Positions 1 to 60,000 of a stretch of 60,000 nucleotides of DNA are shown here, in pieces. Both the position numbers and the translations under genes were made by a program. Within the stretch, counting starts at the first letter, position 1; each line of letters opens with the position of its first letter. The notes under the pieces were generated by a model that was not told where the DNA came from, ran no database searches, and saw only the letters and a list, made by a program, of their open reading frames with translations. The DNA is from Bolinopsis microptera (taxonomy: Eukaryota; Ctenophora; Tentaculata; Lobata; Bolinopsidae): contig NC_087074.1 in assembly GCF_026151205.1 (NCBI RefSeq), positions 14,161,167 to 14,221,166 on the forward strand, read 5' to 3'.

Positions 1-586
1 CAATCCTACAGTATCCTCTCATCCCACGGCGGATTTATTATTGACCCACGGGAAGGTCTTGTAGACATGAAGGTATGGACAATAATGATTGTGGTTCATG
101 GCATGATTTCATGTAACTCGTTAGTTTCATATAAACGTACCTCCCCTTTACATTGGGCGATCGTCGATAGAATTGAGCCGTTAATTTTCAAGTACAGCTG
201 ATTTTCAGTTATGTTTTTACGTTAACTCTGTGGTGCAACGTTGTTAAATACTGACATGGACATTAACTTTTGAACACAACACTCACTAACTCTCCCTAAA
301 TTTTACAGGGAAAGGAAAGCAACAAACATACTGGTTACAAGGAGTAGAAAAAGATCTTAACATAGACAACCCTCGTCATTTCACCGACAGGACTGCTCTT
401 CAGAAGAGAGAGAGTAACGCTGTGACTACTCATGCTACGAATCTTGTTTACACAGTTGATTCTAACAGCAAGAAAAACACTGTCAAATCATCTTCGTCAC
501 CAAATGACATGGTGAATTATAACAATCTCAACCACGTTGACTCCAAGAACCACAAGGTTCATTTGAATAACAAAGAATTCCAGTGA
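1..586 (+). CDS. Class III nucleotide (probably guanylate) cyclase, 3' end of gene
   Basis: Only the last two exons are in the window. Positions 1-72 read SYSILSSHGGFIIDPREG followed by LVDMK, then a GTATGG donor. From 309, after TTTTACAG, the sequence reads GKGKQQTYWLQG and continues to a TGA at 584-586. The pair ...G.VxxKGKGxxxTYWL is the end of the catalytic domain of receptor-type guanylate/adenylate cyclases, which make cGMP or cAMP. About 80 residues of Ser/Asn/Lys-rich tail follow, as in many receptor cyclases. The exon 1 donor leaves phase 0, whereas the TYWL frame of exon 2 needs one more base, so the obvious splice would shift the frame by one. Either another donor is used, or the gene or assembly has an indel. 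The family is clear; cGMP versus cAMP is not. Confidence 0.7.
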
Positions 587-1368
587 AGCTGAGTTTCTTG
601 TATCGACATTCGAAATGATGAGATTGCGTTATAAACTCTATGAAATGAAGAATCAAGAAAGAAGTGTGATCCCAATCATGAAAGTGATGTGGAACCAATA
701 AATGATTGGTGGAGTTGGAGGAAAAGAAGAAGTTAATCACAACTTGAATATTTCGCGACTTTGTTCTTGCAACTAATTACACACTCCATTCTCAAATACC
801 AAGAAGTGTAAAAATATTGGGCAGAACGCTCGCGGCATCTCGTGATATGTATAATGTACGTGTGGCACACTGACACTGTGCATTTTCGAGGCCACAAATT
901 ATACTGAATAATCCAAATTCATAAGCGATCAGATTCCGATATATTGGAATTGTTGAACGTTTTCAGTTTCAGCTTCTGCCTTCCAAATATAAATCTATTT
1001 TTACCCCTATTCTATTAATTCGAAGCCCACGGTCGTTTCGTGCCTGTCTAAGTTTTTATCAAGTTTTACAGATCTTTTACATTTAAGTACAATGACGTAA
1101 AATACTCTTGAGTTGAATTTGGTGTTGTAAATATATTTGAGTGATTCATATATTCATGTATATGTTAGGCTTTAGCTTTAATTTGAAACTTGACAAACGT
1201 TTTAACTGCAATTGTTTGAATTTTTATAAAAATATCTCTAAACAATTTTAGACATTTGAGAAACACTCAAAACAATAATTTCATCATGTTTAGATACTGG
1301 CAATAAACATTATGCAAAGTCTATCACCACTATTAACACAGCCATTTAAAAATATATTCGTCTTAATA
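587..1368. other. Intergenic, no gene seen
   Basis: AT-rich DNA between the cyclase stop and the convergent GPCR stop. No ORF with family character, no repeat seen elsewhere in the window, and no convincing RNA structure. It should hold the 3' UTRs of both flanking genes. Confidence 0.5.
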
Positions 1369-3009
1369 CTAACCATGCAGACTATTTAAAATCTTGGAAC
1401 CCTTCTCAACAATTTTGGAACTTTTACCAAAACTCTTCAGTTTATTCCTGAGGTTATTCCCTCTCGTGATATGAATACAAGGCGTAGAACAGCTACTCAG
1501 GTTGATCAGCAAGATAGCCGTTGTCATGGTGAGAATTATCGTATCCCCGTCGCTAAGTGACAAAATATACCAGGAGGGGTTAATCGTGGCAAGGAATCCA
1601 CAGAAGAAGAAAAAACACCACAGCGAGTAGCAGAGGACGAATGTTGTACCGATCACGATCAAGGTGACAAAGGCGTGGGACTGGCTGTTGACTGCTTTCT
1701 TCCTCCATGAAATTGAGAGTTGTTTTGTGGATTTGTCTTTCTGAAACCTCTTTGTGAATTTGTTCACAAGTTGTCTTGAGAGGCCAGGTTTGGGTGGTAA
1801 TGCTGTTTGTGGTGCTGTCTGCTCGATGAGCTCGGAGATTAAAACAGAAGAGTCTTTCCTAATTTTACGGGCCGGTATCAGGATATCATTGTCCTGGTTT
1901 ATACCATTGACTGAATTTGAAGTAAGACTAACAAAAGTATCATTTAATCCGCCATATTGATTAAAATCTTCATCTGTGCACTGATCTTCTTGGCGCATGG
2001 TCAGGGATGTATGTGACTGAGAAACTTTGGCCTGGATTTCTTTACAAACGTCTTCATCCTGCTCATGAAGAGTTTCTGAAAGATGTAAGAAAGCGTTTCT
2101 AGACTTTATCTTTCTCATTGTTTGATAAATTACACCATCATTTTTGTCCTTGAGTTTTGTTGACTCCTGAGACCTGAAAGAGCGTCGCAACTTCTGTTTC
2201 GAGTCCAACATGTTCTTCATAGCCTGAGCAAAGCCTTCACTTATCTCAACCATGTCAGCCAAACTTACTCTTACTTTATCCCGATTCTTACTGTTCCTTG
2301 AAAAGTAAACTATCAAGACGGTCAGGCAAATGAACGTGAAGGTAACTGGAAGAAATATGGGCAAAACCACCAGGAAGAAAAACAAAACACTCCTCCAATC
2401 CTTGCCGACATTACCAGCACCCAGACCCAGATCATCCAGTGTCCACGTACACAGAGTTACATAGTCATTGTAACGGTAAGATTTCCCGAGCATAAACACC
2501 ATTGTGGACATGAGAATGGAGATAGTCCAAGTGATCCCTAAAACTAAATTGATCCTGAACTTGGTGAACCATATTGCATGTTTGAAAGGTCTGACTATCG
2601 CAACACATCTCACAAAACTGATCAGGGCAAAGATGTTGCAAGACTGTCTGCTGCAAATGTTGAAGAAGACCCCGCTAATGGTACACATTGTTCTGAATGG
2701 CTCGTCCAAAAACTCGTGGGTTTTGTTGAGGAAAGCAAAGCCGTTGAAGGACAGTACGAAGAGAGAAGTCATGAGATCACAAGAGCCGAGATGAAGGAAC
2801 ATTGCTGTGCTGATAAGCAATTTCCTCCCTTTTTTACAGAGTTGGAAATCCAGGAATATGGTCATAGCGAGGATGTTTGTGAAGGTGCCGAGAAGGGAAA
2901 GGAAGATGTACGAATAGCCACAAAACTGTTCGAATCTGATAATGGTTGCTGAGGTGTGGTTCGCGTGCTCCGGTAGCGAGATCATCTGCTCAGATCTTGT
3001 TTTACTCAT
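1369..3009 (-). CDS. Rhodopsin-like (class A) GPCR with a very long third intracellular loop
   Basis: A single-exon frame of 546 residues from the ATG at 3009 to TAG at 1369-1371; the open frame extends five codons upstream, but without an ATG. Seven hydrophobic segments are visible: TM1 near GYSYIFLSLLGTFTNILAM, TM2 near LHLGSCDLMTSLFVLSF, TM3 ending in FVRCVAIVRPF, TM4 near LVLGITWTISILMS, TM5 near FFFLVVLPIFLPVTFTFICL, TM6 near FVTLIVIGTTFVLCYSLWCF and TM7 near TAILLINLSSCSTPCIHI. The N-terminus has an NHT glycosylation site. The TM3 motif is VRC instead of DRY, TM6 has CYSLW instead of CWxP, and TM7 lacks NPxxY. Loop 3 is about 205 residues, charged and Ser-rich, where most class A receptors have 20-60. 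The ligand is unknown. It would act at the plasma membrane. Confidence 0.85.
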   Translation of the reverse strand: MSKTRSEQMISLPEHANHTSATIIRFEQFCGYSYIFLSLLGTFTNILAMTIFLDFQLCKKGRKLLISTAMFLHLGSCDLMTSLFVLSFNGFAFLNKTHEFLDEPFRTMCTISGVFFNICSRQSCNIFALISFVRCVAIVRPFKHAIWFTKFRINLVLGITWTISILMSTMVFMLGKSYRYNDYVTLCTWTLDDLGLGAGNVGKDWRSVLFFFLVVLPIFLPVTFTFICLTVLIVYFSRNSKNRDKVRVSLADMVEISEGFAQAMKNMLDSKQKLRRSFRSQESTKLKDKNDGVIYQTMRKIKSRNAFLHLSETLHEQDEDVCKEIQAKVSQSHTSLTMRQEDQCTDEDFNQYGGLNDTFVSLTSNSVNGINQDNDILIPARKIRKDSSVLISELIEQTAPQTALPPKPGLSRQLVNKFTKRFQKDKSTKQLSISWRKKAVNSQSHAFVTLIVIGTTFVLCYSLWCFFFFCGFLATINPSWYILSLSDGDTIILTMTTAILLINLSSCSTPCIHITRGNNLRNKLKSFGKSSKIVEKGSKILNSLHG

Positions 3010-3612
3010 CGCTACGGTGACCAAATGTGAGTAATGGTACCACGTGTCTCAAATATTGTACGAAATTGAGGATACACTTGGAGTTGTAGGCAATGCTGGA
3101 GGAAATTATTACCAGTAATTATTACCAAATAACGCGTAAATTTAAAGGCTATAGTCACGAAACTAACACTAACACAGATATTGATATGATGTGTGGATCA
3201 TGCGATTGCTCAGCAATTAATAATATTAATGTAACCGACCAACGTGACACATTCCCCCCAGTAACGAGTTAATTGGTAGTTCCGCTTGTGCTCATGGTCG
3301 TCAATATCTTGCATATGTTTTACTGTAACTGGTAACGAAGTATTAGGCAGGGATATTATACACGTTTAAAGGTTTAACGTTAATAACAGGCTTATTCACA
3401 ATGCATACTGACAAGTTTAACGCGAACGAAGCTAAGTCGAAAGCTGAAAAACATTTCGTGACTACTCGAACAAAACCAGTACCAAAGTACCTCCCGAACA
3501 TGGTACAACATGGAGTTAAGTGAAGCTAGTTCCTGGTAGGACCATGTGTTTAATTGGAAGCTGGGTGGTAGATGCTACTTTATTAGTTTAAAGATATTTG
3601 ATGTGGCCGAAG
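3010..3612. other. Intergenic upstream of the GPCR
   Basis: About 600 bp that should contain the promoter and 5' UTR of the minus-strand GPCR. No TATA box or ORF stands out with confidence. Confidence 0.4.
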
Positions 3613-3618
3613 ACAATG

Positions 3619-3890
3619 AGGCATCATGTAGCCTCCAGGCTCGACAAACCCCGTTTGTCGGGGTTTGTCGAGGGGTTTTGCCTTGGGCCCACCGGCTACA
3701 TGAGGCCTTCTTGTGTAGTGTTTTTCCACGTAAAGCTTGATGACTCCGTCTCGGCTTTTTGTTGGGAGACTCAAAAAAAGAAAAAAAAGAAAAAAAAGCC
3801 TCCAGGCTCGAAAAACCCCGACACACCCGACAAACCCCGACGTGTCGAGATATGTCGTATCATGTCGGACCCACCGGCTACATGATGCCT
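3619..3890. mobile_element. 272-bp MITE-like element with 15-bp terminal inverted repeats and 6-bp TSD
   Basis: The element starts AGGCATCATGTAGCC and ends with its exact complement GGCTACATGATGCCT. It is flanked by the direct repeat ACAATG at 3613-3618 and 3891-3896. Internally there are two related halves, each opening with GCCTCCAGGCTCG and closing with CCCACCGGCTACATGA, separated by an A-rich run with scattered G at 3774-3797. The first half holds a near-perfect hairpin at about 3641-3669 (CGACAAACCCCG, five-base loop, CGGGGTTTGTCG). There is no coding capacity, so it would be mobilised by a transposase elsewhere. Confidence 0.75.
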
Positions 3891-3896
3891 ACAATG

Positions 3897-4561
3897 GCGA
3901 TCTGAAAAATTGTAACTTTTTGCGACTAAAACTATGTTGAAAACAAATAAAAGTTTATCTTGGATTTTTTAAACGTATCAGATAGAAAATATACATTGTA
4001 CAAACTTAAACTATAATTCGGAACAACAAAAATCGACCAAACCACAAACACTCATCACATCAATGTATCAAAACTAGAATTTTTCATTGCGGACAGACCT
4101 GATCATCACAATTCATTATTCAAGGTCTGTGCCAAACAAGTATCAGAATGGTTCAATGTTATAATTTTGTCTCTGCATCTATTAAAAATAACATGGGACT
4201 TGGGTCAGTCACATGTTTGACACAGGTTTCAACATTGAATTTCGTTTTTATTAAACATAAAAAAAACCATTCTAATATAAAAACTAAACTACAATGACCA
4301 CTTGAAGTTACTGCCCAACATTCCATTATTATAAGCTCCACACTGAACGTTCGATAATTGTTAAACTACTTTATCAAGCCCGGTAGCGCAATAATAAGTT
4401 AACCGAAAACCCAACCACCATTATAAAATTCAATACTGTATACTAAAAGTCTCAAACAAAAGAGCATACTTGAAATACATTACTAGCTTATTTCCCAATA
4501 CATCATATGTATAATCAAGTGTAAGGATCACAAAAATCCCGATAACAATATCCCCCAAAAT
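3897..4561. other. Intergenic, downstream of the aminotransferase
   Basis: AT-rich, without a credible ORF. It should include the 3' UTR and polyadenylation site of the minus-strand alanine aminotransferase gene. Confidence 0.45.
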
Positions 4562-5316
4562 CTATCCGTATTTCTCTCTGAACTCAACATGAAACTTAGC
4601 CAGTTTCTCCAGGAAAACTACCAGCTGTTCCATTGGAGGAAGGATCGTCATCCTGAAGTGGAAGGTACCAGGGTACTGCCAGAATCCACTGCCAGGAACC
4701 ACGCAGATACCCGTGTTTTCTAGAAGCTCCAAACAGTAGAAGAAGTCTGGAGTTACGCCCTTGCTTTCCGCGAGCTCGATAGCTTTCTTGGGGATTTCGA
4801 TGCGAGGGAATGCGTACATGGCGCCCTGGAGATTATTGCAGACAATGCCAGGAATCTCGTTCAGTTTCTCGTGAACCAGGATGGACCGCTCTTTGAGGGA
4901 CGCCAGAACTCCTTCGGTTTCAGATTTGTACAGTTCAGCGGCGTCACCAGAGGGAGCCTTAACCATACAGCTGATAGCAACTTGACCGGAAGTAGAGGAA
5001 CACAGAGAAGCAGAGATAAGCTTCTGCAGCATCACTTTCACTTCCGGGTCGAAGTTGGTCATCTCACAATAGCCTCCCCTCAGTCCACACTCTCCCATAA
5101 AACCCTTGGAGACCGAATGGAAAGATGCCAGCGGTTGAGAATCGTACTCAGGTCCCAGAGACCGCAGGACCTTCTTGAAGGACACAAACTGATCGTCGTC
5201 ACCCCAGATGTTGGTCTGGTAAACTTCGTCAGCCATTATCAGGAGGTCATGTTTGTGGGCGAACTTGATGATGTCTACTATGTTCTCTGGAGGAATGTTC
5301 TGGCCCGTGGGGTTGC
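4562..5316 (-). CDS. GPT: Alanine aminotransferase exon 7 (catalytic C-terminal half)
   Basis: This exon encodes the last 250 residues, entering after a TTTCAG acceptor at 5317-5318 and ending at TAG 4562-4564. It contains GNPTG, ADEVYQ, the PLP lysine in SVSKGFMGE, and the conserved ends [12 protein letters not shown] and [10 protein letters not shown]. The latter carries the arginine that binds the substrate carboxylate in this fold family. Confidence 0.93.
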
Positions 5317-8300
5317 CTGAAATTATTAAGCCGTCAGGTATTTTAGAAAATTGTTAGATTTCGGAGATAAAATATTTGATTCTGAAATAAAAGTAATGAA
5401 AATGTTATGAGAGCAATTAGGCCGGGATTCAAGAACGATCACTGATTACGACGAGAGTACTAAAACCATCCATATCTCCATGCATTGCATTGGTTGGAAC
5501 TTTTAGTACATTACATTTCTAAATTCGTTTCTGATAAGAATTGTTGACAGATGGTCACCATGTTATCCAGCTGCCATTCAGCAGAACTTGGCAACAGTAA
5601 TGATGGATGATGATTAATCACTCTACACTCGACTGTCACGTGACTTTTTAAACACGTTTTCTTGGTGGTCCTGAATTACTATTCGAAATCCTAGCCCCCT
5701 AATCTGATCCCAACCCTAACCCTAACCCAATCTCTAACAAAAGCATATGCTGAAACCCTAACCCTAACGAGAAATTAGACCTACTTCCTTAAATGGTCAT
5801 ATCACGTGATCGACTGTTGGGGGCTCTTTTAGAAAAATATCGAAGATCGACTGTAGAGTGATTTATAGCACGCTTGACGCTCGAGTAATGATATTCATAT
5901 ACAAATATAGCTAAAATCATGTATCAAAAGTTGTCTAAAATTTTTACAAATCTCTGATTCATCTTCTTTCCGCAACAACAGAATCGTTCGATCCACGTAT
6001 GCAGTGGTTAAATTTAAGTCACGATTGTTAAATTAATCACGATCGTTATTACGAATTATACACGTACGTACGTAACGTACGTGCGCGCGCGCGTTTCGAA
6101 CGTGACTACGGTTTGACACGCGCGGTGAGCCGCGCACTTTTGTTGGATTTGAACTATACGAAAATCAAATTATGAATCGAGCGCTACTAGGGCGCTCACT
6201 TAGCGCTTAGTTACCAGCCAACTTTACTTGTTATGATTTGTACCTCTTAGTGTGACCTGGATCAGAATATTTTCTTCGACTTCAGTTTTCAAAAGTGAGA
6301 GTGCTTGGATCGAATATAGATATATCTCTGTAAGAGTGTATAAGATGTTACAACTTACACACGTGCGCCGCACGTCGTGCGGTAATCGGTATCATGTCAC
6401 CAAGTGACTTGTCTATTGTCGTTACCAATGGCCACACTATTCACCTAATACCGTAATCTGCTTGACAGCTCGATCGAATTAAATGATTGCATTTGTTGTT
6501 ATAAAGAACGAAATTAAGCACATTCATATCGATTATCACATTAGTGAGAACATGAGTGGAAGCAGGACAGAAATGTTCGCAGGGTTAACTGTAACACGAC
6601 AGTTAAGACCACTTGGTTCCGATGGCTTCCGCAGGAGATGTTGGTTGTAAGTTATTATACATCGAACTTGTTTGTTTCCTCTTACCTACATTTTTGCTGA
6701 CTCGACCTGCAATCTGCACGAGTTGTAAGTGAAATTATATAAATCTTCTAATTGTAGGTATATTAAAGTATATTAAAATGTAGGATTTTTTCCGATTTTG
6801 ACCCGGGGATATACTTTAATATACTTTAATATGGTTGGCCCCCCCCCCCCAAATTTTACTCTTCAGGCACATGAGAGCCAGGTTCCCTACTCTCGAAGCG
6901 GTTCCCGAAATAAAACGAGCTGTGGCACGTTTCTGCCATATCGAGGGTAAATAAGTTTTTATCACTTGCCATTGCCTCACTTCTTATTAGGAACTAGAGA
7001 AGTTCTCGCAAAACATCATTATATATGAAACATTTGACACGGAGTTGTAGAGTGAGCTATGTGCCTCGCCAGGGCTAAAGTAGTGAATGACCTTGCTGTA
7101 CGGCAAGTTAAACAAGGATCTGAAACTACTAGGTTCCGTACAGGCTCAACTCTACACCCGTGCCAATATGTTCATATGAAAGCCTCTTGATTTATACTAA
7201 TAATTCTTTAATTCTTTTGCTCGCTTTCTTTTCACCCTTCCCCCTCTCTCGATATTTCATCAATTATCACATCCCAACATTTGAAATGTTTTCAAGTAAA
7301 GTTTAGCCTCAAGAACTTAACCTTCACGGACATTATAGTAACAAAATGCTTTGCCCGTGTGTTCTCTGTCAACAAGAGAATGAATTGTCCGACCGTACGG
7401 TAAAGGAACATCTGCTCTCATTCGGTCACATGAAGAAAACACTGTTGGCTGATTTTATCAAACATACCGATCCGGGAGACAAACTTTTTCACCACGTGCT
7501 GAGGTAATTTACTAATAAGACACAGGCTGTCTGCATCTTTGACTATAAAACATCATCAGTCGTAACTTGAGTAGGATCAGAGTGGGTTGAGTGTAGCACT
7601 TTAAAAGGATATTTAAGAGCTGAACTTGTGAATATTAAACATCTGAAGGTGATCATCCGTGTAATCCTGCAGGTCGTTACTAGATAAGTGCTTTGAAGAG
7701 GGAGCAACCTTTGAGGTGAAGGGTTCACAGGGAAAACCCCTCCTCATCACCACTATCATTAAGCCGCACAAGGAAATAAAAACTCCTGCTGACAGTGTTA
7801 AAAGGAAGCACACTCATGTCTTCAAGGATATAGTAGAGAGCCAGGTATCCTGAATAACGTTATCGGTAATAAGTTAAACTGTATATCACTTCCGCAGTTT
7901 GCCATCATAGCCATACTGAAACTGAACGAATCCCTACAGGCAATTTAGTTCAATCAACATGAATATTTGCAGGCTGAGTCAAGCTGTTCAAAATCTAATG
8001 ACTCTGATATCGAATCAGTGACCAAACGGATCCGAACTGCGGAGTTAACATCACTCTCTAAAGAGCAGCGGAGTATGTACAGGCGTTGGCTGGCGTTGAC
8101 TGTAAGAAACGAATTGATGCTCTTCATGTTGCTATGTTCAAAGCTGAATGTAAGTTGTTAAGAACGATACAAATTGTCATTATCATTACAACTTAGCGGG
8201 TGGAAAAGTTAATTCTTAGTGTGCAATAGATTTCATCGCAATAAATTAAATGCTGACTCAATTTTTAGCTAACACGGGGACAGCCAATGTACGAAACAAC

Positions 8301-11300
8301 CTGCGGCCACTGCTAAAAAAATATGATATAAAAATGGAATCAGAGAAGGAAATCAAGTCAATGGAAGAATTATACACCGTGAGTGCTCAGTTGAACTCAA
8401 AACCAATTATATATCATTTTGGTGTCATGGCGTACTAGCATATAGCATAGCACAACCCAGATTTTGAAATATAGAATATATTGTACATCAAAAATTAACA
8501 TCATTCATGTTTTAAGGTGAACTATATGAGTGCAATGGTTTCTCTTTCCCATAAAGCTGCAGCACATGATAAAAATGAAACTAAAAGTGGTGAGCTGTTA
8601 GCAAGACGTACCCCAGTAGCCTACTGTGATGGACAGGAACTGCTAACCAAAACACTTATAACCTTGAAGAATACCGGTATTTCAAATTTCTAGAGATTAT
8701 AGAGCTGTTTACAAAAAATTAATTTGATTTATATAGGTCAAGGTGGGCAGTTCTTTTAGCGGTTTTTATCACATAGTTCATTAACAGCCAGCTGAATTCT
8801 ATATATTCCAGGCCAGTTAGATGTGGGAACTGACAAAACTATACATGTTAAGCTGTTTGTAGACGCAGACACGAGCTCCACTAAAGTGGCAGTCAATGTG
8901 CTAAACCAGCCTTCGTGTAACAGCTCGTATGCCCACCCAATGCTGGTGTACACCGAAGCTCCGGACCATCGCAGGAACATGGAGGTCATATTTAAGGTAT
9001 TTCTTCATGAAATCTAGACTTCAACTTGAGCTTATTTGTATTAACAGCTTACACTTTAAAAACTGGACAGGCATGAGACAGATAACATTACAGGTGGTTA
9101 ACCGGGACCTACCACAGCTCAAGAACTTTGTCTTCTGTGGAGCACATGTGAAGATGATTCTCTGTGCAGACACAAAGGCACTGTGGGCTATGCTGGGTAT
9201 GGGCAGCAATGGGACGTTCCCCTGTCCACTGTGCGAGGTACATAAAGACCTGATGCAAGTACCCAGAAGCCAGAGAGCTCTCTGCAAGCCCCGAACTTTT
9301 GCGGGAATTATGCAGAACTTTGATGCTAATATGAGGTACTTATAAACTTATAATACCAGTCATTAACTCGCTGATTGCAGCTCCTTCATTTCACAAAGTA
9401 CAAACATTTATCTCGATGTATATTGTATACCATGTATGTATTTCGATAGATGTATACCATTTCTGTAAACTGTTAGTATCGAGTTTTTCCACATCAGAAT
9501 GACTCAGTGTAACCCGAGATCCCAAGCCCAGTTTATGAATGTTGCTTCACGACCCATCACAGACTGTTTCGGGGAGGATTCTGATTATCTCATAAACTGG
9601 GTCGCTGTTCCGTTCTTTGCACATAGTAAGTGATCGAAGCTCACAGTTTTTTATTCGAACACCGCTCATGCTGTTCCTGATATGTGGCAAATAGAACTAG
9701 GTACTAGAATTATTGACTGATTGTCATGACTCTTGATACTTCCTTTAGAACATCAAAGTCGGGACTTTTCTGTGGACAGAGTACGGTAAACTGTGCGAGG
9801 AGATAGACTTTGTACTCGCTTGCAATGTGGCAGACGGGTTTCTTCCCAACAGCTACAGCAGTACGACAGACTTTGGAGCCATGATTCTGCGCATCGAACA
9901 AGGTAATGTAGATTCATCGATGAATGTATCACTTCATTATTGAAAAATTGGAGGCTTTGCAAACTGATATATAATGAGTTGAAGAAAATAAGTGTGGCAC
10001 TGTACATTTTAGGTAACCGTGTGGCCTCGAAGTGCAACAGTGGGCCCCTTTCCTCGAAGTATGAGCAATATTTGAGGGGCATCAATGTCACTCCTGAGGC
10101 ATACCATGGTGTGTCCCTGACCGGCGTGAGAGCAGGATATTTGGTTAAAGCCAATCACACTCAATTTTGGACAGACCACTTCTATAAAAACGAGTAAGTT
10201 CTGTGAGATCAGTGCGATTTAACTCATGTTACTAATGGTTGTCGTTTATAGTGAAATAACTACCACTTTTTACTTGTGATTGAAGGCTAAAATTCTGTAT
10301 TGATAACGAGCTTCTGTGACTGACCGATTCTGTGTTGACAGGAAGATAAGACCACAGGACAAGCTGCACTTTCAGCAACGGCTCCTTGCACTGGATCGCA
10401 TTAAGTCCTCGTATAGAGATCTCTTAGTTCTCGGTGGCAAAAGTGGGAAAGTGAAGAGTCCCCGTGAGATCGAAACTCTTGTCAAGGCCAGGGACCTCTT
10501 CTTGCAGAGTACCGAAAGTTTGGTCAGTCCACATCGGTGAAGGTATTGTTGTTATCTCTTATAGCTTTACCTGTTGTCTCCAACCCCTAAATAGCCTGGA
10601 AGAAAGTTATTTTCATGACATATTTATAAGAAACTCCGGCCCAACCGAACTCTTAAAATTGCAACATCATTTCAACACCACCTCCACCAGATACATCTCC
10701 TTGAAGACCACTTTTTGGAGCAGATACAGCTCTGGGGGATGTTTTCTGGATCTTTCAATGAGCAAGGTGGTGAGAGTACTCACTCCCTTTTTAAGAATCA
10801 CGAACACATGACAAGTAAGAAATAACTTGGGCTTTTAGAATTAATTGAGTTTGAGATCAAATTTTGATTTCCACACGTTGAATAGTAGTGTGTAAGGGGT
10901 CGTTCATATATTACTTAACCATCGAAGGTGAGGGGGAGTACATAATATGTGGACGACCACCACTTTAATACAGAAATGTAAGCAACATAAATTTTCAGAC
11001 CATGTTCGTAATGACGAAGACCGAGTTGTGAAAAAGTGCGAGCTAGCAACACGGAAATACCTGTTGAAAGTGAAATCCAAGCTGTGTGACTGAAATGGGT
11101 CAATCATGATGGATTTAGTGTTTGGGACAATCTGCTATATGCCTAAAATTGAAAGATTGTTAATTTGGTGATGCTTCACCCTCTGTTCATATTTTCTACT
11201 TGATCAATAATGATATTCGCCACATATTATGTAAAACGCCGCTTATGTTTTGCCATTAAAATTTTTTCGTTATAGTAGTGACTGCGACTGAAACCGCGCA

Positions 11301-14300
11301 TCACGCAAGTTTTTGTCGCCGCGCGAGGGTGATTCAATTTTGTCCACTTCGCCATAATTCTCAGAGGATGTAATTTGACGAGTGCGGGACAATTTTGAGC
11401 GCAAGGAATCACTTGAATCGAAGATAACGATTGAGCTGACAATTTCTCCGGTAAAAATTAGACCTTAGATAACTGAATTGGGATGACATCGGAAATAACT
11501 CTGATGCGAGCAGGAATACACTATGTCATACTCATAGCAGTAATACTTAGACGTGAATATTAATATCCGATGGATCAAATTAGTGTATATGTTATCATTA
11601 TTATATATATAAAGTGTGCCTCACTGGGGCACCCTTAAGTAACAGTTCCAGCTCGATAGGCCTCGTAACCGGGATGGATAGAGACAAACGAAATACATCA
11701 TCTCGTCACAAGCAATCAGATCTAAGTTAAACGATAAGGCCAGGACATACTATGAGCATTGAATTAACTGTCAAAATGGTAACCTGAGCCCTAGAGGTGA
11801 TCACATGCTATAAGCCTAACGGAAAAGTATTCTAAAAATATAAATCTAATCGTTAAGTTAAACACATTTGAAAGCGGCTGTCAGATAATATAAACGGTTC
11901 GGGATGATGGCTGTCGAGGTTCGGGCATGACGCGCCCGGCCGCACAATAAGCGGTGACTAGGGAAGTCACAACAAAAAGTCCCCTCTCAGTCTAATCTGA
12001 GCTCTCGATATTTTGGAAGAATTCTGGATTCTAGCTATATACTAGAAATAGGTAAATTAGTCAACGAACATGAGATGAATCATATATTAACTTAAAGATG
12101 AAAACCCGCTAATCAACGTTGACCAAAATTAAATTATGTGGGCTTACAATTGAATCATATAGAGTAACTATTTGATCATTTGACGTAGCCATTTTGTCAA
12201 CGCAGCATTTTGTCAATTTGTCAACTCTAAATATTCGACTGCTGTTAATCTTTTAACTTTAATTATAAACTTATGTTACCACTGAAAATCTGAAATGGCT
12301 CCAGTAGATCTGTAGATGTGGCAGCTAGGTTCTCGTTATATACTGCGATAATCGCAAATTGAGGCGACAATCGCACGATAATCGCATAATGAGGCGATTA
12401 TCGCACAAGGGGGGGCGATAATCGCAAAATGAGGCGATAACCGCGCGATAATCGCAAAATGAGGCGATAATCGCACAAGGAGTCGATTATCGCGCGATAA
12501 TCGCGAGGGAGTGCGATTATCGCTGCAAAAATAAAATCTGCGAAATGGCCAACATTTTCCACTGTGCTACAAGATACAGTAGATGAATCCATAAATTTGG
12601 AACATGGGTACATCGCAGTATTGGCCGTATTTGAGTGCTCGGGAGGCTCAGTTCGGTTTTCTAAGATGGATATAGCCGTAAGCTATGCCTAGGAGCCATC
12701 AAAAGTCGCATAAAATTACCCATGGAATGACCAGAAATGAACGAAAATGAACATTCTTCTCAAAGTGCTCCGAATGGTTTAAAATGGGTCGGAAAGTGTT
12801 AACATTGGACCTAGGACCACTCAAACCAAGTTTGGGAATCACTGCATGTCTAGAACCGATGTTACCTATGTTCCAAAATGTTCCAATTTTGGGACAATAA
12901 TCCTCCTGAGAATCCAGATTTTTGGAACATGGGCACATCGAAGTATTGGCTGTATTTAAGTGCTGGGAAGCCTCAATTCGGTTTTCTAAGATGGATATAG
13001 GTAAAGACTAGGCCTAAGAGCCATCAAAACTCAAATAACATTACCCAGGTTCATGGAATGAACGAAAATGAACAAAAATGAATATTGTCCTAAAAATGCT
13101 CAGAACGGTTTAAAATTGGTCGGAAAGTGTTTATATTGGTCCTGCGACCACTCAAACCAAGTTTGGGAATCACTGCATGTCTAGAACCGATGTGACCTAT
13201 GTTCCAAAATGTTCCAATTTTGGGACAATAATCCTCCTGAGAATCCAGATTTTTGGAACATGGGCACATCGAAGTATTGCCTGTATTTAAGTGCTGGGAA
13301 GCCTCAATTCGGTTTTCTAAGATGGATATAGGTAAAAACTAGGCCTAAGAGCCATCAAAACTCAAATAACATTACCCAGGTTCATGGAATGAACGAAAAT
13401 GAACAAAAATGAATATTGTCCTTAAAATGCTCAGAACGGTTTAAAATTGGTCGGAAAGTGTTTATATTGGTCATAGGACCACCCAAAGCAAGTTTGGGAA
13501 TCACTGCATGTCTAGAACCGATGTTACCAATGTTCCAAAATGTTCCAATTTTGGGACAATAATCCTCCTGAGAATCCAGATTTTTGGAACATGGGCACAT
13601 CGAAGTATTGGCTGTATTTAAGTGCTGGGAAGCATTTATATCAAAATATTGGAGGATTATTAAAACAAAAATATTTGCCCAATAAAATAATTTCTGTTTA
13701 ATTGTACATAATTCTGAATGCAACTTTAAGACCCTGTTGGACGACAATATTGACTCTTTGCCACCATTTTTTAACCATTCTGAGTGCTTGGGTAATAAAA
13801 CCGTTCTGAGCATTTTTAGGACAATATTCATTTTTTGTTCATTTTCGTTCATTCCATGAACCTGGGTAATGTTATTTGAGTTTTGATGGCTCTTAGGCTT
13901 AGTTTTTACCTATATCCATCTTAGAAAACCGAATTGAGGCTTCCCAGCACTTAAATACAGCCAATACTTCGATGTGCCCATGTTCCAAAAATCTGGATTC
14001 TCAGGAGGATTATTGTCCCAAAATTGGAACATTTTGGAACATTGGTAACATCGGTTCTAGACATGCAGTGATTCCCAAACTTGCTTTGGGTGGTCCTAGG
14101 ACCAATATAAACACTTTCCGACCAATTTTAAACCGTTCTGAGCATTTTAAGGACAATATTCATTTTTGTTCATTTTCGTTCATTCCATGAACCTGGGTAA
14201 TGTTATTTGAGTTTTGATGGCTCTTAGGCCTAGTTTTTACCTATATCCATCTTAGAAAACCAAATTGACGCTTCCCAGCACTTAAATACAGCCAATACTT

Positions 14301-17300
14301 CGATGTGCCCATGTTCCAAAAATCTGGATTCTCAGGAGGATTATTGTCCCAAAATTGGAACATTTTGGAACATAGGTAACATCGGTTCTAGACATGCAGT
14401 GATTCCCAAACTTGGTTTGAGTGGTCATAGGACCAATATAAACACTTTCCGACCAATTTTAAACCGTTCTGAGCATTTTTAGGACAATATTCATTTTTGT
14501 TCATTTTCGTTCATTACATGAACCTGTGTAATGTTATTTGAGTTTTGATGGCTCTTAGGCCTAGTTTTTACCTATATCCATCCTAGAAAACCGAATTGAG
14601 GCTTCCCAGCACTTAAATACAGCCAATACTTCGATGTGCCCATGTTCCAAAAATCTGGATTCTCAGGAGGATTATTGTCCCAAAATTGGAACATTTTGGA
14701 ACATAGGTCACATCGGTTCTAGACATGCAGTGATTCCCAAACTTGGTTTGAGTGGTCATAGGACCAATATAAACACTTTTCGACCAATTTTAAACCGTTC
14801 TGAGCATTTTTAGGACAATATTCATTTTTGTTCATTTTCGTTCATTCCATGAACCTGGGTAATGTTATTTGAGTCTTGATGGCTCTTAGGCCTAGTCTTT
14901 ACCTATATCCATCTTAGAAAACCGAATTGAGGCTTCCCAGCACTTAAATACAGCCAATACTTCGATGTGCCCATGTTCCAAAAATCTGGATTCTCAGGAG
15001 GATTATTGTCCCAAAATTGGAACATTTTGGAACATAGGTAACATCGGTTCTAGACATGCAGTGATTCCCAAACTTGGTTTGAGTGGTCATAGGACCAATA
15101 TAAACACTTTCCGACCAATTTTAAACCGTTCTGAGCATTTTTAGGACAATATTCATTTTTGTTCATTTTCGTTCATTCCATGAACCTGGGTAATGTTATT
15201 TGAGTTTTGATGGCTCTTAGGCCTAGTTTTTACCTATATATCCATCATTTACAATTATTTTTGGCACTATTTAGAGCTTATTAGGGCAAATAAATGCATG
15301 GGACACTTTTGGGACAATTTTGGGACATGTTCCAAAAATGTTCCAAAAATGTTCCAAAAATCTGGATTCATCAACTCACAAGATAAACATTTACGGTTCG
15401 GCGTGCGCGCGTACCGGCTTTATCATGGCCACATGTGGGTAGAGTTTCATATCCTCGATTAGCAAACAAGTTTAATGTATCACTTATCAGCACATCAAGT
15501 TATAGAAGACAGCATAACGGAAGGGTTTTCTTGCAGAAAACAGATACCAATTTACCATACACTGATTCTGCAGTCCTGGAAGTCTTATCGCTGACATATT
15601 TTGTATTTGTGATAAGGGACTTCAAAGAATACCCGATAATAATGTAACCACATTTACCACAAAGGCAGAAAAAGGCGGATGTTTTGGGTTTTCTGTGCAT
15701 ACTTTTACACTGTTATTGTTCACAACCAGAGGAATACAATACATGGTTGAATGAAATGTTGTTGTAGCTTACGTATTTAAGTCACATCATTACACAATAC
15801 ACATTACACACCATTGTAATCAAGGGACTTGAATATGCAGCATAATTACTGTATATCATTCACATATCATGAAATATTTGGTGGCTGCTGTTAGTCTATA
15901 TTAACTCAGAATATTCTAGATCTGATGATGTAACCATAACAGTTAACACTTACCCGGATTAATGACACAGATAGCTTTAGGGACACATCTCGACTTTGCC
16001 TCATCGTACGCTCGTTCTAGTTCCTCTGGGTTCAGTGTCCAGTTGTTATGCTCGTCCATGTAATAACTTATCTGTAAAGAGGTCAATATTACGAAGAAGG
16101 AAATTATGATAACTTATTTAGCCCGTTTCTCTTTTAAAGGACACAAAATAGACAGCTTGATCGTAATTTAATTGGAGATAGCTTCCCTTACAACTGAACA
16201 AATTGTTATAGCATTATATTAATGTTCAACCCTAGACCGGATGTAGAATAATTTCTTAAAAAGGAAAGCAAATAAGACCCTTTAGTTTAGAATTGAGTGT
16301 AGATTCCCTGTAACTGTCAGGATTTACATATTCGATTATTATATTATTTACTTATCTATATATAGATTTGAATAATATGTAGGGATTGTTAGTGTAGAAT
16401 TACTCCAAGTAAAGAGCAGTTAAGTTTAATTTCAGCTTATTTAGAGCATTAACTAAGGAGAGATACTCAGAAACGCTACTTCGATTTTTTAAAATAATTA
16501 ATATGCAGTAATGAAATTCATTATTTTCGAATTTACATAAATAAAAATATCAATCACAATAGTAAAAACCACGTCACAGAATGTGATAGAAGATAATAGA
16601 ATGAAAAAGAATAGAATGCAAAAAATTAATACAGCTTGTTAGTAAAATTTGTCGGCAAATAGAGCAAAAATAATGTTCTTCTAATTCTAAAATCATCACG
16701 CAAAGGAAAATAAGTAACGATTAAGAAATTTGATGGTCCCGGTATCTGACAGCTGTTATCGGCGGAAAAGACAAACCATGAAATTAAAACTACATTGTGT
16801 ACGCCTCAGTATATTTAAACAATTTAACCTACAATTTAACCTACTTCCGCTATCTTCTATTAACTTATAAAGCTTTCTCCACCTGAATAGGACGAGGTTG
16901 ATTATCTCTTTCTTCAGCTGCGTCATTACCACCTCCTCCCAGAGAAGAGAAGAGTTTTGATGAAAGTGACAGTATCTTGGAGCGGAGAAATCTTCGGAAA
17001 CTTGGAACTGTCAGACTATAAATATAAAAGTTCGACATCACGTTCAGTAGAGTCAGATAAGAGGCGAGTCTGACGAGTCCTGGAGATTGTTCCTTCTTGA
17101 ACATTCCAGCGACCTTGGACAAGTTGAAGAGTAAAGATGAGAGACAATAAACAGCAGCTGTCAGCACTACAGTTAAAATGCCTTGCCACCTTACAGAACC
17201 ATTCCCCCTTCGCGAAATAGCCCTTGCTTTGAACAAAAGTCTGAGGGTTAGGACCGAGGTTAGGATCACAACTGCCATTGTTACGATGTAGAAAGATCCA

Positions 17301-20300
17301 GCCACCAAGGAGTATGAAGCTATTCCATCACCGGGATTACTCACATTGTACTTTATATCGTAGGTCGAGTAGTCGAATTCAAGGTCATCTGAGTATGCGA
17401 GCAAAGTTCCCAATGAAACAGAAATATTCATTAACCAAAATGCTCCACAAAATAAATGAGCTCGCTTAGCTGTCCAACTTCTCGTCTTTAAAGGATATTT
17501 GACTAACAAATATTTGCTGAACGTCAGAAAACAGACAAGTAGATTGCTAATAGGGTAGGATACCAATGTTATGAATATTTGGCCTTTAGCTACAACATCA
17601 CTCAAGATCCAGTCTTCGGCAACAATAGAAATTACGGTAGGGAAAGCCCACGCAAGGGTTAGAGCTAAATCGCAAACTGCTATTTGTTGAATCAAGGCTA
17701 CAATGAATTTGTTGAGTTTGAAAGCGTCATATCTGAATGAAGATATCAAAATTATGATATCTCCAAATAATGAAGACAGAATAACTATCATCAGATAGAC
17801 TATCCACAGCCATTTTTCTGTTCCATTTTGCATTCCGTAAAGAGTGGCGTTGTTTCGTGGTATCATAGTTTTATAAAGCAGTGGCCAGTGGACCACAGGA
17901 CCAGTGCTGTTGAGTGATAAAAAACACAGAAAGACGAACAAGTAGAAACTAAACTGGTCTAACCTCAGGTAAATTGAAGAAACTTGGAAGATACGTAAAA
18001 CTACTCAAGGAAAGTTTTGCCCCCATTTATATTTGAAATACAGAATAGAATCTACAGGATTGTTATAGTAAGTAGGAATGTGCTACTACGTACAATACTC
18101 ATACTTCATTATAAACATAGGCTGGTAAGCTGATACATACTTTACTAGAAATGAGTAGCGAGAAGCAAGTGAAGTGCCTAGAAACAAGCTACAGCAGGGA
18201 GAGGATTTCTGACGAATACAATGACACATTTCGAGCAAATGTCAGAAGAATATTCTAGATTTACTGAATGAAAAGTTTAACCAACAAGAAAATGAATTTC
18301 CTAATCTAGTGTTAGCACATAATATCATCAGTAAACAACTGACCAGTTCAGCGTTAAACTCAGCAGTACAAGCGGAGTAGAGAGGGTACTGAGGTACAGG
18401 GATCATGAAACCGGGTCTGGACTCGTTATCCATCGTCAAACACAGCTTCATTATGTTCTGAGGACGGGTTTTGTCATAAATCATATGGTATTTAGAGGTT
18501 GCTAGTTTTACTGTATCTTGGTTTTTAGTTTTAATTTTTACCGAGAGTAGGCTTAATAACAGGATATAAAGGTATAGGCTTAATAACAGGATTTAAAGGT
18601 ATAGGCTTAATGACAGGATTTAAAGATTGGACTGCACCCTCACAATATTTCCTCACAACTAATCTTCCTACAGCACTGACCTTGATACAGCTGCTAGCTC
18701 CAGTTCCAACAAAGATATCATCAGGACTGGCTGGGTAACCGTCCCTTTCTGAGATGTACTCTGCCACGTGGTTCCTTACTGTTACTATCCCTGGTGAGTC
18801 TGTGTAGGATCCTGAGGGGGTGTTGTCAATTGTCAAACGCAAGGAAATATTATTTAACGTCCAGGTGGGTTCACGTTTTGTACAATGTGCTACCTTTTAA
18901 AAGTAGGAAGATGGAAATTCTAATTATAAATATTCTTTTATAACTATAGAATATGTTACAGTAGGTAACTACATTTATTCAGGACGTAACAGAAGGAATT
19001 AATTTAATGCAGTTTGAGGAGTCCTCACTCTCCTCACGTCCGAAAATGGCGTTTCTCTTGTCGCTAACATAATTTATGAACCTCAGACGTATTATATAAT
19101 ATTTTTTTTTTTTTTTTTTTTTTTTTAAGAGAGGCTGGGCATAGAAAGCCCACTAGAGGATAGCATTAAGATGCTTTGCCTACCTCTGGGATGAGGGGGG
19201 GTTTATTGGAGACAACAGTGTGAATTGTGGAGGACGGTGGTGGTAATGATCTGAATGGGAATACCGCGCTTTGGTACCAGATGAGTTTATAGATCAGTTA
19301 GGCAAGGCTGCAAATGTGATGTGTTAATGCGCTAAGTTACGCCAGTCTGATCCAGTTCTTCTGGTACTATTAAGCGTTTGGTGCGGTTTGTGAAGTTGAC
19401 GATTGTGGTAATGTGGTGGTTGTCGAATATGTCGTTGACCGAGAGGTAGTAGTCCCGAAAGTATTGACCTCTTAGTTGGGCAATAGCTGGGCACTGTCCA
19501 AGAAAGTGTGAGACAGTTTCCTCTCCGTCACCGCACATAGGACAAGCACTGGTGCTAGATTTGCGGATGGTGTGAAGGTGTTTGTTTAAGCCACAGTGGC
19601 CCGTGATTAGGTGGACTGCGGTTCTATAGTCTTGTCTATTGTTGATGAGTGACGTGTTTATATTATTGATTATTTTGGTGTGCTTTTGGCCAAGTGTTAG
19701 TTTGGTGTGTCTAGGACCATCCGTTAACCAGATATCCTGATTCAGTCTGTGGACTTTGTTGTTGATTTGTCGTTTGATGTAAGATTGAGGGATTGGGCAT
19801 TTCAAAACGTGTTCGCTGGTCGTGCCAAGCTTGGCCAGCTCATCCGCTTTTTCATTTCCCCACAACCCAATATGGGCTGCGATCCATCGGATCTCTAGAG
19901 TGTTGTTCGATCCGAGTGCGTTAAGGGTGTCATAACAGTCTCTAGTAGTTCTGCTCCTCGTTGAAAGCGAGGAAATAGCTTGTATGGAGGAGAGACTATC
20001 AGACCATATAATGATGTGTGAATTGGTGTAGGATGAGAGATACTTGCAGGCTTCAATGATTGCAGTAAGCTCCGTCTGGTAGACAGTGCAATAATCAGGG
20101 AGCTTGAATGATCTCTCTTCCAGGATGGTGTTGTTGTTGTCAGTCGTGATGATGTACCCAGCCCCACTTCCGGAGTCTGATAGAGACCCGTCTGTGTAGC
20201 AGGTGATCGTTTCACTGGTAATGTTGTCGATGGTGTGTTGGAGTGCGGTTCTGTATTCAGTGTTGTTAGTTCCAGGAGTGGTGACGGTGAAGTGCCGTCC

Positions 20301-23300
20301 CAGCATCATGGTTGGTGCTGTGAGGTCTCTTGTGGCTCTAGGTGGTATGTTGAGATCCTCCATGAATTGTTTGTTGATTGTGGTGTGGTTTTTGATAGTT
20401 CCCTTCCTGTGGGCGATAGTTTCAAGAGTGAGGCTGCCGTAGGCTTGAAGCCTTGCTGCTCCCTTCGCTGCTTCGCCCCTCAGGAATAGTATGGTGTCTG
20501 GGGTGTCAGTAAGGTGATTCAATGCGAGGAAGGGTGTACTTGGCATGGCACCAGACATCATTCTCAGTGCCAATGCCTGCACACGTTTGAGCTTCCTCGC
20601 ATTGTAGTCCGTGTCAATTGCCCTGATCCATATACTACAGCAGTAGGACAGAATGGGTCGAATGACCGCTGTGAACATCCATATACAAGTTTTAGGGCTC
20701 ATACCCCATGTGGGGCCGACAGCTCTTCGACATTGCATGAGGGATGCCGTGGCTTTTTTGGTGATGTTGATGATATGTTCATTGTAATTGAGTTTGCTGT
20801 CTAATGTCACACCTAGGAATTTAGCCGACTTCGAGAGACCTATAATGTTGTTGCCAACTTTTATTGGTCTCAAAGTCCACTTAGTATTCCAGGTAAACAT
20901 TACTATCTGAGTCTTGAGTGCGCTGATAGATAGATCCTTGGTTTGGCACCATTTTTCTATCGTATTGATGGTTTTGCATGTGCGGTTCCAGATGATGTCC
21001 AGGTCATTTCCTTCTGCTAGTGAAGCCAGGTCATCTGCGAAGGCTTGCAGGTAACCCGGTATGTCCTTCGCAGTAAAGGAGAGGAGATCGTCGACTACCA
21101 GGTTCCATAGAAAAGGAGAAAGGATGCCTCCCTGTGGGCAGCCTCTCCTGATCTGTACCCTTCTCGACTTATCCTTATGACTTAGATTGATAAAGCGATT
21201 AGTGACCATGTTGATGATCCATTGCGCTGTAGCTAGGTCCACTTTCGTGGCCCTGACTGCATCAGAAATAGCTTTGAACGAGACGTTGTCGAAGGCGCCC
21301 TCTATGTCAAGAAAAACTCCTAGGACATATCCCTTCTTAGCTATTCTGCGCTCAATGGTGTGGGTAACTTTATGAAGAGCCGCTTCTGTTGAGCAGCCCT
21401 TCCTAAAGCCGAATTGACGTTTGTTTATGTCATTTGCTATGTTGAGGTCGTGTTGCATGTGCCACAGAATCACTTTCTCCTGTAATTTTAGCATCACAGG
21501 TGAGAGAGTGATTGTGCGAAAAGACTTAGCCTTGTTGTAGTCGGTTTTGCCGGGTTTGGGGAGGAAGATTCCGATGGAATCCCTCCACAAAGTAGGGATG
21601 TGTTGTGTTTTGTGATTATTTGTCATGATGTTTTGTGTTATATCTTTGATATGGTTCCAGGCTTTCTGGAAGATGATCGGTTTCAGGGTGTCCGGTCCTG
21701 CAGCCTTTAAAGGATCGAAAGACATGAGGGCCTTCTCGATTCTTTCAGGGCTGTAGATTTTGTCTAGTAAGTCTGAGGAGATGGGTATTGGGCCGAGGGG
21801 CGGGACTGGCGGATCAGTAACACTCTCCCTGAAGTGGGTTTGAGTCATGACCTCCAGTGTCTCCTCTGCGTTTTTGGTGAGTTCTCCGTTGGGTTTATAA
21901 ATGGCTTCTAGTTTGTTGTTGGTGTCAGTACAGGTTTTCAGAATCTTGCTCATCCTTCCAGATTCTTTGACCGATTCTGTGTCTCTGCAAAAGTTCCGCC
22001 ACGCATTGCGCTGGGAGTTTGACAGGATCTTGTTGTATTGCTTGTTGCTTTCTCGGAGAGCAAGCCACGAAGCGTCAGTTTTCTTTCTGCGGGCTGTAAT
22101 GAGTTTGCGTCTTATTCCCCTCTGAGCTTCCTCGACTTCTCGAGTTAGCCAGGGAGGTTTGCGGACCGCACTCGAGATGTAAGTTATAGGACATGCCTCC
22201 TCGAAGGCTGTCCTGAGAGCAGAGTTTAAGGTGTTGACCTTTAGGTCGATTTCTTGGGGTGTGATAATGCCGTTACTGTGGAGGTCGTTGTTGTTCTGTA
22301 GAATCTCGTCAAATTTCGCCCAGTCAGTGTGCTTGACTAGTCGTATTTGACGTGGTTCTTTTTTGGGGCCGGATGTTATATCAAACATAATATATCTGTG
22401 GTCTGAGTTAGAGTAAAGATCGCTAACGTGCCAGTTGCTGATCAGCTCCGCCCCCTTTTGGTTAGTTATGGTGAGATCAATAATGGAATTATGACCGCGT
22501 GAGTTGAGAAATGTGGGTGTTGACCCTCTGTTGGAACAGGCGAGCCCTAGTGACGAGAGGAAATCTAGGAGATCCTCCCCCCTACTATTGCACATCCTAT
22601 TACCCCAGAGAGTGTGTTGGGAGTTGGTGTCAGACCCTATGATAAGCGGTATGTTGTTATCAATAGCATACTTGGCTAAAGGTGTTGTCTCGTGGGATGG
22701 AGCAGGGCCATTAATATCCATGTACGAAGCTGCCAGAATTACTTCTGTTGAGCTTAGTTGGATCTTAATGGCTACCTGGTCCGGGGTTGTAAATTGCAGC
22801 AGTTCCCAGCTTTTGACGGCTAGGTTTTTGTGTATTACTACGGCGGCACGTGGCCTAATGTCCCCGGCCTTATAATAATACTCAGTTAGGTCCTTGCTTA
22901 TAGTTGGGATATGGTTCTTGTTGTTTGTGTATGGTTCCGTAGCAAGTATAATAGGATTTTTCCTGCCGTGAGTGTTCACTAGCAGGGTTTTCCAGGCGTT
23001 GTACTTGCGTTTGAGGTTGATTTGGGTAACAGAGTAATGTTCAAAATGAGTTTTACCTGTTTTGGCTGTAGTTTTTGAGGTGGTCTTCTTGCCCCTTCCA
23101 CCTCTGCGTGTCTTATGTCGTTGTATGTTATTGTTGTTTGTGGGGGTGGTATCGGTTGGAATAGTATTGGTGGTGGGGGTGGTGGGGTTTGCATTAGTGT
23201 TGGTGTTGGAGACGTGGAGTTCAGCATCAGCAGTTTCCCTCACCGGACCAGTACTAGGACCTTTTGGTTCGGGCACTGTGTCTGGGGGCCGGCCTGAGGC

Positions 23301-26300
23301 GTACAGCAGCGACCAGCGTTTCTAGTAGGAAACTATGTTCCTTGAGGAAGGTCTCTCCCTCAGGTGAGACCTCCACCCAGATCCGCTGCCGCTGCCTGGA
23401 CCCAACCGACAAACCCCCGCCTTCCTGTTGCTGAACTTCCACAGTCTCCCAGGTATTGGACACGTGCCTCAGAGAGCTGCATGGTAGACCATGCGCTACG
23501 TTCCTCAGCATTAGTCCCCGTACTATAGTATGAGGGTCAAGACCAACATCACTAGGTCCCTTCCCCGATAACTGATTTGGCACGTAAAAGGCGTACCGGC
23601 TCCAAACGTCCTGGGAGGTGACTGTCCAGCCTGCCTTTTCAAGGCACGCTGTTACCACCTCCGCAGACGCCAGGTCCGCCAGCTCTAATCGCGATCCACC
23701 AGGTATCGGTACTAACGACGTAATTACCAGAGGCTGTGGGACGAGGAAAAGTTGGCGGGCGATGAGATCGCTCGCATCACTACCCTCCCCTTCCTTGACA
23801 GCAAGAAGGGTGATCACAGGATCACCCTTCCTGTATATCTCTTCGGGGGTGGGAAGCAATTCCTCCTCATCCTCCCCGTCCTCAAACTCTGGCTGCCGGT
23901 CTTGTTGTTGTGTCTGTTGTTGTTGTTGTTGTTGTGGTTGTTGTTGTTGTTGGTGTTGTAGTTGGGGGTTGTCCGAGCTGACAGGAGCACCGTTCTTGCT
24001 CTTGTTCTTACCCCTGCCCCTGCCGCCCCTGGACTCTCGACTTATCCTTATGACTTAGATTGATAAAGCGATTAGTGACCATGTTGATGATCCATTGCGC
24101 TGTAGCTAGGTCCACTTTCGTGGCCCTGACTGCATCAGAAATAGCTTTGAACGAGACGTTGTCGAAGGCGCCCTCTATGTCAAGAAAAACTCCTAGGACA
24201 TATCCCTTCTTAGCTATTCTGCGCTCAATGGTGTGGGTAACTTTATGAAGAGCCGCTTCTGTTGAGCAGCCCTTCCTAAAGCCGAATTGACGTTTGTTTA
24301 TGTCATTTGCTATGTTGAGGTCGTGTTGCATGTGCCACAGAATCACTTTCTCCTGTAATTTTAGCATCACAGGTGAGAGAGTGATTGTGCGAAAAGACTT
24401 AGCCTTGTTGTAGTCGGTTTTGCCGGGTTTGGGGAGGAAGATTCCGATGGAATCCCTCCACAAAGTAGGGATGTGTTGTGTTTTGTGATTATTTGTCATG
24501 ATGTTTTGTGTTATATCTTTGATATGGTTCCAGGCTTTCTGGAAGATGATCGGTTTCAGGGTGTCCGGTCCTGCAGCCTTTAAAGGATCGAAAGACATGA
24601 GGGCCTTCTCGATTCTTTCAGGGCTGTAGATTTTGTCTAGTAAGTCTGTGGAGATGGGTATTGGGCCGAGGGGCGGGACTGGCGGATCAGTAACACTCTC
24701 CCTGAAGTGGGTTTGAGTCATGACCTCCAGTGTCTCCTCTGCGTTTTTGGTGAGTTCTCCGTTGGGTTTATAAATGGCTTCTAGTTTGTTGTTGGTGTCA
24801 GTACAGGTTTTCAGAATCTTGCTCATCCTTCCAGATTCTTTGACCGATTCTGTGTCTCTGCAAAAGTTCCGCCACGCATTGCGCTGGGAGTTTGACAGGA
24901 TCTTGTTGTATTGCTTGTTGCTTTCTCGGAGAGCAAGCCACGAAGCGTCAGTTTTCTTTCTGCGGGCTGTAATGAGTTTGCTTCTTATTCCCCTCTGAGC
25001 TTCCTCGACTTCTCGAGTTAGCCAGGGAGGTTTGCGGACCGCACTCGAGATGTAAGTTATAGGACATGCCTCCTCGAAGGCTGTCCTGAGAGCAGAGTTT
25101 AAGGTGTTGACCTTTAGGTCGATTTCTTGGGGTGTGATAATGCCGTTACTGTGGAGGTCGTTGTTGTTCTGTAGAATCTCGTCAAATTTCGCCCAGTCAG
25201 TGTGCTTGACTAGTCGTATTTGACGTGGTTCTTTTTTGGGGCCGGATGTTATATCAAACATAATATATCTGTGGTCTGAGTTAGAGTAAAGATCGCTAAC
25301 GTGCCAGTTGCTGATCAGCTCCGCCCCCTTTTGGTTAGTTATGGTGAGATCAATAATGGAATTATGACCGCGTGAGTTGAGAAATGTGGGTGTTGACCCT
25401 CTGTTGGAACAGGCGAGCCCTAGTGACGAGAGGAAATCTAGGAGATCCTCCCCCCTACTATTGCACATCCTATTACCCCAGAGAGTGTGTTGGGAGTTGG
25501 TGTCAGACCCTATGATAAGCGGTATGTTGTTATCAATAGCATACTTGGCTAAAGGTGTTGTCTCGTGGGATGGAGCAGGGCCATTAATATCCATGTACGA
25601 AGCTGCCAGAATTACTTCTGTTGAGCTTAGTTGGATCTTAATGGCTACCTGGTCCGGGGTTGTAAATTGCAGCAGTTCCCAGCTTTTGACGGTTAGGTTT
25701 TTGTGTATTACTACGGCGGCACGTGGCCTAATGTCCCCGGCCTTATAATAATACTCAGTTAGGTCCTTGCTTATAGTTGGGATATGGTTCTTGTTGTTTG
25801 TGTATGGTTCCGTAGCAAGTATAATAGGATTTTTCCTGCCGTGAGTGTTCACTAGCAGGGTTTTCCAGGCGTTGTACTTGCGTTTGAGGTTGATTTGGGT
25901 AACAGAGTAATGTTCAAAATGAGTTTTACCTGTTTTGGCTGTAGTTTTTGAGGTGGTCTTCTTGCCCCTTCCACCTCTGCGTGTCTTATGTCGTTGTATG
26001 TTATTGTTGTTTGTGGGGGTGGTATCGGTTGGAATAGTATTGGTGGTGGGGGTGGTGGGGTTTGCATTAGTGTTGGTGTTGGAGACGTGGAGTTCAGCAT
26101 CAGCAGTTTCCCTCACCGGACCAGTACTAGGACCTTTTGGTTCGGGCACTGTGTCTGGGGGCCGGCCTGAGGCGTACAGCAGCGACCAGCGTTTCTAGTA
26201 GGAAACTATGTTCCTTGAGGAAGGTCTCTCCCTCAGGTGAGACCTCCACCCAGATCCGCTGCCGCTGCCTGGACCCAACCGACAAACCCCCGCCTTCCTG

Positions 26301-28193
26301 TTGCTGAACTTCCACAGTCTCCCAGGTATTGGACACGTGCCTCAGAGAGCTGCATGGTAGACCATGCGCTACGTTCCTCAGCATTAGTCCCCGTACTATA
26401 GTATGAGGGTCAAGACCAACATCACTAGGTCCCTTCCCCGATAACTGATTTGGCACGTAAAAGGCGTACCGGCTCCAAACGTCCTGGGAGGTGACTGTCC
26501 AGCCTGCCTTTTCAAGGCACGCTGTTACCACCTCCGCAGACGCCAGGTCCGCCAGCTCTAATCGCGATCCACCAGGTATCGGTACTAACGACGTAATTAC
26601 CAGAGGCTGTGGGACGAGGAAAAGTTGGCGGGCGATGAGATCGCTCGCATCACTACCCTCCCCTTCCTTGACAGCAAGAAGGGTGATCACAGGATCACCC
26701 TTCCTGTATATCTCTTCGGGGGTGGGAAGCAATTCCTCCTCATCCTCCCCGTCCTCAAACTCTGGCTGCCGGTCTTGTTGTTGTGTCTGTTGTTGTTGTT
26801 GTTGTTGTGGTTGTTGTTGTTGTTGGTGTTGTAGTTGGGGGTTGTCCGAGCTGACAGGAGCACCGTTCTTGCTCTTGTTCTTACCCCTGCCCCTGCCGCC
26901 CCTGGACCTCCTGTTGCTGTTCGAACGCGTAACCGTTGGGTTTGGTCCCCCTCTCTCGACAAGCCCATTGGATTTTACTCCGTCGGGGGCAGTCTTGGTC
27001 GGGTTTCCGGGCCCAGCCGTGTTAGCGCTCGGTGAGAGAGCGGAGTTGTCCCCAGTTGAAGCTGAGGGCAAGATTATATAATATATTACATATCATAATA
27101 TTATATGCATTGTTATTTAAACTCACCCATACTTTGACCTCCAACATTCTCAAGAATTTCAGTAGCTCTTTGTATAGCATCATTAGTAAAACAAGAGGGA
27201 GCTGTTTTCATAAGATTAGGAGATACAGATAGTGATATGACCTGAAGAGAAGGGTATGAAACAATAACAAATAACCTTCCTATAAAATAACAGTTCCTTC
27301 CTTAAGATCTATCGGTATCACAGGATTCATTTCCAGACCTAATCAATATCCTGACTAATATTAAACCTTGTACTGAAAATTATAATACACTTATTGTAAT
27401 ACACTTATATCATACCTCTCTAACGAAAGATATAGGTTTCTGTCCCATGGCATGGGCATCTCCAATGTTAGCTCTAATCACTTGCTCGAATGGCATACTC
27501 TTACCCTGAGTTGTTTGTTAATTTGTTAATCTTGCTACTTTTACGTGGGCAACAACTTATTGTGCACTTCCTGAAAACTGAAATTTAAGAAGTTAAATGA
27601 TGCTACCAGCAAGTACATTATTTTTATATATTATTGTATTATATTTTAAAACAAAATTAATTCGAAAAAATGAGCTATTTCGGCAATCATTTGACTATTG
27701 TCTTCAGCTAATCAAAATATTTAACATTAATACTATTCTGCAATACTCTGTAATAGTATGTAATAGTATGTAGTATTATGTAATATTATGCAATATAAAC
27801 AACATATTCAAGATCATGTACTGCACCAGCTGCTCTGCTTCATTACATTACATTCGAGCGAAGCTGACATTAAAATTAAAATCGTATAAACTCTAACCAG
27901 GTGAGTTAACAGAAAAATTGATGGGGGCCGGGGGGTTGACAGGAGGGGGGGGGGATGACAGAGGGGGGATAGAGGGGGGGTGTGACAGAGGGGGGATGAC
28001 AGGGGGATGATGGGGGGGGGGGGGGGTGACAGAGGGGGTGACAGAGGGAGGGGTTACCTACCGACTTGAGTTCCTTCTCTAGTTGAGCTGCTCTGATGAC
28101 GATAGGACCCCTTACCGCGTACTGCATCTCCTTCACACACGGGTTCATGTTGCTAAGGTTGAGCATGCTGGCTGCTTTCCTTACTGCTGCCAT
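4562..28193 (-). CDS. GPT: Alanine aminotransferase gene, seven exons, complete
   Basis: Transfers the amino group between alanine and 2-oxoglutarate to give pyruvate and glutamate, using PLP. Exons in transcript order: 28062-28193, 27416-27505, 27127-27241, 18681-18811, 18344-18457, 15954-16071 and 4562-5316. Every boundary has GT-AG and the phases agree (0,0,1,0,0,1), giving 484 residues against about 496 in human GPT. Exon 1 reads [20 protein letters not shown]. The NPGNPTG motif spans the exon 6/7 junction, MADEVYQ supplies the cofactor-contacting Asp/Tyr, and [13 protein letters not shown] holds the Schiff-base lysine. There is no clear mitochondrial presequence, so either a cytosolic protein or an unseen 5' exon is possible. 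Introns of 10.6, 2.3 and 8.3 kb house two other genes, a satellite and a LINE; all seven exons read through cleanly. Confidence 0.93.
5603..5876. repeat. Dispersed repeat containing telomere-like CCCTAA tracts, copy A
   Basis: Bounded by inverted AATCACTCTA / TAGAGTGATT termini and containing short runs of CCCTAACCCTAACCC near 5713 and 5755. A second, longer copy lies in opposite orientation at 43771-44119. It sits in the last intron of the aminotransferase gene. Confidence 0.7.
6060..6130. repeat. ACGT/GCGC simple-sequence tract
   Basis: A self-complementary run of ACGTACGTACGT, then GCGCGCGCGCG, followed by further CGCG-rich sequence. It is strikingly CpG-rich against the AT-rich intron around it. 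Confidence 0.6.
6552..11093 (+). CDS. Intron-rich transposase-like gene nested antisense in the aminotransferase gene (intactness uncertain)
   Basis: Proposed exons: 6552-6646, 7339-7503, 7673-7844, 7973-8149, 8269-8378, 8517-8676, 8812-8996, 9094-9335, 9498-9625, 9749-9902, 10013-10193, 10342-10542, 10691-10814, 10999-11093, ending at TGA 11091-11093. Most junctions have GT-AG and matching phase. Motifs in order: a CPCVLC...HLLSFGH putative zinc finger; [13 protein letters not shown] (candidate first Asp); [13 protein letters not shown] (candidate second Asp) followed by [39 protein letters not shown]; and [13 protein letters not shown] (candidate Glu). This order resembles RNase H-fold DDE transposases with an inserted CxxC, in general layout like RAG1/Transib. 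Frame conflicts remain inside exon 4 (about 8085), at the exon 9/10 junction and inside exon 12 (about 10510). Small extra introns or mutations could explain them. No flanking terminal inverted repeats were found. It could be a domesticated gene or a decaying transposon. Confidence 0.55.
11094..12340. other. Intron sequence without a recognised feature
   Basis: AT-rich DNA in the last aminotransferase intron. A short ATATATATA run occurs near 11605. No gene or repeat shared with the rest of the window was recognised. Confidence 0.4.
12345..12535. repeat. Tandem/palindromic GCGATAATCGC array
   Basis: At least ten occurrences of GCGATAATCGC or its complement GCGATTATCGC, interleaved with AAAATGAGG and ACAAGG spacers. 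Neighbouring units occur in both orientations, for example TTATCGCGCGATAATCGC near 12487. The composition differs sharply from the flanking AT-rich intron. It directly precedes the inverted satellite. Confidence 0.8.
12596..13632 (+). repeat. 331-bp satellite, forward arm (three units plus a partial)
   Basis: The anchor TTTGGAACATGGGCACATCG recurs at 12596 (slightly diverged), 12921, 13252 and 13583, giving periods of 325, 331 and 331 bp. Units contain AAATGTTCCAATTTTGGGAC and AACGAAAATGAACAAAAATG. Short open frames in it are by-products of the repeat and are not called as genes. Confidence 0.9.
13797..15236 (-). repeat. 331-bp satellite, inverted arm (four units plus a partial)
   Basis: The same unit in reverse orientation: the anchor ATGTTCCAAAAATCTGG recurs at 13980, 14311, 14642 and 14973, exactly 331 bp apart. 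The arm meets the forward arm across unique sequence at 13633-13796. Further ATGTTCCAAAA copies at 15328-15360 end in GGATTCATC, complementary to GATGAATCC at 12582-12590, so the block as a whole is an inverted repeat. Confidence 0.9.
15954..18811 (-). CDS. GPT: Alanine aminotransferase exons 4-6
   Basis: Exon 4 (18681-18811) reads [20 protein letters not shown] and ends GTGASSCIK before GTCAGT. Exon 5 (18344-18457) carries [13 protein letters not shown]. Exon 6 (15954-16071) reads [20 protein letters not shown] and ends CVINPG before GTAAGT. All three match the order of the mammalian enzyme. Intron 5 (16072-18343) contains the nested GPCR. Confidence 0.9.
16865..17866 (-). CDS. Class A GPCR nested in an aminotransferase intron
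   Basis: 333 residues from ATG 17866 to the TAA ending at 16865; the frame is open upstream without an ATG, so a spliced first exon is possible. The short N-terminus has glycosylation sites NAT and NGT. TM1 is near [22 protein letters not shown]2 near [22 protein letters not shown]3 near [22 protein letters not shown]5 near [20 protein letters not shown], and TM7 reads [12 protein letters not shown], a variant of NPxxY. The DRY position is replaced by FSKYL. The C-tail contains GGGGND and ends EKAL. It lies on the same strand as the host gene in intron 5, so it needs its own promoter or is processed from the host transcript. The ligand is unknown. Confidence 0.82.
   Translation of the reverse strand: MIPRNNATLYGMQNGTEKWLWIVYLMIVILSSLFGDIIILISSFRYDAFKLNKFIVALIQQIAVCDLALTLAWAFPTVISIVAEDWILSDVVAKGQIFITLVSYPISNLLVCFLTFSKYLLVKYPLKTRSWTAKRAHLFCGAFWLMNISVSLGTLLAYSDDLEFDYSTYDIKYNVSNPGDGIASYSLVAGSFYIVTMAVVILTSVLTLRLLFKARAISRRGNGSVRWQGILTVVLTAAVYCLSSLLFNLSKVAGMFKKEQSPGLVRLASYLTLLNVMSNFYIYSLTVPSFRRFLRSKILSLSSKLFSSLGGGGNDAAEERDNQPRPIQVEKAL
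18541..18628. repeat. Minisatellite, about 30 bp x 3
   Basis: TAGGCTTAATAACAGGATTT and close variants recur three times with spacers AAAGGTA, inside the 223-bp intron 4 of the aminotransferase gene. It reads in frame with the preceding exon on the minus strand, but lies beyond the GTCAGT donor. Confidence 0.75.
19091..19102. repeat. Target-site duplication, left copy
   Basis: ATTATATAATAT immediately precedes the T-run (poly-A tail on the minus strand) of the retrotransposon. The identical 12-mer is at 27073-27084. Confidence 0.88.
19332..23321 (-). CDS. LINE ORF2 polyprotein: endonuclease, reverse transcriptase, RNase H, zinc finger
   Basis: About 1,314 uninterrupted residues. An EEP/APE-like endonuclease comes first ([23 protein letters not shown]). 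The RT follows with motif [11 protein letters not shown], motif [17 protein letters not shown] and motif [13 protein letters not shown]. RNase H has [22 protein letters not shown] and [28 protein letters not shown] finger lies near the end. All catalytic acids seen are present, so this ORF may be functional. The frame opens after a TAG at 23322-23324 and overlaps ORF1 by 68 nt. It has no ATG before the endonuclease domain; the first candidate initiator, at 23276, is GTG. Confidence 0.92.
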   Translation of the reverse strand, partial: KRWSLLYASGRPPDTVPEPKGPSTGPVRETADAELHVSNTNTNANPTTPTTNTIPTDTTPTNNNNIQRHKTRRGGRGKKTTSKTTAKTGKTHFEHYSVTQINLKRKYNAWKTLLVNTHGRKNPIILATEPYTNNKNHIPTISKDLTEYYYKAGDIRPRAAVVIHKNLAVKSWELLQFTTPDQVAIKIQLSSTEVILAASYMDINGPAPSHETTPLAKYAIDNNIPLIIGSDTNSQHTLWGNRMCNSRGEDLLDFLSSLGLACSNRGSTPTFLNSRGHNSIIDLTITNQKGAELISNWHVSDLYSNSDHRYIMFDITSGPKKEPRQIRLVKHTDWAKFDEILQNNNDLHSNGIITPQEIDLKVNTLNSALRTAFEEACPITYISSAVRKPPWLTREVEEAQRGIRRKLITARRKKTDASWLALRESNKQYNKILSNSQRNAWRNFCRDTESVKESGRMSKILKTCTDTNNKLEAIYKPNGELTKNAEETLEVMTQTHFRESVTDPPVPPLGPIPISSDLLDKIYSPERIEKALMSFDPLKAAGPDTLKPIIFQKAWNHIKDITQNIMTNNHKTQHIPTLWRDSIGIFLPKPGKTDYNKAKSFRTITLSPVMLKLQEKVILWHMQHDLNIANDINKRQFGFRKGCSTEAALHKVTHTIERRIAKKGYVLGVFLDIEGAFDNVSFKAISDAVRATKVDLATAQWIINMVTNRFINLSHKDKSRRVQIRRGCPQGGILSPFLWNLVVDDLLSFTAKDIPGYLQAFADDLASLAEGNDLDIIWNRTCKTINTIEKWCQTKDLSISALKTQIVMFTWNTKWTLRPIKVGNNIIGLSKSAKFLGVTLDSKLNYNEHIINITKKATASLMQCRRAVGPTWGMSPKTCIWMFTAVIRPILSYCCSIWIRAIDTDYNARKLKRVQALALRMMSGAMPSTPFLALNHLTDTPDTILFLRGEAAKGAARLQAYGSLTLETIAHRKGTIKNHTTINKQFMEDLNIPPRATRDLTAPTMMLGRHFTVTTPGTNNTEYRTALQHTIDNITSETITCYTDGSLSDSGSGAGYIITTDNNNTILEERSFKLPDYCTVYQTELTAIIEACKYLSSYTNSHIIIWSDSLSSIQAISSLSTRSRTTRDCYDTLNALGSNNTLEIRWIAAHIGLWGNEKADELAKLGTTSEHVLKCPIPQSYIKRQINNKVHRLNQDIWLTDGPRHTKLTLGQKHTKIINNINTSLINNRQDYRTAVHLITGHCGLNKHLHTIRKSSTSACPMCGDGEETVSHFLGQCPAIAQLRGQYFRDYYLSVNDIFDNHHITTIVNFTNRTKRLIVPEELDQTGVT
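21162..24034 (-). repeat. Internal duplication unit 1 of the LINE (2,873 bp)
   Basis: Runs from RT mid-domain to ORF1 mid-sequence. Unit 2 (24035-26907) is its near-identical tandem copy. ORF starts 23276 and 26149 differ by exactly 2,873. Confidence 0.92.
23254..24034 (-). pseudogene. LINE ORF1, C-terminal part (second copy of the duplication)
   Basis: The frame is identical in sequence to ORF1 of the 5' copy, from the middle of the Gln-rich region to the stop. It lacks the N-terminus because the junction at 24034/24035 joins it to RT sequence of the other copy. Confidence 0.85.
24008..26149 (-). pseudogene. LINE ORF2, truncated after RT motif A
   Basis: Reads as the full ORF2 through the endonuclease and RT motif A (DIEGAFDN), then leaves the RT frame at the duplication junction after NLSHKDKSR and stops within about eleven codons. 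Motifs B and C and RNase H are missing from this copy. It differs from the intact copy at a few positions (for example near 24650, 24983 and 25692). Confidence 0.88.
24035..26907 (-). repeat. Internal duplication unit 2 of the LINE (2,873 bp)
   Basis: Tandem copy of 21162-24034. The junction GGAC|TCTCG shows no obvious microhomology between the joined ends. Confidence 0.92.
26127..27071 (-). CDS. LINE ORF1 protein, 5'-truncated
   Basis: About 314 residues, open to the insertion boundary and without an ATG at its start (first codon TTG). Features are a basic [16 protein letters not shown] stretch and a Gln/Asn-rich low-complexity run near the middle, then an acidic [10 protein letters not shown]. 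No CCHC knuckles were seen. It presumably acts as the nucleic-acid-binding protein of the element, by analogy with other LINE ORF1s; no specific similarity was recognised. Confidence 0.75.
   Translation of the reverse strand: MPSASTGDNSALSPSANTAGPGNPTKTAPDGVKSNGLVERGGPNPTVTRSNSNRRSRGGRGRGKNKSKNGAPVSSDNPQLQHQQQQQPQQQQQQQTQQQDRQPEFEDGEDEEELLPTPEEIYRKGDPVITLLAVKEGEGSDASDLIARQLFLVPQPLVITSLVPIPGGSRLELADLASAEVVTACLEKAGWTVTSQDVWSRYAFYVPNQLSGKGPSDVGLDPHTIVRGLMLRNVAHGLPCSSLRHVSNTWETVEVQQQEGGGLSVGSRQRQRIWVEVSPEGETFLKEHSFLLETLVAAVRLRPAPRHSARTKRS
27073..27084. repeat. Target-site duplication, right copy
   Basis: ATTATATAATAT directly abutting the 5' end of the LINE, identical to 19091-19102. Confidence 0.88.
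27127..28193 (-). CDS. GPT: Alanine aminotransferase exons 1-3
   Basis: Exon 1 (28062-28193) begins at ATG 28193 and ends at TCG before GTAGGT. Exon 2 (27416-27505) reads [20 protein letters not shown]. Exon 3 (27127-27241) reads [18 protein letters not shown] and ends GGQSMG before GTGAGT. An additional upstream targeting exon cannot be excluded. Confidence 0.88.
27730..27795. repeat. TAATAGTATG-type microsatellite
   Basis: Imperfect repeats of TGTAATAGTATG / TGTAATATTATG in the first aminotransferase intron. Confidence 0.6.
27914..28056. repeat. G-rich purine tract
   Basis: Runs of 5-14 G separated by GATGACAGA or TGACAGA units, on the plus strand just downstream of exon 1 of the aminotransferase gene, which is C-rich in its transcript. 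The plus-strand G-runs could form G-quadruplexes. Confidence 0.7.
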
Positions 28194-28827
28194 ACACTGG
28201 TGTATTCAATACTAGATTATACTGATTAATGTTAGAATTATGGAGGAGCACTATACAACCATAATAAAGAGACATAAATCTTAAATATTTGTAATGAAGA
28301 ATTTCAGCCTTACGAACTTTCAGCGTTTTTCCGTACAAAGGTGTCACCAAGAACTTCCAAATAATAACTTTAAAACATAATCTGAAGCATGTTTTTAATA
28401 TAAAAAGAAAACCGCTTTCGAGTTAATATGTTAATATATGGAAAATATATTTCAATTATTGACAACAGAATTCCAATAACATACAATAATATGTAACTTA
28501 AAACTTATAAAAATTAATTAAGCAATTTAAAAAATATTGTATTTGATAAATAATTAATGTTGGTGGTGAAATATTTATCATATATTTTTTTCACATAGTG
28601 CGATGATATTTTGTAGACATGTGTGATGATGTGATGTCATAAATTTTACATTACTTTTACTTTAGCTCAGCTAATGTATCCAATATATTAAATAGGTAAT
28701 TTAGGTATGTAATATTTCAATAATAGAGAAAAATCATGCAATACTCTGATATTGGTCTGCAAAATAGCACCAAAGGTTCAAGGATAAGCTATTATTATGA
28801 TCTTACCAGGACCCTGACCAGTATTTG
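28194..28827. other. Intergenic: probable aminotransferase promoter region
   Basis: AT-rich DNA between aminotransferase exon 1 and the 3' end of the first zinc-finger gene, both transcribed leftward. No coding signal was seen. Confidence 0.4.
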
Positions 28828-29580
28828 TCACAAATTCCTATCAATATTAGGCATTTTTGTGTTTCTTTTTATGTGAACCTTTAAATTGTTTTTGTACACT
28901 GTATCAAATGTGCAATATTGGCATCTCAGTCGCTCCTTGTTCAAAGTATGAGAACTCTTGATGTGCTCATTAAGAATAAATTTAGCAGCGGCTTGATATA
29001 AACAGTGCAAGTGGGGGCATCTAAATGGCTTATCATCGCAATGTTTAAGAAGCACATGATGTCTCAAGCCTTTCATAAATCTACATCTGTAGTCACACAG
29101 CCCACATGATAAAGGCAGTTCTCCTGTATGAATCGTTTCATGGGACTTGAAGATATTTTTTGTGTCGGTCTTGTATGAACATGATAGGTCACAACTAAAT
29201 TTCCAGATCCTATTTGTGGCATGACATTTCACGTGCTCCATCAAGCATTCCTGAAAGTTTGCAGCATAATTGCAATGTGAACATTTGAAGGGACGTGTGT
29301 TGGTATGTTTCCGTTGATGATTGATTACCCGGTATCTTTTGTTTGATGCATAGTAACATTCAGTGCATTTGAAAAGGGATTCATCGCTTAGTGTTTGTTT
29401 CGATTTCTCACTCTCAAAAATATCGGTATCTAAACCTATACAATGCTCTTTTTCATTCGGGAACAGTTCAGTAGTTCTTATCTCTCTAATAGAGTGAGGA
29501 GCAACATCGTTTTTCTTCTTTCTTTGGTAGACTTGTTTACTCTGTTTTGTGATAGACTTATAGTCATCTTCTGAGGACAT
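28828..29580 (-). CDS. C2H2 zinc-finger protein, about six fingers
   Basis: 250 residues from ATG 29580 to TAA. A charged N-terminus (KQVYQRKKKND) is followed from about residue 70 by fingers FKCTECYYASNKRYRVINHQ, FKCSHCNYAANFQECLMEHV, FSCDLSCSYKTDT, LSCGLCDYRCRFMKGLRHHV, FRCPHLHCLYQAAAKFILNEH and LRCQYCTFDTVYKNNLKVHI. The last finger ends HIKRN, lacking its final zinc-binding histidine. Finger spacing and the KPFRCP linker resemble the larger gene immediately upstream, so the two look like tandem paralogues. It is probably a nuclear DNA-binding regulator; the target is unknown. A TATACAG just upstream of the ATG leaves room for a 5' exon. Confidence 0.85.
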   Translation of the reverse strand: MSSEDDYKSITKQSKQVYQRKKKNDVAPHSIREIRTTELFPNEKEHCIGLDTDIFESEKSKQTLSDESLFKCTECYYASNKRYRVINHQRKHTNTRPFKCSHCNYAANFQECLMEHVKCHATNRIWKFSCDLSCSYKTDTKNIFKSHETIHTGELPLSCGLCDYRCRFMKGLRHHVLLKHCDDKPFRCPHLHCLYQAAAKFILNEHIKSSHTLNKERLRCQYCTFDTVYKNNLKVHIKRNTKMPNIDRNL

Positions 29581-30120
29581 TACAACTGTATAACAGTGAA
29601 CCTGAGGAATCTGAAGAAAGTGATGAATGAAGTGTGAAATGAATGATGAACATCATAATAGTACTTTTATCATGACAAATTTAAATAATGCCTTTATTAC
29701 AGGTATTTGTTACTGCATGAAATATAAGTGATCAGTTTGGCAGGGATGATATGTATATTGAGTGATACAAAAGTTGAAAATGGATTAAACTGAAATGGTA
29801 CAGTATTGATAAAGAAAACACTTTGCATCATAACAATATAATTAACTTTCTAAATGTTTCAGGCCCAGTGCTTAAAAAACAGTCCATTTTTGCAATAAAG
29901 AAATAACATCATTACGTATTATATTGCATGATCAGTTTGTAGGATATGCTACAATATGCTGATCAAAAGTTGGGTATTACTTTCCAAACATTTCAGTGAT
30001 GAGTTGAAGTGTGAATGAAATAGAGCTGGCCTGACTTCTACATTCAAATGGCCACGAGCTTCACAGGCATAATGGGTCAGATGCTTGTAGACAGTAAATG
30101 TTTCGTATTCTCTGGTAGTT
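29581..30120. other. Spacer between the two zinc-finger genes
   Basis: 540 bp, AT-rich. No ORF or shared repeat was seen. It would contain the promoter of the shorter gene and the 3' UTR of the longer. Confidence 0.4.
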
Positions 30121-32369
30121 TTATATATTTGTCACGTTTTGTTTTTCTTGTTCAAGATTTGTATTATCTGAGTGTAGCCGCTTCACATGATTCCTGAGAC
30201 TTTTCTTGTATTTGGTGGCAAATTCACAATACTGACACTTAAACGGCTTTTCTTCTGAGTGAACTACATCATGATTCTTTAACTCATAGAACCAAGCAGT
30301 TCTAAATCTACATTTTGAGCACTTGAATGGTTTTTCATTGCCATGTACTTCAGACATATGAATCTTAAGCCTTTGATTGTATCGACACTTATAGTCACAT
30401 AACACACATGAAATTGGCAATTCTCTTGTATGAATCTGTGTGTGCCGTTGCAAGACTTGCATTCGGTTTGTCTTATATGGACATGTGTCACATTTTAGCG
30501 TTTTATAGATGTCTGGAAAATGGGTGACCTTCACATGATTAGTTAAATTTATTTTTTTAGTTCCTGAATAAGTGCAGTGAGGGCAATTAAAGTATTTTGT
30601 AGTTGTGCAAAAAGAGCATTTCGAGCATTTAAATGGTTTCTCGACCTCATAGTCAAAAACATCAAAAGCAGATGGTTTTTCTTTTAGTAGTTTTTCTATT
30701 TCATCTTTGAGGAGGCCATGTTTCCGTAAATGCCTTTGAAAGCTATCTGAACGGTCGATCTTGTATGGACATTGGTCGCATTTGAAGTTTTTCTCTCTTG
30801 TTGGAAAATGAACATTATAAGTGTGTTTCCATAACAACCCACCAGTTGTTGTTCTAAAAGAGCACTCTTTGCATTTGTGTGGTTTTTCAGCATCTCTTTC
30901 CATCATCTCTTCCATGTTTTTGTGGTTTACCATGTGGACTTTAAGCTCTACTTTTGAATGACATTTAAAACTACAGATATCACATGAACGTGACTGATTA
31001 TGTTGGCACCTATTGAAATGTTTTCTTATTGCTGATTTTGGACCACAAATTATAAATGAGCAGAGCCTACATTTGTGAAGCTTTTTAAAGGAATGTTCAT
31101 ATTTCATGTGCTTCAATAGTGTAGCTTCATCTTGATAAAAAAGGTTGCACTTTTGACAATAATATGAGGTATCTTGAATGTTTGATTGCATTTGAATATC
31201 AAGCAAAGGTTTTCTCATCAATGTGGTGCAATGAGGAGAGGGGTATTCTTGCTCCTCTTCAGAGTTACTCTCCTCGCTTCCAACACTTTCTGATGCTTCA
31301 GCTTGGAATTCTTCATCACAGTACATATTATCATCATCAGACCCAGGAGAATAAACGCTTGCTAGTGATTCCACATCACTGCTGGTACCTTCTATTAGTC
31401 CTGTTGTACCATCATGATTGTTGACTTTACTTATACTACCAACGGTATCTATGTTGCTGGTCTTAAAAATGACTTTACTTGGTGACAATGTTTCAACAGA
31501 ATTGTCAACAATCTTTGATTCTTCTTCATTGGTGTTTGCTACTGATGGCACAGAATTGACATTGTTGAGAGACTTATTCTCTGATTCAAATGCCAGATCA
31601 CTAGTGTGTAGGAAATTTGGACTTATTTCCTCCCCATATAACAAAGAATCAACATTTTTACTTAACGGAAGGTTTCTTTTTTTTCTTTTGTAGACGTTCC
31701 TAAACTTTTTAGCTATTACAGGTTGCTTATCAGCAATGCTCTTCATTTCCGGGAGAATGTTACTAGGCTTAGAGTTGAACACCCCATTATCTTCAGAACT
31801 CTGAAATGTATTTAACTCTGATACCTGTGACAAGGTTTCCTTATCTTGAAGCTGCATCAAATGCAAGGACTGGCAATCTTGATTTGTTTCAATCTGAACA
31901 GCAGAAGGTTCGAAGTAATGCTGTTTTACATGATCTAAAAATTCAGTTTCAGTAAGAAAGCTTTCATCACACTTAGAGCATTGAAATCTGATTGATGTAT
32001 CACAATTTGACTTTTCTTCATATTCAAACTTTACTTCTTCTTCGGACTTTAATTTAGGTGTGTTGCAGATTGAATGTCCAGCAAAATACGCAGGAGTCGC
32101 TACTATTGCCATTGCATTTAAGCAGTCAGTGAAATTATTACTACAGGAAGAATCTTCCGGTGATGATCTAAACGATTTTTCAAGATTCTCTTTGTTCAAT
32201 TCAAACCACTGACGTTGTTGATGATCAAAAAAGAGATCTTCTGAAGAAAAGTGCTCTGAGCAAATAGAACAAATAACCCCAACCTTCTCAGATCACAAAG
32301 ACCATCAATTTCTACTGATTCGACTTCAGCTTTGATAAGTTGCAGTGAATTAGATTCCTCAGTCTTCAT
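30121..32369 (-). CDS. Large C2H2 zinc-finger protein, about twelve fingers, with a 5' frame break
   Basis: The main frame runs leftward from about 32292 to the stop at 30121-30123. It has an N-terminal finger (ICSICSEHFSSEDLFFDHQ), a second (FQCSKCDESFLTETEFLDHV), a 230-residue acidic/Ser-rich region with EESNSEEEQEY, then a cluster of about ten fingers with PFKCSKC and PYKTNR spacings. A good ATG at 32369 (MKTEESNSLQLIKAE) is in another frame and meets the main frame near 32290. A one-base deletion or a sequencing error there would explain this; otherwise translation may begin at an internal Met. One finger (FKCSKCSFCTTTKY, about 30585-30640) is cut before its histidines and runs into the next. 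It is probably a nuclear regulator, paralogous to the downstream gene. Confidence 0.8.
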
Positions 32370-33240
32370 CTTTGCAACAGTTCGAAAGAAATCACTTCTT
32401 TACTCAAACTGATCTTGCTACCACATGATAATATATCTGAAAGGTTTGAAATCAGAAAATTAAACACATGATGATCATAATTTATTGAGTGAACCAAATC
32501 AGAAAAGAAATTTATCAAATGTATTTATCAAATAACGGAGTAGTTCGCTGTTTATTAGTCTCATGATTGAAATACTGATAGTTGGATGCCGGATATTATC
32601 CAACTATCAGTAACTGTATTTATGTTATTCTAATAAAACAGAAGAGAAATTTTAGGATTTCAGATCTTTACATAAGTATAATTTTCAAATACCTAAGTAT
32701 AAGATGAAAATGTTGTCTCTATTTGATTCCTCATACATATTACGGTTTAGGTATTATAACATGGCACATTATAGGATTGAATTAATATTGTTATTAAAAT
32801 GCTCATAGTAGCCATATATTTTAGATTTTCATCATCATCATCCTCCTCATCAGTGGCATAATGTTGCCTGTTGTCGCCCCCCCCCCCCCCCCGCCGAAAA
32901 AGCGCCCATTCCCCTTTTGATGCCCCTCTCTAAAATTGAAAAAATTAGGTGATTTTAGAGGATACGCCGGTAAAGTCTCTAAAAAAGGGTGTACGAAACG
33001 AAACGAAACGAAACACAATATTTACTACCCCGCTCGTATGCGACAAAGATATTGCATAAAATATACCTAAATAATTTACACAATACGGTGCCCATGTCTG
33101 AGCGGCTCTCCACAAAAACTTTCTCTCCTCCTCAGAGCAGAAAGTTTTTAAAAAATCTATAAACTGGGATCTCATAAAAATTTAAGAGCCAATGTACTTT
33201 ATATGACAATAAAAGATAACAAATTGTGTCACACCTAAGG
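32370..33240. other. Upstream of the zinc-finger gene; contains a hairpin and simple repeats
   Basis: No gene seen. It holds a 14-bp-arm hairpin at 32574-32611, a 17-base C run near 32875-32892 and a CGAAA pentamer repeat near 32996-33013. Confidence 0.5.
32574..32611. repeat. Short perfect hairpin
   Basis: ACTGATAGTTGGAT, ten-base loop, ATCCAACTATCAGT. The stem is shorter than a typical pre-miRNA. Confidence 0.7.
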
Positions 33241-33330
33241 TTTATAAACTACCAAGACGTGCGCCGAGTTAGACTCGTTGACGGTCTTATATAATTAGAA
33301 CAAAAAATTTACGAGTATCACCCGTTAAGT
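33241..33330 (+). repeat. Dispersed repeat, copy 1 (ends in ACGAGTATCACCCGTTAAGT)
   Basis: Shares GGTTTA.AA.CTACCA.GACG, GACTCGT.GACGGTC and a 21-base terminal block with 46291-46373 in the same orientation. Confidence 0.7.
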
Positions 33331-33797
33331 CACACACAAGAAAAACTTCATGATTATGCATCGTTCACTATAATATCTTGTCCTCACAACAAATAATACC
33401 ACTTCTGATATAATATCGTCTCTTCAAATCCTTCTTTGCCTTTTCTTTCATCTCCAAAACGAGCAGATGATTATTATTATTAAATCTAGAATAGCTAATA
33501 ATTTAATAAATTATTAACAGGCCCCTTAACGTGGGCAATAATATACGCTTTATAAATTATATAAACAAATTGAAGTCTATTTTCAAATGTTGTTAAGTGT
33601 CTCTTTAGATCTGTTTTGGTCTTTCGTGGGAGTTCCCACATTTGTTGGTTGAGAATGCTCAACATAACATACATGATGCTTGACTGCTTTATTGACCCGG
33701 ACAGGCACCGGGGGCAGACATCCCAACACCAGTGCGTTGGGACATAGTGTTGGTCTGCTTCAGGACGTGTTAGATCCTAGAGAAGCCGCCATCCCCT

Positions 33798-34702
33798 CTA
33801 CTGCTTTAGCTCAGCGGCAGCATGAGCCCTGGTTTCCTGCCACATTGGTACCTCTGAAAGTACAGAAAAGTGGTGGATTTCGGGGTCCAGGATACTCCCT
33901 CTTTGTTCTTTATGGTGGTAATAAACGAGCAGATGATGTCTGGCTTGCTCCTCAGGTGACCAATCTGGTGAAATGAACACAGTTTTGTGGTGCTCACTCA
34001 GTTTCAGGTTTTTCGATTTTGATAAAATCTGATGTACAGTATTCGAATTTGATAACAAAATTTTGACAGGTCTGGTCTTGTCAGCTGATTTCCTTCCAAT
34101 CCTTACAGCTTCGAAGTGTGGTTTCACTTCAATCTGTTCAAACAGTTTGTCTACTTTGTCTGATACTCTTCATCTGTCTCCTTTAAACCAAAAATGAGAA
34201 CATTCCTGCTGCGATCCTCTTCTGACACAGCGTTCTGCACAACTTTTTTCAGGCTCTCCTACGTTATTGTAGTGTTCGGCGAGGCTTTTAACACAGCTTG
34301 ACTGTATAACTTGATCTCAGTTTGAACAGTGTCCTGAACAGCAGATTTTACGGTGGTCTGAACAGATTCCAACTGATTGGCTTTGGCTTCGAGAAGTTCT
34401 CTCTGCAGTTTGATAACCAACTCTTGTGATCGGATGAGAAAACTCTTCAATTCCTCAACATCTTTTATTGCAGTCAGAGTTTCTCCGACGACAGAATTCA
34501 ACTGCTTGTACATATTATACATCAAATTTGATAAAACCTTCTTGACTGGCTTTTCAAACTTTTCAACTGAAAACCTTATTTTATTTTCACAGTTCGTGGC
34601 TTCTGCAACATTCGAAATTAAAGCGTCGAAATCCTCATTCGCTTTGTTGAAAAATGTAGAGTGTCCTGATAAACGCTGCAGTAAATTTGTGTCCTCCATC
34701 AT
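33798..34702 (-). pseudogene. Decayed LINE ORF1 (gag-like) fragment
   Basis: The minus strand gives MMEDTNLLQRLSGHSTFFNK with a coiled-coil-prone region (ELKSFLIRSQELVIKLQREL), then EEDRSRNVLIFGLKETDEE, then FEAVRIGRKSADKTRPVKIL and VFISPDWSPEEQAR. This is the usual order in CR1/L2-type LINE ORF1 proteins of invertebrates. Stops and frame changes near 34259 and 34160 break the reading frame, so it is a fossil. No matching ORF2 follows to the left. Confidence 0.7.
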
Positions 34703-35262
34703 GTACTTTACTTGTATTACAAGGCTACACAGTGGTCGCAGTGCAATTAAACGATTTTACTGATAAAAGAGCAACTGTTATCAACACACAAGCTAAAAGA
34801 TTATACATAACAACTAAAAAAGGGTGTATCTAGAGCAAAACGTGCAGTTTTGCTAGTACTTTAGTTAAGTTTTCGAAATTGTCCAACATTCAAACGACGA
34901 TTTGGCTCCCCCCTAAGACGGCGCCCCCCGCACAGCGGGGTCAGCGGGGCCCTTCGTTACACCACTGCTCCTCATCAAGGGCTTTTAATCAACGAGGCTT
35001 AATCATACTGTAGTTTTTGAAAGGTTTGAGATGGTATCTTTTGCCTGCCTTTACACTTTCAACTTTAATTTTAAACATTCACAGACGCAATAAAACAAGA
35101 AATTTTGCTTAAATTCCAACTTTTCAGTTTATGAGATGTACTTTCAAATTTTATGCATGCATAATAAGTGTACTGCTTCTCGGCCTAGCCATTATCTTAG
35201 ACTTCTAGGTGTACAATACTTTTCACGATTTCAAATCTTAATCTTATCCAATCTTCATATAG

Positions 35263-35337
35263 CCATGTGTCTACTCGTACTGCGTGACGCGCTTGTTTCG
35301 CGCGCTACTGCAAGCGAGAGGGCTCTGGTTAGAGCAA
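35263..35337 (+). repeat. GC-rich dispersed repeat, copy 1
   Basis: Contains CGTACTGCG, GCGCGCTACTGCAAGCG and AGGGCTCTGGTTAGAGCAA. Other copies are at 40526-40599 (same strand) and about 39696-39745 (inverted). Confidence 0.7.
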
Positions 35338-35526
35338 TATCCAATCTAAGACTAGTATTTGATGTCTTACATTTTATAAAAAGCACCTGTTGCATAAAAA
35401 TTATAATATTACTTCAATGAATACAAAATCTCCCACACCAGAGGTCTTCACAATACGGTAAAATCCAAACTTAATTGGCCCCATCTAGGGTAAAATAATT
35501 GGACTACAGGGAATATATACAAATGC

Positions 35527-35623
35527 TTACCTGGGGACCCCAGGATATTATGTCCATAAACGTTTTATTCTTCCGAATAGAGATTTGGCGGAATGAAAGG
35601 CTGAGCACCGCCCATACCAGTAA
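35527..35623 (+). mobile_element. hAT-type MITE, copy 1 (97 bp)
   Basis: Begins TTACCTGGGGACC and ends CATACCAGTAA, with the internal GGCGGAATGAAAGGCTGAGC shared by the other two copies. Its TSD is not clearly preserved. Confidence 0.7.
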
Positions 35624-35784
35624 ATACAGATCCGCGGATAGTTCTATATATTAAATATGAAATACAATTGGTCCAATTTAGTGTTTAGGACAAAATGATC
35701 GGATAATTAATTTACAATTTGCAAGGAAGATATAAAGATCTCACGGTTAGGTCTAAATCTAATTAGTGATTGACCCCACATAAC

Positions 35785-35868
35785 TTACCTGGGGACCTCA
35801 GGCTATTATGTTCATAAACATATAGAATAGAGATTCGGCGGAATGACAGGCTGAGCGCGGCCCAGTAA
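35785..35868 (+). mobile_element. hAT-type MITE, copy 2 (84 bp)
   Basis: TTACCTGGGGACCTCAGG ... GCGCGGCCCAGTAA, flanked by the perfect 8-bp duplication CACATAAC (35777-35784 and 35869-35876). An 8-bp TSD is typical of hAT elements. Non-coding. Confidence 0.85.
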
Positions 35869-35876
35869 CACATAAC

Positions 35877-37200
35877 GGGTACAGTGATACTCGTACGACG
35901 TACATGACAAGTCAATCAAGCTTACTGAATACAGAAAGAAGCGAGCAAGCTAGGTAAGTGATACCGTAATATTTGTTTCAAGTTCAACTTGGCGGGCGTT
36001 TTGATAGGTTTTAAACCTTTAAAGCCCAAACACCCAAGCACTTGTAATAAAACAAAAGTTAATAAAACAAAAGTTAAATTTATTACCAATTATTCAATCA
36101 ATACATATCATAAATTCTAATATTGGAAACACAATGCAAAATGGATGTCTTAAACTATAATTTTGTTGTGACTAATAATCTATTGACTTTCAAAGTTGAA
36201 TTTTAGTTAAGTATGAAATGCCACCACATCATAGTTAGGGTAAAATGTAATTTTTAAATTTTAAAATTGAGAAGATTGCTCTATGGCTTACAATTTAAAA
36301 TTCTAGCAAACGATATCTTATTTTTAAATAGTTGGTTACAGTTTATGACAGTACTGGCATGACTAGTTTAATTGTGGCTGGTAAAAGGACCCAGTTGCCT
36401 GTAAGGGCTTTACCGAACCCCTGGGGACCACAATGTGATAAGATCAGGCCAGATGTTTCTATGTAGAGCAATTTATTTATTTCGGAGCTATGGTTATATG
36501 ATATTGCTGGTGGTCATGTTTAAAGGTCAGTTTATCCTTGTGTGTTAATTATCCATCCAGATGCTTGGTGATGTGCGTAAATCATGCCCTTCTACGATAT
36601 ATAATGTTTAACGATAAATTTGTTTTTACCACAGAAACTGTGGCACTAATGTCAATTAACAATATTTACATTCATTGATATTTAAAGCGTGTTTTTCCCC
36701 AGCACTACTACACAACAAAAACCTGTCGGCCCACCGAGGAAACACGGTCGCAGAAGAAAGAGCCCAATTGTGCTCTTCTATTCTGTGATCGTGTGTATCT
36801 ACTATAAACTAGCTAAATGAACTAAGAAAATTTAATGGAATCATTACAGTCGTTTGATAAGTTCACGTGTCAAAGTAATGTTCATGGTGATCAAATTTTT
36901 GGATCCCCGGTGGGCAAACACTCGTCCCAAAGGTTAAGGCATACCTGTCGATGTTTCACCATACGAAGTAAGGCGATTTGAACATATACTCAGCTTACAA
37001 CTCAACCCATGGGACGAGACGTCGTGAGCCTCAAAATTCTCCAAAATATATAGCACATACCTAGTTAGCAAACACTAAACACAACATACATAGGATACCA
37101 AATAATGTATAATGCCATTACTACATTCGCGTTCGAAAGAAAATATATCTGCTATCTAATTTAAAAAATTGAAGAATAAACCTGAAGAAAGGAGAAGGAG
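35877..37200. other. No gene recognised
   Basis: AT-rich spacer between the MITE and the 3' flank of the LINE reverse transcriptase. Nothing supported was seen. Confidence 0.4.
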
Positions 37201-37382
37201 AGAGGGGTTTGGGAGAGGCAGAGTAGGAAAACAACAGGATCCTGTGCCGCAGGATTTTAAAATTTGTTGTATGATGATTCGTTTTGTTTCGTCTCTTAGA
37301 TTAATATAGGTCTGATACCCTTGTCATGGTTCTTTGCAATAACACCGTGGTTTACTCATATGATTAAGTTTACTTAATTAAC

Positions 37383-39205
37383 CTATTTCAATGATAATTC
37401 ATTTGCATCAAAGTTGTAACTGCACCATAGTTGTCTGTCATATTTAGATTGTAGTTCTAACAAAGCTTTCTTAATATTATTCTTGAATATACTGATAGGA
37501 GTGGAGAAGTCTATTTCACTCGTTGACTTACGGCAGTGATTCCAAATACTGGTTGATTGGTAGATGAATAGTGAGGATGGAGTGGGTGGGATGAAGTAGT
37601 TGTCTCGTCTTGGTGACCTGTTGAATAAAGAGAACATTGAGACTGGTGATTGGAACTTATTAATTTTAAACATTTCCAGTAAACAGTGCAACTTGTGAAG
37701 ATTGTGGACAGTCAGGAAGTTATACTCGTTACAGATTGGTTTACTGTGTTCTAGTTCAAAGAAATCTTTGCCTAACATCTGCTTGATAACTTTACCGGTC
37801 TTATCCCTAGTGATAGGCCTTACTCTGGCACATGTTTTGAACTTATTGAAGTACGCATCATTATCACCAAAGAGAATTCTTATGCATTTCTTTTGTGTTT
37901 TAAATATGGCTTCTAGTTTATTATTTGATACACCTCCCCAAACAGATATTCCATAACATAGGTGTGATTCAAAAAGGGTGTGGTACAGGTCCTTATATAG
38001 TTTTTTAGGTACACAGCGTCTAATTCCACATAGTCTACCAATCTCACATTTCAATTTACGATTTAACGCTCTTAAGTGAGCATCCCAGTTCAGTTTTTGG
38101 TCAATAATGACTCCAAGAAACTTAGTTTCCTCTACCTTTTTAATTATTATATTATTCAGTGTCAGTTCTAATTCATTGGTGTTTGATTCTGGTTCATTTC
38201 TACAGTTCGGTTTAAAGTGGATATAACAACATTTCTTTGTGTTGATATGCAGCAAGTTACTCTTCATATACTGATGAACAAGTTTAAGAATTTTGTTAGC
38301 TTTGCAGTAAAGTGTTTTTATACATTTATCTACAACAAATATGTTGGTGTCATCGGCAAAAAGTATAAACTTGCCTAGGTCTGATACTCTATATATTTCA
38401 TTGATGTAGATAATGAAAAGCAAGGGACCTAATACTGACCCCTGAGGCACACCAAATATAACAGACAGTTTTTCGGATTCTTCTCCAAGTACTGAAACAT
38501 ATTGCTGTCTATTAGAGAGATAACTGGCTATTAATTTATTTGCAGTCCCTCGAATTCCATAATCATTCAGTTTTTTAAGCAGTTTATCATGACAGATTGT
38601 ATCAAAAGCTTTACTTAAATCAATGAAGATGCCTAGTACATGATTTTTATCTCTTAGTGATTTTTCAATGTAGTCGACAGAGAAGTTAAGTGCATGGCTT
38701 GTCGAATGATTTTTTCTGAAGCCATATTGATTTTCATATAATAATCCTTGTGACTGAAAGAAACTGTAAAGCCTGGAGAATATGATTTTCTCAAGTATTT
38801 TACCAAATATCGCTAAGGTTGAGATAGGCCTGTAATTTTCAAGAAGCTCAGCATTTTCTTTCTTATATATTGGACTTATTTTACCTACTTTTAGGTCATC
38901 TGGAAAAACTCCCTGTTGCATACATTCGTTATACAAAACCGATAGTAGTGGGCTAATTATGCCTGATACTGCCTTTACTATATGTACTGGTATATCACTA
39001 GCCTTGCCATTCTGAAGTTCCGATATGATCTTAGCCACCTCTTCAGGCGAGCAGTCATGTAGATATATATTAGCTGTATTCGATTTAGGTAAGAGGTCAC
39101 AGAAACTTGGAAGCTGATTTATTTGTATCTCTCCTAGTTCTGTGTAGGCTGCATTAAGGTTAGATGCTAGGGATACAAAATACTTATTGAATTCATTCGC
39201 TATAT
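37383..39205 (-). mobile_element. 5'-truncated LINE encoding a reverse transcriptase (CR1/L2/Jockey-like)
   Basis: An open frame of about 600 residues to TAG 37383-37385. It starts within the pre-RT region (HIANEFNKYFVSLAS), followed by RT motifs ENYRPIST, FIDLSKAFDTICHD (A), GVPQGSVLGPLLFIIYIN (B) and LFADDTNIF (C), then the C-terminal region with LFESHLCYGISVWGG. There is no endonuclease domain, no ATG and no RNase H. Sequence right of about 39205 belongs to another repeat (see 39206-39395), which places the truncation point there. It has no internal stops, so it is fairly young, but it cannot move by itself. Confidence 0.88.
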
Positions 39206-39395
39206 GTATCACGTGGTGACCCCACTGTCGCTTCACTATAGTTACTGGGCGGCGCTCAGCCTGTCATTCCGCCGAATCTCTATGTTAATGAACATGATAG
39301 CCTGAGGTCCCCAGGTAACACTATAGTAGGGTAGAGTTTCAACGATACAGGGGGAGCCGCGCACTCGTGCGCGGAGGGTCATACAACGTATGACA
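39206..39395. repeat. Dyad-rich repeat, copy 1 (interrupted by a MITE)
   Basis: Matches 40836-40938: GTATCACGT.GTGAC, TCG.TTCACT.TAG, AGAGTTT, then GGGGGAGCCGCGCACTCG and TGCGCGG, and GTCATACAACGTATGAC. It contains the hairpins CCGCGCAC-TC-GTGCGCGG and GTCATAC-AAC-GTATGAC. MITE copy 3 splits it after CACTATAG. Confidence 0.75.
39242..39318 (-). mobile_element. hAT-type MITE, copy 3 (77 bp)
   Basis: Inverted relative to copies 1 and 2: TTACTGGGCGGCGC ... GGTCCCCAGGTAA, flanked by the perfect 8-bp duplication CACTATAG (39234-39241 and 39319-39326). The related sequence at 40836-40938 shows the same site without the insert. Confidence 0.88.
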
Positions 39396-39695
39396 ACAAA
39401 GCACCACCAAGCGCATTGATCAAAATTAAAAACTGAACAGGGAATCGCTTAAGCTATTTACATTATAGTGTGTATTGTATTTTTCTGTTCTCGCAGAGAA
39501 ATAGCATAATAGCGCCGCGCTTTTAAGTTTGTTATGGTAATATGTTTCAAAAATAAACCTTGGCATCGCCGCTTCGACGCGCCGCGCGAACTATCATTTT
39601 TGTTATCATTCGCATTTTTGCTTGGCGCAGGTTATATCTCCATTGAAACTGAAAGCACACTCCCCAAGTTGTGTGCATTGCATGGCAGTAAAATA

Positions 39696-39745
39696 ACTTG
39701 CTCTATACAGAGCCCTTGCGCTTGCAGTAGCGCGCGCCCGCCTCA
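39696..39745 (-). repeat. GC-rich dispersed repeat, inverted copy
   Basis: The reverse complement reads GCGCGCGCTACTGCAAGCGC then AAGGGCTCTGTATAGAGCAA, as in the copies at 35263 and 40526. A TTTTGGCACCACT hairpin with a four-base loop lies just right of it at 39788-39817. Confidence 0.6.
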
Positions 39746-40260
39746 CGGCGGTAAAAAGGGCTCTAGCCATCAACCCACCCAACGATTTTGGCACCACTCT
39801 GCAGTGGTGCCAAAATTACCCGCGCTTTTGTCCTCATATGCGACATGTGTAGCCTTTCAGACATTTATTGCGTAAACGAGGTGTCGTACGTCACCTCAAA
39901 ATCGGGTGACAGGGGGCTGACCATGCCCGAACCTAATTGATCATTGATTGGGTCTGAGGTCACGTGATTATGAGCCATGAGATCACGTGACTATGACGTC
40001 ACCAGACCTTGTCCTATGTTTCCCGCTCATTGGACCACGTGAGCTTGCATGCTTGTGAATGTAGGTGTAAGTACAGCTGTACTGTAGTTTATACCTAATA
40101 AACCCCTATACACTGTCACTATGTACTATAGAACCCTGAAAAGTGGTTACTGCATACTGGAGGGAGAAGTGCCAAGACTACCTGCGCTACATATACGCTG
40201 TTGTCAGCACTGCGCACGCGCGCACGAACCTTCCCATCAGGGTTCGTGGATAGGTGCTTT

Positions 40261-40359
40261 TCTTGACTTGTGAAACAAGCGCGCCCGAAGTGGCGCGAAA
40301 GCACATGATTTTCTTGACTTGTGAAACAAGCGCGCCCGAAGTGGCGCGAATGCACATGG
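40261..40359. repeat. Two tandem copies of a 51-bp unit
   Basis: TCTTGACTTGTGAAACAAGC then GCGCCCGAAGTGGCGCGAA at 40261 and 40312, nearly identical. Confidence 0.85.
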
Positions 40360-40525
40360 TTAGGCGAATAATATAATTTAACTTCTTCCAAACTTCATGA
40401 ATCGAGATAAAATCTTTTGTATGTATTCGAAAATAATTTATGCACAAATCACCCATAGCCTTGTAGCGTGATGCGTTACTGTGCCGCGCTGCGCACTCAA
40501 TAAGGCTTATCATAGCGACTGATCC

Positions 40526-40599
40526 AAATAGCCATGAGTCTTTGCGTACTGCGAGCGCGCGCTACTGCAAGCGCGGCGCGAGGGCTCTGGTTAGAGCAA
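40526..40599 (+). repeat. GC-rich dispersed repeat, copy 2
   Basis: Same order of motifs as 35263-35337, including TAGCCATG.GTCT before CGTACTGCG and AGGGCTCTGGTTAGAGCAA at the end. Confidence 0.7.
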
Positions 40600-40835
40600 C
40601 CCAGCTGCGTCAAGTAACAAATATGAGGAATGGCGACGTGAGACAAATTATTCCCGCACATATATTTGTACATGTATTTGAACTATCGAATATTGACATC
40701 TTTTATAAATATATAAAATAAAGAAACAACTCAGCGCGCGTTGCGTTAGTACGTAATTTGTATATTGTAGCAAAATGCGCAATTAGGGGCCTCGCCGATC
40801 AGCTGCGAGGAATTGACATCGTCAATTAAATATTT

Positions 40836-40938
40836 GTATCACGTCATGACACCCATCGTCGTTTCACTGTAGAGTTTTTACGATATAATACAGGGGGAGC
40901 CGCGCACTCGTGCGCGGTGGGTCATACAACGTATGACA
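40836..40938. repeat. Dyad-rich repeat, copy 2 (uninterrupted)
   Basis: Holds the same two hairpins as copy 1, but runs CACTGTAGAGTTTTTACG without the MITE, so it serves as a paralogous empty site. Confidence 0.75.
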
Positions 40939-41902
40939 ATTAAGTATGTAGTAAGTTCGGTTATAAACTCACAAGACGAAGTGACAACAGCAAACATCTC
41001 CCATACGTTACGTAACTTAGTCTACGGCCATCAGTCGCAACTCTAACGTACCAGACAATATACAAAGCATTACTTGATGGGATTTCTAGCACGAGGTATA
41101 ATAACATTAGCATCATACCGCAGGACTAGCCAAAAGTGTTGAACTTAAACATGTATGCATTACACTAGTGATGAGTACGTTTGGAAACCAGTGATAGTAA
41201 TTAGTAACAAAGTTTTATTTTGTGAAGAGTAATTATTGTTTCTGCAGTACTACTACTAGACTATATAATAACAAATGGAATACAATTGCCATTCTCCCGT
41301 TTCAATACATTGAGTATGTCAATATGTTCCTACTGCAAATGAGTAGTGTGAAGTTGGGATAAAATTTAACTGTGATGTGGTTAGCTGAATGAGTACAACT
41401 CATTGCCCCATTGAACCATCTAATAGCACATTATTACTGTACATTAAAAATTTAACGACGCACCAGAGCAAGTGAGACATAGGGTACATAGCCCAACTCC
41501 CATGAGGCCCTGCAGCAGATCTCTCTTCTTGCTCATTACCGCGTGTGAGAACAGAACACTCGTTTGCACTTAGAGTTAGAGTTGTAATTATTGTAATTGT
41601 TGTGAGAAATTTGTTTTGGTTATATCCCCGTAGTTATGATGTGTTAGACTATCACTATGTTGTTAATGTTACACACATCTGAGCTGTCGACGTCCAATAA
41701 TCTTACTCTTCGTGCTATAAGTTGTGTTTTCTTTTGTCTTTGCTTTAGTCATTGGTCGCAGACACTCACCTTTTAAAATAGACATTACATTTGCAAATTG
41801 GAAAATGTTAACAATATATTCAATAACAAATAACACACAATATTATACATAACAGTTATACATAACAGTTCTAACTTTTAACTCTTATAAGCTCAACGAT
41901 TT
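40939..41902. other. No gene recognised
   Basis: AT-rich sequence before the small membrane-protein ORF. Any promoter or upstream exon for that ORF would be here; none is evident. Confidence 0.4.
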
Positions 41903-42232
41903 ATGGAATATCATATCATCAGAAAAAATGCTGATACCCTTTCAAGAAAATCACTTCTAATAATGAAAACTTTCCTCTGGTTATCATTTCTAGCTTCGAT
42001 GCTTTTATTTGTGTATTTATCGATGGAATGCATTAACGCGTATCAGATAAACAGTATAAACAGGATGATAAAGGAACAGACTAGCATATCATTGTCACCT
42101 TTTGAGTCAACCTTTCGCAGCAAACATAATCCAAGGGGAGTGAACAAAGAATTCAATTATAATTTGCCAGACCAAGAAGAATATAGTATAGAATTAGAAA
42201 ACTCAACCAATGAAGAACACAATGAGTCCTGA
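41903..42232 (+). CDS. Small predicted type II membrane protein, unrecognised
   Basis: 109 residues from ATG to TGA. A short basic N-terminus (IIRKNADTLSRKS) precedes one hydrophobic segment at about residues 20-44 (FLWLSFLASMLLFVYLSM). A polar, Asn/Glu-rich tail follows, ending NSTNEEHNES with one NST glycosylation site. This is the layout of type II membrane proteins or the membrane-anchor exon of a Golgi enzyme, and it could equally be a chance ORF. It ends 21 bp from the stop of the convergent adaptor gene. No family similarity was recognised. Confidence 0.35.
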   Translation: MEYHIIRKNADTLSRKSLLIMKTFLWLSFLASMLLFVYLSMECINAYQINSINRMIKEQTSISLSPFESTFRSKHNPRGVNKEFNYNLPDQEEYSIELENSTNEEHNES

Positions 42233-42253
42233 CAGGGAGAAATTTCACGTTTT

Positions 42254-45200
42254 CTATGCCTGCATTAGTTTAACAGTTCTCCGAAGTTTAATAACCTCGG
42301 TCTCCAGCTGTTTCCTGGTATTTATTTCCTCGTCCAGGTCGTTTTGTAATAAAGTTATGAGTTTGTTTGTCTTAGTGCTAGCTGCCTCGTTTGTCTCCAA
42401 ACGAGTCATCATAGCCGACATGTCCTCCATAGTTACTGAGGATTCTGTAGCTGGAGAACACTTGTTTTTCTCAAGCTCCTCAACTTGTAACTGCAGTCTA
42501 CTGTTTGCAGTCTCCAGAACATCGATCCTGCTCTTCAAGCCGGCAACATCATCATCAAGAGACATGTACATATACACATCAGAACCCTCGGACACAGCCA
42601 GATCCGACACTTCTAGAGGAGACTGTTTAGAAGCAGGTAAAGTATAAAGAGGAGCAGTATTGCCCTGGTCAGCTGATCGCGCAGGTTTTACGACAGGTGG
42701 AGGTGAAAGAGGCTGTTTTACGATAGGGGGAGGTGGAAGAGGCTGTGTCACAACAGGGGGAGGTGGAAGAGGCTTCCTCTCAGCAGCTGGACTAGTGGGA
42801 GGTTTAGGGGGCTCTACTACTGGAGCTAAGGACATTCTGTTAGGGACTGGAGTTGAGGGAGTTGGGGGAGATGAGGGTGACAGAGGATCACTTATATTAG
42901 GTTTTTTGAGCTGTTTTTCGGATTCCCTCCGTCTTGACGAGGATATTTTGGTTCGTACATCAGCAGGGGATATGACAGTCTCAGGAGCGGCAGGTCTTCT
43001 AGTGCCTTCTGAACTAGCCTTCCTCAGAGGTCTAATCTCTTCCTTGTGCTCTAGAGCATAGTTGCGAAGTTCTGTTGCAGTGAGCGCTTTTGATATCGTA
43101 TTTTCGTTGTTCTGAAAGATCATGTTTCAATGTAAAGCGTAAATGTAAATAGCAACGATATTAAGTATATTATGTTACCAACAGCATTGTGTCAGTGATT
43201 AAACGAATAATATGCGTCATCATGGAATTTGAGAAAAAACAGCAGTTCATGTTGCATGTACAACTACAATGGTAAACTCCTGAAAGCCGAATATCAGCGA
43301 TAAATAAAACGCACGTCTTCCGAGAAGTTGTTGACGACGTTAGGATCCATATTGCGTGGCAGGGAGGCCGTTCCTCCAGTCTGAGCCTTGTGTAATGCCC
43401 CGCCTATGAAAGCTGCTCTAGCTGCTACACTTCCAGACTGAAATGTGAGCGGATCATGGGGTGAATTTAAACAATTCAGACGAGAAATTCGGTAAATTTA
43501 TTTTAATAGTTATGAGTACTGAATTGTGAATAAAACTTGTGTCATATTCATAATTGTTGTAAATAAGGTAAATGCTGATTGTTTTGATTGGGATTTGGTC
43601 GTTTGATCAAAATGTTTGTTATTAGATTTTCATTGCTTACTGAAGTAAATAATTGGTTTTGCAGAAAATTATAAATTAACGGTAAGACATGGTTATCGAG
43701 CGTTAAGTATCTTGAGAAACGATTATACGTAAGCGAGTTTATAAAAATACAGTGTTATGTAATGTTCCGAGCGTGCTAAATCACTCTACAGTTGATCTTC
43801 GAGATTTTTCTAAAAGGGCCCCTGAAAGCTGAAATTTACCTAATTCGATGTATTTCCCCTATACTACTCCTAGCGAGATATCGGCGAAACGCTGTCTCGA
43901 TCACGTGATATGACCATTTAATGAAGTTGGTCTAATTTCTTGTTAGGGTTAGGGTTCAGCATATCAATATGTTTTAATTATGGATTGGATTTAGGGTTAA
44001 GGTTAGGGTTGGGATCAGATTAGAGTGTTAGGGTTTCGAATGGTCGTTCAGGGCCAGATAGAGAACGGGTTGAAAAAGTCACGTGACAGTCGAGTTAGAG
44101 TGATTAATCATCATCCGTAATGTTCTTGTGAGTCACATAATTGACTTACACGATCAGTATTTTCTGAAAGTGGTCTAGAAGTTGGTCTAGAAGTTGGTGC
44201 AGAACTAGGTGGTGCAGAACTAGGAGGTGCAGAACTAGGAGGTGCAGAACTAGGAGGTGCACTGTTAGGTGGTTTGCTACTGGGAGGTCTAGAGCCGGCT
44301 GTTCCAGAAGGAAGATCAGGAGGTGGTCCAGTGGGCTTCCCTGTTGGTGGACCCGGTAAACCAGCTGGTGGTCCAGCAGGAGATTTAGTCGGAGGAGCTT
44401 TAATAGGCCCATTGGATACCCCAGGAGGCAGTCCACTGTTTCTTCTTGGAATAGGTTTTTCCTAAAAGTAATACTGTGATGGTAACAGTCCTATAGAATA
44501 GAGAAACATCATAAACACCACCATACTTTGACAATAAAAACCAGGCATCCAATTACATAATAATAGCTTTTTGAAAGCGAAACAGAATGTTTTGTACCTG
44601 TTCTGGCTCCTCTTCCTCCTCAAAGAACCTCACAAAATTGTTCGGAAATACTCCTTTCTTTCCACCTTTTTCTCCTAGAGCCCATCCGTCGTAGATCGTC
44701 TACAAAAACGGTTATTTAAACATACTAGATTGAAAGAAAAATCAAAGCTTATCAGCCAAAAACGTTGTTAAAATGATCTTTAACGATCGGTAGCAACGGT
44801 GGACCAGAAAATTTCCCCTCGAAGGAAATTACCTACCTTGTTGAGAACAAGGAAAATTTCCCCCTCTACAAAGTTTAGTTCATCTTCTTGCTCCGCTTCA
44901 TAGTCAAATTCAGCCTCGGCTTTGATTATCAATTTTGGCTTCCGTGCCTGAGGGGGAAAGATAATGATAACCAGCAATAATAATCTGCAGAATACAATCA
45001 AAACTTTACTTTGACGAATTATAGCTAGTATAGTTTTTTCTCCAAAACATATCTATAATCAAGCCTATAATTTATGTTAATTAAATCGATGAAGTTTTCG
45101 TATAACTACTGATGTACATTGAACTCTATATTTTACTCTAAATAACAATGCACAGTTATGTGACTGTGTAAACTATATGAGGGCGAAACGTTTTTCAAAA

Positions 45201-45812
45201 ATTAAAGAAATAGCACGAACACATTCATAAGAGTAAGGAGAATCAGGAGTGGGAGAAGGAGGAGGAGGTTCTTCAGAATCTAGAGGGGGTGGCGGAGGGG
45301 CGAATGCAGGGGGCGGGGGCAGGCCAAGCAAGCGTGCAGTTTTAGACGATCTATTGGAGATTCTCCGATCTATTGGAGTCTCTCCATCGGGGAGAGTCTG
45401 GATAGGGGTTAGGCTGTAGTAAGATTCCATCGGTCAAACTAAGCAGCAGGAAAATATGTCGGGAAACGATTACTCAACAAGGATGTGTGTACAACAAAAG
45501 AAGAACATTGCTACTCCTCATAGCTGTGCATTGTTTTATTTGAAGACGTTGGGCGCTGGAAGGAGAAGTTTTGGCTACTCAACTTCAAATATTCAGTAAG
45601 CGTAATCCGAGAAGCTTTCCAAACGTACAGTATGGAAGCAGTTTTATACACTTCTCTATAGGTATTTAGTTCAATGTTCCGTACCTTGGAAGGGGGTTTA
45701 GGGGCTGGTTCAGGTTTGGATGCAGGTTTGCTGGGCAGTGGCTTCCCCTCTCTAGGAGGTCCTACTTTTTTGAGACGCACTCCGCCACCCGCAAATATAT
45801 TCTTCAGTTCAT
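42254..45812 (-). CDS. SH3/proline-rich/coiled-coil adaptor protein, 5' end not found
   Basis: Exons in transcript order: 45685-45812, one near 45230-45430 (boundaries unsure), 44837-44947, 44598-44699, 44150-44461, 43315-43437 and 42254-43111. The first encodes ELKNIFAGGGVRLKKVGPP, a WH2-like LKKV motif that usually binds actin. Exons 3-4 make one SH3 domain: AEFDYEAEQEDELNFVEGE then DGWALGEKGGKKGVFPNNFV. Next come proline-rich repeats (APPSS x4, PPPP runs), ALHKAQTGG, more polyproline (PLPPPPVV, PLSPPPVV) and a C-terminal coiled coil (LKSRIDVLETANSRLQLQVE, LETEVIKLRRTVKL). The layout recalls CD2AP/CIN85-type cytoskeletal and endocytic adaptors, without proof of orthology. Phases agree from exon 3 onward. 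At least one exon lies upstream of 45812, because the first exon seen starts in phase 1. Confidence 0.78.
43771..44119. repeat. Dispersed repeat with TTAGGG tracts, copy B
   Basis: Inverted relative to copy A (5603-5876): same AATCACTCTA termini, CACGTGAT, ATTTCTTGTTAGGGTTAGGG and GTCACGTGACAGTCGAG blocks, plus about 75 bp absent from A. It lies in an intron of the adaptor gene. Confidence 0.75.
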
Positions 45813-45867
45813 CTGCGAGAAGTCATGTTATAACTATTAGGTACCTACTCAATATTACTAGATGGTA

Positions 45868-47190
45868 TATAGTTAGAGAATTATCAATAATGGAAATAGA
45901 AATGGCAATAATGTAAGTGTACTGTTACAAGTGATGGGAGAGTGTAGTGGGGGGGGGGGGGGGGTCATACAAAATATAGGTAGCTGGTAGCATAGGGAAC
46001 TTAAGGGGGCATACACCAAACCTGTCCAGACCAAATGACCTCATAGGCAGTTCAGTGACCTTCTAGCGCACCGTTTCCACACCAAAAAAATTATTTTGAG
46101 AATATCTACCTTACAAGACATATTTATGGCGGCCTAATTTGCGACGACCGAAATTTTGGCGGTCCGAAAATATGGCGAAATTGAACAAAAACCGTCAAAT
46201 TTCGGACGTCACAGAAAATAAGGGTATTTTTCATCATTTTTTGTGACAGTAAGTAGTAAGGAAATTTCTGAAATTCGGTAAAATCTTGTAGGTTTACAAC
46301 CTACCAGGACGAGTTGGACTCGTCGACGGTCCAATATATGGAACAGATATTTTACGAGTATCACCCGTTAAGTAAAATCATGTTCAAACTTAGTCTGTAT
46401 TAAGACTGTAAGACTTTCATGTTAGCACATACATGTATTTTAATGCAAATCAAACTGTATTGCTTGACATTCAATTCGTCATTGGTGTGGTGATAATATT
46501 TGTCCCAAGATGCCAGAATTTATTTATTTATTTTACTTGATATTACTTTTTAGAAACAATATAAAGCAGTGAAGGCACAGTCATTGAAATAAGCTAAAAG
46601 ATAATGCGACGGATTCTATTACGACGACCGAAATTTTGGCGGTCCGAAAATATGGCGAAATTTTCGGAAAACCGCCACATTTCGTACGTTATAAATATGT
46701 CTTGTAAGGTATTATCTATTTTTGTAATCGACCATTTCCTGGTTAAGAGTGCAATTTTCGGACAAAATAATTTTTTGGTCGAGACGCTATAAGTTAATCA
46801 TTTCTTGCGGTATCGGGTTGAAATTTTGCTCGCCGTTTATTCACATCTATTTCAAGGTGTGTGTAAAATCTTGATATCGTATCTATAAAGGCTGGTGTGT
46901 TATAAATTTTTAAAGTCAAAAAGCTTAAATTGTCCTTTTCAGGCTTATTTTAACCAATAAGTCAGTCAGGGAAGATCGGATTGATTTGGTGTATGCCCCC
47001 TTAAGTTCCCAATGCTACCAGCTACCTATATTTTGTATGACCCCCAGTCTCCCATCACTTGTAACAGTACACTTACATTATTGCCATTTCTATTTCCATT
47101 ATTGATAATTCTCTAACTATAGGTCTGAACTGCCTATGAGGTCATTTGGTCGGGACGGCACAAACCACTGTTTTGGTGTATGCCCCCTTA
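45868..47190. mobile_element. Compound inverted-repeat element (non-coding)
   Basis: The outer arms 45868-46020 and 46985-47121 are reverse complements, including TATAGTTAGAGAATTATC and CTTAAGGGGGCATACACC. The inner arms 46108-46127 and 46691-46710 are exact 20-bp complements. A 41-bp direct repeat starting CGACGACCGAAATTTTGGC occurs at 46142 and 46622. The block AAATGACCTCATAGGCAGTT also occurs on both sides. No coding frame; probably a foldback-type or nested MITE complex. Confidence 0.7.
46291..46373 (+). repeat. Dispersed repeat, copy 2 (ends in ACGAGTATCACCCGTTAAGT)
   Basis: Homologous to 33241-33330 and nested within the compound inverted element. Confidence 0.7.
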
Positions 47191-48926
47191 AGGGAAGGGG
47201 TACAAGAAAAAATATGATAATCAAGTCGAGCGTAAACAACAAACATTCCATAAATTGAATTGTAATCACAGAAACATAATTATTTCAATTATAATTCGGT
47301 ATCAACTAACCGGATGGATTTGCCATTTATCATCTAGCTATGAATCATGAAAACTGCATTCCTATCAATGAAGTGATTACAAAGTGCCGTTGATTGCTGC
47401 TGTCCCAATTGATAGAATATAGATACACAACGCACAAAACAGTTCAAAGAGTGTCAAACATTTGAGCTATACTTCCTTACCAACACTATACACGGTCGTG
47501 TTTGTTGTTGTTTACATAAAATGACTACTACAAGACTCGTCCTTATACATTAACAAGTTAAATTGGTTTACAGTTTCCTGAAACAGACCTGGCATATTAT
47601 GGTAAGTGCCTACTTCCCCGCTTAGCTTTGCTGTTACTTTAACAGTCACGCCCCATGCCTTAACACAGATTCTGTAATAACTTAATAAGGTAACACACTA
47701 ATACAGCGGAGGATATTACTGATTTATTTATGAGCAGACAAATGTTAATTTGAGCAAAACAATAGTATACTTGTTCAAAGCGAAGCCTAATTTTCTACTC
47801 ATCATCTATTTGCACATTCTCTTTATTTTACTATTATCTTACTACACATCATTTCTATCACTAGCCTTATAAGGTCTCATGAGACATTTATCTAATGTAT
47901 TCTAAATAAACTATTTTACTATAATATAATAATTTCATGTGAGTATCTTAGCCATTTATTCGTGTGTTCTTGAATAAATTCTGCATAAATTTATTGATTT
48001 ACATTATCTCATTATACTTTTGTGCGATTAGGTAACTGCTGAAATAGTTCTCGTAGTTTTGTGCCGATCATATTTTACAGGTGGCCGGTGGGAAAATATT
48101 TTTGAACCCTTATCGCTTAGTTGTACTCTGATGAAATTTGAAAAGTATTCGATTTTTAAAAATCGTACAAGATTAAGCACGATTAAGCACACAAAAGCCT
48201 TTCTACATAACGTAATGTCTGAATCAACTCAAAAAGGTAAACTGTACAAAGAAATTGTAAATCATAGGTTCAAATTGTTCATTGTCTGTTATATATATAT
48301 ATTAAGTCCTGCCCAAACTCCATTCCTTTTAATTATCCCAAATTAAAAGCCCAGCTCACACAGTATTAAAAGTTCACAATAAATAAACGGGGGGTCCACA
48401 AATAATGCACACATTTCTAAAAGCTGACGAACACGTCATGAGAGTTCCAAATCTGAGTAGGTACTATGACACTCTTGCTCTATGCATTGTAGTTGTACTC
48501 TGAATTGAAATAGCTTGTGGTTAAACTTGCCCTTATCACCTCGCATAAGTCAGAGGGGTAGAATTCTGCTAAATATGAATACTGTCTGATCTATTTCTAC
48601 TTTCTACTGAAACCAATGGTGGTTTTTTCTCTCGGCTCCCATTTATTGCAACCCCTGGGAAAAAAGATAAATGATACGCATCACAAGAATAGACTTTAAG
48701 CAATTTTCGTGCACTTATCGACCAACAATTACAAAATCTTTCTGGCGTAATGTTCGGCTGTCGATACATGTCATCTGTCTGTAAAGGTCGTGAGGACTTT
48801 TTCAACTATCAATCTAGAGTCGCAATCAGAGACATAGAAATCAGGACCATTCTCTAATCATAAAATACCTCGTACTAGTCTCAGTTGCACTGAAAACACT
48901 AAATCGTATTGTTCGTGTTCTTGGTG
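47191..48926. other. Intergenic, no gene recognised
   Basis: AT-rich. The small ORFs here have no family character. The missing 5' exons of the adaptor gene, or its promoter, may lie in it. Confidence 0.4.
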
Positions 48927-49667
48927 ATGACTGATTTGAGAGTTATAGGAGCAGGTCTGGGCCGAACAGGGACGACGTCTCTGAAAGCAGCACTAGAACT
49001 GTTAGGACTGGGTCCTGTTCACCACATGAACGTGGCCATGAAGCAGCCCCGGGAGGTGGTGAGGTTGTGGAGGAGAGTTGCAGATGGGGAAGAAGAGGCT
49101 CTGAAGACTATCTTCCAGGGGTATCAGAGCACTCTGGACTATCCGGGATGCACTCACTTCGCTACCTTCATGCGCTGGAACCATCAAGCTAAAGTTATCT
49201 TGACAGTGAGAGAATCACCGGAAGAGTGGGCTCTTTCTGCTGGTACAACTATCTTCTCCCTATCCTGGTCCAAGAAACTTATCATGAAACTGCTCTTCTG
49301 TTTCCCTCTCACTAAACTATACTACCTGCAATTCATCCAACAAGTCTCCTTCTCTGCCCACAATATGAACCCAATGGACGAGGGCTGTGATTTGTCAGCC
49401 CTCTACACAGACTGGAATAATCACGTGATAAAGACAGTTCCAGCGAATAAGCTGCTAGTTTACAGAGTGGATGAGGGGTGGGGGCCACTTTGTACATTCC
49501 TTGAGGTGCCAGTGCCGGATACAAAGTTCCCTCATTTAAATAACAACAGGGAGTTTAGGAAAGGCAGCTTCTTCGAGCAGACAGGGAGATTGGTCATACT
49601 GGCAGTGATTGTGATGGTGATGGTTGTGGTTGCTCTTGGTTTGACTTTTGGACTTCACAAACGATGA
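48927..49667 (+). CDS. P-loop sulfotransferase-like protein with C-terminal membrane anchor
   Basis: 246 residues from ATG 48927 (the frame is open six codons further, with no earlier ATG) to TGA 49665-49667. VIGAGLGRTGTTSLKAAL is the PAPS-binding P-loop of the sulfotransferase superfamily, of the type often annotated as Sulfotransfer_4 or misannotated as NAD-dependent epimerase. FMRWNHQAKVILTVRESPEE carries the conserved Arg/Ser segment, and LYTDWNNHVIKTVPANKLLV the later acidic helix. The last 24 residues form a Val/Leu-rich membrane segment ending in GLHKR. Single exon. Substrate unknown. A fragment of its 3' end is repeated at 50224-50277. Confidence 0.82.
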   Translation: MTDLRVIGAGLGRTGTTSLKAALELLGLGPVHHMNVAMKQPREVVRLWRRVADGEEEALKTIFQGYQSTLDYPGCTHFATFMRWNHQAKVILTVRESPEEWALSAGTTIFSLSWSKKLIMKLLFCFPLTKLYYLQFIQQVSFSAHNMNPMDEGCDLSALYTDWNNHVIKTVPANKLLVYRVDEGWGPLCTFLEVPVPDTKFPHLNNNREFRKGSFFEQTGRLVILAVIVMVMVVVALGLTFGLHKR

Positions 49668-50092
49668 TTTATATTTCTTGCCACAAAAGACTAAATGCGG
49701 TATACAAGATACCGTTTATTCGAGGACCAAATTTTTCATGATTTACCTTTCTCGATAGAATTTTCAGTAGAACATTTCGTTTTCTTTCTAATCGATTCAA
49801 AGAAGACTCATGTTTTATTTTGGTAATTTAGTACAAAATTGAGATAAAGATATAATATCAATCAAATAAAAAATACGACCTAAAATCATTTCATACCCCC
49901 ATGATATTCCATAAGTGTGATGAAATTAATAACACATTAACAAAATGGCACATTCTCGTGAGTTTTAGATCAAAAGATGAAGGCCAATATTTATCTTGTA
50001 GAGAGCTCGCTGAGGAACCTGCTGACTCATTGCTTTAATATTCACCAGATATTGTTCTTGGAACCAAGAAGTTGAGAGATGAGTTACCGTTC
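49613..50092. repeat. Segmental duplication unit 1 (sulfotransferase 3' end plus ABM gene 3' end)
   Basis: Aligns by eye with 50224-50755 over TTTATATTTCTTGCCACAAA, TCTCGATAGAATTTTCAGTA and CATGATATTCCA blocks. Unit 2 carries an extra stretch of about 30 bp near 50450. Confidence 0.8.
49998..50092 (-). pseudogene. Fragment of an antibiotic-biosynthesis-monooxygenase-like gene (C-terminal end)
   Basis: The minus strand encodes a version of SSQL.TSWFQEQYLVNIKAMS and a QRALYKI-like end, homologous to the last about 30 residues of the intact gene at 50650-50994. It breaks off at 50092, where unrelated sequence begins. Confidence 0.65.
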
Positions 50093-50223
50093 ACCAAACC
50101 TTGACTGCGGCTTTGTTAACAAGGTTTGACCGGTAGACGGTCCGCAGTAGTCCCATTACCTTAGTATTGCTGTACAACTACTACAGGAGGATTGATTTGA
50201 TTAGAATTGGAGATGAGGAGTTG

Positions 50224-50277
50224 ATGATGGTGATGGTTGTGGTTGCTCTTTGCTTGACTTTCGGACACAAACGATGA
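50224..50277 (+). pseudogene. Fragment of the sulfotransferase-like gene (membrane anchor and stop)
   Basis: Reads MMVMVVVALCLTFGHKR then TGA, nearly the last 18 codons of the gene at 48927-49667, with nothing of its catalytic domain upstream. Confidence 0.75.
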
Positions 50278-50649
50278 TTTATATTTCTTGCCACAAAAGA
50301 CTAGATGCGGTACAAGCTACCGTTTATTCGAGAACCAAAGTTTTCCATATTTCATGATTTATCTTTCTCGATAGAATTTTCAGTAGAACATTTTGTTTTC
50401 TTTCTAATCGATTCCAAGAAGACTCATGTTTTATTTTGGTAATCTATAAATTATTTGCTAGATGTTATCTGTGGTGATAGCATTCAGTACAAAATTGAGA
50501 TAAAGATATGATATAGAGATAAGAGAAATCAAAAATTCGACCTAAAATCATTTCATTCCCCCATGATATTCCAAAAGTGTGATGAAATTAATAACACATT
50601 TTTAAAAATGGCACATTCTCGTGAGTTTAAGAAAAGTGCAAGGAACGAA

Positions 50650-50994
50650 TTAGTTGTTTATCTTGTAGAGAGCTCGCTGAGAAACCTGTTGACTCATTGG
50701 TTTAGACCTCACTAGATATTGATCTTGGAACCACGAAGTTGAGAGATGAGTTAGCAAAGCTGCTGGACTTTCCCACTCCTCAACCAACCAGAAAATATTG
50801 CCAGACTCATAATCCGAGTTAACCCTAAAACGAAGTACTCCGGGCTCTTTCAGGGTCTCTTCCAAGTGTTCCTTCATCAAAACTTTGTACTCTCCCACTT
50901 TGTCAGGTTTAATATAGCACTTGACGGTGAGTCCTACAGGTCCGGTGTAGTCAGTTGATTTTAACCATCCGGGTACGTCTAGTATGTTGTTCAT
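50650..50994 (-). CDS. ABM-domain (antibiotic biosynthesis monooxygenase-like) small protein
   Basis: 114 residues from ATG 50994 to TAA. VGLTVKCYIKPDKVGEYKVL, HLEETLKEPGVLRFRVN and FWLVEEWESPAALLTHLSTS are the strands and helices of a dimeric ferredoxin-like ABM domain, of about 95 residues as usual. Family members include quinol monooxygenases and unassigned stress proteins; the substrate here is unknown. The gene is convergent with the sulfotransferase-like gene. Direct 41-bp repeats (GGAGGATTGATTTGATTAGA...) at 50186 and 51132 flank it. Confidence 0.8.
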   Translation of the reverse strand: MNNILDVPGWLKSTDYTGPVGLTVKCYIKPDKVGEYKVLMKEHLEETLKEPGVLRFRVNSDYESGNIFWLVEEWESPAALLTHLSTSWFQDQYLVRSKPMSQQVSQRALYKINN

Positions 50995-51173
50995 CCTGTA
51001 TCACGCACTAGCAAATAATGAAGTACCAAATTGTGAAGTGAAATGTATCTGACACGAAACAACTGAGAGTGAAATTGGAGTCGCAGCCTTTATAATCCTC
51101 TTAAAACACATATTGGATTACCAATTCAAGTGGAGGATTGATTTGATTAGAATTGGAGATGAGGAGTTGATGA

Positions 51174-52939
51174 GTGTGGTTGCCATCTGTTCCATTAAAT
51201 CTTGCACCCAGTCATCTAACAGCAAAAAGAACCGCAGAATGGTCATCAAATCCTCAAATCAGCAGTTTTATTTGCTGCTTATAGATTTCTATTTTGCAGA
51301 CTGCATACATTTGGGCATTCAGTAACCGACCGAAAATTTTAATCGGCCAATACAGCTGCACATTTTTAAAGGTTCATGAAGTCCTTAAGGTCGGTACTCT
51401 GTACAGTGTACAGTCGCCCACCCTGCCAACCACATCCCACAGACACATCTCCCGTACACGTTAATTTTACACGCAACCGGCAACATGACTATAAATATAA
51501 TTAGGTTAACAGTTAACAGTTAACTACTCTAAATATAAACATCAATCATAATGAAAAGCTTAATTACAGTTACTCAGTACTTGTTAATTGTACAGTACAG
51601 GTTAACAGTACTTGTTAATTGTTAATGTTATCTAGAATTATATACATTAACAAAAGACAAGGAAGACAGTCAGACAGCTCCAATACAACAACATGCTTCT
51701 CTGCTTTACTGATTCAGAGTAAATAATTTGTTAAACCGTTCGTCTGTATCCCGAATCCGCAGCGGCTATATTTACAAAAAACAGCACTAATTTGCTGGCC
51801 ACGAGAACAGCGCACCACCCGGACGGATCAACAAAAATTTGTTGTAATCACAGAAATTGCTTGAAAAGCTGTGCTAGACACAGCTTGAGTGCCGCGACGT
51901 GATCGACTTCCAAATAGAATATTCGAAGAAGCGCTTACTGCTCGTATCGTACAATTTGGAAATAGACTGCTGTTGAAGTCGCAGAGGACGATGTTTTGTA
52001 CAGCAGCTAAAACACATCCCGTACATCTTGCACGTGCAATGTGCATGTTGCACGTGTCACCCCACGAGACACCCCACGTGACACCCCACGTGAATGAGCC
52101 TGTGGGGGATCCTTCGGAGTGCAGTCAAAAAATTACATGAACATACGTGCAATTCGAGGTTCGGCTAGTGGAAGGTGTCCATTTCAACGTGACTTCTTGA
52201 GATATTCTTGCTGGGATGATTTCAAATCGTCGCAGCAATTTTAGATTGAAGCTCCCGAAGCTCTCCTGGAATTTCAACTTACTGCCATCCTTCCGGATAA
52301 AGTGAGTATAATTGTCCGCTTGTTTTAATTTTGTGATTATTCCAAGAAAACGCGTATGTTAAGATTTTTTTAGTCTACTGTTAGTAATAGTATCAATCAA
52401 AGTGTCAACTTTAATTTGTAATAATTTACTCGTTAGTAAGTCATTTGTTGAAGTTGTATGTCACTATAAAGGGTCCATAAGAAAACAGTAATTATTTAAC
52501 TAATATGTAACTATAGCTTCCGTCATGCCCCTAATATGCAACATTTTAAAATAACAGAATCCATAGATTTTTAAAAATTGTTGACGATTAGATTGATAAT
52601 CGACATTTGTGAATTTGAAAATAAAATGAATGAACAACCTGAGATTGAAAATAAAACCCACCAGGTTTGCTTCCAACCCTCGACATGTGTCCTGCTTCGA
52701 TTCCAGTTCAGGTAAGGTGTATTGTAAAGTTTTGAATCATATTTAACAGACTAACGTATTAAGTTTACGAATCTATTGTAGCTACGATTGTATTAGTACA
52801 ATATACCTTCTTCGTTCTTTGGGATAGCGTGTTTAATCGAGGAACAGTTTACATAAACCGTAGGTAACAGTTTTCTTATACCCAGTTGATGATTCGAACT
52901 CTTAGATTTTACCTGATATAGCCAGCCGTTCATTTAAAG
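51174..52939. other. Intergenic, no gene recognised
   Basis: Holds CACGTG-rich tandem units near 52031-52092 and short GTTAACAGTTAAC repeats near 51510. Open frames in it lack recognisable domains. Confidence 0.4.
52031..52092. repeat. Cluster of four CACGTG palindromes
   Basis: CACGTG at 52031, 52051, 52075 and 52087, the last two within 12-bp ACACCCCACGTG units. CACGTG is the E-box bound by bHLH factors, but simple tandem duplication also explains the cluster. Confidence 0.6.
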
Positions 52940-55900
52940 TTAACAAAATGTCCCTCTGCTCCGCTCTCTTAGAATGAAATTACCACGTTCCGTCAGCGGT
53001 CGATTTAGAAGACTTGAACTTCGTGACGAAGACTGAGTACTGGTTCTGCGGGAAGCAGCGCGGTTGTCATTGCCGCCAAACCATTCCTCACACACCTCAC
53101 GCTTTTTAAGAGAGAGTCTTGTTTGCAAGCACTGATAAAAAGTTGTATCACTTTCTATGCTATCCGAGTATGAGACGACAAGGAATTCAACACAGCTCGT
53201 ACACAATGCCCACAGAACACCAAATAGCAGGATGAGGAAAAGTCCGATTAGGACCTTGAGAGAGAACTTCTCGTCGCTTCCAATATTTGGAGTGCTGGCT
53301 TCACAGTCTAAGTCTCCAGTGCCGTACCATTTCTTGAACCCCAGATTGAAGAATCCTTCCTCTCTGTAGGATATGAACCTTTTGTTTATCATCTCTAGGT
53401 ACGGCGTATTCAACGGCATTCCAAGAGCGAACTGGGTGTTAAATTTCGATGTATCGGCGATAATTTTCTTGCAGTCATTCCGAAATATGTACCCTATGGC
53501 ACTTCCCGTATCGATAAATACAAATTTTTCTTCCTTCACCTTTCTTACAACCTCATCCCAAGAATAAATTTTTTGAGCACTTTTAGATATGTCCTTAATT
53601 ATTGCATCATTACCATTCTCAATCTGACTTTCCACATAGTCATAAGCAGCACCGGTTCCCCAACTGTAATAGTCCTGGGAAAGTAAATCCTGAAAAGAAG
53701 TTACTGAAAGCCCCGACGTTTCCGTCGTCAGGTTAGTGGTAAGGTTGGCCGTGTACATGGCAGTTAGAATCATCATGAACAGCCACCAGGTGAATAGGAG
53801 AAGTCTTCCGGAAGGAGAAGTTGGGAGTACATCTGTACCTTGCAGTACAAACCCTGGAAAAAAAGGTTTATGATCATGGGCGTTCATATTGATTATCATT
53901 AACTTAATTATATAACTAGAAGATTTATTAAGCATTATTTAAATCCATATATATATTCAACCTTACCTGTGCCGATGAGCCAAGTTGAATTGTAGAAAGA
54001 CAGATCATTCATATCATCGTCTTCTTCAACCTTATCAAGCAGGCATTCAAACTTCTTTGTGTCAACAAATCTACACTTCTTTACCTTTTTAACCCTTCTT
54101 CTTGAGGCACATTTTTTGCAAGGACAGTGTTGCATCGCATTGATTTTTTCGCCAAAACTTCCAAAAGGAGAAAATTTGCTGAAGAAATTTGTAAGAGTGG
54201 CAACAGCGACGACGAGTATGATAAGGGCACCCCATACTGACATCTCAAAAGGCTCTAGAAAGAACCACAAATTTGAAGACGGTTCTGCACTCCCAACTGC
54301 AGGGTACATGACCATCGATGCAGAATCTTCATAGAATGGAGATGAGAAATCAATGTATTTTGCTCGGTCACTTGTTACTGCTAAAGCTAACGAGAGATCT
54401 ATACTTCGATTAACGATCTCCCCTACTATTGATCCTCCCCATGAATTTGTCTCACGGTCGAAGATGCCAAAAGTTCTGTCAGGTGGCACCACGTATTCGT
54501 AGGTAAAGTTCAGATCTTCAGCAAGTCTCGCTACAATATCGGGAGTCCAGCCTATCCAGCAACTTGGATAAGAGGGATCGTTCTGACAATCGGAACTGTT
54601 TACAAAATGAGAAGTGGGTGGCGACTCTAAAACACCAACCCTTAGGTGGTACCCATTTAGATTGCTCCCGATTCCAGATGGTGCTTTAACGACATTTCCC
54701 ATGAAAGAGAGATCTTTTCTGCTCCTCCAAGAAACAATTTCACCACTTGAATCAACAAGTCCAGTATCGTATTTCCAAAACCCAACTCGTTCAAATCCAT
54801 TGGCTTTAAAATTCATGATTTCGTATGTCTGAAAATAGTTGACATCAGCAATACTGCTCATATCGGAGAACAAGGCTGGACCTGCAGCCCAGGTGTCCGA
54901 TTTACCACACTTAACATCCTTTAAAGTTTCTCTTTCGATACTTCCTAGTCGAACGAGGGAGGTATGAAGAATTTGCAGTCCTTCCGAAACTTTTATGGGG
55001 GACATGGTGAAATCAGATGATGATCCTCCTTTCTGTAGTATATAGGCATCCTTTAGAACGTTGTAAACGAAACTATCTTCACCATAATGGGGTGCGGTTC
55101 CAAATATTCCTTGATAATATGACAGATATGATTTGTCTCCGTATGCGATGGTATCTGGTCTTGTTGTGATCCCATCTAGTGTGATCCATATGTAATCTTT
55201 ATCCATCAATCCCATTTCTTTTGCTTCACTGCAGGTTCGAATTTTGGTTATATTTAGGGGTATTTGGTATTGAAATCATCGGAAATTTGGCCTGAATCAT
55301 GATGGCCAAAAGTCATTTATGGTCAGACTGTTTCAATTTGAATCTGTTATCTTTAAGTGTTTATAATCGATCAAAAAATAACTAGTTTTTACCTGAAAAT
55401 CTGTTTGGCGAACCGTCCATGACAGCTTAGCACAATAACCCTGACAAGAGAATCTTTAATCACTTCTAGTTCTTTTGAGAAAATCTTTACCGTCGAGGGT
55501 TGTGACAAATCTTTTTTCATATCAAAATGTTGAATGTCCTTGAGGTTAAAGTTTATATCTTGCGATGCTAGATATTGTAATCGAACAGTGCTTCTAATCC
55601 CATAAATACCAGTGGAAGCGAGAATGGAAAATTCAAACCAGTAGAACTCTTTCAACAAGGCGAATACAGCTTCACTTTGGTGAATATCAGATGGTGAGAG
55701 TCGCAGCTCCAGATTGTTAACATCTGGACTTTCTATGAAGGGATTTGTAGCCACTGCAGCAATAAAAGGTATCTGATACTGACGAATAAGATTAGACTGT
55801 ACAGCAGTTGAGGTTGAGTCGGAAGCTGAGATAATAGCAACCACGTTGTTGTCAATGAGCGAGCAAACTCCACTCATCAGACTAAAATAAGTTCTGCCGT

Positions 55901-56093
55901 AATGCTGGATTTCGATCTGCAACGTCACGTTTGATTCGGGCATGTTCGAGATCGTAAAGTCCGCAAGACGTTTGATCGCATTTGATTCCATTTCCTCGTC
56001 CGAGTTTAGAAGGAGGCCTACTTTATAGGGGTTTCCATCTACTTCAGTCGCGTACTGTGCAATTGTGAGGACAAGAAAATACCTCAACAGCAT
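52940..56093 (-). CDS. Ionotropic glutamate receptor, three exons, complete
   Basis: Exons 55393-56093, 53967-55228 and 52940-53853 have GT-AG junctions and matching phases (2, 1), giving 958 residues. ATG 56093 starts a signal peptide (MLLRYFLVLTIAQYATEVDG). An amino-terminal periplasmic-binding-like domain follows (PYKVGLLLNSDEE, IIDNN.VAIIS-type region). The ligand-binding S1 lobe holds DLSLALAVTSDRAKYIDFSS, with the ligand-binding Arg near residue 522. TM1 is near 564-582; the pore loop is VLQGTDVLPTSPSGR; TM3 reads MYTANLTTNLT (SYTANLAAF in most receptors). S2 holds GTGAAYDYVES and FIDTGSAIGYI. TM4 is VLIGLFLILLFGVLWALC. The Q/R site appears to be Leu. The TM1-pore linker is about 60 residues with CPCKKC. 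It forms a cation channel at the plasma membrane; glutamate or glycine as ligand is undecided. Confidence 0.92.
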
Positions 56094-56099
56094 ATTCAA

Positions 56100-58750
56100 G
56101 GTCCTAGAGATTAGAGAATATAAAATGATTTATTTGATATCTAATCTGAAAACAAATGCAATATATAACTTATATTATAAGTGTGATGGGTGCAGATTTC
56201 GGAATCGCACTATTTTTCCCGCACCAAAATGTACCTAAAAGTTCATTATTAATGCACATTATGGCAAGTAATACTATTACTATCGATGATTGAAAAAAAA
56301 AAAGGATGAATCTTTGCAAATGAATACTATAGTTATACTCCTTAGGCTGGATCACAGTCCTCCAACAGATTGAAATTGGATTACGTTGAGATAATATAAT
56401 TTGAAGTACGTCGAGATAATATAATTTATAGGCATTTTAGCTTAGACACGTACACTACACATATACTGTCGGAGTCAAATATTGTAAAATTATATTCATG
56501 CGCCCTCAATTATGCTCATCGCCAGTTCAACTAACCTCAGTCATCCTACCCATATAATTGTAAAAACTTCAATGGGGGTTCTTCTCGAATTTTAAGTATT
56601 GAATTATCAGGAAACCCGGTGTAAGATATTAACCTTGTAATTTATTTGATGTGTTACTGTTAATGTTAAAACTCTGTAAAACTAGCCTCCAGCTCGCCAT
56701 TTTTTAGATTCAAGCAAATCGAGGATGTTCAAAGGGTGCAAGATATTCAGCTCGACAAAATACCGGTGGAAATCATTTTGTAAGCCCTAAAATGACTCGT
56801 CCAGATCAAGTCTTAACCTTAAATTGGACATAACTCACTAGCTGAAGTAACTCTGATACGTCAGATTAGAACCTGTAAGACTGGCTTCCAGCTCGCCATT
56901 TTTGAGATTCAAGCAAATCGATCCAGTCTTAACTTTATATTTGATATAAAGTTAAAATAAAGAATCGTGTATTGTGTAATGCTACGTTATCACTCAATCA
57001 GTAATACTAATCAATAACTATACACAGGGTTGTAGGTACTTATTGTAATGAAAATGAAATGATGGCGTCTGGATTTGAGACCAGCTCGCAGTACATTAGT
57101 ATTACTATATATAGTATACATCAATCATTACATCAATGCTCTCTGATTACCATCAGGCTAGTATATACTTATAGTACCTGGCTAGCATATAAGCATACAA
57201 TACGATATGATACTATGCTGTTGAATAATCCAACCTGAAAGTGCCTATTAACATTATATATTGTTTATGATTAATAAGGGCTGCAAATTTTAAGCAGGTG
57301 CGGGGTTTAGTCCGAGACGAAAGGGAAACTCGTTAGCTTTTTTTTTGTACCAGCTCGCAGCTTTTTTGTACTAAATGCGATACCGGCGTTTTCGGCCACA
57401 CCCTTTTTCAGGGTTTCGCGGTCACTCGAATTTTTCGGAAATGTGGCTGAAAAACGGATTTTTGCCGAGCGAAAAATGACAATATTCACAAATGGGCTAT
57501 TGGACTGTTAACTAGAAACTTAGAAAGGTCTTTAAGACTCATGAGCAACATAGCATTTGTCACAAGATGTAAGATGACTCACTTTGTGTCCAAAAACACC
57601 TACAAAAATTGGAGAATGATCTACTTTATTGGGCATCTCTCTATAATACCGCAGTGGTTTGGTTCCCATTTCAGAATGACTCCATATTCTTTTTGCGGTA
57701 TTACTATTATGGTAAATGAGCTAAATTAAACTGCGGCCAACAGATCTCAATCCAGGGATTACAGACCAATATTGGTCGAGGCAGCGAAGTCAATTATAAT
57801 TATAAAGTGGGGTACTGGTCACTGGTCAGTGGTCAAGCAACAATCTGGCCCGGATCCGCAGTGCCGAATTATTTTAGGTCCGGTATTTTTAGTACATGTC
57901 ATAGTTTCATGGAATGAATAAATTAAAAGTTGAATTTTAGTCATTACATTTTGGCTCAGACAAACGATTTACTCAATACGAAGAGCGAAAATATATTAGT
58001 TACTAAAGCAATTCGAACAGCTGTAGAGCCGCTAAAATAACAAGCACCCCAACTTGAGTGTGACTTTAATCCAAAACACTAACTGCTGACCTCTTTGCTT
58101 CCCTGAGCACTAGGTTACCCCTCATGAAGCATCCAATACATTCCCAACTGTACCTACACTAGATAGAGGTACACTGATCACAAGTGTTAAGTGTACACTG
58201 TACAAACTGCTTGGAGGTATTGTTTTCATAAATGCATTATTAATAGAATAATACTTTAATGAGAGGTGTAACCACATGATATAATATGGGTAATCAATAA
58301 TCATACTGTATAATATCGACATACACTGTATTATATATATCGACACCCCTATATCGCCATTCGATTGTATTTTTGACAGGGGAAATTTTGAAATAATAGC
58401 ACAATATCGATACTATCTTGTGCACCTAGTTCTATACACTTTTATGCAAATTTGGCTGGTATTCCAACGAAATTAACTTGCCTTAAAAAATGTAAAAGAA
58501 AATTGTTGTCATTTTTTGGACCAAAACATCTCTGCGCTATATACGTAGTACTAGTAACAACAATCAGTTCCCTGGAAACCTTAGAACTATAACCGAAAAA
58601 AAAACTACCTAGAAAAACCTTAGAATTACCTCATGTTTTGACGAATGGACATAGGTATTCAATCATAATACGACACAATACATACATATATGGCGGGGCA
58701 TGGCCCTTATCGGCTCCTAATGCAGTAAATAAAATGCTTGTCAGGTAATA
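56100..58750. other. Intergenic; contains a 49-bp direct repeat
   Basis: No gene seen. CTGTAA.ACT.GCTTCCAGC-type sequence through AGATTCAAGCAAATCGA occurs at 56674-56722 and again at 56873-56921. The receptor promoter should lie at the left end. Confidence 0.5.
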
Positions 58751-58969
58751 TTTGAGAGGCTACAACTACTGCGGATTGGGAATTGGGATCATAGGCCCGG
58801 TATTGAGAAGTTTTAACTTTAAGTATCATGAAAATGTGTAGTTAGCTTAATCGCTCATTTTAAGCTCAAAGAAGGCAAGAAACTAGACTTAGGAAAGCAA
58901 TAAACGACTGGAATTTGACGAAAAGACTGTACTGTAATTACTCCAGAAACTCAGTTGAGTGGTTTACAA
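58751..58969 (+). repeat. Segmental direct repeat, copy 1
   Basis: TTTGAGAGGCTA.AA.TACTG, CTCATTTTAAGCTCAAAGAAG, ACTTAGGAAAGCAATAAAC and GTGGTTTAC in the same order as at 59251-59440. Confidence 0.75.
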
Positions 58970-59250
58970 TTTTGCCACAAAGGGCCAACAATTTGAAGCA
59001 ATTGGAGTTCATTGTGATTGTGGTTAAATTTAACAATAGCATGGTATTAGCACGAGGTTACAATGCTTGCTTGCTAGTCTATTGATCGCTTCCGGCTTCT
59101 CTCACGGAGGATAAGCTTGGAAAGAGCACCACGTACACTTACACTCATACAGGGATTGGCGTGCTGCCAGGTACATACCCATATTCAATCACAATATGAA
59201 TACATATTGTGACATATTCAGGTTATTTAGAACTGGTGTAAAGCAGGTTT

Positions 59251-59440
59251 TTTGAGAGGCTATAAGTACTGTGTCTTTGGAACTAGAGTCAGAAGCTTGG
59301 TAGAAAGGTTTTTTGTACGAAGAAAATGTCTGGTAAGCTTAATCATAATGGCTCATTTTAAGCTCAAAGAAGACTTAGGAAAGCAATAAACAACTAGCAT
59401 TTTATGTAATTACCCCGGTAATTCTAAGAAGTGGTTTACG
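59251..59440 (+). repeat. Segmental direct repeat, copy 2
   Basis: Homologous to 58751-58969, with small deletions. Confidence 0.75.
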
Positions 59441-59574
59441 ATTAATATTTCAGATAGTAATCCCTGAACCTCAAAAATCTGCTAAGATTTATTGAACTCT
59501 AACCACAAGTTAGGCATAGAAATGTCAGTAATTTTCAAACGATTTCAATCATTTTGAGCCAATAAACAATTTTT

Positions 59575-59889
59575 TGTATTCTGGGTAAAATTATCTTTAT
59601 CCCGGTTGTTGCGACAAGTAAAAATGCTCTCATTAGGGAAAGGAGATTACTCGACGTTTCAATGTAACTACATCGTATTCATGATCTCAAATTATTTGTT
59701 ATATAGTAGTACTATTTTCAATATACTAGTAGTATAGTTTTAATACTTTCAACACTACTATATAACAAATAATTTGAGATCATGAATACGATGTAGTTAC
59801 ATTGAAACGTCGAGTAATCTCCTTTCCCTAATGAGAGCATTTTTACTTGTCGCAACAACCGGGATAAAGATAATTTTACCCAGAATACA
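59575..59889. mobile_element. Perfect 136-bp inverted repeat with 43-bp loop (foldback/MITE)
   Basis: The left arm 59575-59710 and right arm 59754-59889 are exact reverse complements over 136 bp by base-by-base comparison. The outer ends are TGTATTCTGGGTAAAATTAT and its complement; the loop is AT-rich. No target-site duplication is obvious. The arm perfection implies recent origin, gene conversion or selection for the hairpin. Confidence 0.88.
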
Positions 59890-60000
59890 TTACAACAATG
59901 CGACTCATAAATAATACTCCAATCCGGATTTTACACAAACAATTTTTTGATTAAAGCTAATTATATAATATAGCTATTCAATTATTTGATTATCTGACAT

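Follow-up and report, generated by a model that had tools for sequence, protein, structure and literature searches.

The gene studied here, in a window of 60,000 nucleotides of Bolinopsis microptera DNA (the whole stretch that was analysed), belongs to a recently mobile, intron-rich DNA transposon, of which the window holds a damaged copy. We hold, with a probability of roughly 0.86, that it is the transposase gene of a two-gene, cut-and-paste element of the CMCT (Chapaev/CACTA/Transib) group, and that the window copy lies antisense in an aminotransferase intron.

How is such a gene built? On the plus strand, 15 GT-AG exons can be modelled across 6552-11093; they bear out the initial annotation, which had listed about fourteen, and contain all of the motifs that it named. 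The annotation's single gene did not survive, however, and a single 15-exon gene was rejected: full copies join the first two exons to a separate gene, ORF1, and the remainder constitute a 13-exon transposase gene. ORF1 is represented in the window by exon 1 (6552-6646, + strand, start ATG at 6552) and exon 2 (6867-6946, + strand), its exons 3-7 being absent from this copy. In the full-length copy L012, ORF1 continues into five more exons, joined by eye, for a total of seven, and pieces of ORF1 are conserved in L018, L019 and L020.

The 13 transposase exons are likewise on the plus strand. Exon 1 as modelled (7314-7503; the 5' start is provisional, with a probable ATG at 7346) encodes a CPCxxC...H finger that is kept in L018, L020 and L026. 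It is followed by exons 2 (7673-7844), 3 (7973-8149), 4 (8269-8378) and 5 (8517-8676), the last of these having 92% protein identity with L018. Exon 6 (8812-8996) supplies the first Asp in FVDAD (D287/D289), and exon 7 (9094-9335) both the second Asp in CADTKALW (D357) and the cysteines of CPLC (C375, C378). After exons 8 (9498-9625), 9 (9749-9902), 10 (10013-10193) and 11 (10342-10542), exon 12 (10691-10814) contains HLLEDH (H635, H640) and EQGGES (E657, E661), and exon 13 (10999-11093) ends the frame with a stop codon.

The exon model was compared with L018, whose transposase is 76% identical in protein sequence. All 12 introns recurred there at the same position and in the same phase, every one of them GT-AG. 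Over 678 codons, pN was 0.138 and pS 0.766; because synonymous changes are saturated in this comparison, no dN/dS ratio is given. The recurrence of the introns and the low pN beside a saturated pS mean that these exons are not products of chance, and the codon comparison indicates that they are under purifying selection. The transposase is open in L012 and L013, with 705 codons (695 counted from the first ATG), and is identical in the two. Intron number alone is not new: the portion of PMC2613891 available describes a soybean CACTA element with a 24-exon gene and gives 11 exons for tnpA of maize Spm. The intron-rich two-gene layout matters less, being found in plant CACTA elements too.

Is the locus one of many? 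About 12 near-identical copies of the transposon occur in the genome. Nine of 17 exon matches had 99-100% identity (the window's own counted), as did 12 3' ends (window counted), and 12 5' ends matched at 100%. The initial annotation had named in advance a genome search for copies with terminal repeats as a test that could refute it, and such copies were found. Nor did its statement that terminal inverted repeats were not visible hold: the 3' end lies at 12566, beyond the span then considered, and the window copy has lost its 5' end. Two full-length copies, each 8.7 kb long, carry inverted termini of 13 bp (CACAGTGGAAAAT) and 4-bp target duplications, along with the intact 13-exon transposase and the separate ORF1; six of the eight near-identical copies that were fetched are internally deleted.

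Termini with a 4-bp duplication were present in all six of L009-L014, L016 being without, and also in L018, L019, L025 and L026. Of 18 further end pairs, 17 had a 4-bp duplication, and none matched at a length of 3 or of 5-8. Across all inverted pairs the duplication was seen in 27 of 30, the exceptions being L016, L029 and one further pair; the count is 25 of 28 when L025 and L026, whose ends were found by demanding a duplication, are left out. The 5' end of L015 was sought and not found. A blind scan for paired ends yielded none in any of the seven loci L027-L033, and a pattern search found ends of known type in L029 and L030. Among viral contigs, 53 pattern matches gave no confirmed relative. 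Termini of the form CAC...GTG characterize five families, and subterminal repeats, specific to each family, were present in all five elements examined.

The two ends of the element are unequal. In five related families, an inner block common to both ends begins at base 19 of the 5' (short) end and at base 29 of the 3' (long) end; over their aligned exons, the transposases of these families show 39-76% identity. Shared words gave this offset in L010, L018, L025 and L026, and best shift gave it in L019, for which the scan's top-ranked pair was a different pair of ends. Longer shared words were seen in L018 at shifts of -5 and -3, and an equally long one in L010 at a shift of 5; these are partly subterminal repeats. 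A genome-wide search with patterns derived from ends already read returned 92 ends (53 + 23 + 16), compared with 1, 0 and 0 matches for reversed-pattern controls. The block stood at base 19 in 47 ends and at base 29 in 43; of the two exceptional ends, one had it at 32 and one at 35. In all five families the blocks start with GATTT or something close to it, and a motif resembling ATTTYGC is common to the long ends. Given the common descent of the families and the similarity of these blocks and of the long-end motif, the offset is to be counted as one inherited feature rather than five independent ones.

From the first seven bases to the block, the gap is 11 at the short end and 21 at the long end. 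Two unequal ends offset by one DNA turn bring to mind V(D)J recombination with its paired signals. In the families of L010 and L018 the heptamer is CACAGTG, identical to the consensus RSS heptamer. The exact heptamer was dropped as a shared trait, however: the other families have CACGGTG, CACGGCT or CACAGGT.

Does the offset amount to a rule? It may simply reflect one extra inherited, ATTTYGC-like binding motif in the 3' end, with no spacing rule being set and any pair of ends able to work. To this account we give close to an even chance. It draws on the conserved stretch shared by the long ends (GCCATTTCGCA, GCGATTTTTGC, GCCGATTTTGCA) and on two long ends with 3 or 6 extra bases, which show that the exact length can vary. 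It sits less easily with a spacing that holds to the base in 90 of the 92 ends, even though terminal types have come to differ in the outer bases that follow CAC and in much of the intervening sequence, and with the composition of the inverted pairs: all 30 of those under 20 kb, a 664-base derivative included, consist of one short and one long end. Tentatively, and at somewhat under even odds, we propose that a one-turn/two-turn pairing rule with the logic of the 12/23 rule may operate in a CMC-type lineage outside Transib/RAG. Such a rule would require one short and one long end, whose blocks differ in position by one helical turn; it would have been kept across families with transposases only about 40% identical over aligned exons. 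With a one-turn offset, the two ends would no longer be equivalent, an effect that the 12/23 rule has in V(D)J recombination.

The window copy itself spans 6111-12566 on the plus strand, as aligned to the eight fetched copies. With L012 as the reference, it is without the 5' end (734 bases) and without 1,516 internal bases at 7019/7020; in the part downstream of 7019, the alignment shows 99.8% identity over 5,551 columns. At the other end, the 3' (long) terminus (12532-12566, - strand) reads from 12566 as CACAGTGGAAAAT..., with a second block, GATTTTA, at base 29; 3' subterminal repeats of the GCGATAATCGC type (12345-12523, no strand assigned) are concentrated near the ends. No RNA families were found within the window.

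Three frame conflicts had been put down, in the initial annotation, to possible micro-introns or decay. We reject micro-introns, since each is a single-base length difference confined to the window copy: near 8070 in exon 3 and near 9616 in exon 8 (in each case against all seven other fetched copies covering the site), and near 10504 in exon 11 (against six of six). Could they be assembly errors, so that the window copy would differ mainly by its two missing stretches? This is possible, at odds appreciably below even. In its favour, the window copy differs from L012 mostly by length changes, with 3 substitutions and 9 gap openings over both aligned stretches. Against it, the nearby aminotransferase frame is open across 263 codons, and other copies within the same assembly lack these frame breaks.

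That neighbouring frame is the host gene. An open frame at 4562-5353 on the minus strand encodes the C-terminal half of alanine aminotransferase (residues 242-497; 3ihj_A, E 1.6e-86), and an upstream exon on the same strand near 18394 contains PQYPLYSA, an alanine aminotransferase motif. Because these two minus-strand pieces flank the element, it sits in an intron; the antisense nesting claimed at the outset is thus supported.

To what class does the transposase belong? Its layout is D, D-x17-CxxC, HxxxxH-x20-E. C375, C378, H635, H640, E657 and E661 are invariant in all five members of set A1, and both residues of the exon 6 Asp pair are kept in the four that cover the site. D357 is present in L012, L018, L019, L020, L026 and L027 and absent in L025. 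The catalytic Glu, E657 or E661, was picked by analogy. The CMCT clade (EnSpm, Mirage, Chapaev, Transib and kin) is described as having an RNase H-fold catalytic core, a C(2)C and an H(3-4)H pair that come after the second Asp and before the final Glu, 5'-CA...TG-3' termini and target duplications of 2-5 bp (PMC12730594). Here, C375-x2-C378 and H635-x4-H640 lie between D357 and E661, and CAC...GTG ends in five families go with duplications of 4 bp, seen in 27 of the 30 pairs. From the motif layout, these ends and the 4-bp duplications, we therefore place the element in the CMCT group, which is related to RAG1.

Profile searches gave sub-threshold matches. The best profile was DUF1280 (Chapaev; 22.7 bits, E 8e-5, cut-off 25), which matched two of the five members at E up to 1; a genome search with its model gave one match, elsewhere, and none at these transposon copies. 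Transpos_assoc scored 22.3 bits against the transposase, below its cut-off of 27.7, and against the exon 1 piece PF13963 (Transpos_assoc) reached E 9e-6, also below cut-off. Transposase_21 did not match with an E limit of 10 and filters on. Among solved structures, the transposase had no meaningful match, and no solved RAG1 or Transib was found.

The resemblance of the Asp...Asp-CxxC...Glu layout, with its inserted zinc site, to RAG1/Transib had been pointed out earlier and is upheld in outline: two RAG1-like ORFs of the same genome, L034 and L035, share the motif order and rough spacing. In hhalign against these two ORFs, the sole alignment registers HxxxxH and Glu, at a non-significant E of 0.14 (probability 0.4%). 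That the element belongs to Transib, or is a true RAG-like element, is nonetheless very unlikely, and we reject this identity. The shared motif order and the CACAGTG of two families speak for it; against it are the duplications, which measure 4 bp in 17 of the 18 pairs and 5 bp in none, the divergent heptamers of the other families, and the lack of any PF12940 (RAG1) match in the transposase set, when the same kind of scan (hmmscan) gives L034 49 bits. Of the initial annotation's two options, a host-captured gene or an unusual intron-rich transposon, the latter stands; host capture at this locus, to which the many introns and the purifying selection on the exons might have pointed, is scarcely credible and is rejected, because the locus is no fixed, copy-less and end-less one but a damaged copy among some dozen nearly identical ones, which are dispersed, have termini and show target duplications; of the eight fetched, six are internally deleted.

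How might the CMCT-type transposon work? A spliced DDE transposase, with a predicted RNase H core and a CxxC/HxxxxH zinc site, would bind CAC and the inner block at both ends; one short end would be paired with one long end, and cutting would be followed by re-insertion, the stagger being of 4 bases. The subterminal repeats are probably bound by the ORF1 product, a role that TnpA plays in Spm (PMC2613891). At stake is the origin of the requirement, in V(D)J recombination, for one 12- and one 23-spacer signal. Besides V(D)J recombination itself, the available text of a 2021 paper treats 12/23 asymmetry as known only in some Transibs (PMC8355894). If the pairing rule is true, unequal ends would be an old or repeatedly arising trait of RAG's wider group and not a late gain with RAG2. 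A recently active animal transposon of a neighbouring lineage would offer the question an independent, testable system. This interest is based on the first three to seven bases shared, the RAG1-like catalytic layout and the one-turn offset in 90 of 92 ends.

How does the element compare with known systems? With Chapaev it shares CAC...GTG termini and 4-bp duplications; the accessible parts of the sources list 3-4 bp duplications and CAC/GTG ends as Chapaev hallmarks (PMC4079192), and assign DUF1280 (PF06918) to Chapaev, clustering it with RAG1 (PMC3985635). It differs in that the DUF1280 match is below cut-off, the N-terminal finger is Transpos_assoc-like and there are two genes; for Chapaev, we found no description of unequal ends in the excerpts of literature surveyed. 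With CACTA/EnSpm (Spm, Tgmt) it has in common 13-bp termini, subterminal repeats that differ by family, probably two functions, many exons and location in a host intron (PMC2613891, as excerpted), as well as the Transpos_assoc-like finger. Its termini begin CACAG/CACGG, however, and not CACTA, its duplications are of 4 and not 3 bp (some animal CACTA relatives are credited with 2 bp in the excerpt of PMC1636069), and Transposase_21 finds no match. With Transib/RAG and the V(D)J signals it shares the CAC start, a DDE layout that includes CxxC and HxxxxH, and a pair of unequal ends, which the excerpted PMC8355894 describes as 12/23-like in some Transibs and as 27/31 in ProtoRAG. In contrast to the 5-bp duplications of RAG, RAG-like elements and Transib (PMC7204232, in the part available), those here are of 4 bp, with no RAG1 profile match; and the spacer offset is 10 (gaps of 11 and 21), where that of the V(D)J signals is 11.

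A transposon with two genes, 4-base duplications, unequal ends and near-identical copies elsewhere in the genome occupies the window at about 6111-12566, where its copy is damaged. The initial annotation had described about 14 plus-strand exons with zinc-finger and DDE-like motifs at 6552-11093, and 15 GT-AG exons could indeed be rebuilt there, with phases that were all compatible save at three places. The reading of these exons as a single gene, however, did not hold: in comparison with the full-length copies, exons 1 and 2 belong not to the transposase but to a separate ORF1, because the inner stretch of the full copies holds exons 3-7 of that gene. ORF1 comprises 251 residues in 7 exons in the full copies (a model joined by eye from their sequence); exons 3-7 lie inside the stretch missing from the window copy, and pieces of ORF1 are conserved in the related elements L018, L019 and L020. 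The three frame conflicts, for which micro-introns or decay had been suggested, are single-base length differences found in the window copy only. Because this copy differs overall from L012, a full-length one, by only 3 substitutions and 9 gap openings, assembly error may lie behind its frame breaks. All 12 transposase introns recur in L018 as GT-AG introns at the same positions and phases; over 678 codons, the window transposon and L018 differ with a pS of 0.766 (saturated) and a pN of 0.138.

The genome (264.65 Mb, 232 contigs) was searched with one exon as the query; all counts from these searches are lower bounds. At least 17 matches were obtained, nine of them (the window's own included) at 99-100% identity on seven contigs; therefore, the gene is repeated. 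A search for copies with terminal inverted repeats, as the initial annotation had proposed, yielded dispersed, near-identical copies with shared termini (CACAGTGGAAAAT) and 4-bp duplications. We examined 10-kb stretches around eight such copies and four relatives. CACAGTGGAAAAT opens both ends of the copies; their common 3' end corresponds to window position 12566, and their 5' end lies 734 bases beyond the reach of the window copy. The flanking 4-base repeats were GTCT, GACA, TATA, CTTT, ATAC and TGCT in L009-L014, respectively; among the eight fetched copies, none was present at L016, and for L015 no 5' end could be located. Two of the eight were full length (L012, 8,695 bases; L013, 8,694 bases) and contained the same open 13-exon transposase (705 codons if counted from exon 1 as modelled, 695 if counted from the first ATG); inner pieces were missing from the other six. 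The 200-base 3' end occurred at least 12 times at 99-100% identity on eight contigs, the window counted, and the 330-base 5' end at least 12 times at 100%, with one further occurrence at 73%. Since the copies are near-identical, the transposon was mobile in the recent past.

Two copies, L013 and L022, stand head to tail with a gap of seven bases (C6:17679872-17692221). Their 4-bp duplications are separate (CAGA and ATAC), so that one of them apparently landed three bases from the other's end. A 664-base MITE-like derivative at C7:1444786-1445449 keeps one short (5') end, one long (3') end and a 4-bp duplication.

Neither the 5' end nor an inner stretch of 1,516 bases (at 7019/7020) is present in the window copy. 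It is situated antisense within an intron of an alanine aminotransferase gene, residues 242-497 of which are encoded at 4562-5353 on the minus strand; what is presumably an upstream exon, assigned by the motif PQYPLYSA, lies near 18394. Arrays of a 331-base tandem repeat (12585-15239) start 19 bases past the transposon's 3' end. Telomere-like CCCTAA runs (5604-5813) sit inside a repeat that has an 83% alike counterpart upstream of the L011 copy. The region 20001-28000 has higher GC, with a T-skew as far as 26000; its repeat units recur at a distance of 2,873 bases (23128/26001 and 23902/26775), which suggests a tandem duplication.

To place the family, we aligned the L012 transposase with pieces from four relatives: L018 (678 residues, 76% identical), L019 (365, 65%), L025 (289, 42%) and L026 (294, 39%). 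C375-x2-C378, H635-x4-H640, E657 and E661 were kept in all five members, and the first Asp pair, D287/D289, in all four that cover that region. The second Asp by position, D357, was present in L012, L018, L019, L020, L026 and L027 and absent from L025. According to PMC12730594, the CMCT group (EnSpm, Mirage, Chapaev, Transib) is marked by CxxC and HxxxxH motifs that lie after the second Asp and before the Glu, by CA...TG termini and by 2-5 bp duplications, and RAG1 has the CMCT motifs too. The top Pfam match of the transposase was DUF1280 (22.7 bits, below the cut-off of 25), a model whose single match in the genome is at another locus than these copies; DUF1280 is described as Chapaev, clustered with RAG1 (PMC3985635), and Chapaev hallmarks as CAC/GTG ends and 3-4 bp duplications (PMC4079192). 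The N-terminal finger resembles Transpos_assoc, with a score below the cut-off. Subterminal repeats occurred in all five elements examined and were rare in the middle of the element; the motifs in L025 and L026 are particular to each, just as subterminal motifs differ by family among plant CACTA elements (PMC2613891). Because of these motifs, termini, duplications, DUF1280 match, finger likeness and subterminal repeats, we place the transposon, judging from sequence, within the CMCT group, closest to Chapaev and sharing traits with CACTA, and claim membership of neither Chapaev nor CACTA.

The same genome offers a comparison with RAG1. PF12940 matches two RAG1-like ORFs, one in L034 (1468-3183; C2:19700416-19701534, minus strand; 571 aa open, 49 bits) and one in L035 (1372-3766; contig C3). 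With E 1e-20, the L034/L035 profile picks up RAG1 chains of solved structure as well as 6pqn, which is titled a DNA-mediated transposase and is a Transib. The RAG1-like outline proposed for the window gene survived as layout and motif order, D357-x17-C375-x2-C378 ... H635-x4-H640-x20-E661 against D256-x14-C271-x2-C274 ... H500-x4-H505-x21-E527 in L034, but not as a significant profile score (E 0.14, probability 0.4%); the sole aligned stretch placed HxxxxH and the Glu in register. The RAG1 likeness of the predicted transposase is one of layout, and the sequence score gives no proof.

The two ends of the element are unequal. Counted from outside, a second block common to both has its first base at position 19 in the 5' end and at position 29 in the 3' end. 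This block reads GATTTTATT in L010 (a copy of the window family), GATTTTA in L018, GATTTTAATC in L025 and GATTTAAGTTAGGG... in L026; those of L010, L025 and L026 have a common GATTT start and diverge afterwards. The outer bases past CAC differ among these three, yet the distances of 19 and 29 are unchanged, and the L025 and L026 transposases are 39-42% identical to the window family where aligned. Both elements were delimited by a scan requiring CAC...GTG and a 4-bp duplication, which gave one candidate each, zero in L027-L033 and one weak candidate in ten reversed control sequences. In L019, the words differ, yet a shift of 10 fits best (18/30 bases). Against the offset stand other shared words: those at shifts -5 and -3 in L018 are longer than the block's, and one at shift 5 in L010 equals it in length. 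The L026 block contains GGAAAAACC at both ends; it matches the RSS nonamer at 7/9 bases, presumably by chance.

Genome-wide, three terminal types (the first being the families of L010, L018 and L019) were sought with patterns whose gap could span 1-25 or 1-30 bases; these yielded 53, 23 and 16 ends, and reversed-pattern controls 1, 0 and 0. Block starts fell at base 19 (47 ends), base 29 (43), base 32 (one) and base 35 (one). All 30 inverted pairs under 20 kb, the 664-base derivative included, combined a short with a long end: 29 pairs were 19/29 and the remaining one 19/32. A 4-bp duplication flanked 17 of 18 further pairs, none of which had a flank match at 3 or 5-8 bp, and 10 of the 12 pairs examined earlier (the exceptions being L016 and L029). 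The overall figure is 27/30, or 25/28 excluding L025 and L026, since the duplication was a criterion for finding them.

The 10-base offset is one helical turn. A plain alternative is that the 3' end merely carries an extra inherited motif, and the long ends do have a common stretch near ATTTYGC. A pairing rule would account for the spacing counts and the short/long pairs, but as the families are all of common descent, these are no proof of it. Under such a rule, synapsis would join one short end to one long end. The predicted transposase would act by DDE chemistry with a zinc-held insertion, and the ORF1 product is a putative binder of the subterminal repeats.

In the mostly open-access literature, we found no paper on a Chapaev with asymmetric inverted repeats, which leaves novelty unproven, and the titles and abstract openings of a broader, likewise mostly open-access set named no such unequal-end case. 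The offset resembles the difference between V(D)J signals, whose 12 and 23 spacers differ by about one turn. A 2021 paper (PMC8355894) reports 12/23-like ends in some Transibs and 27/31 in ProtoRAG, and names Transib as the sole such case known outside V(D)J recombination.
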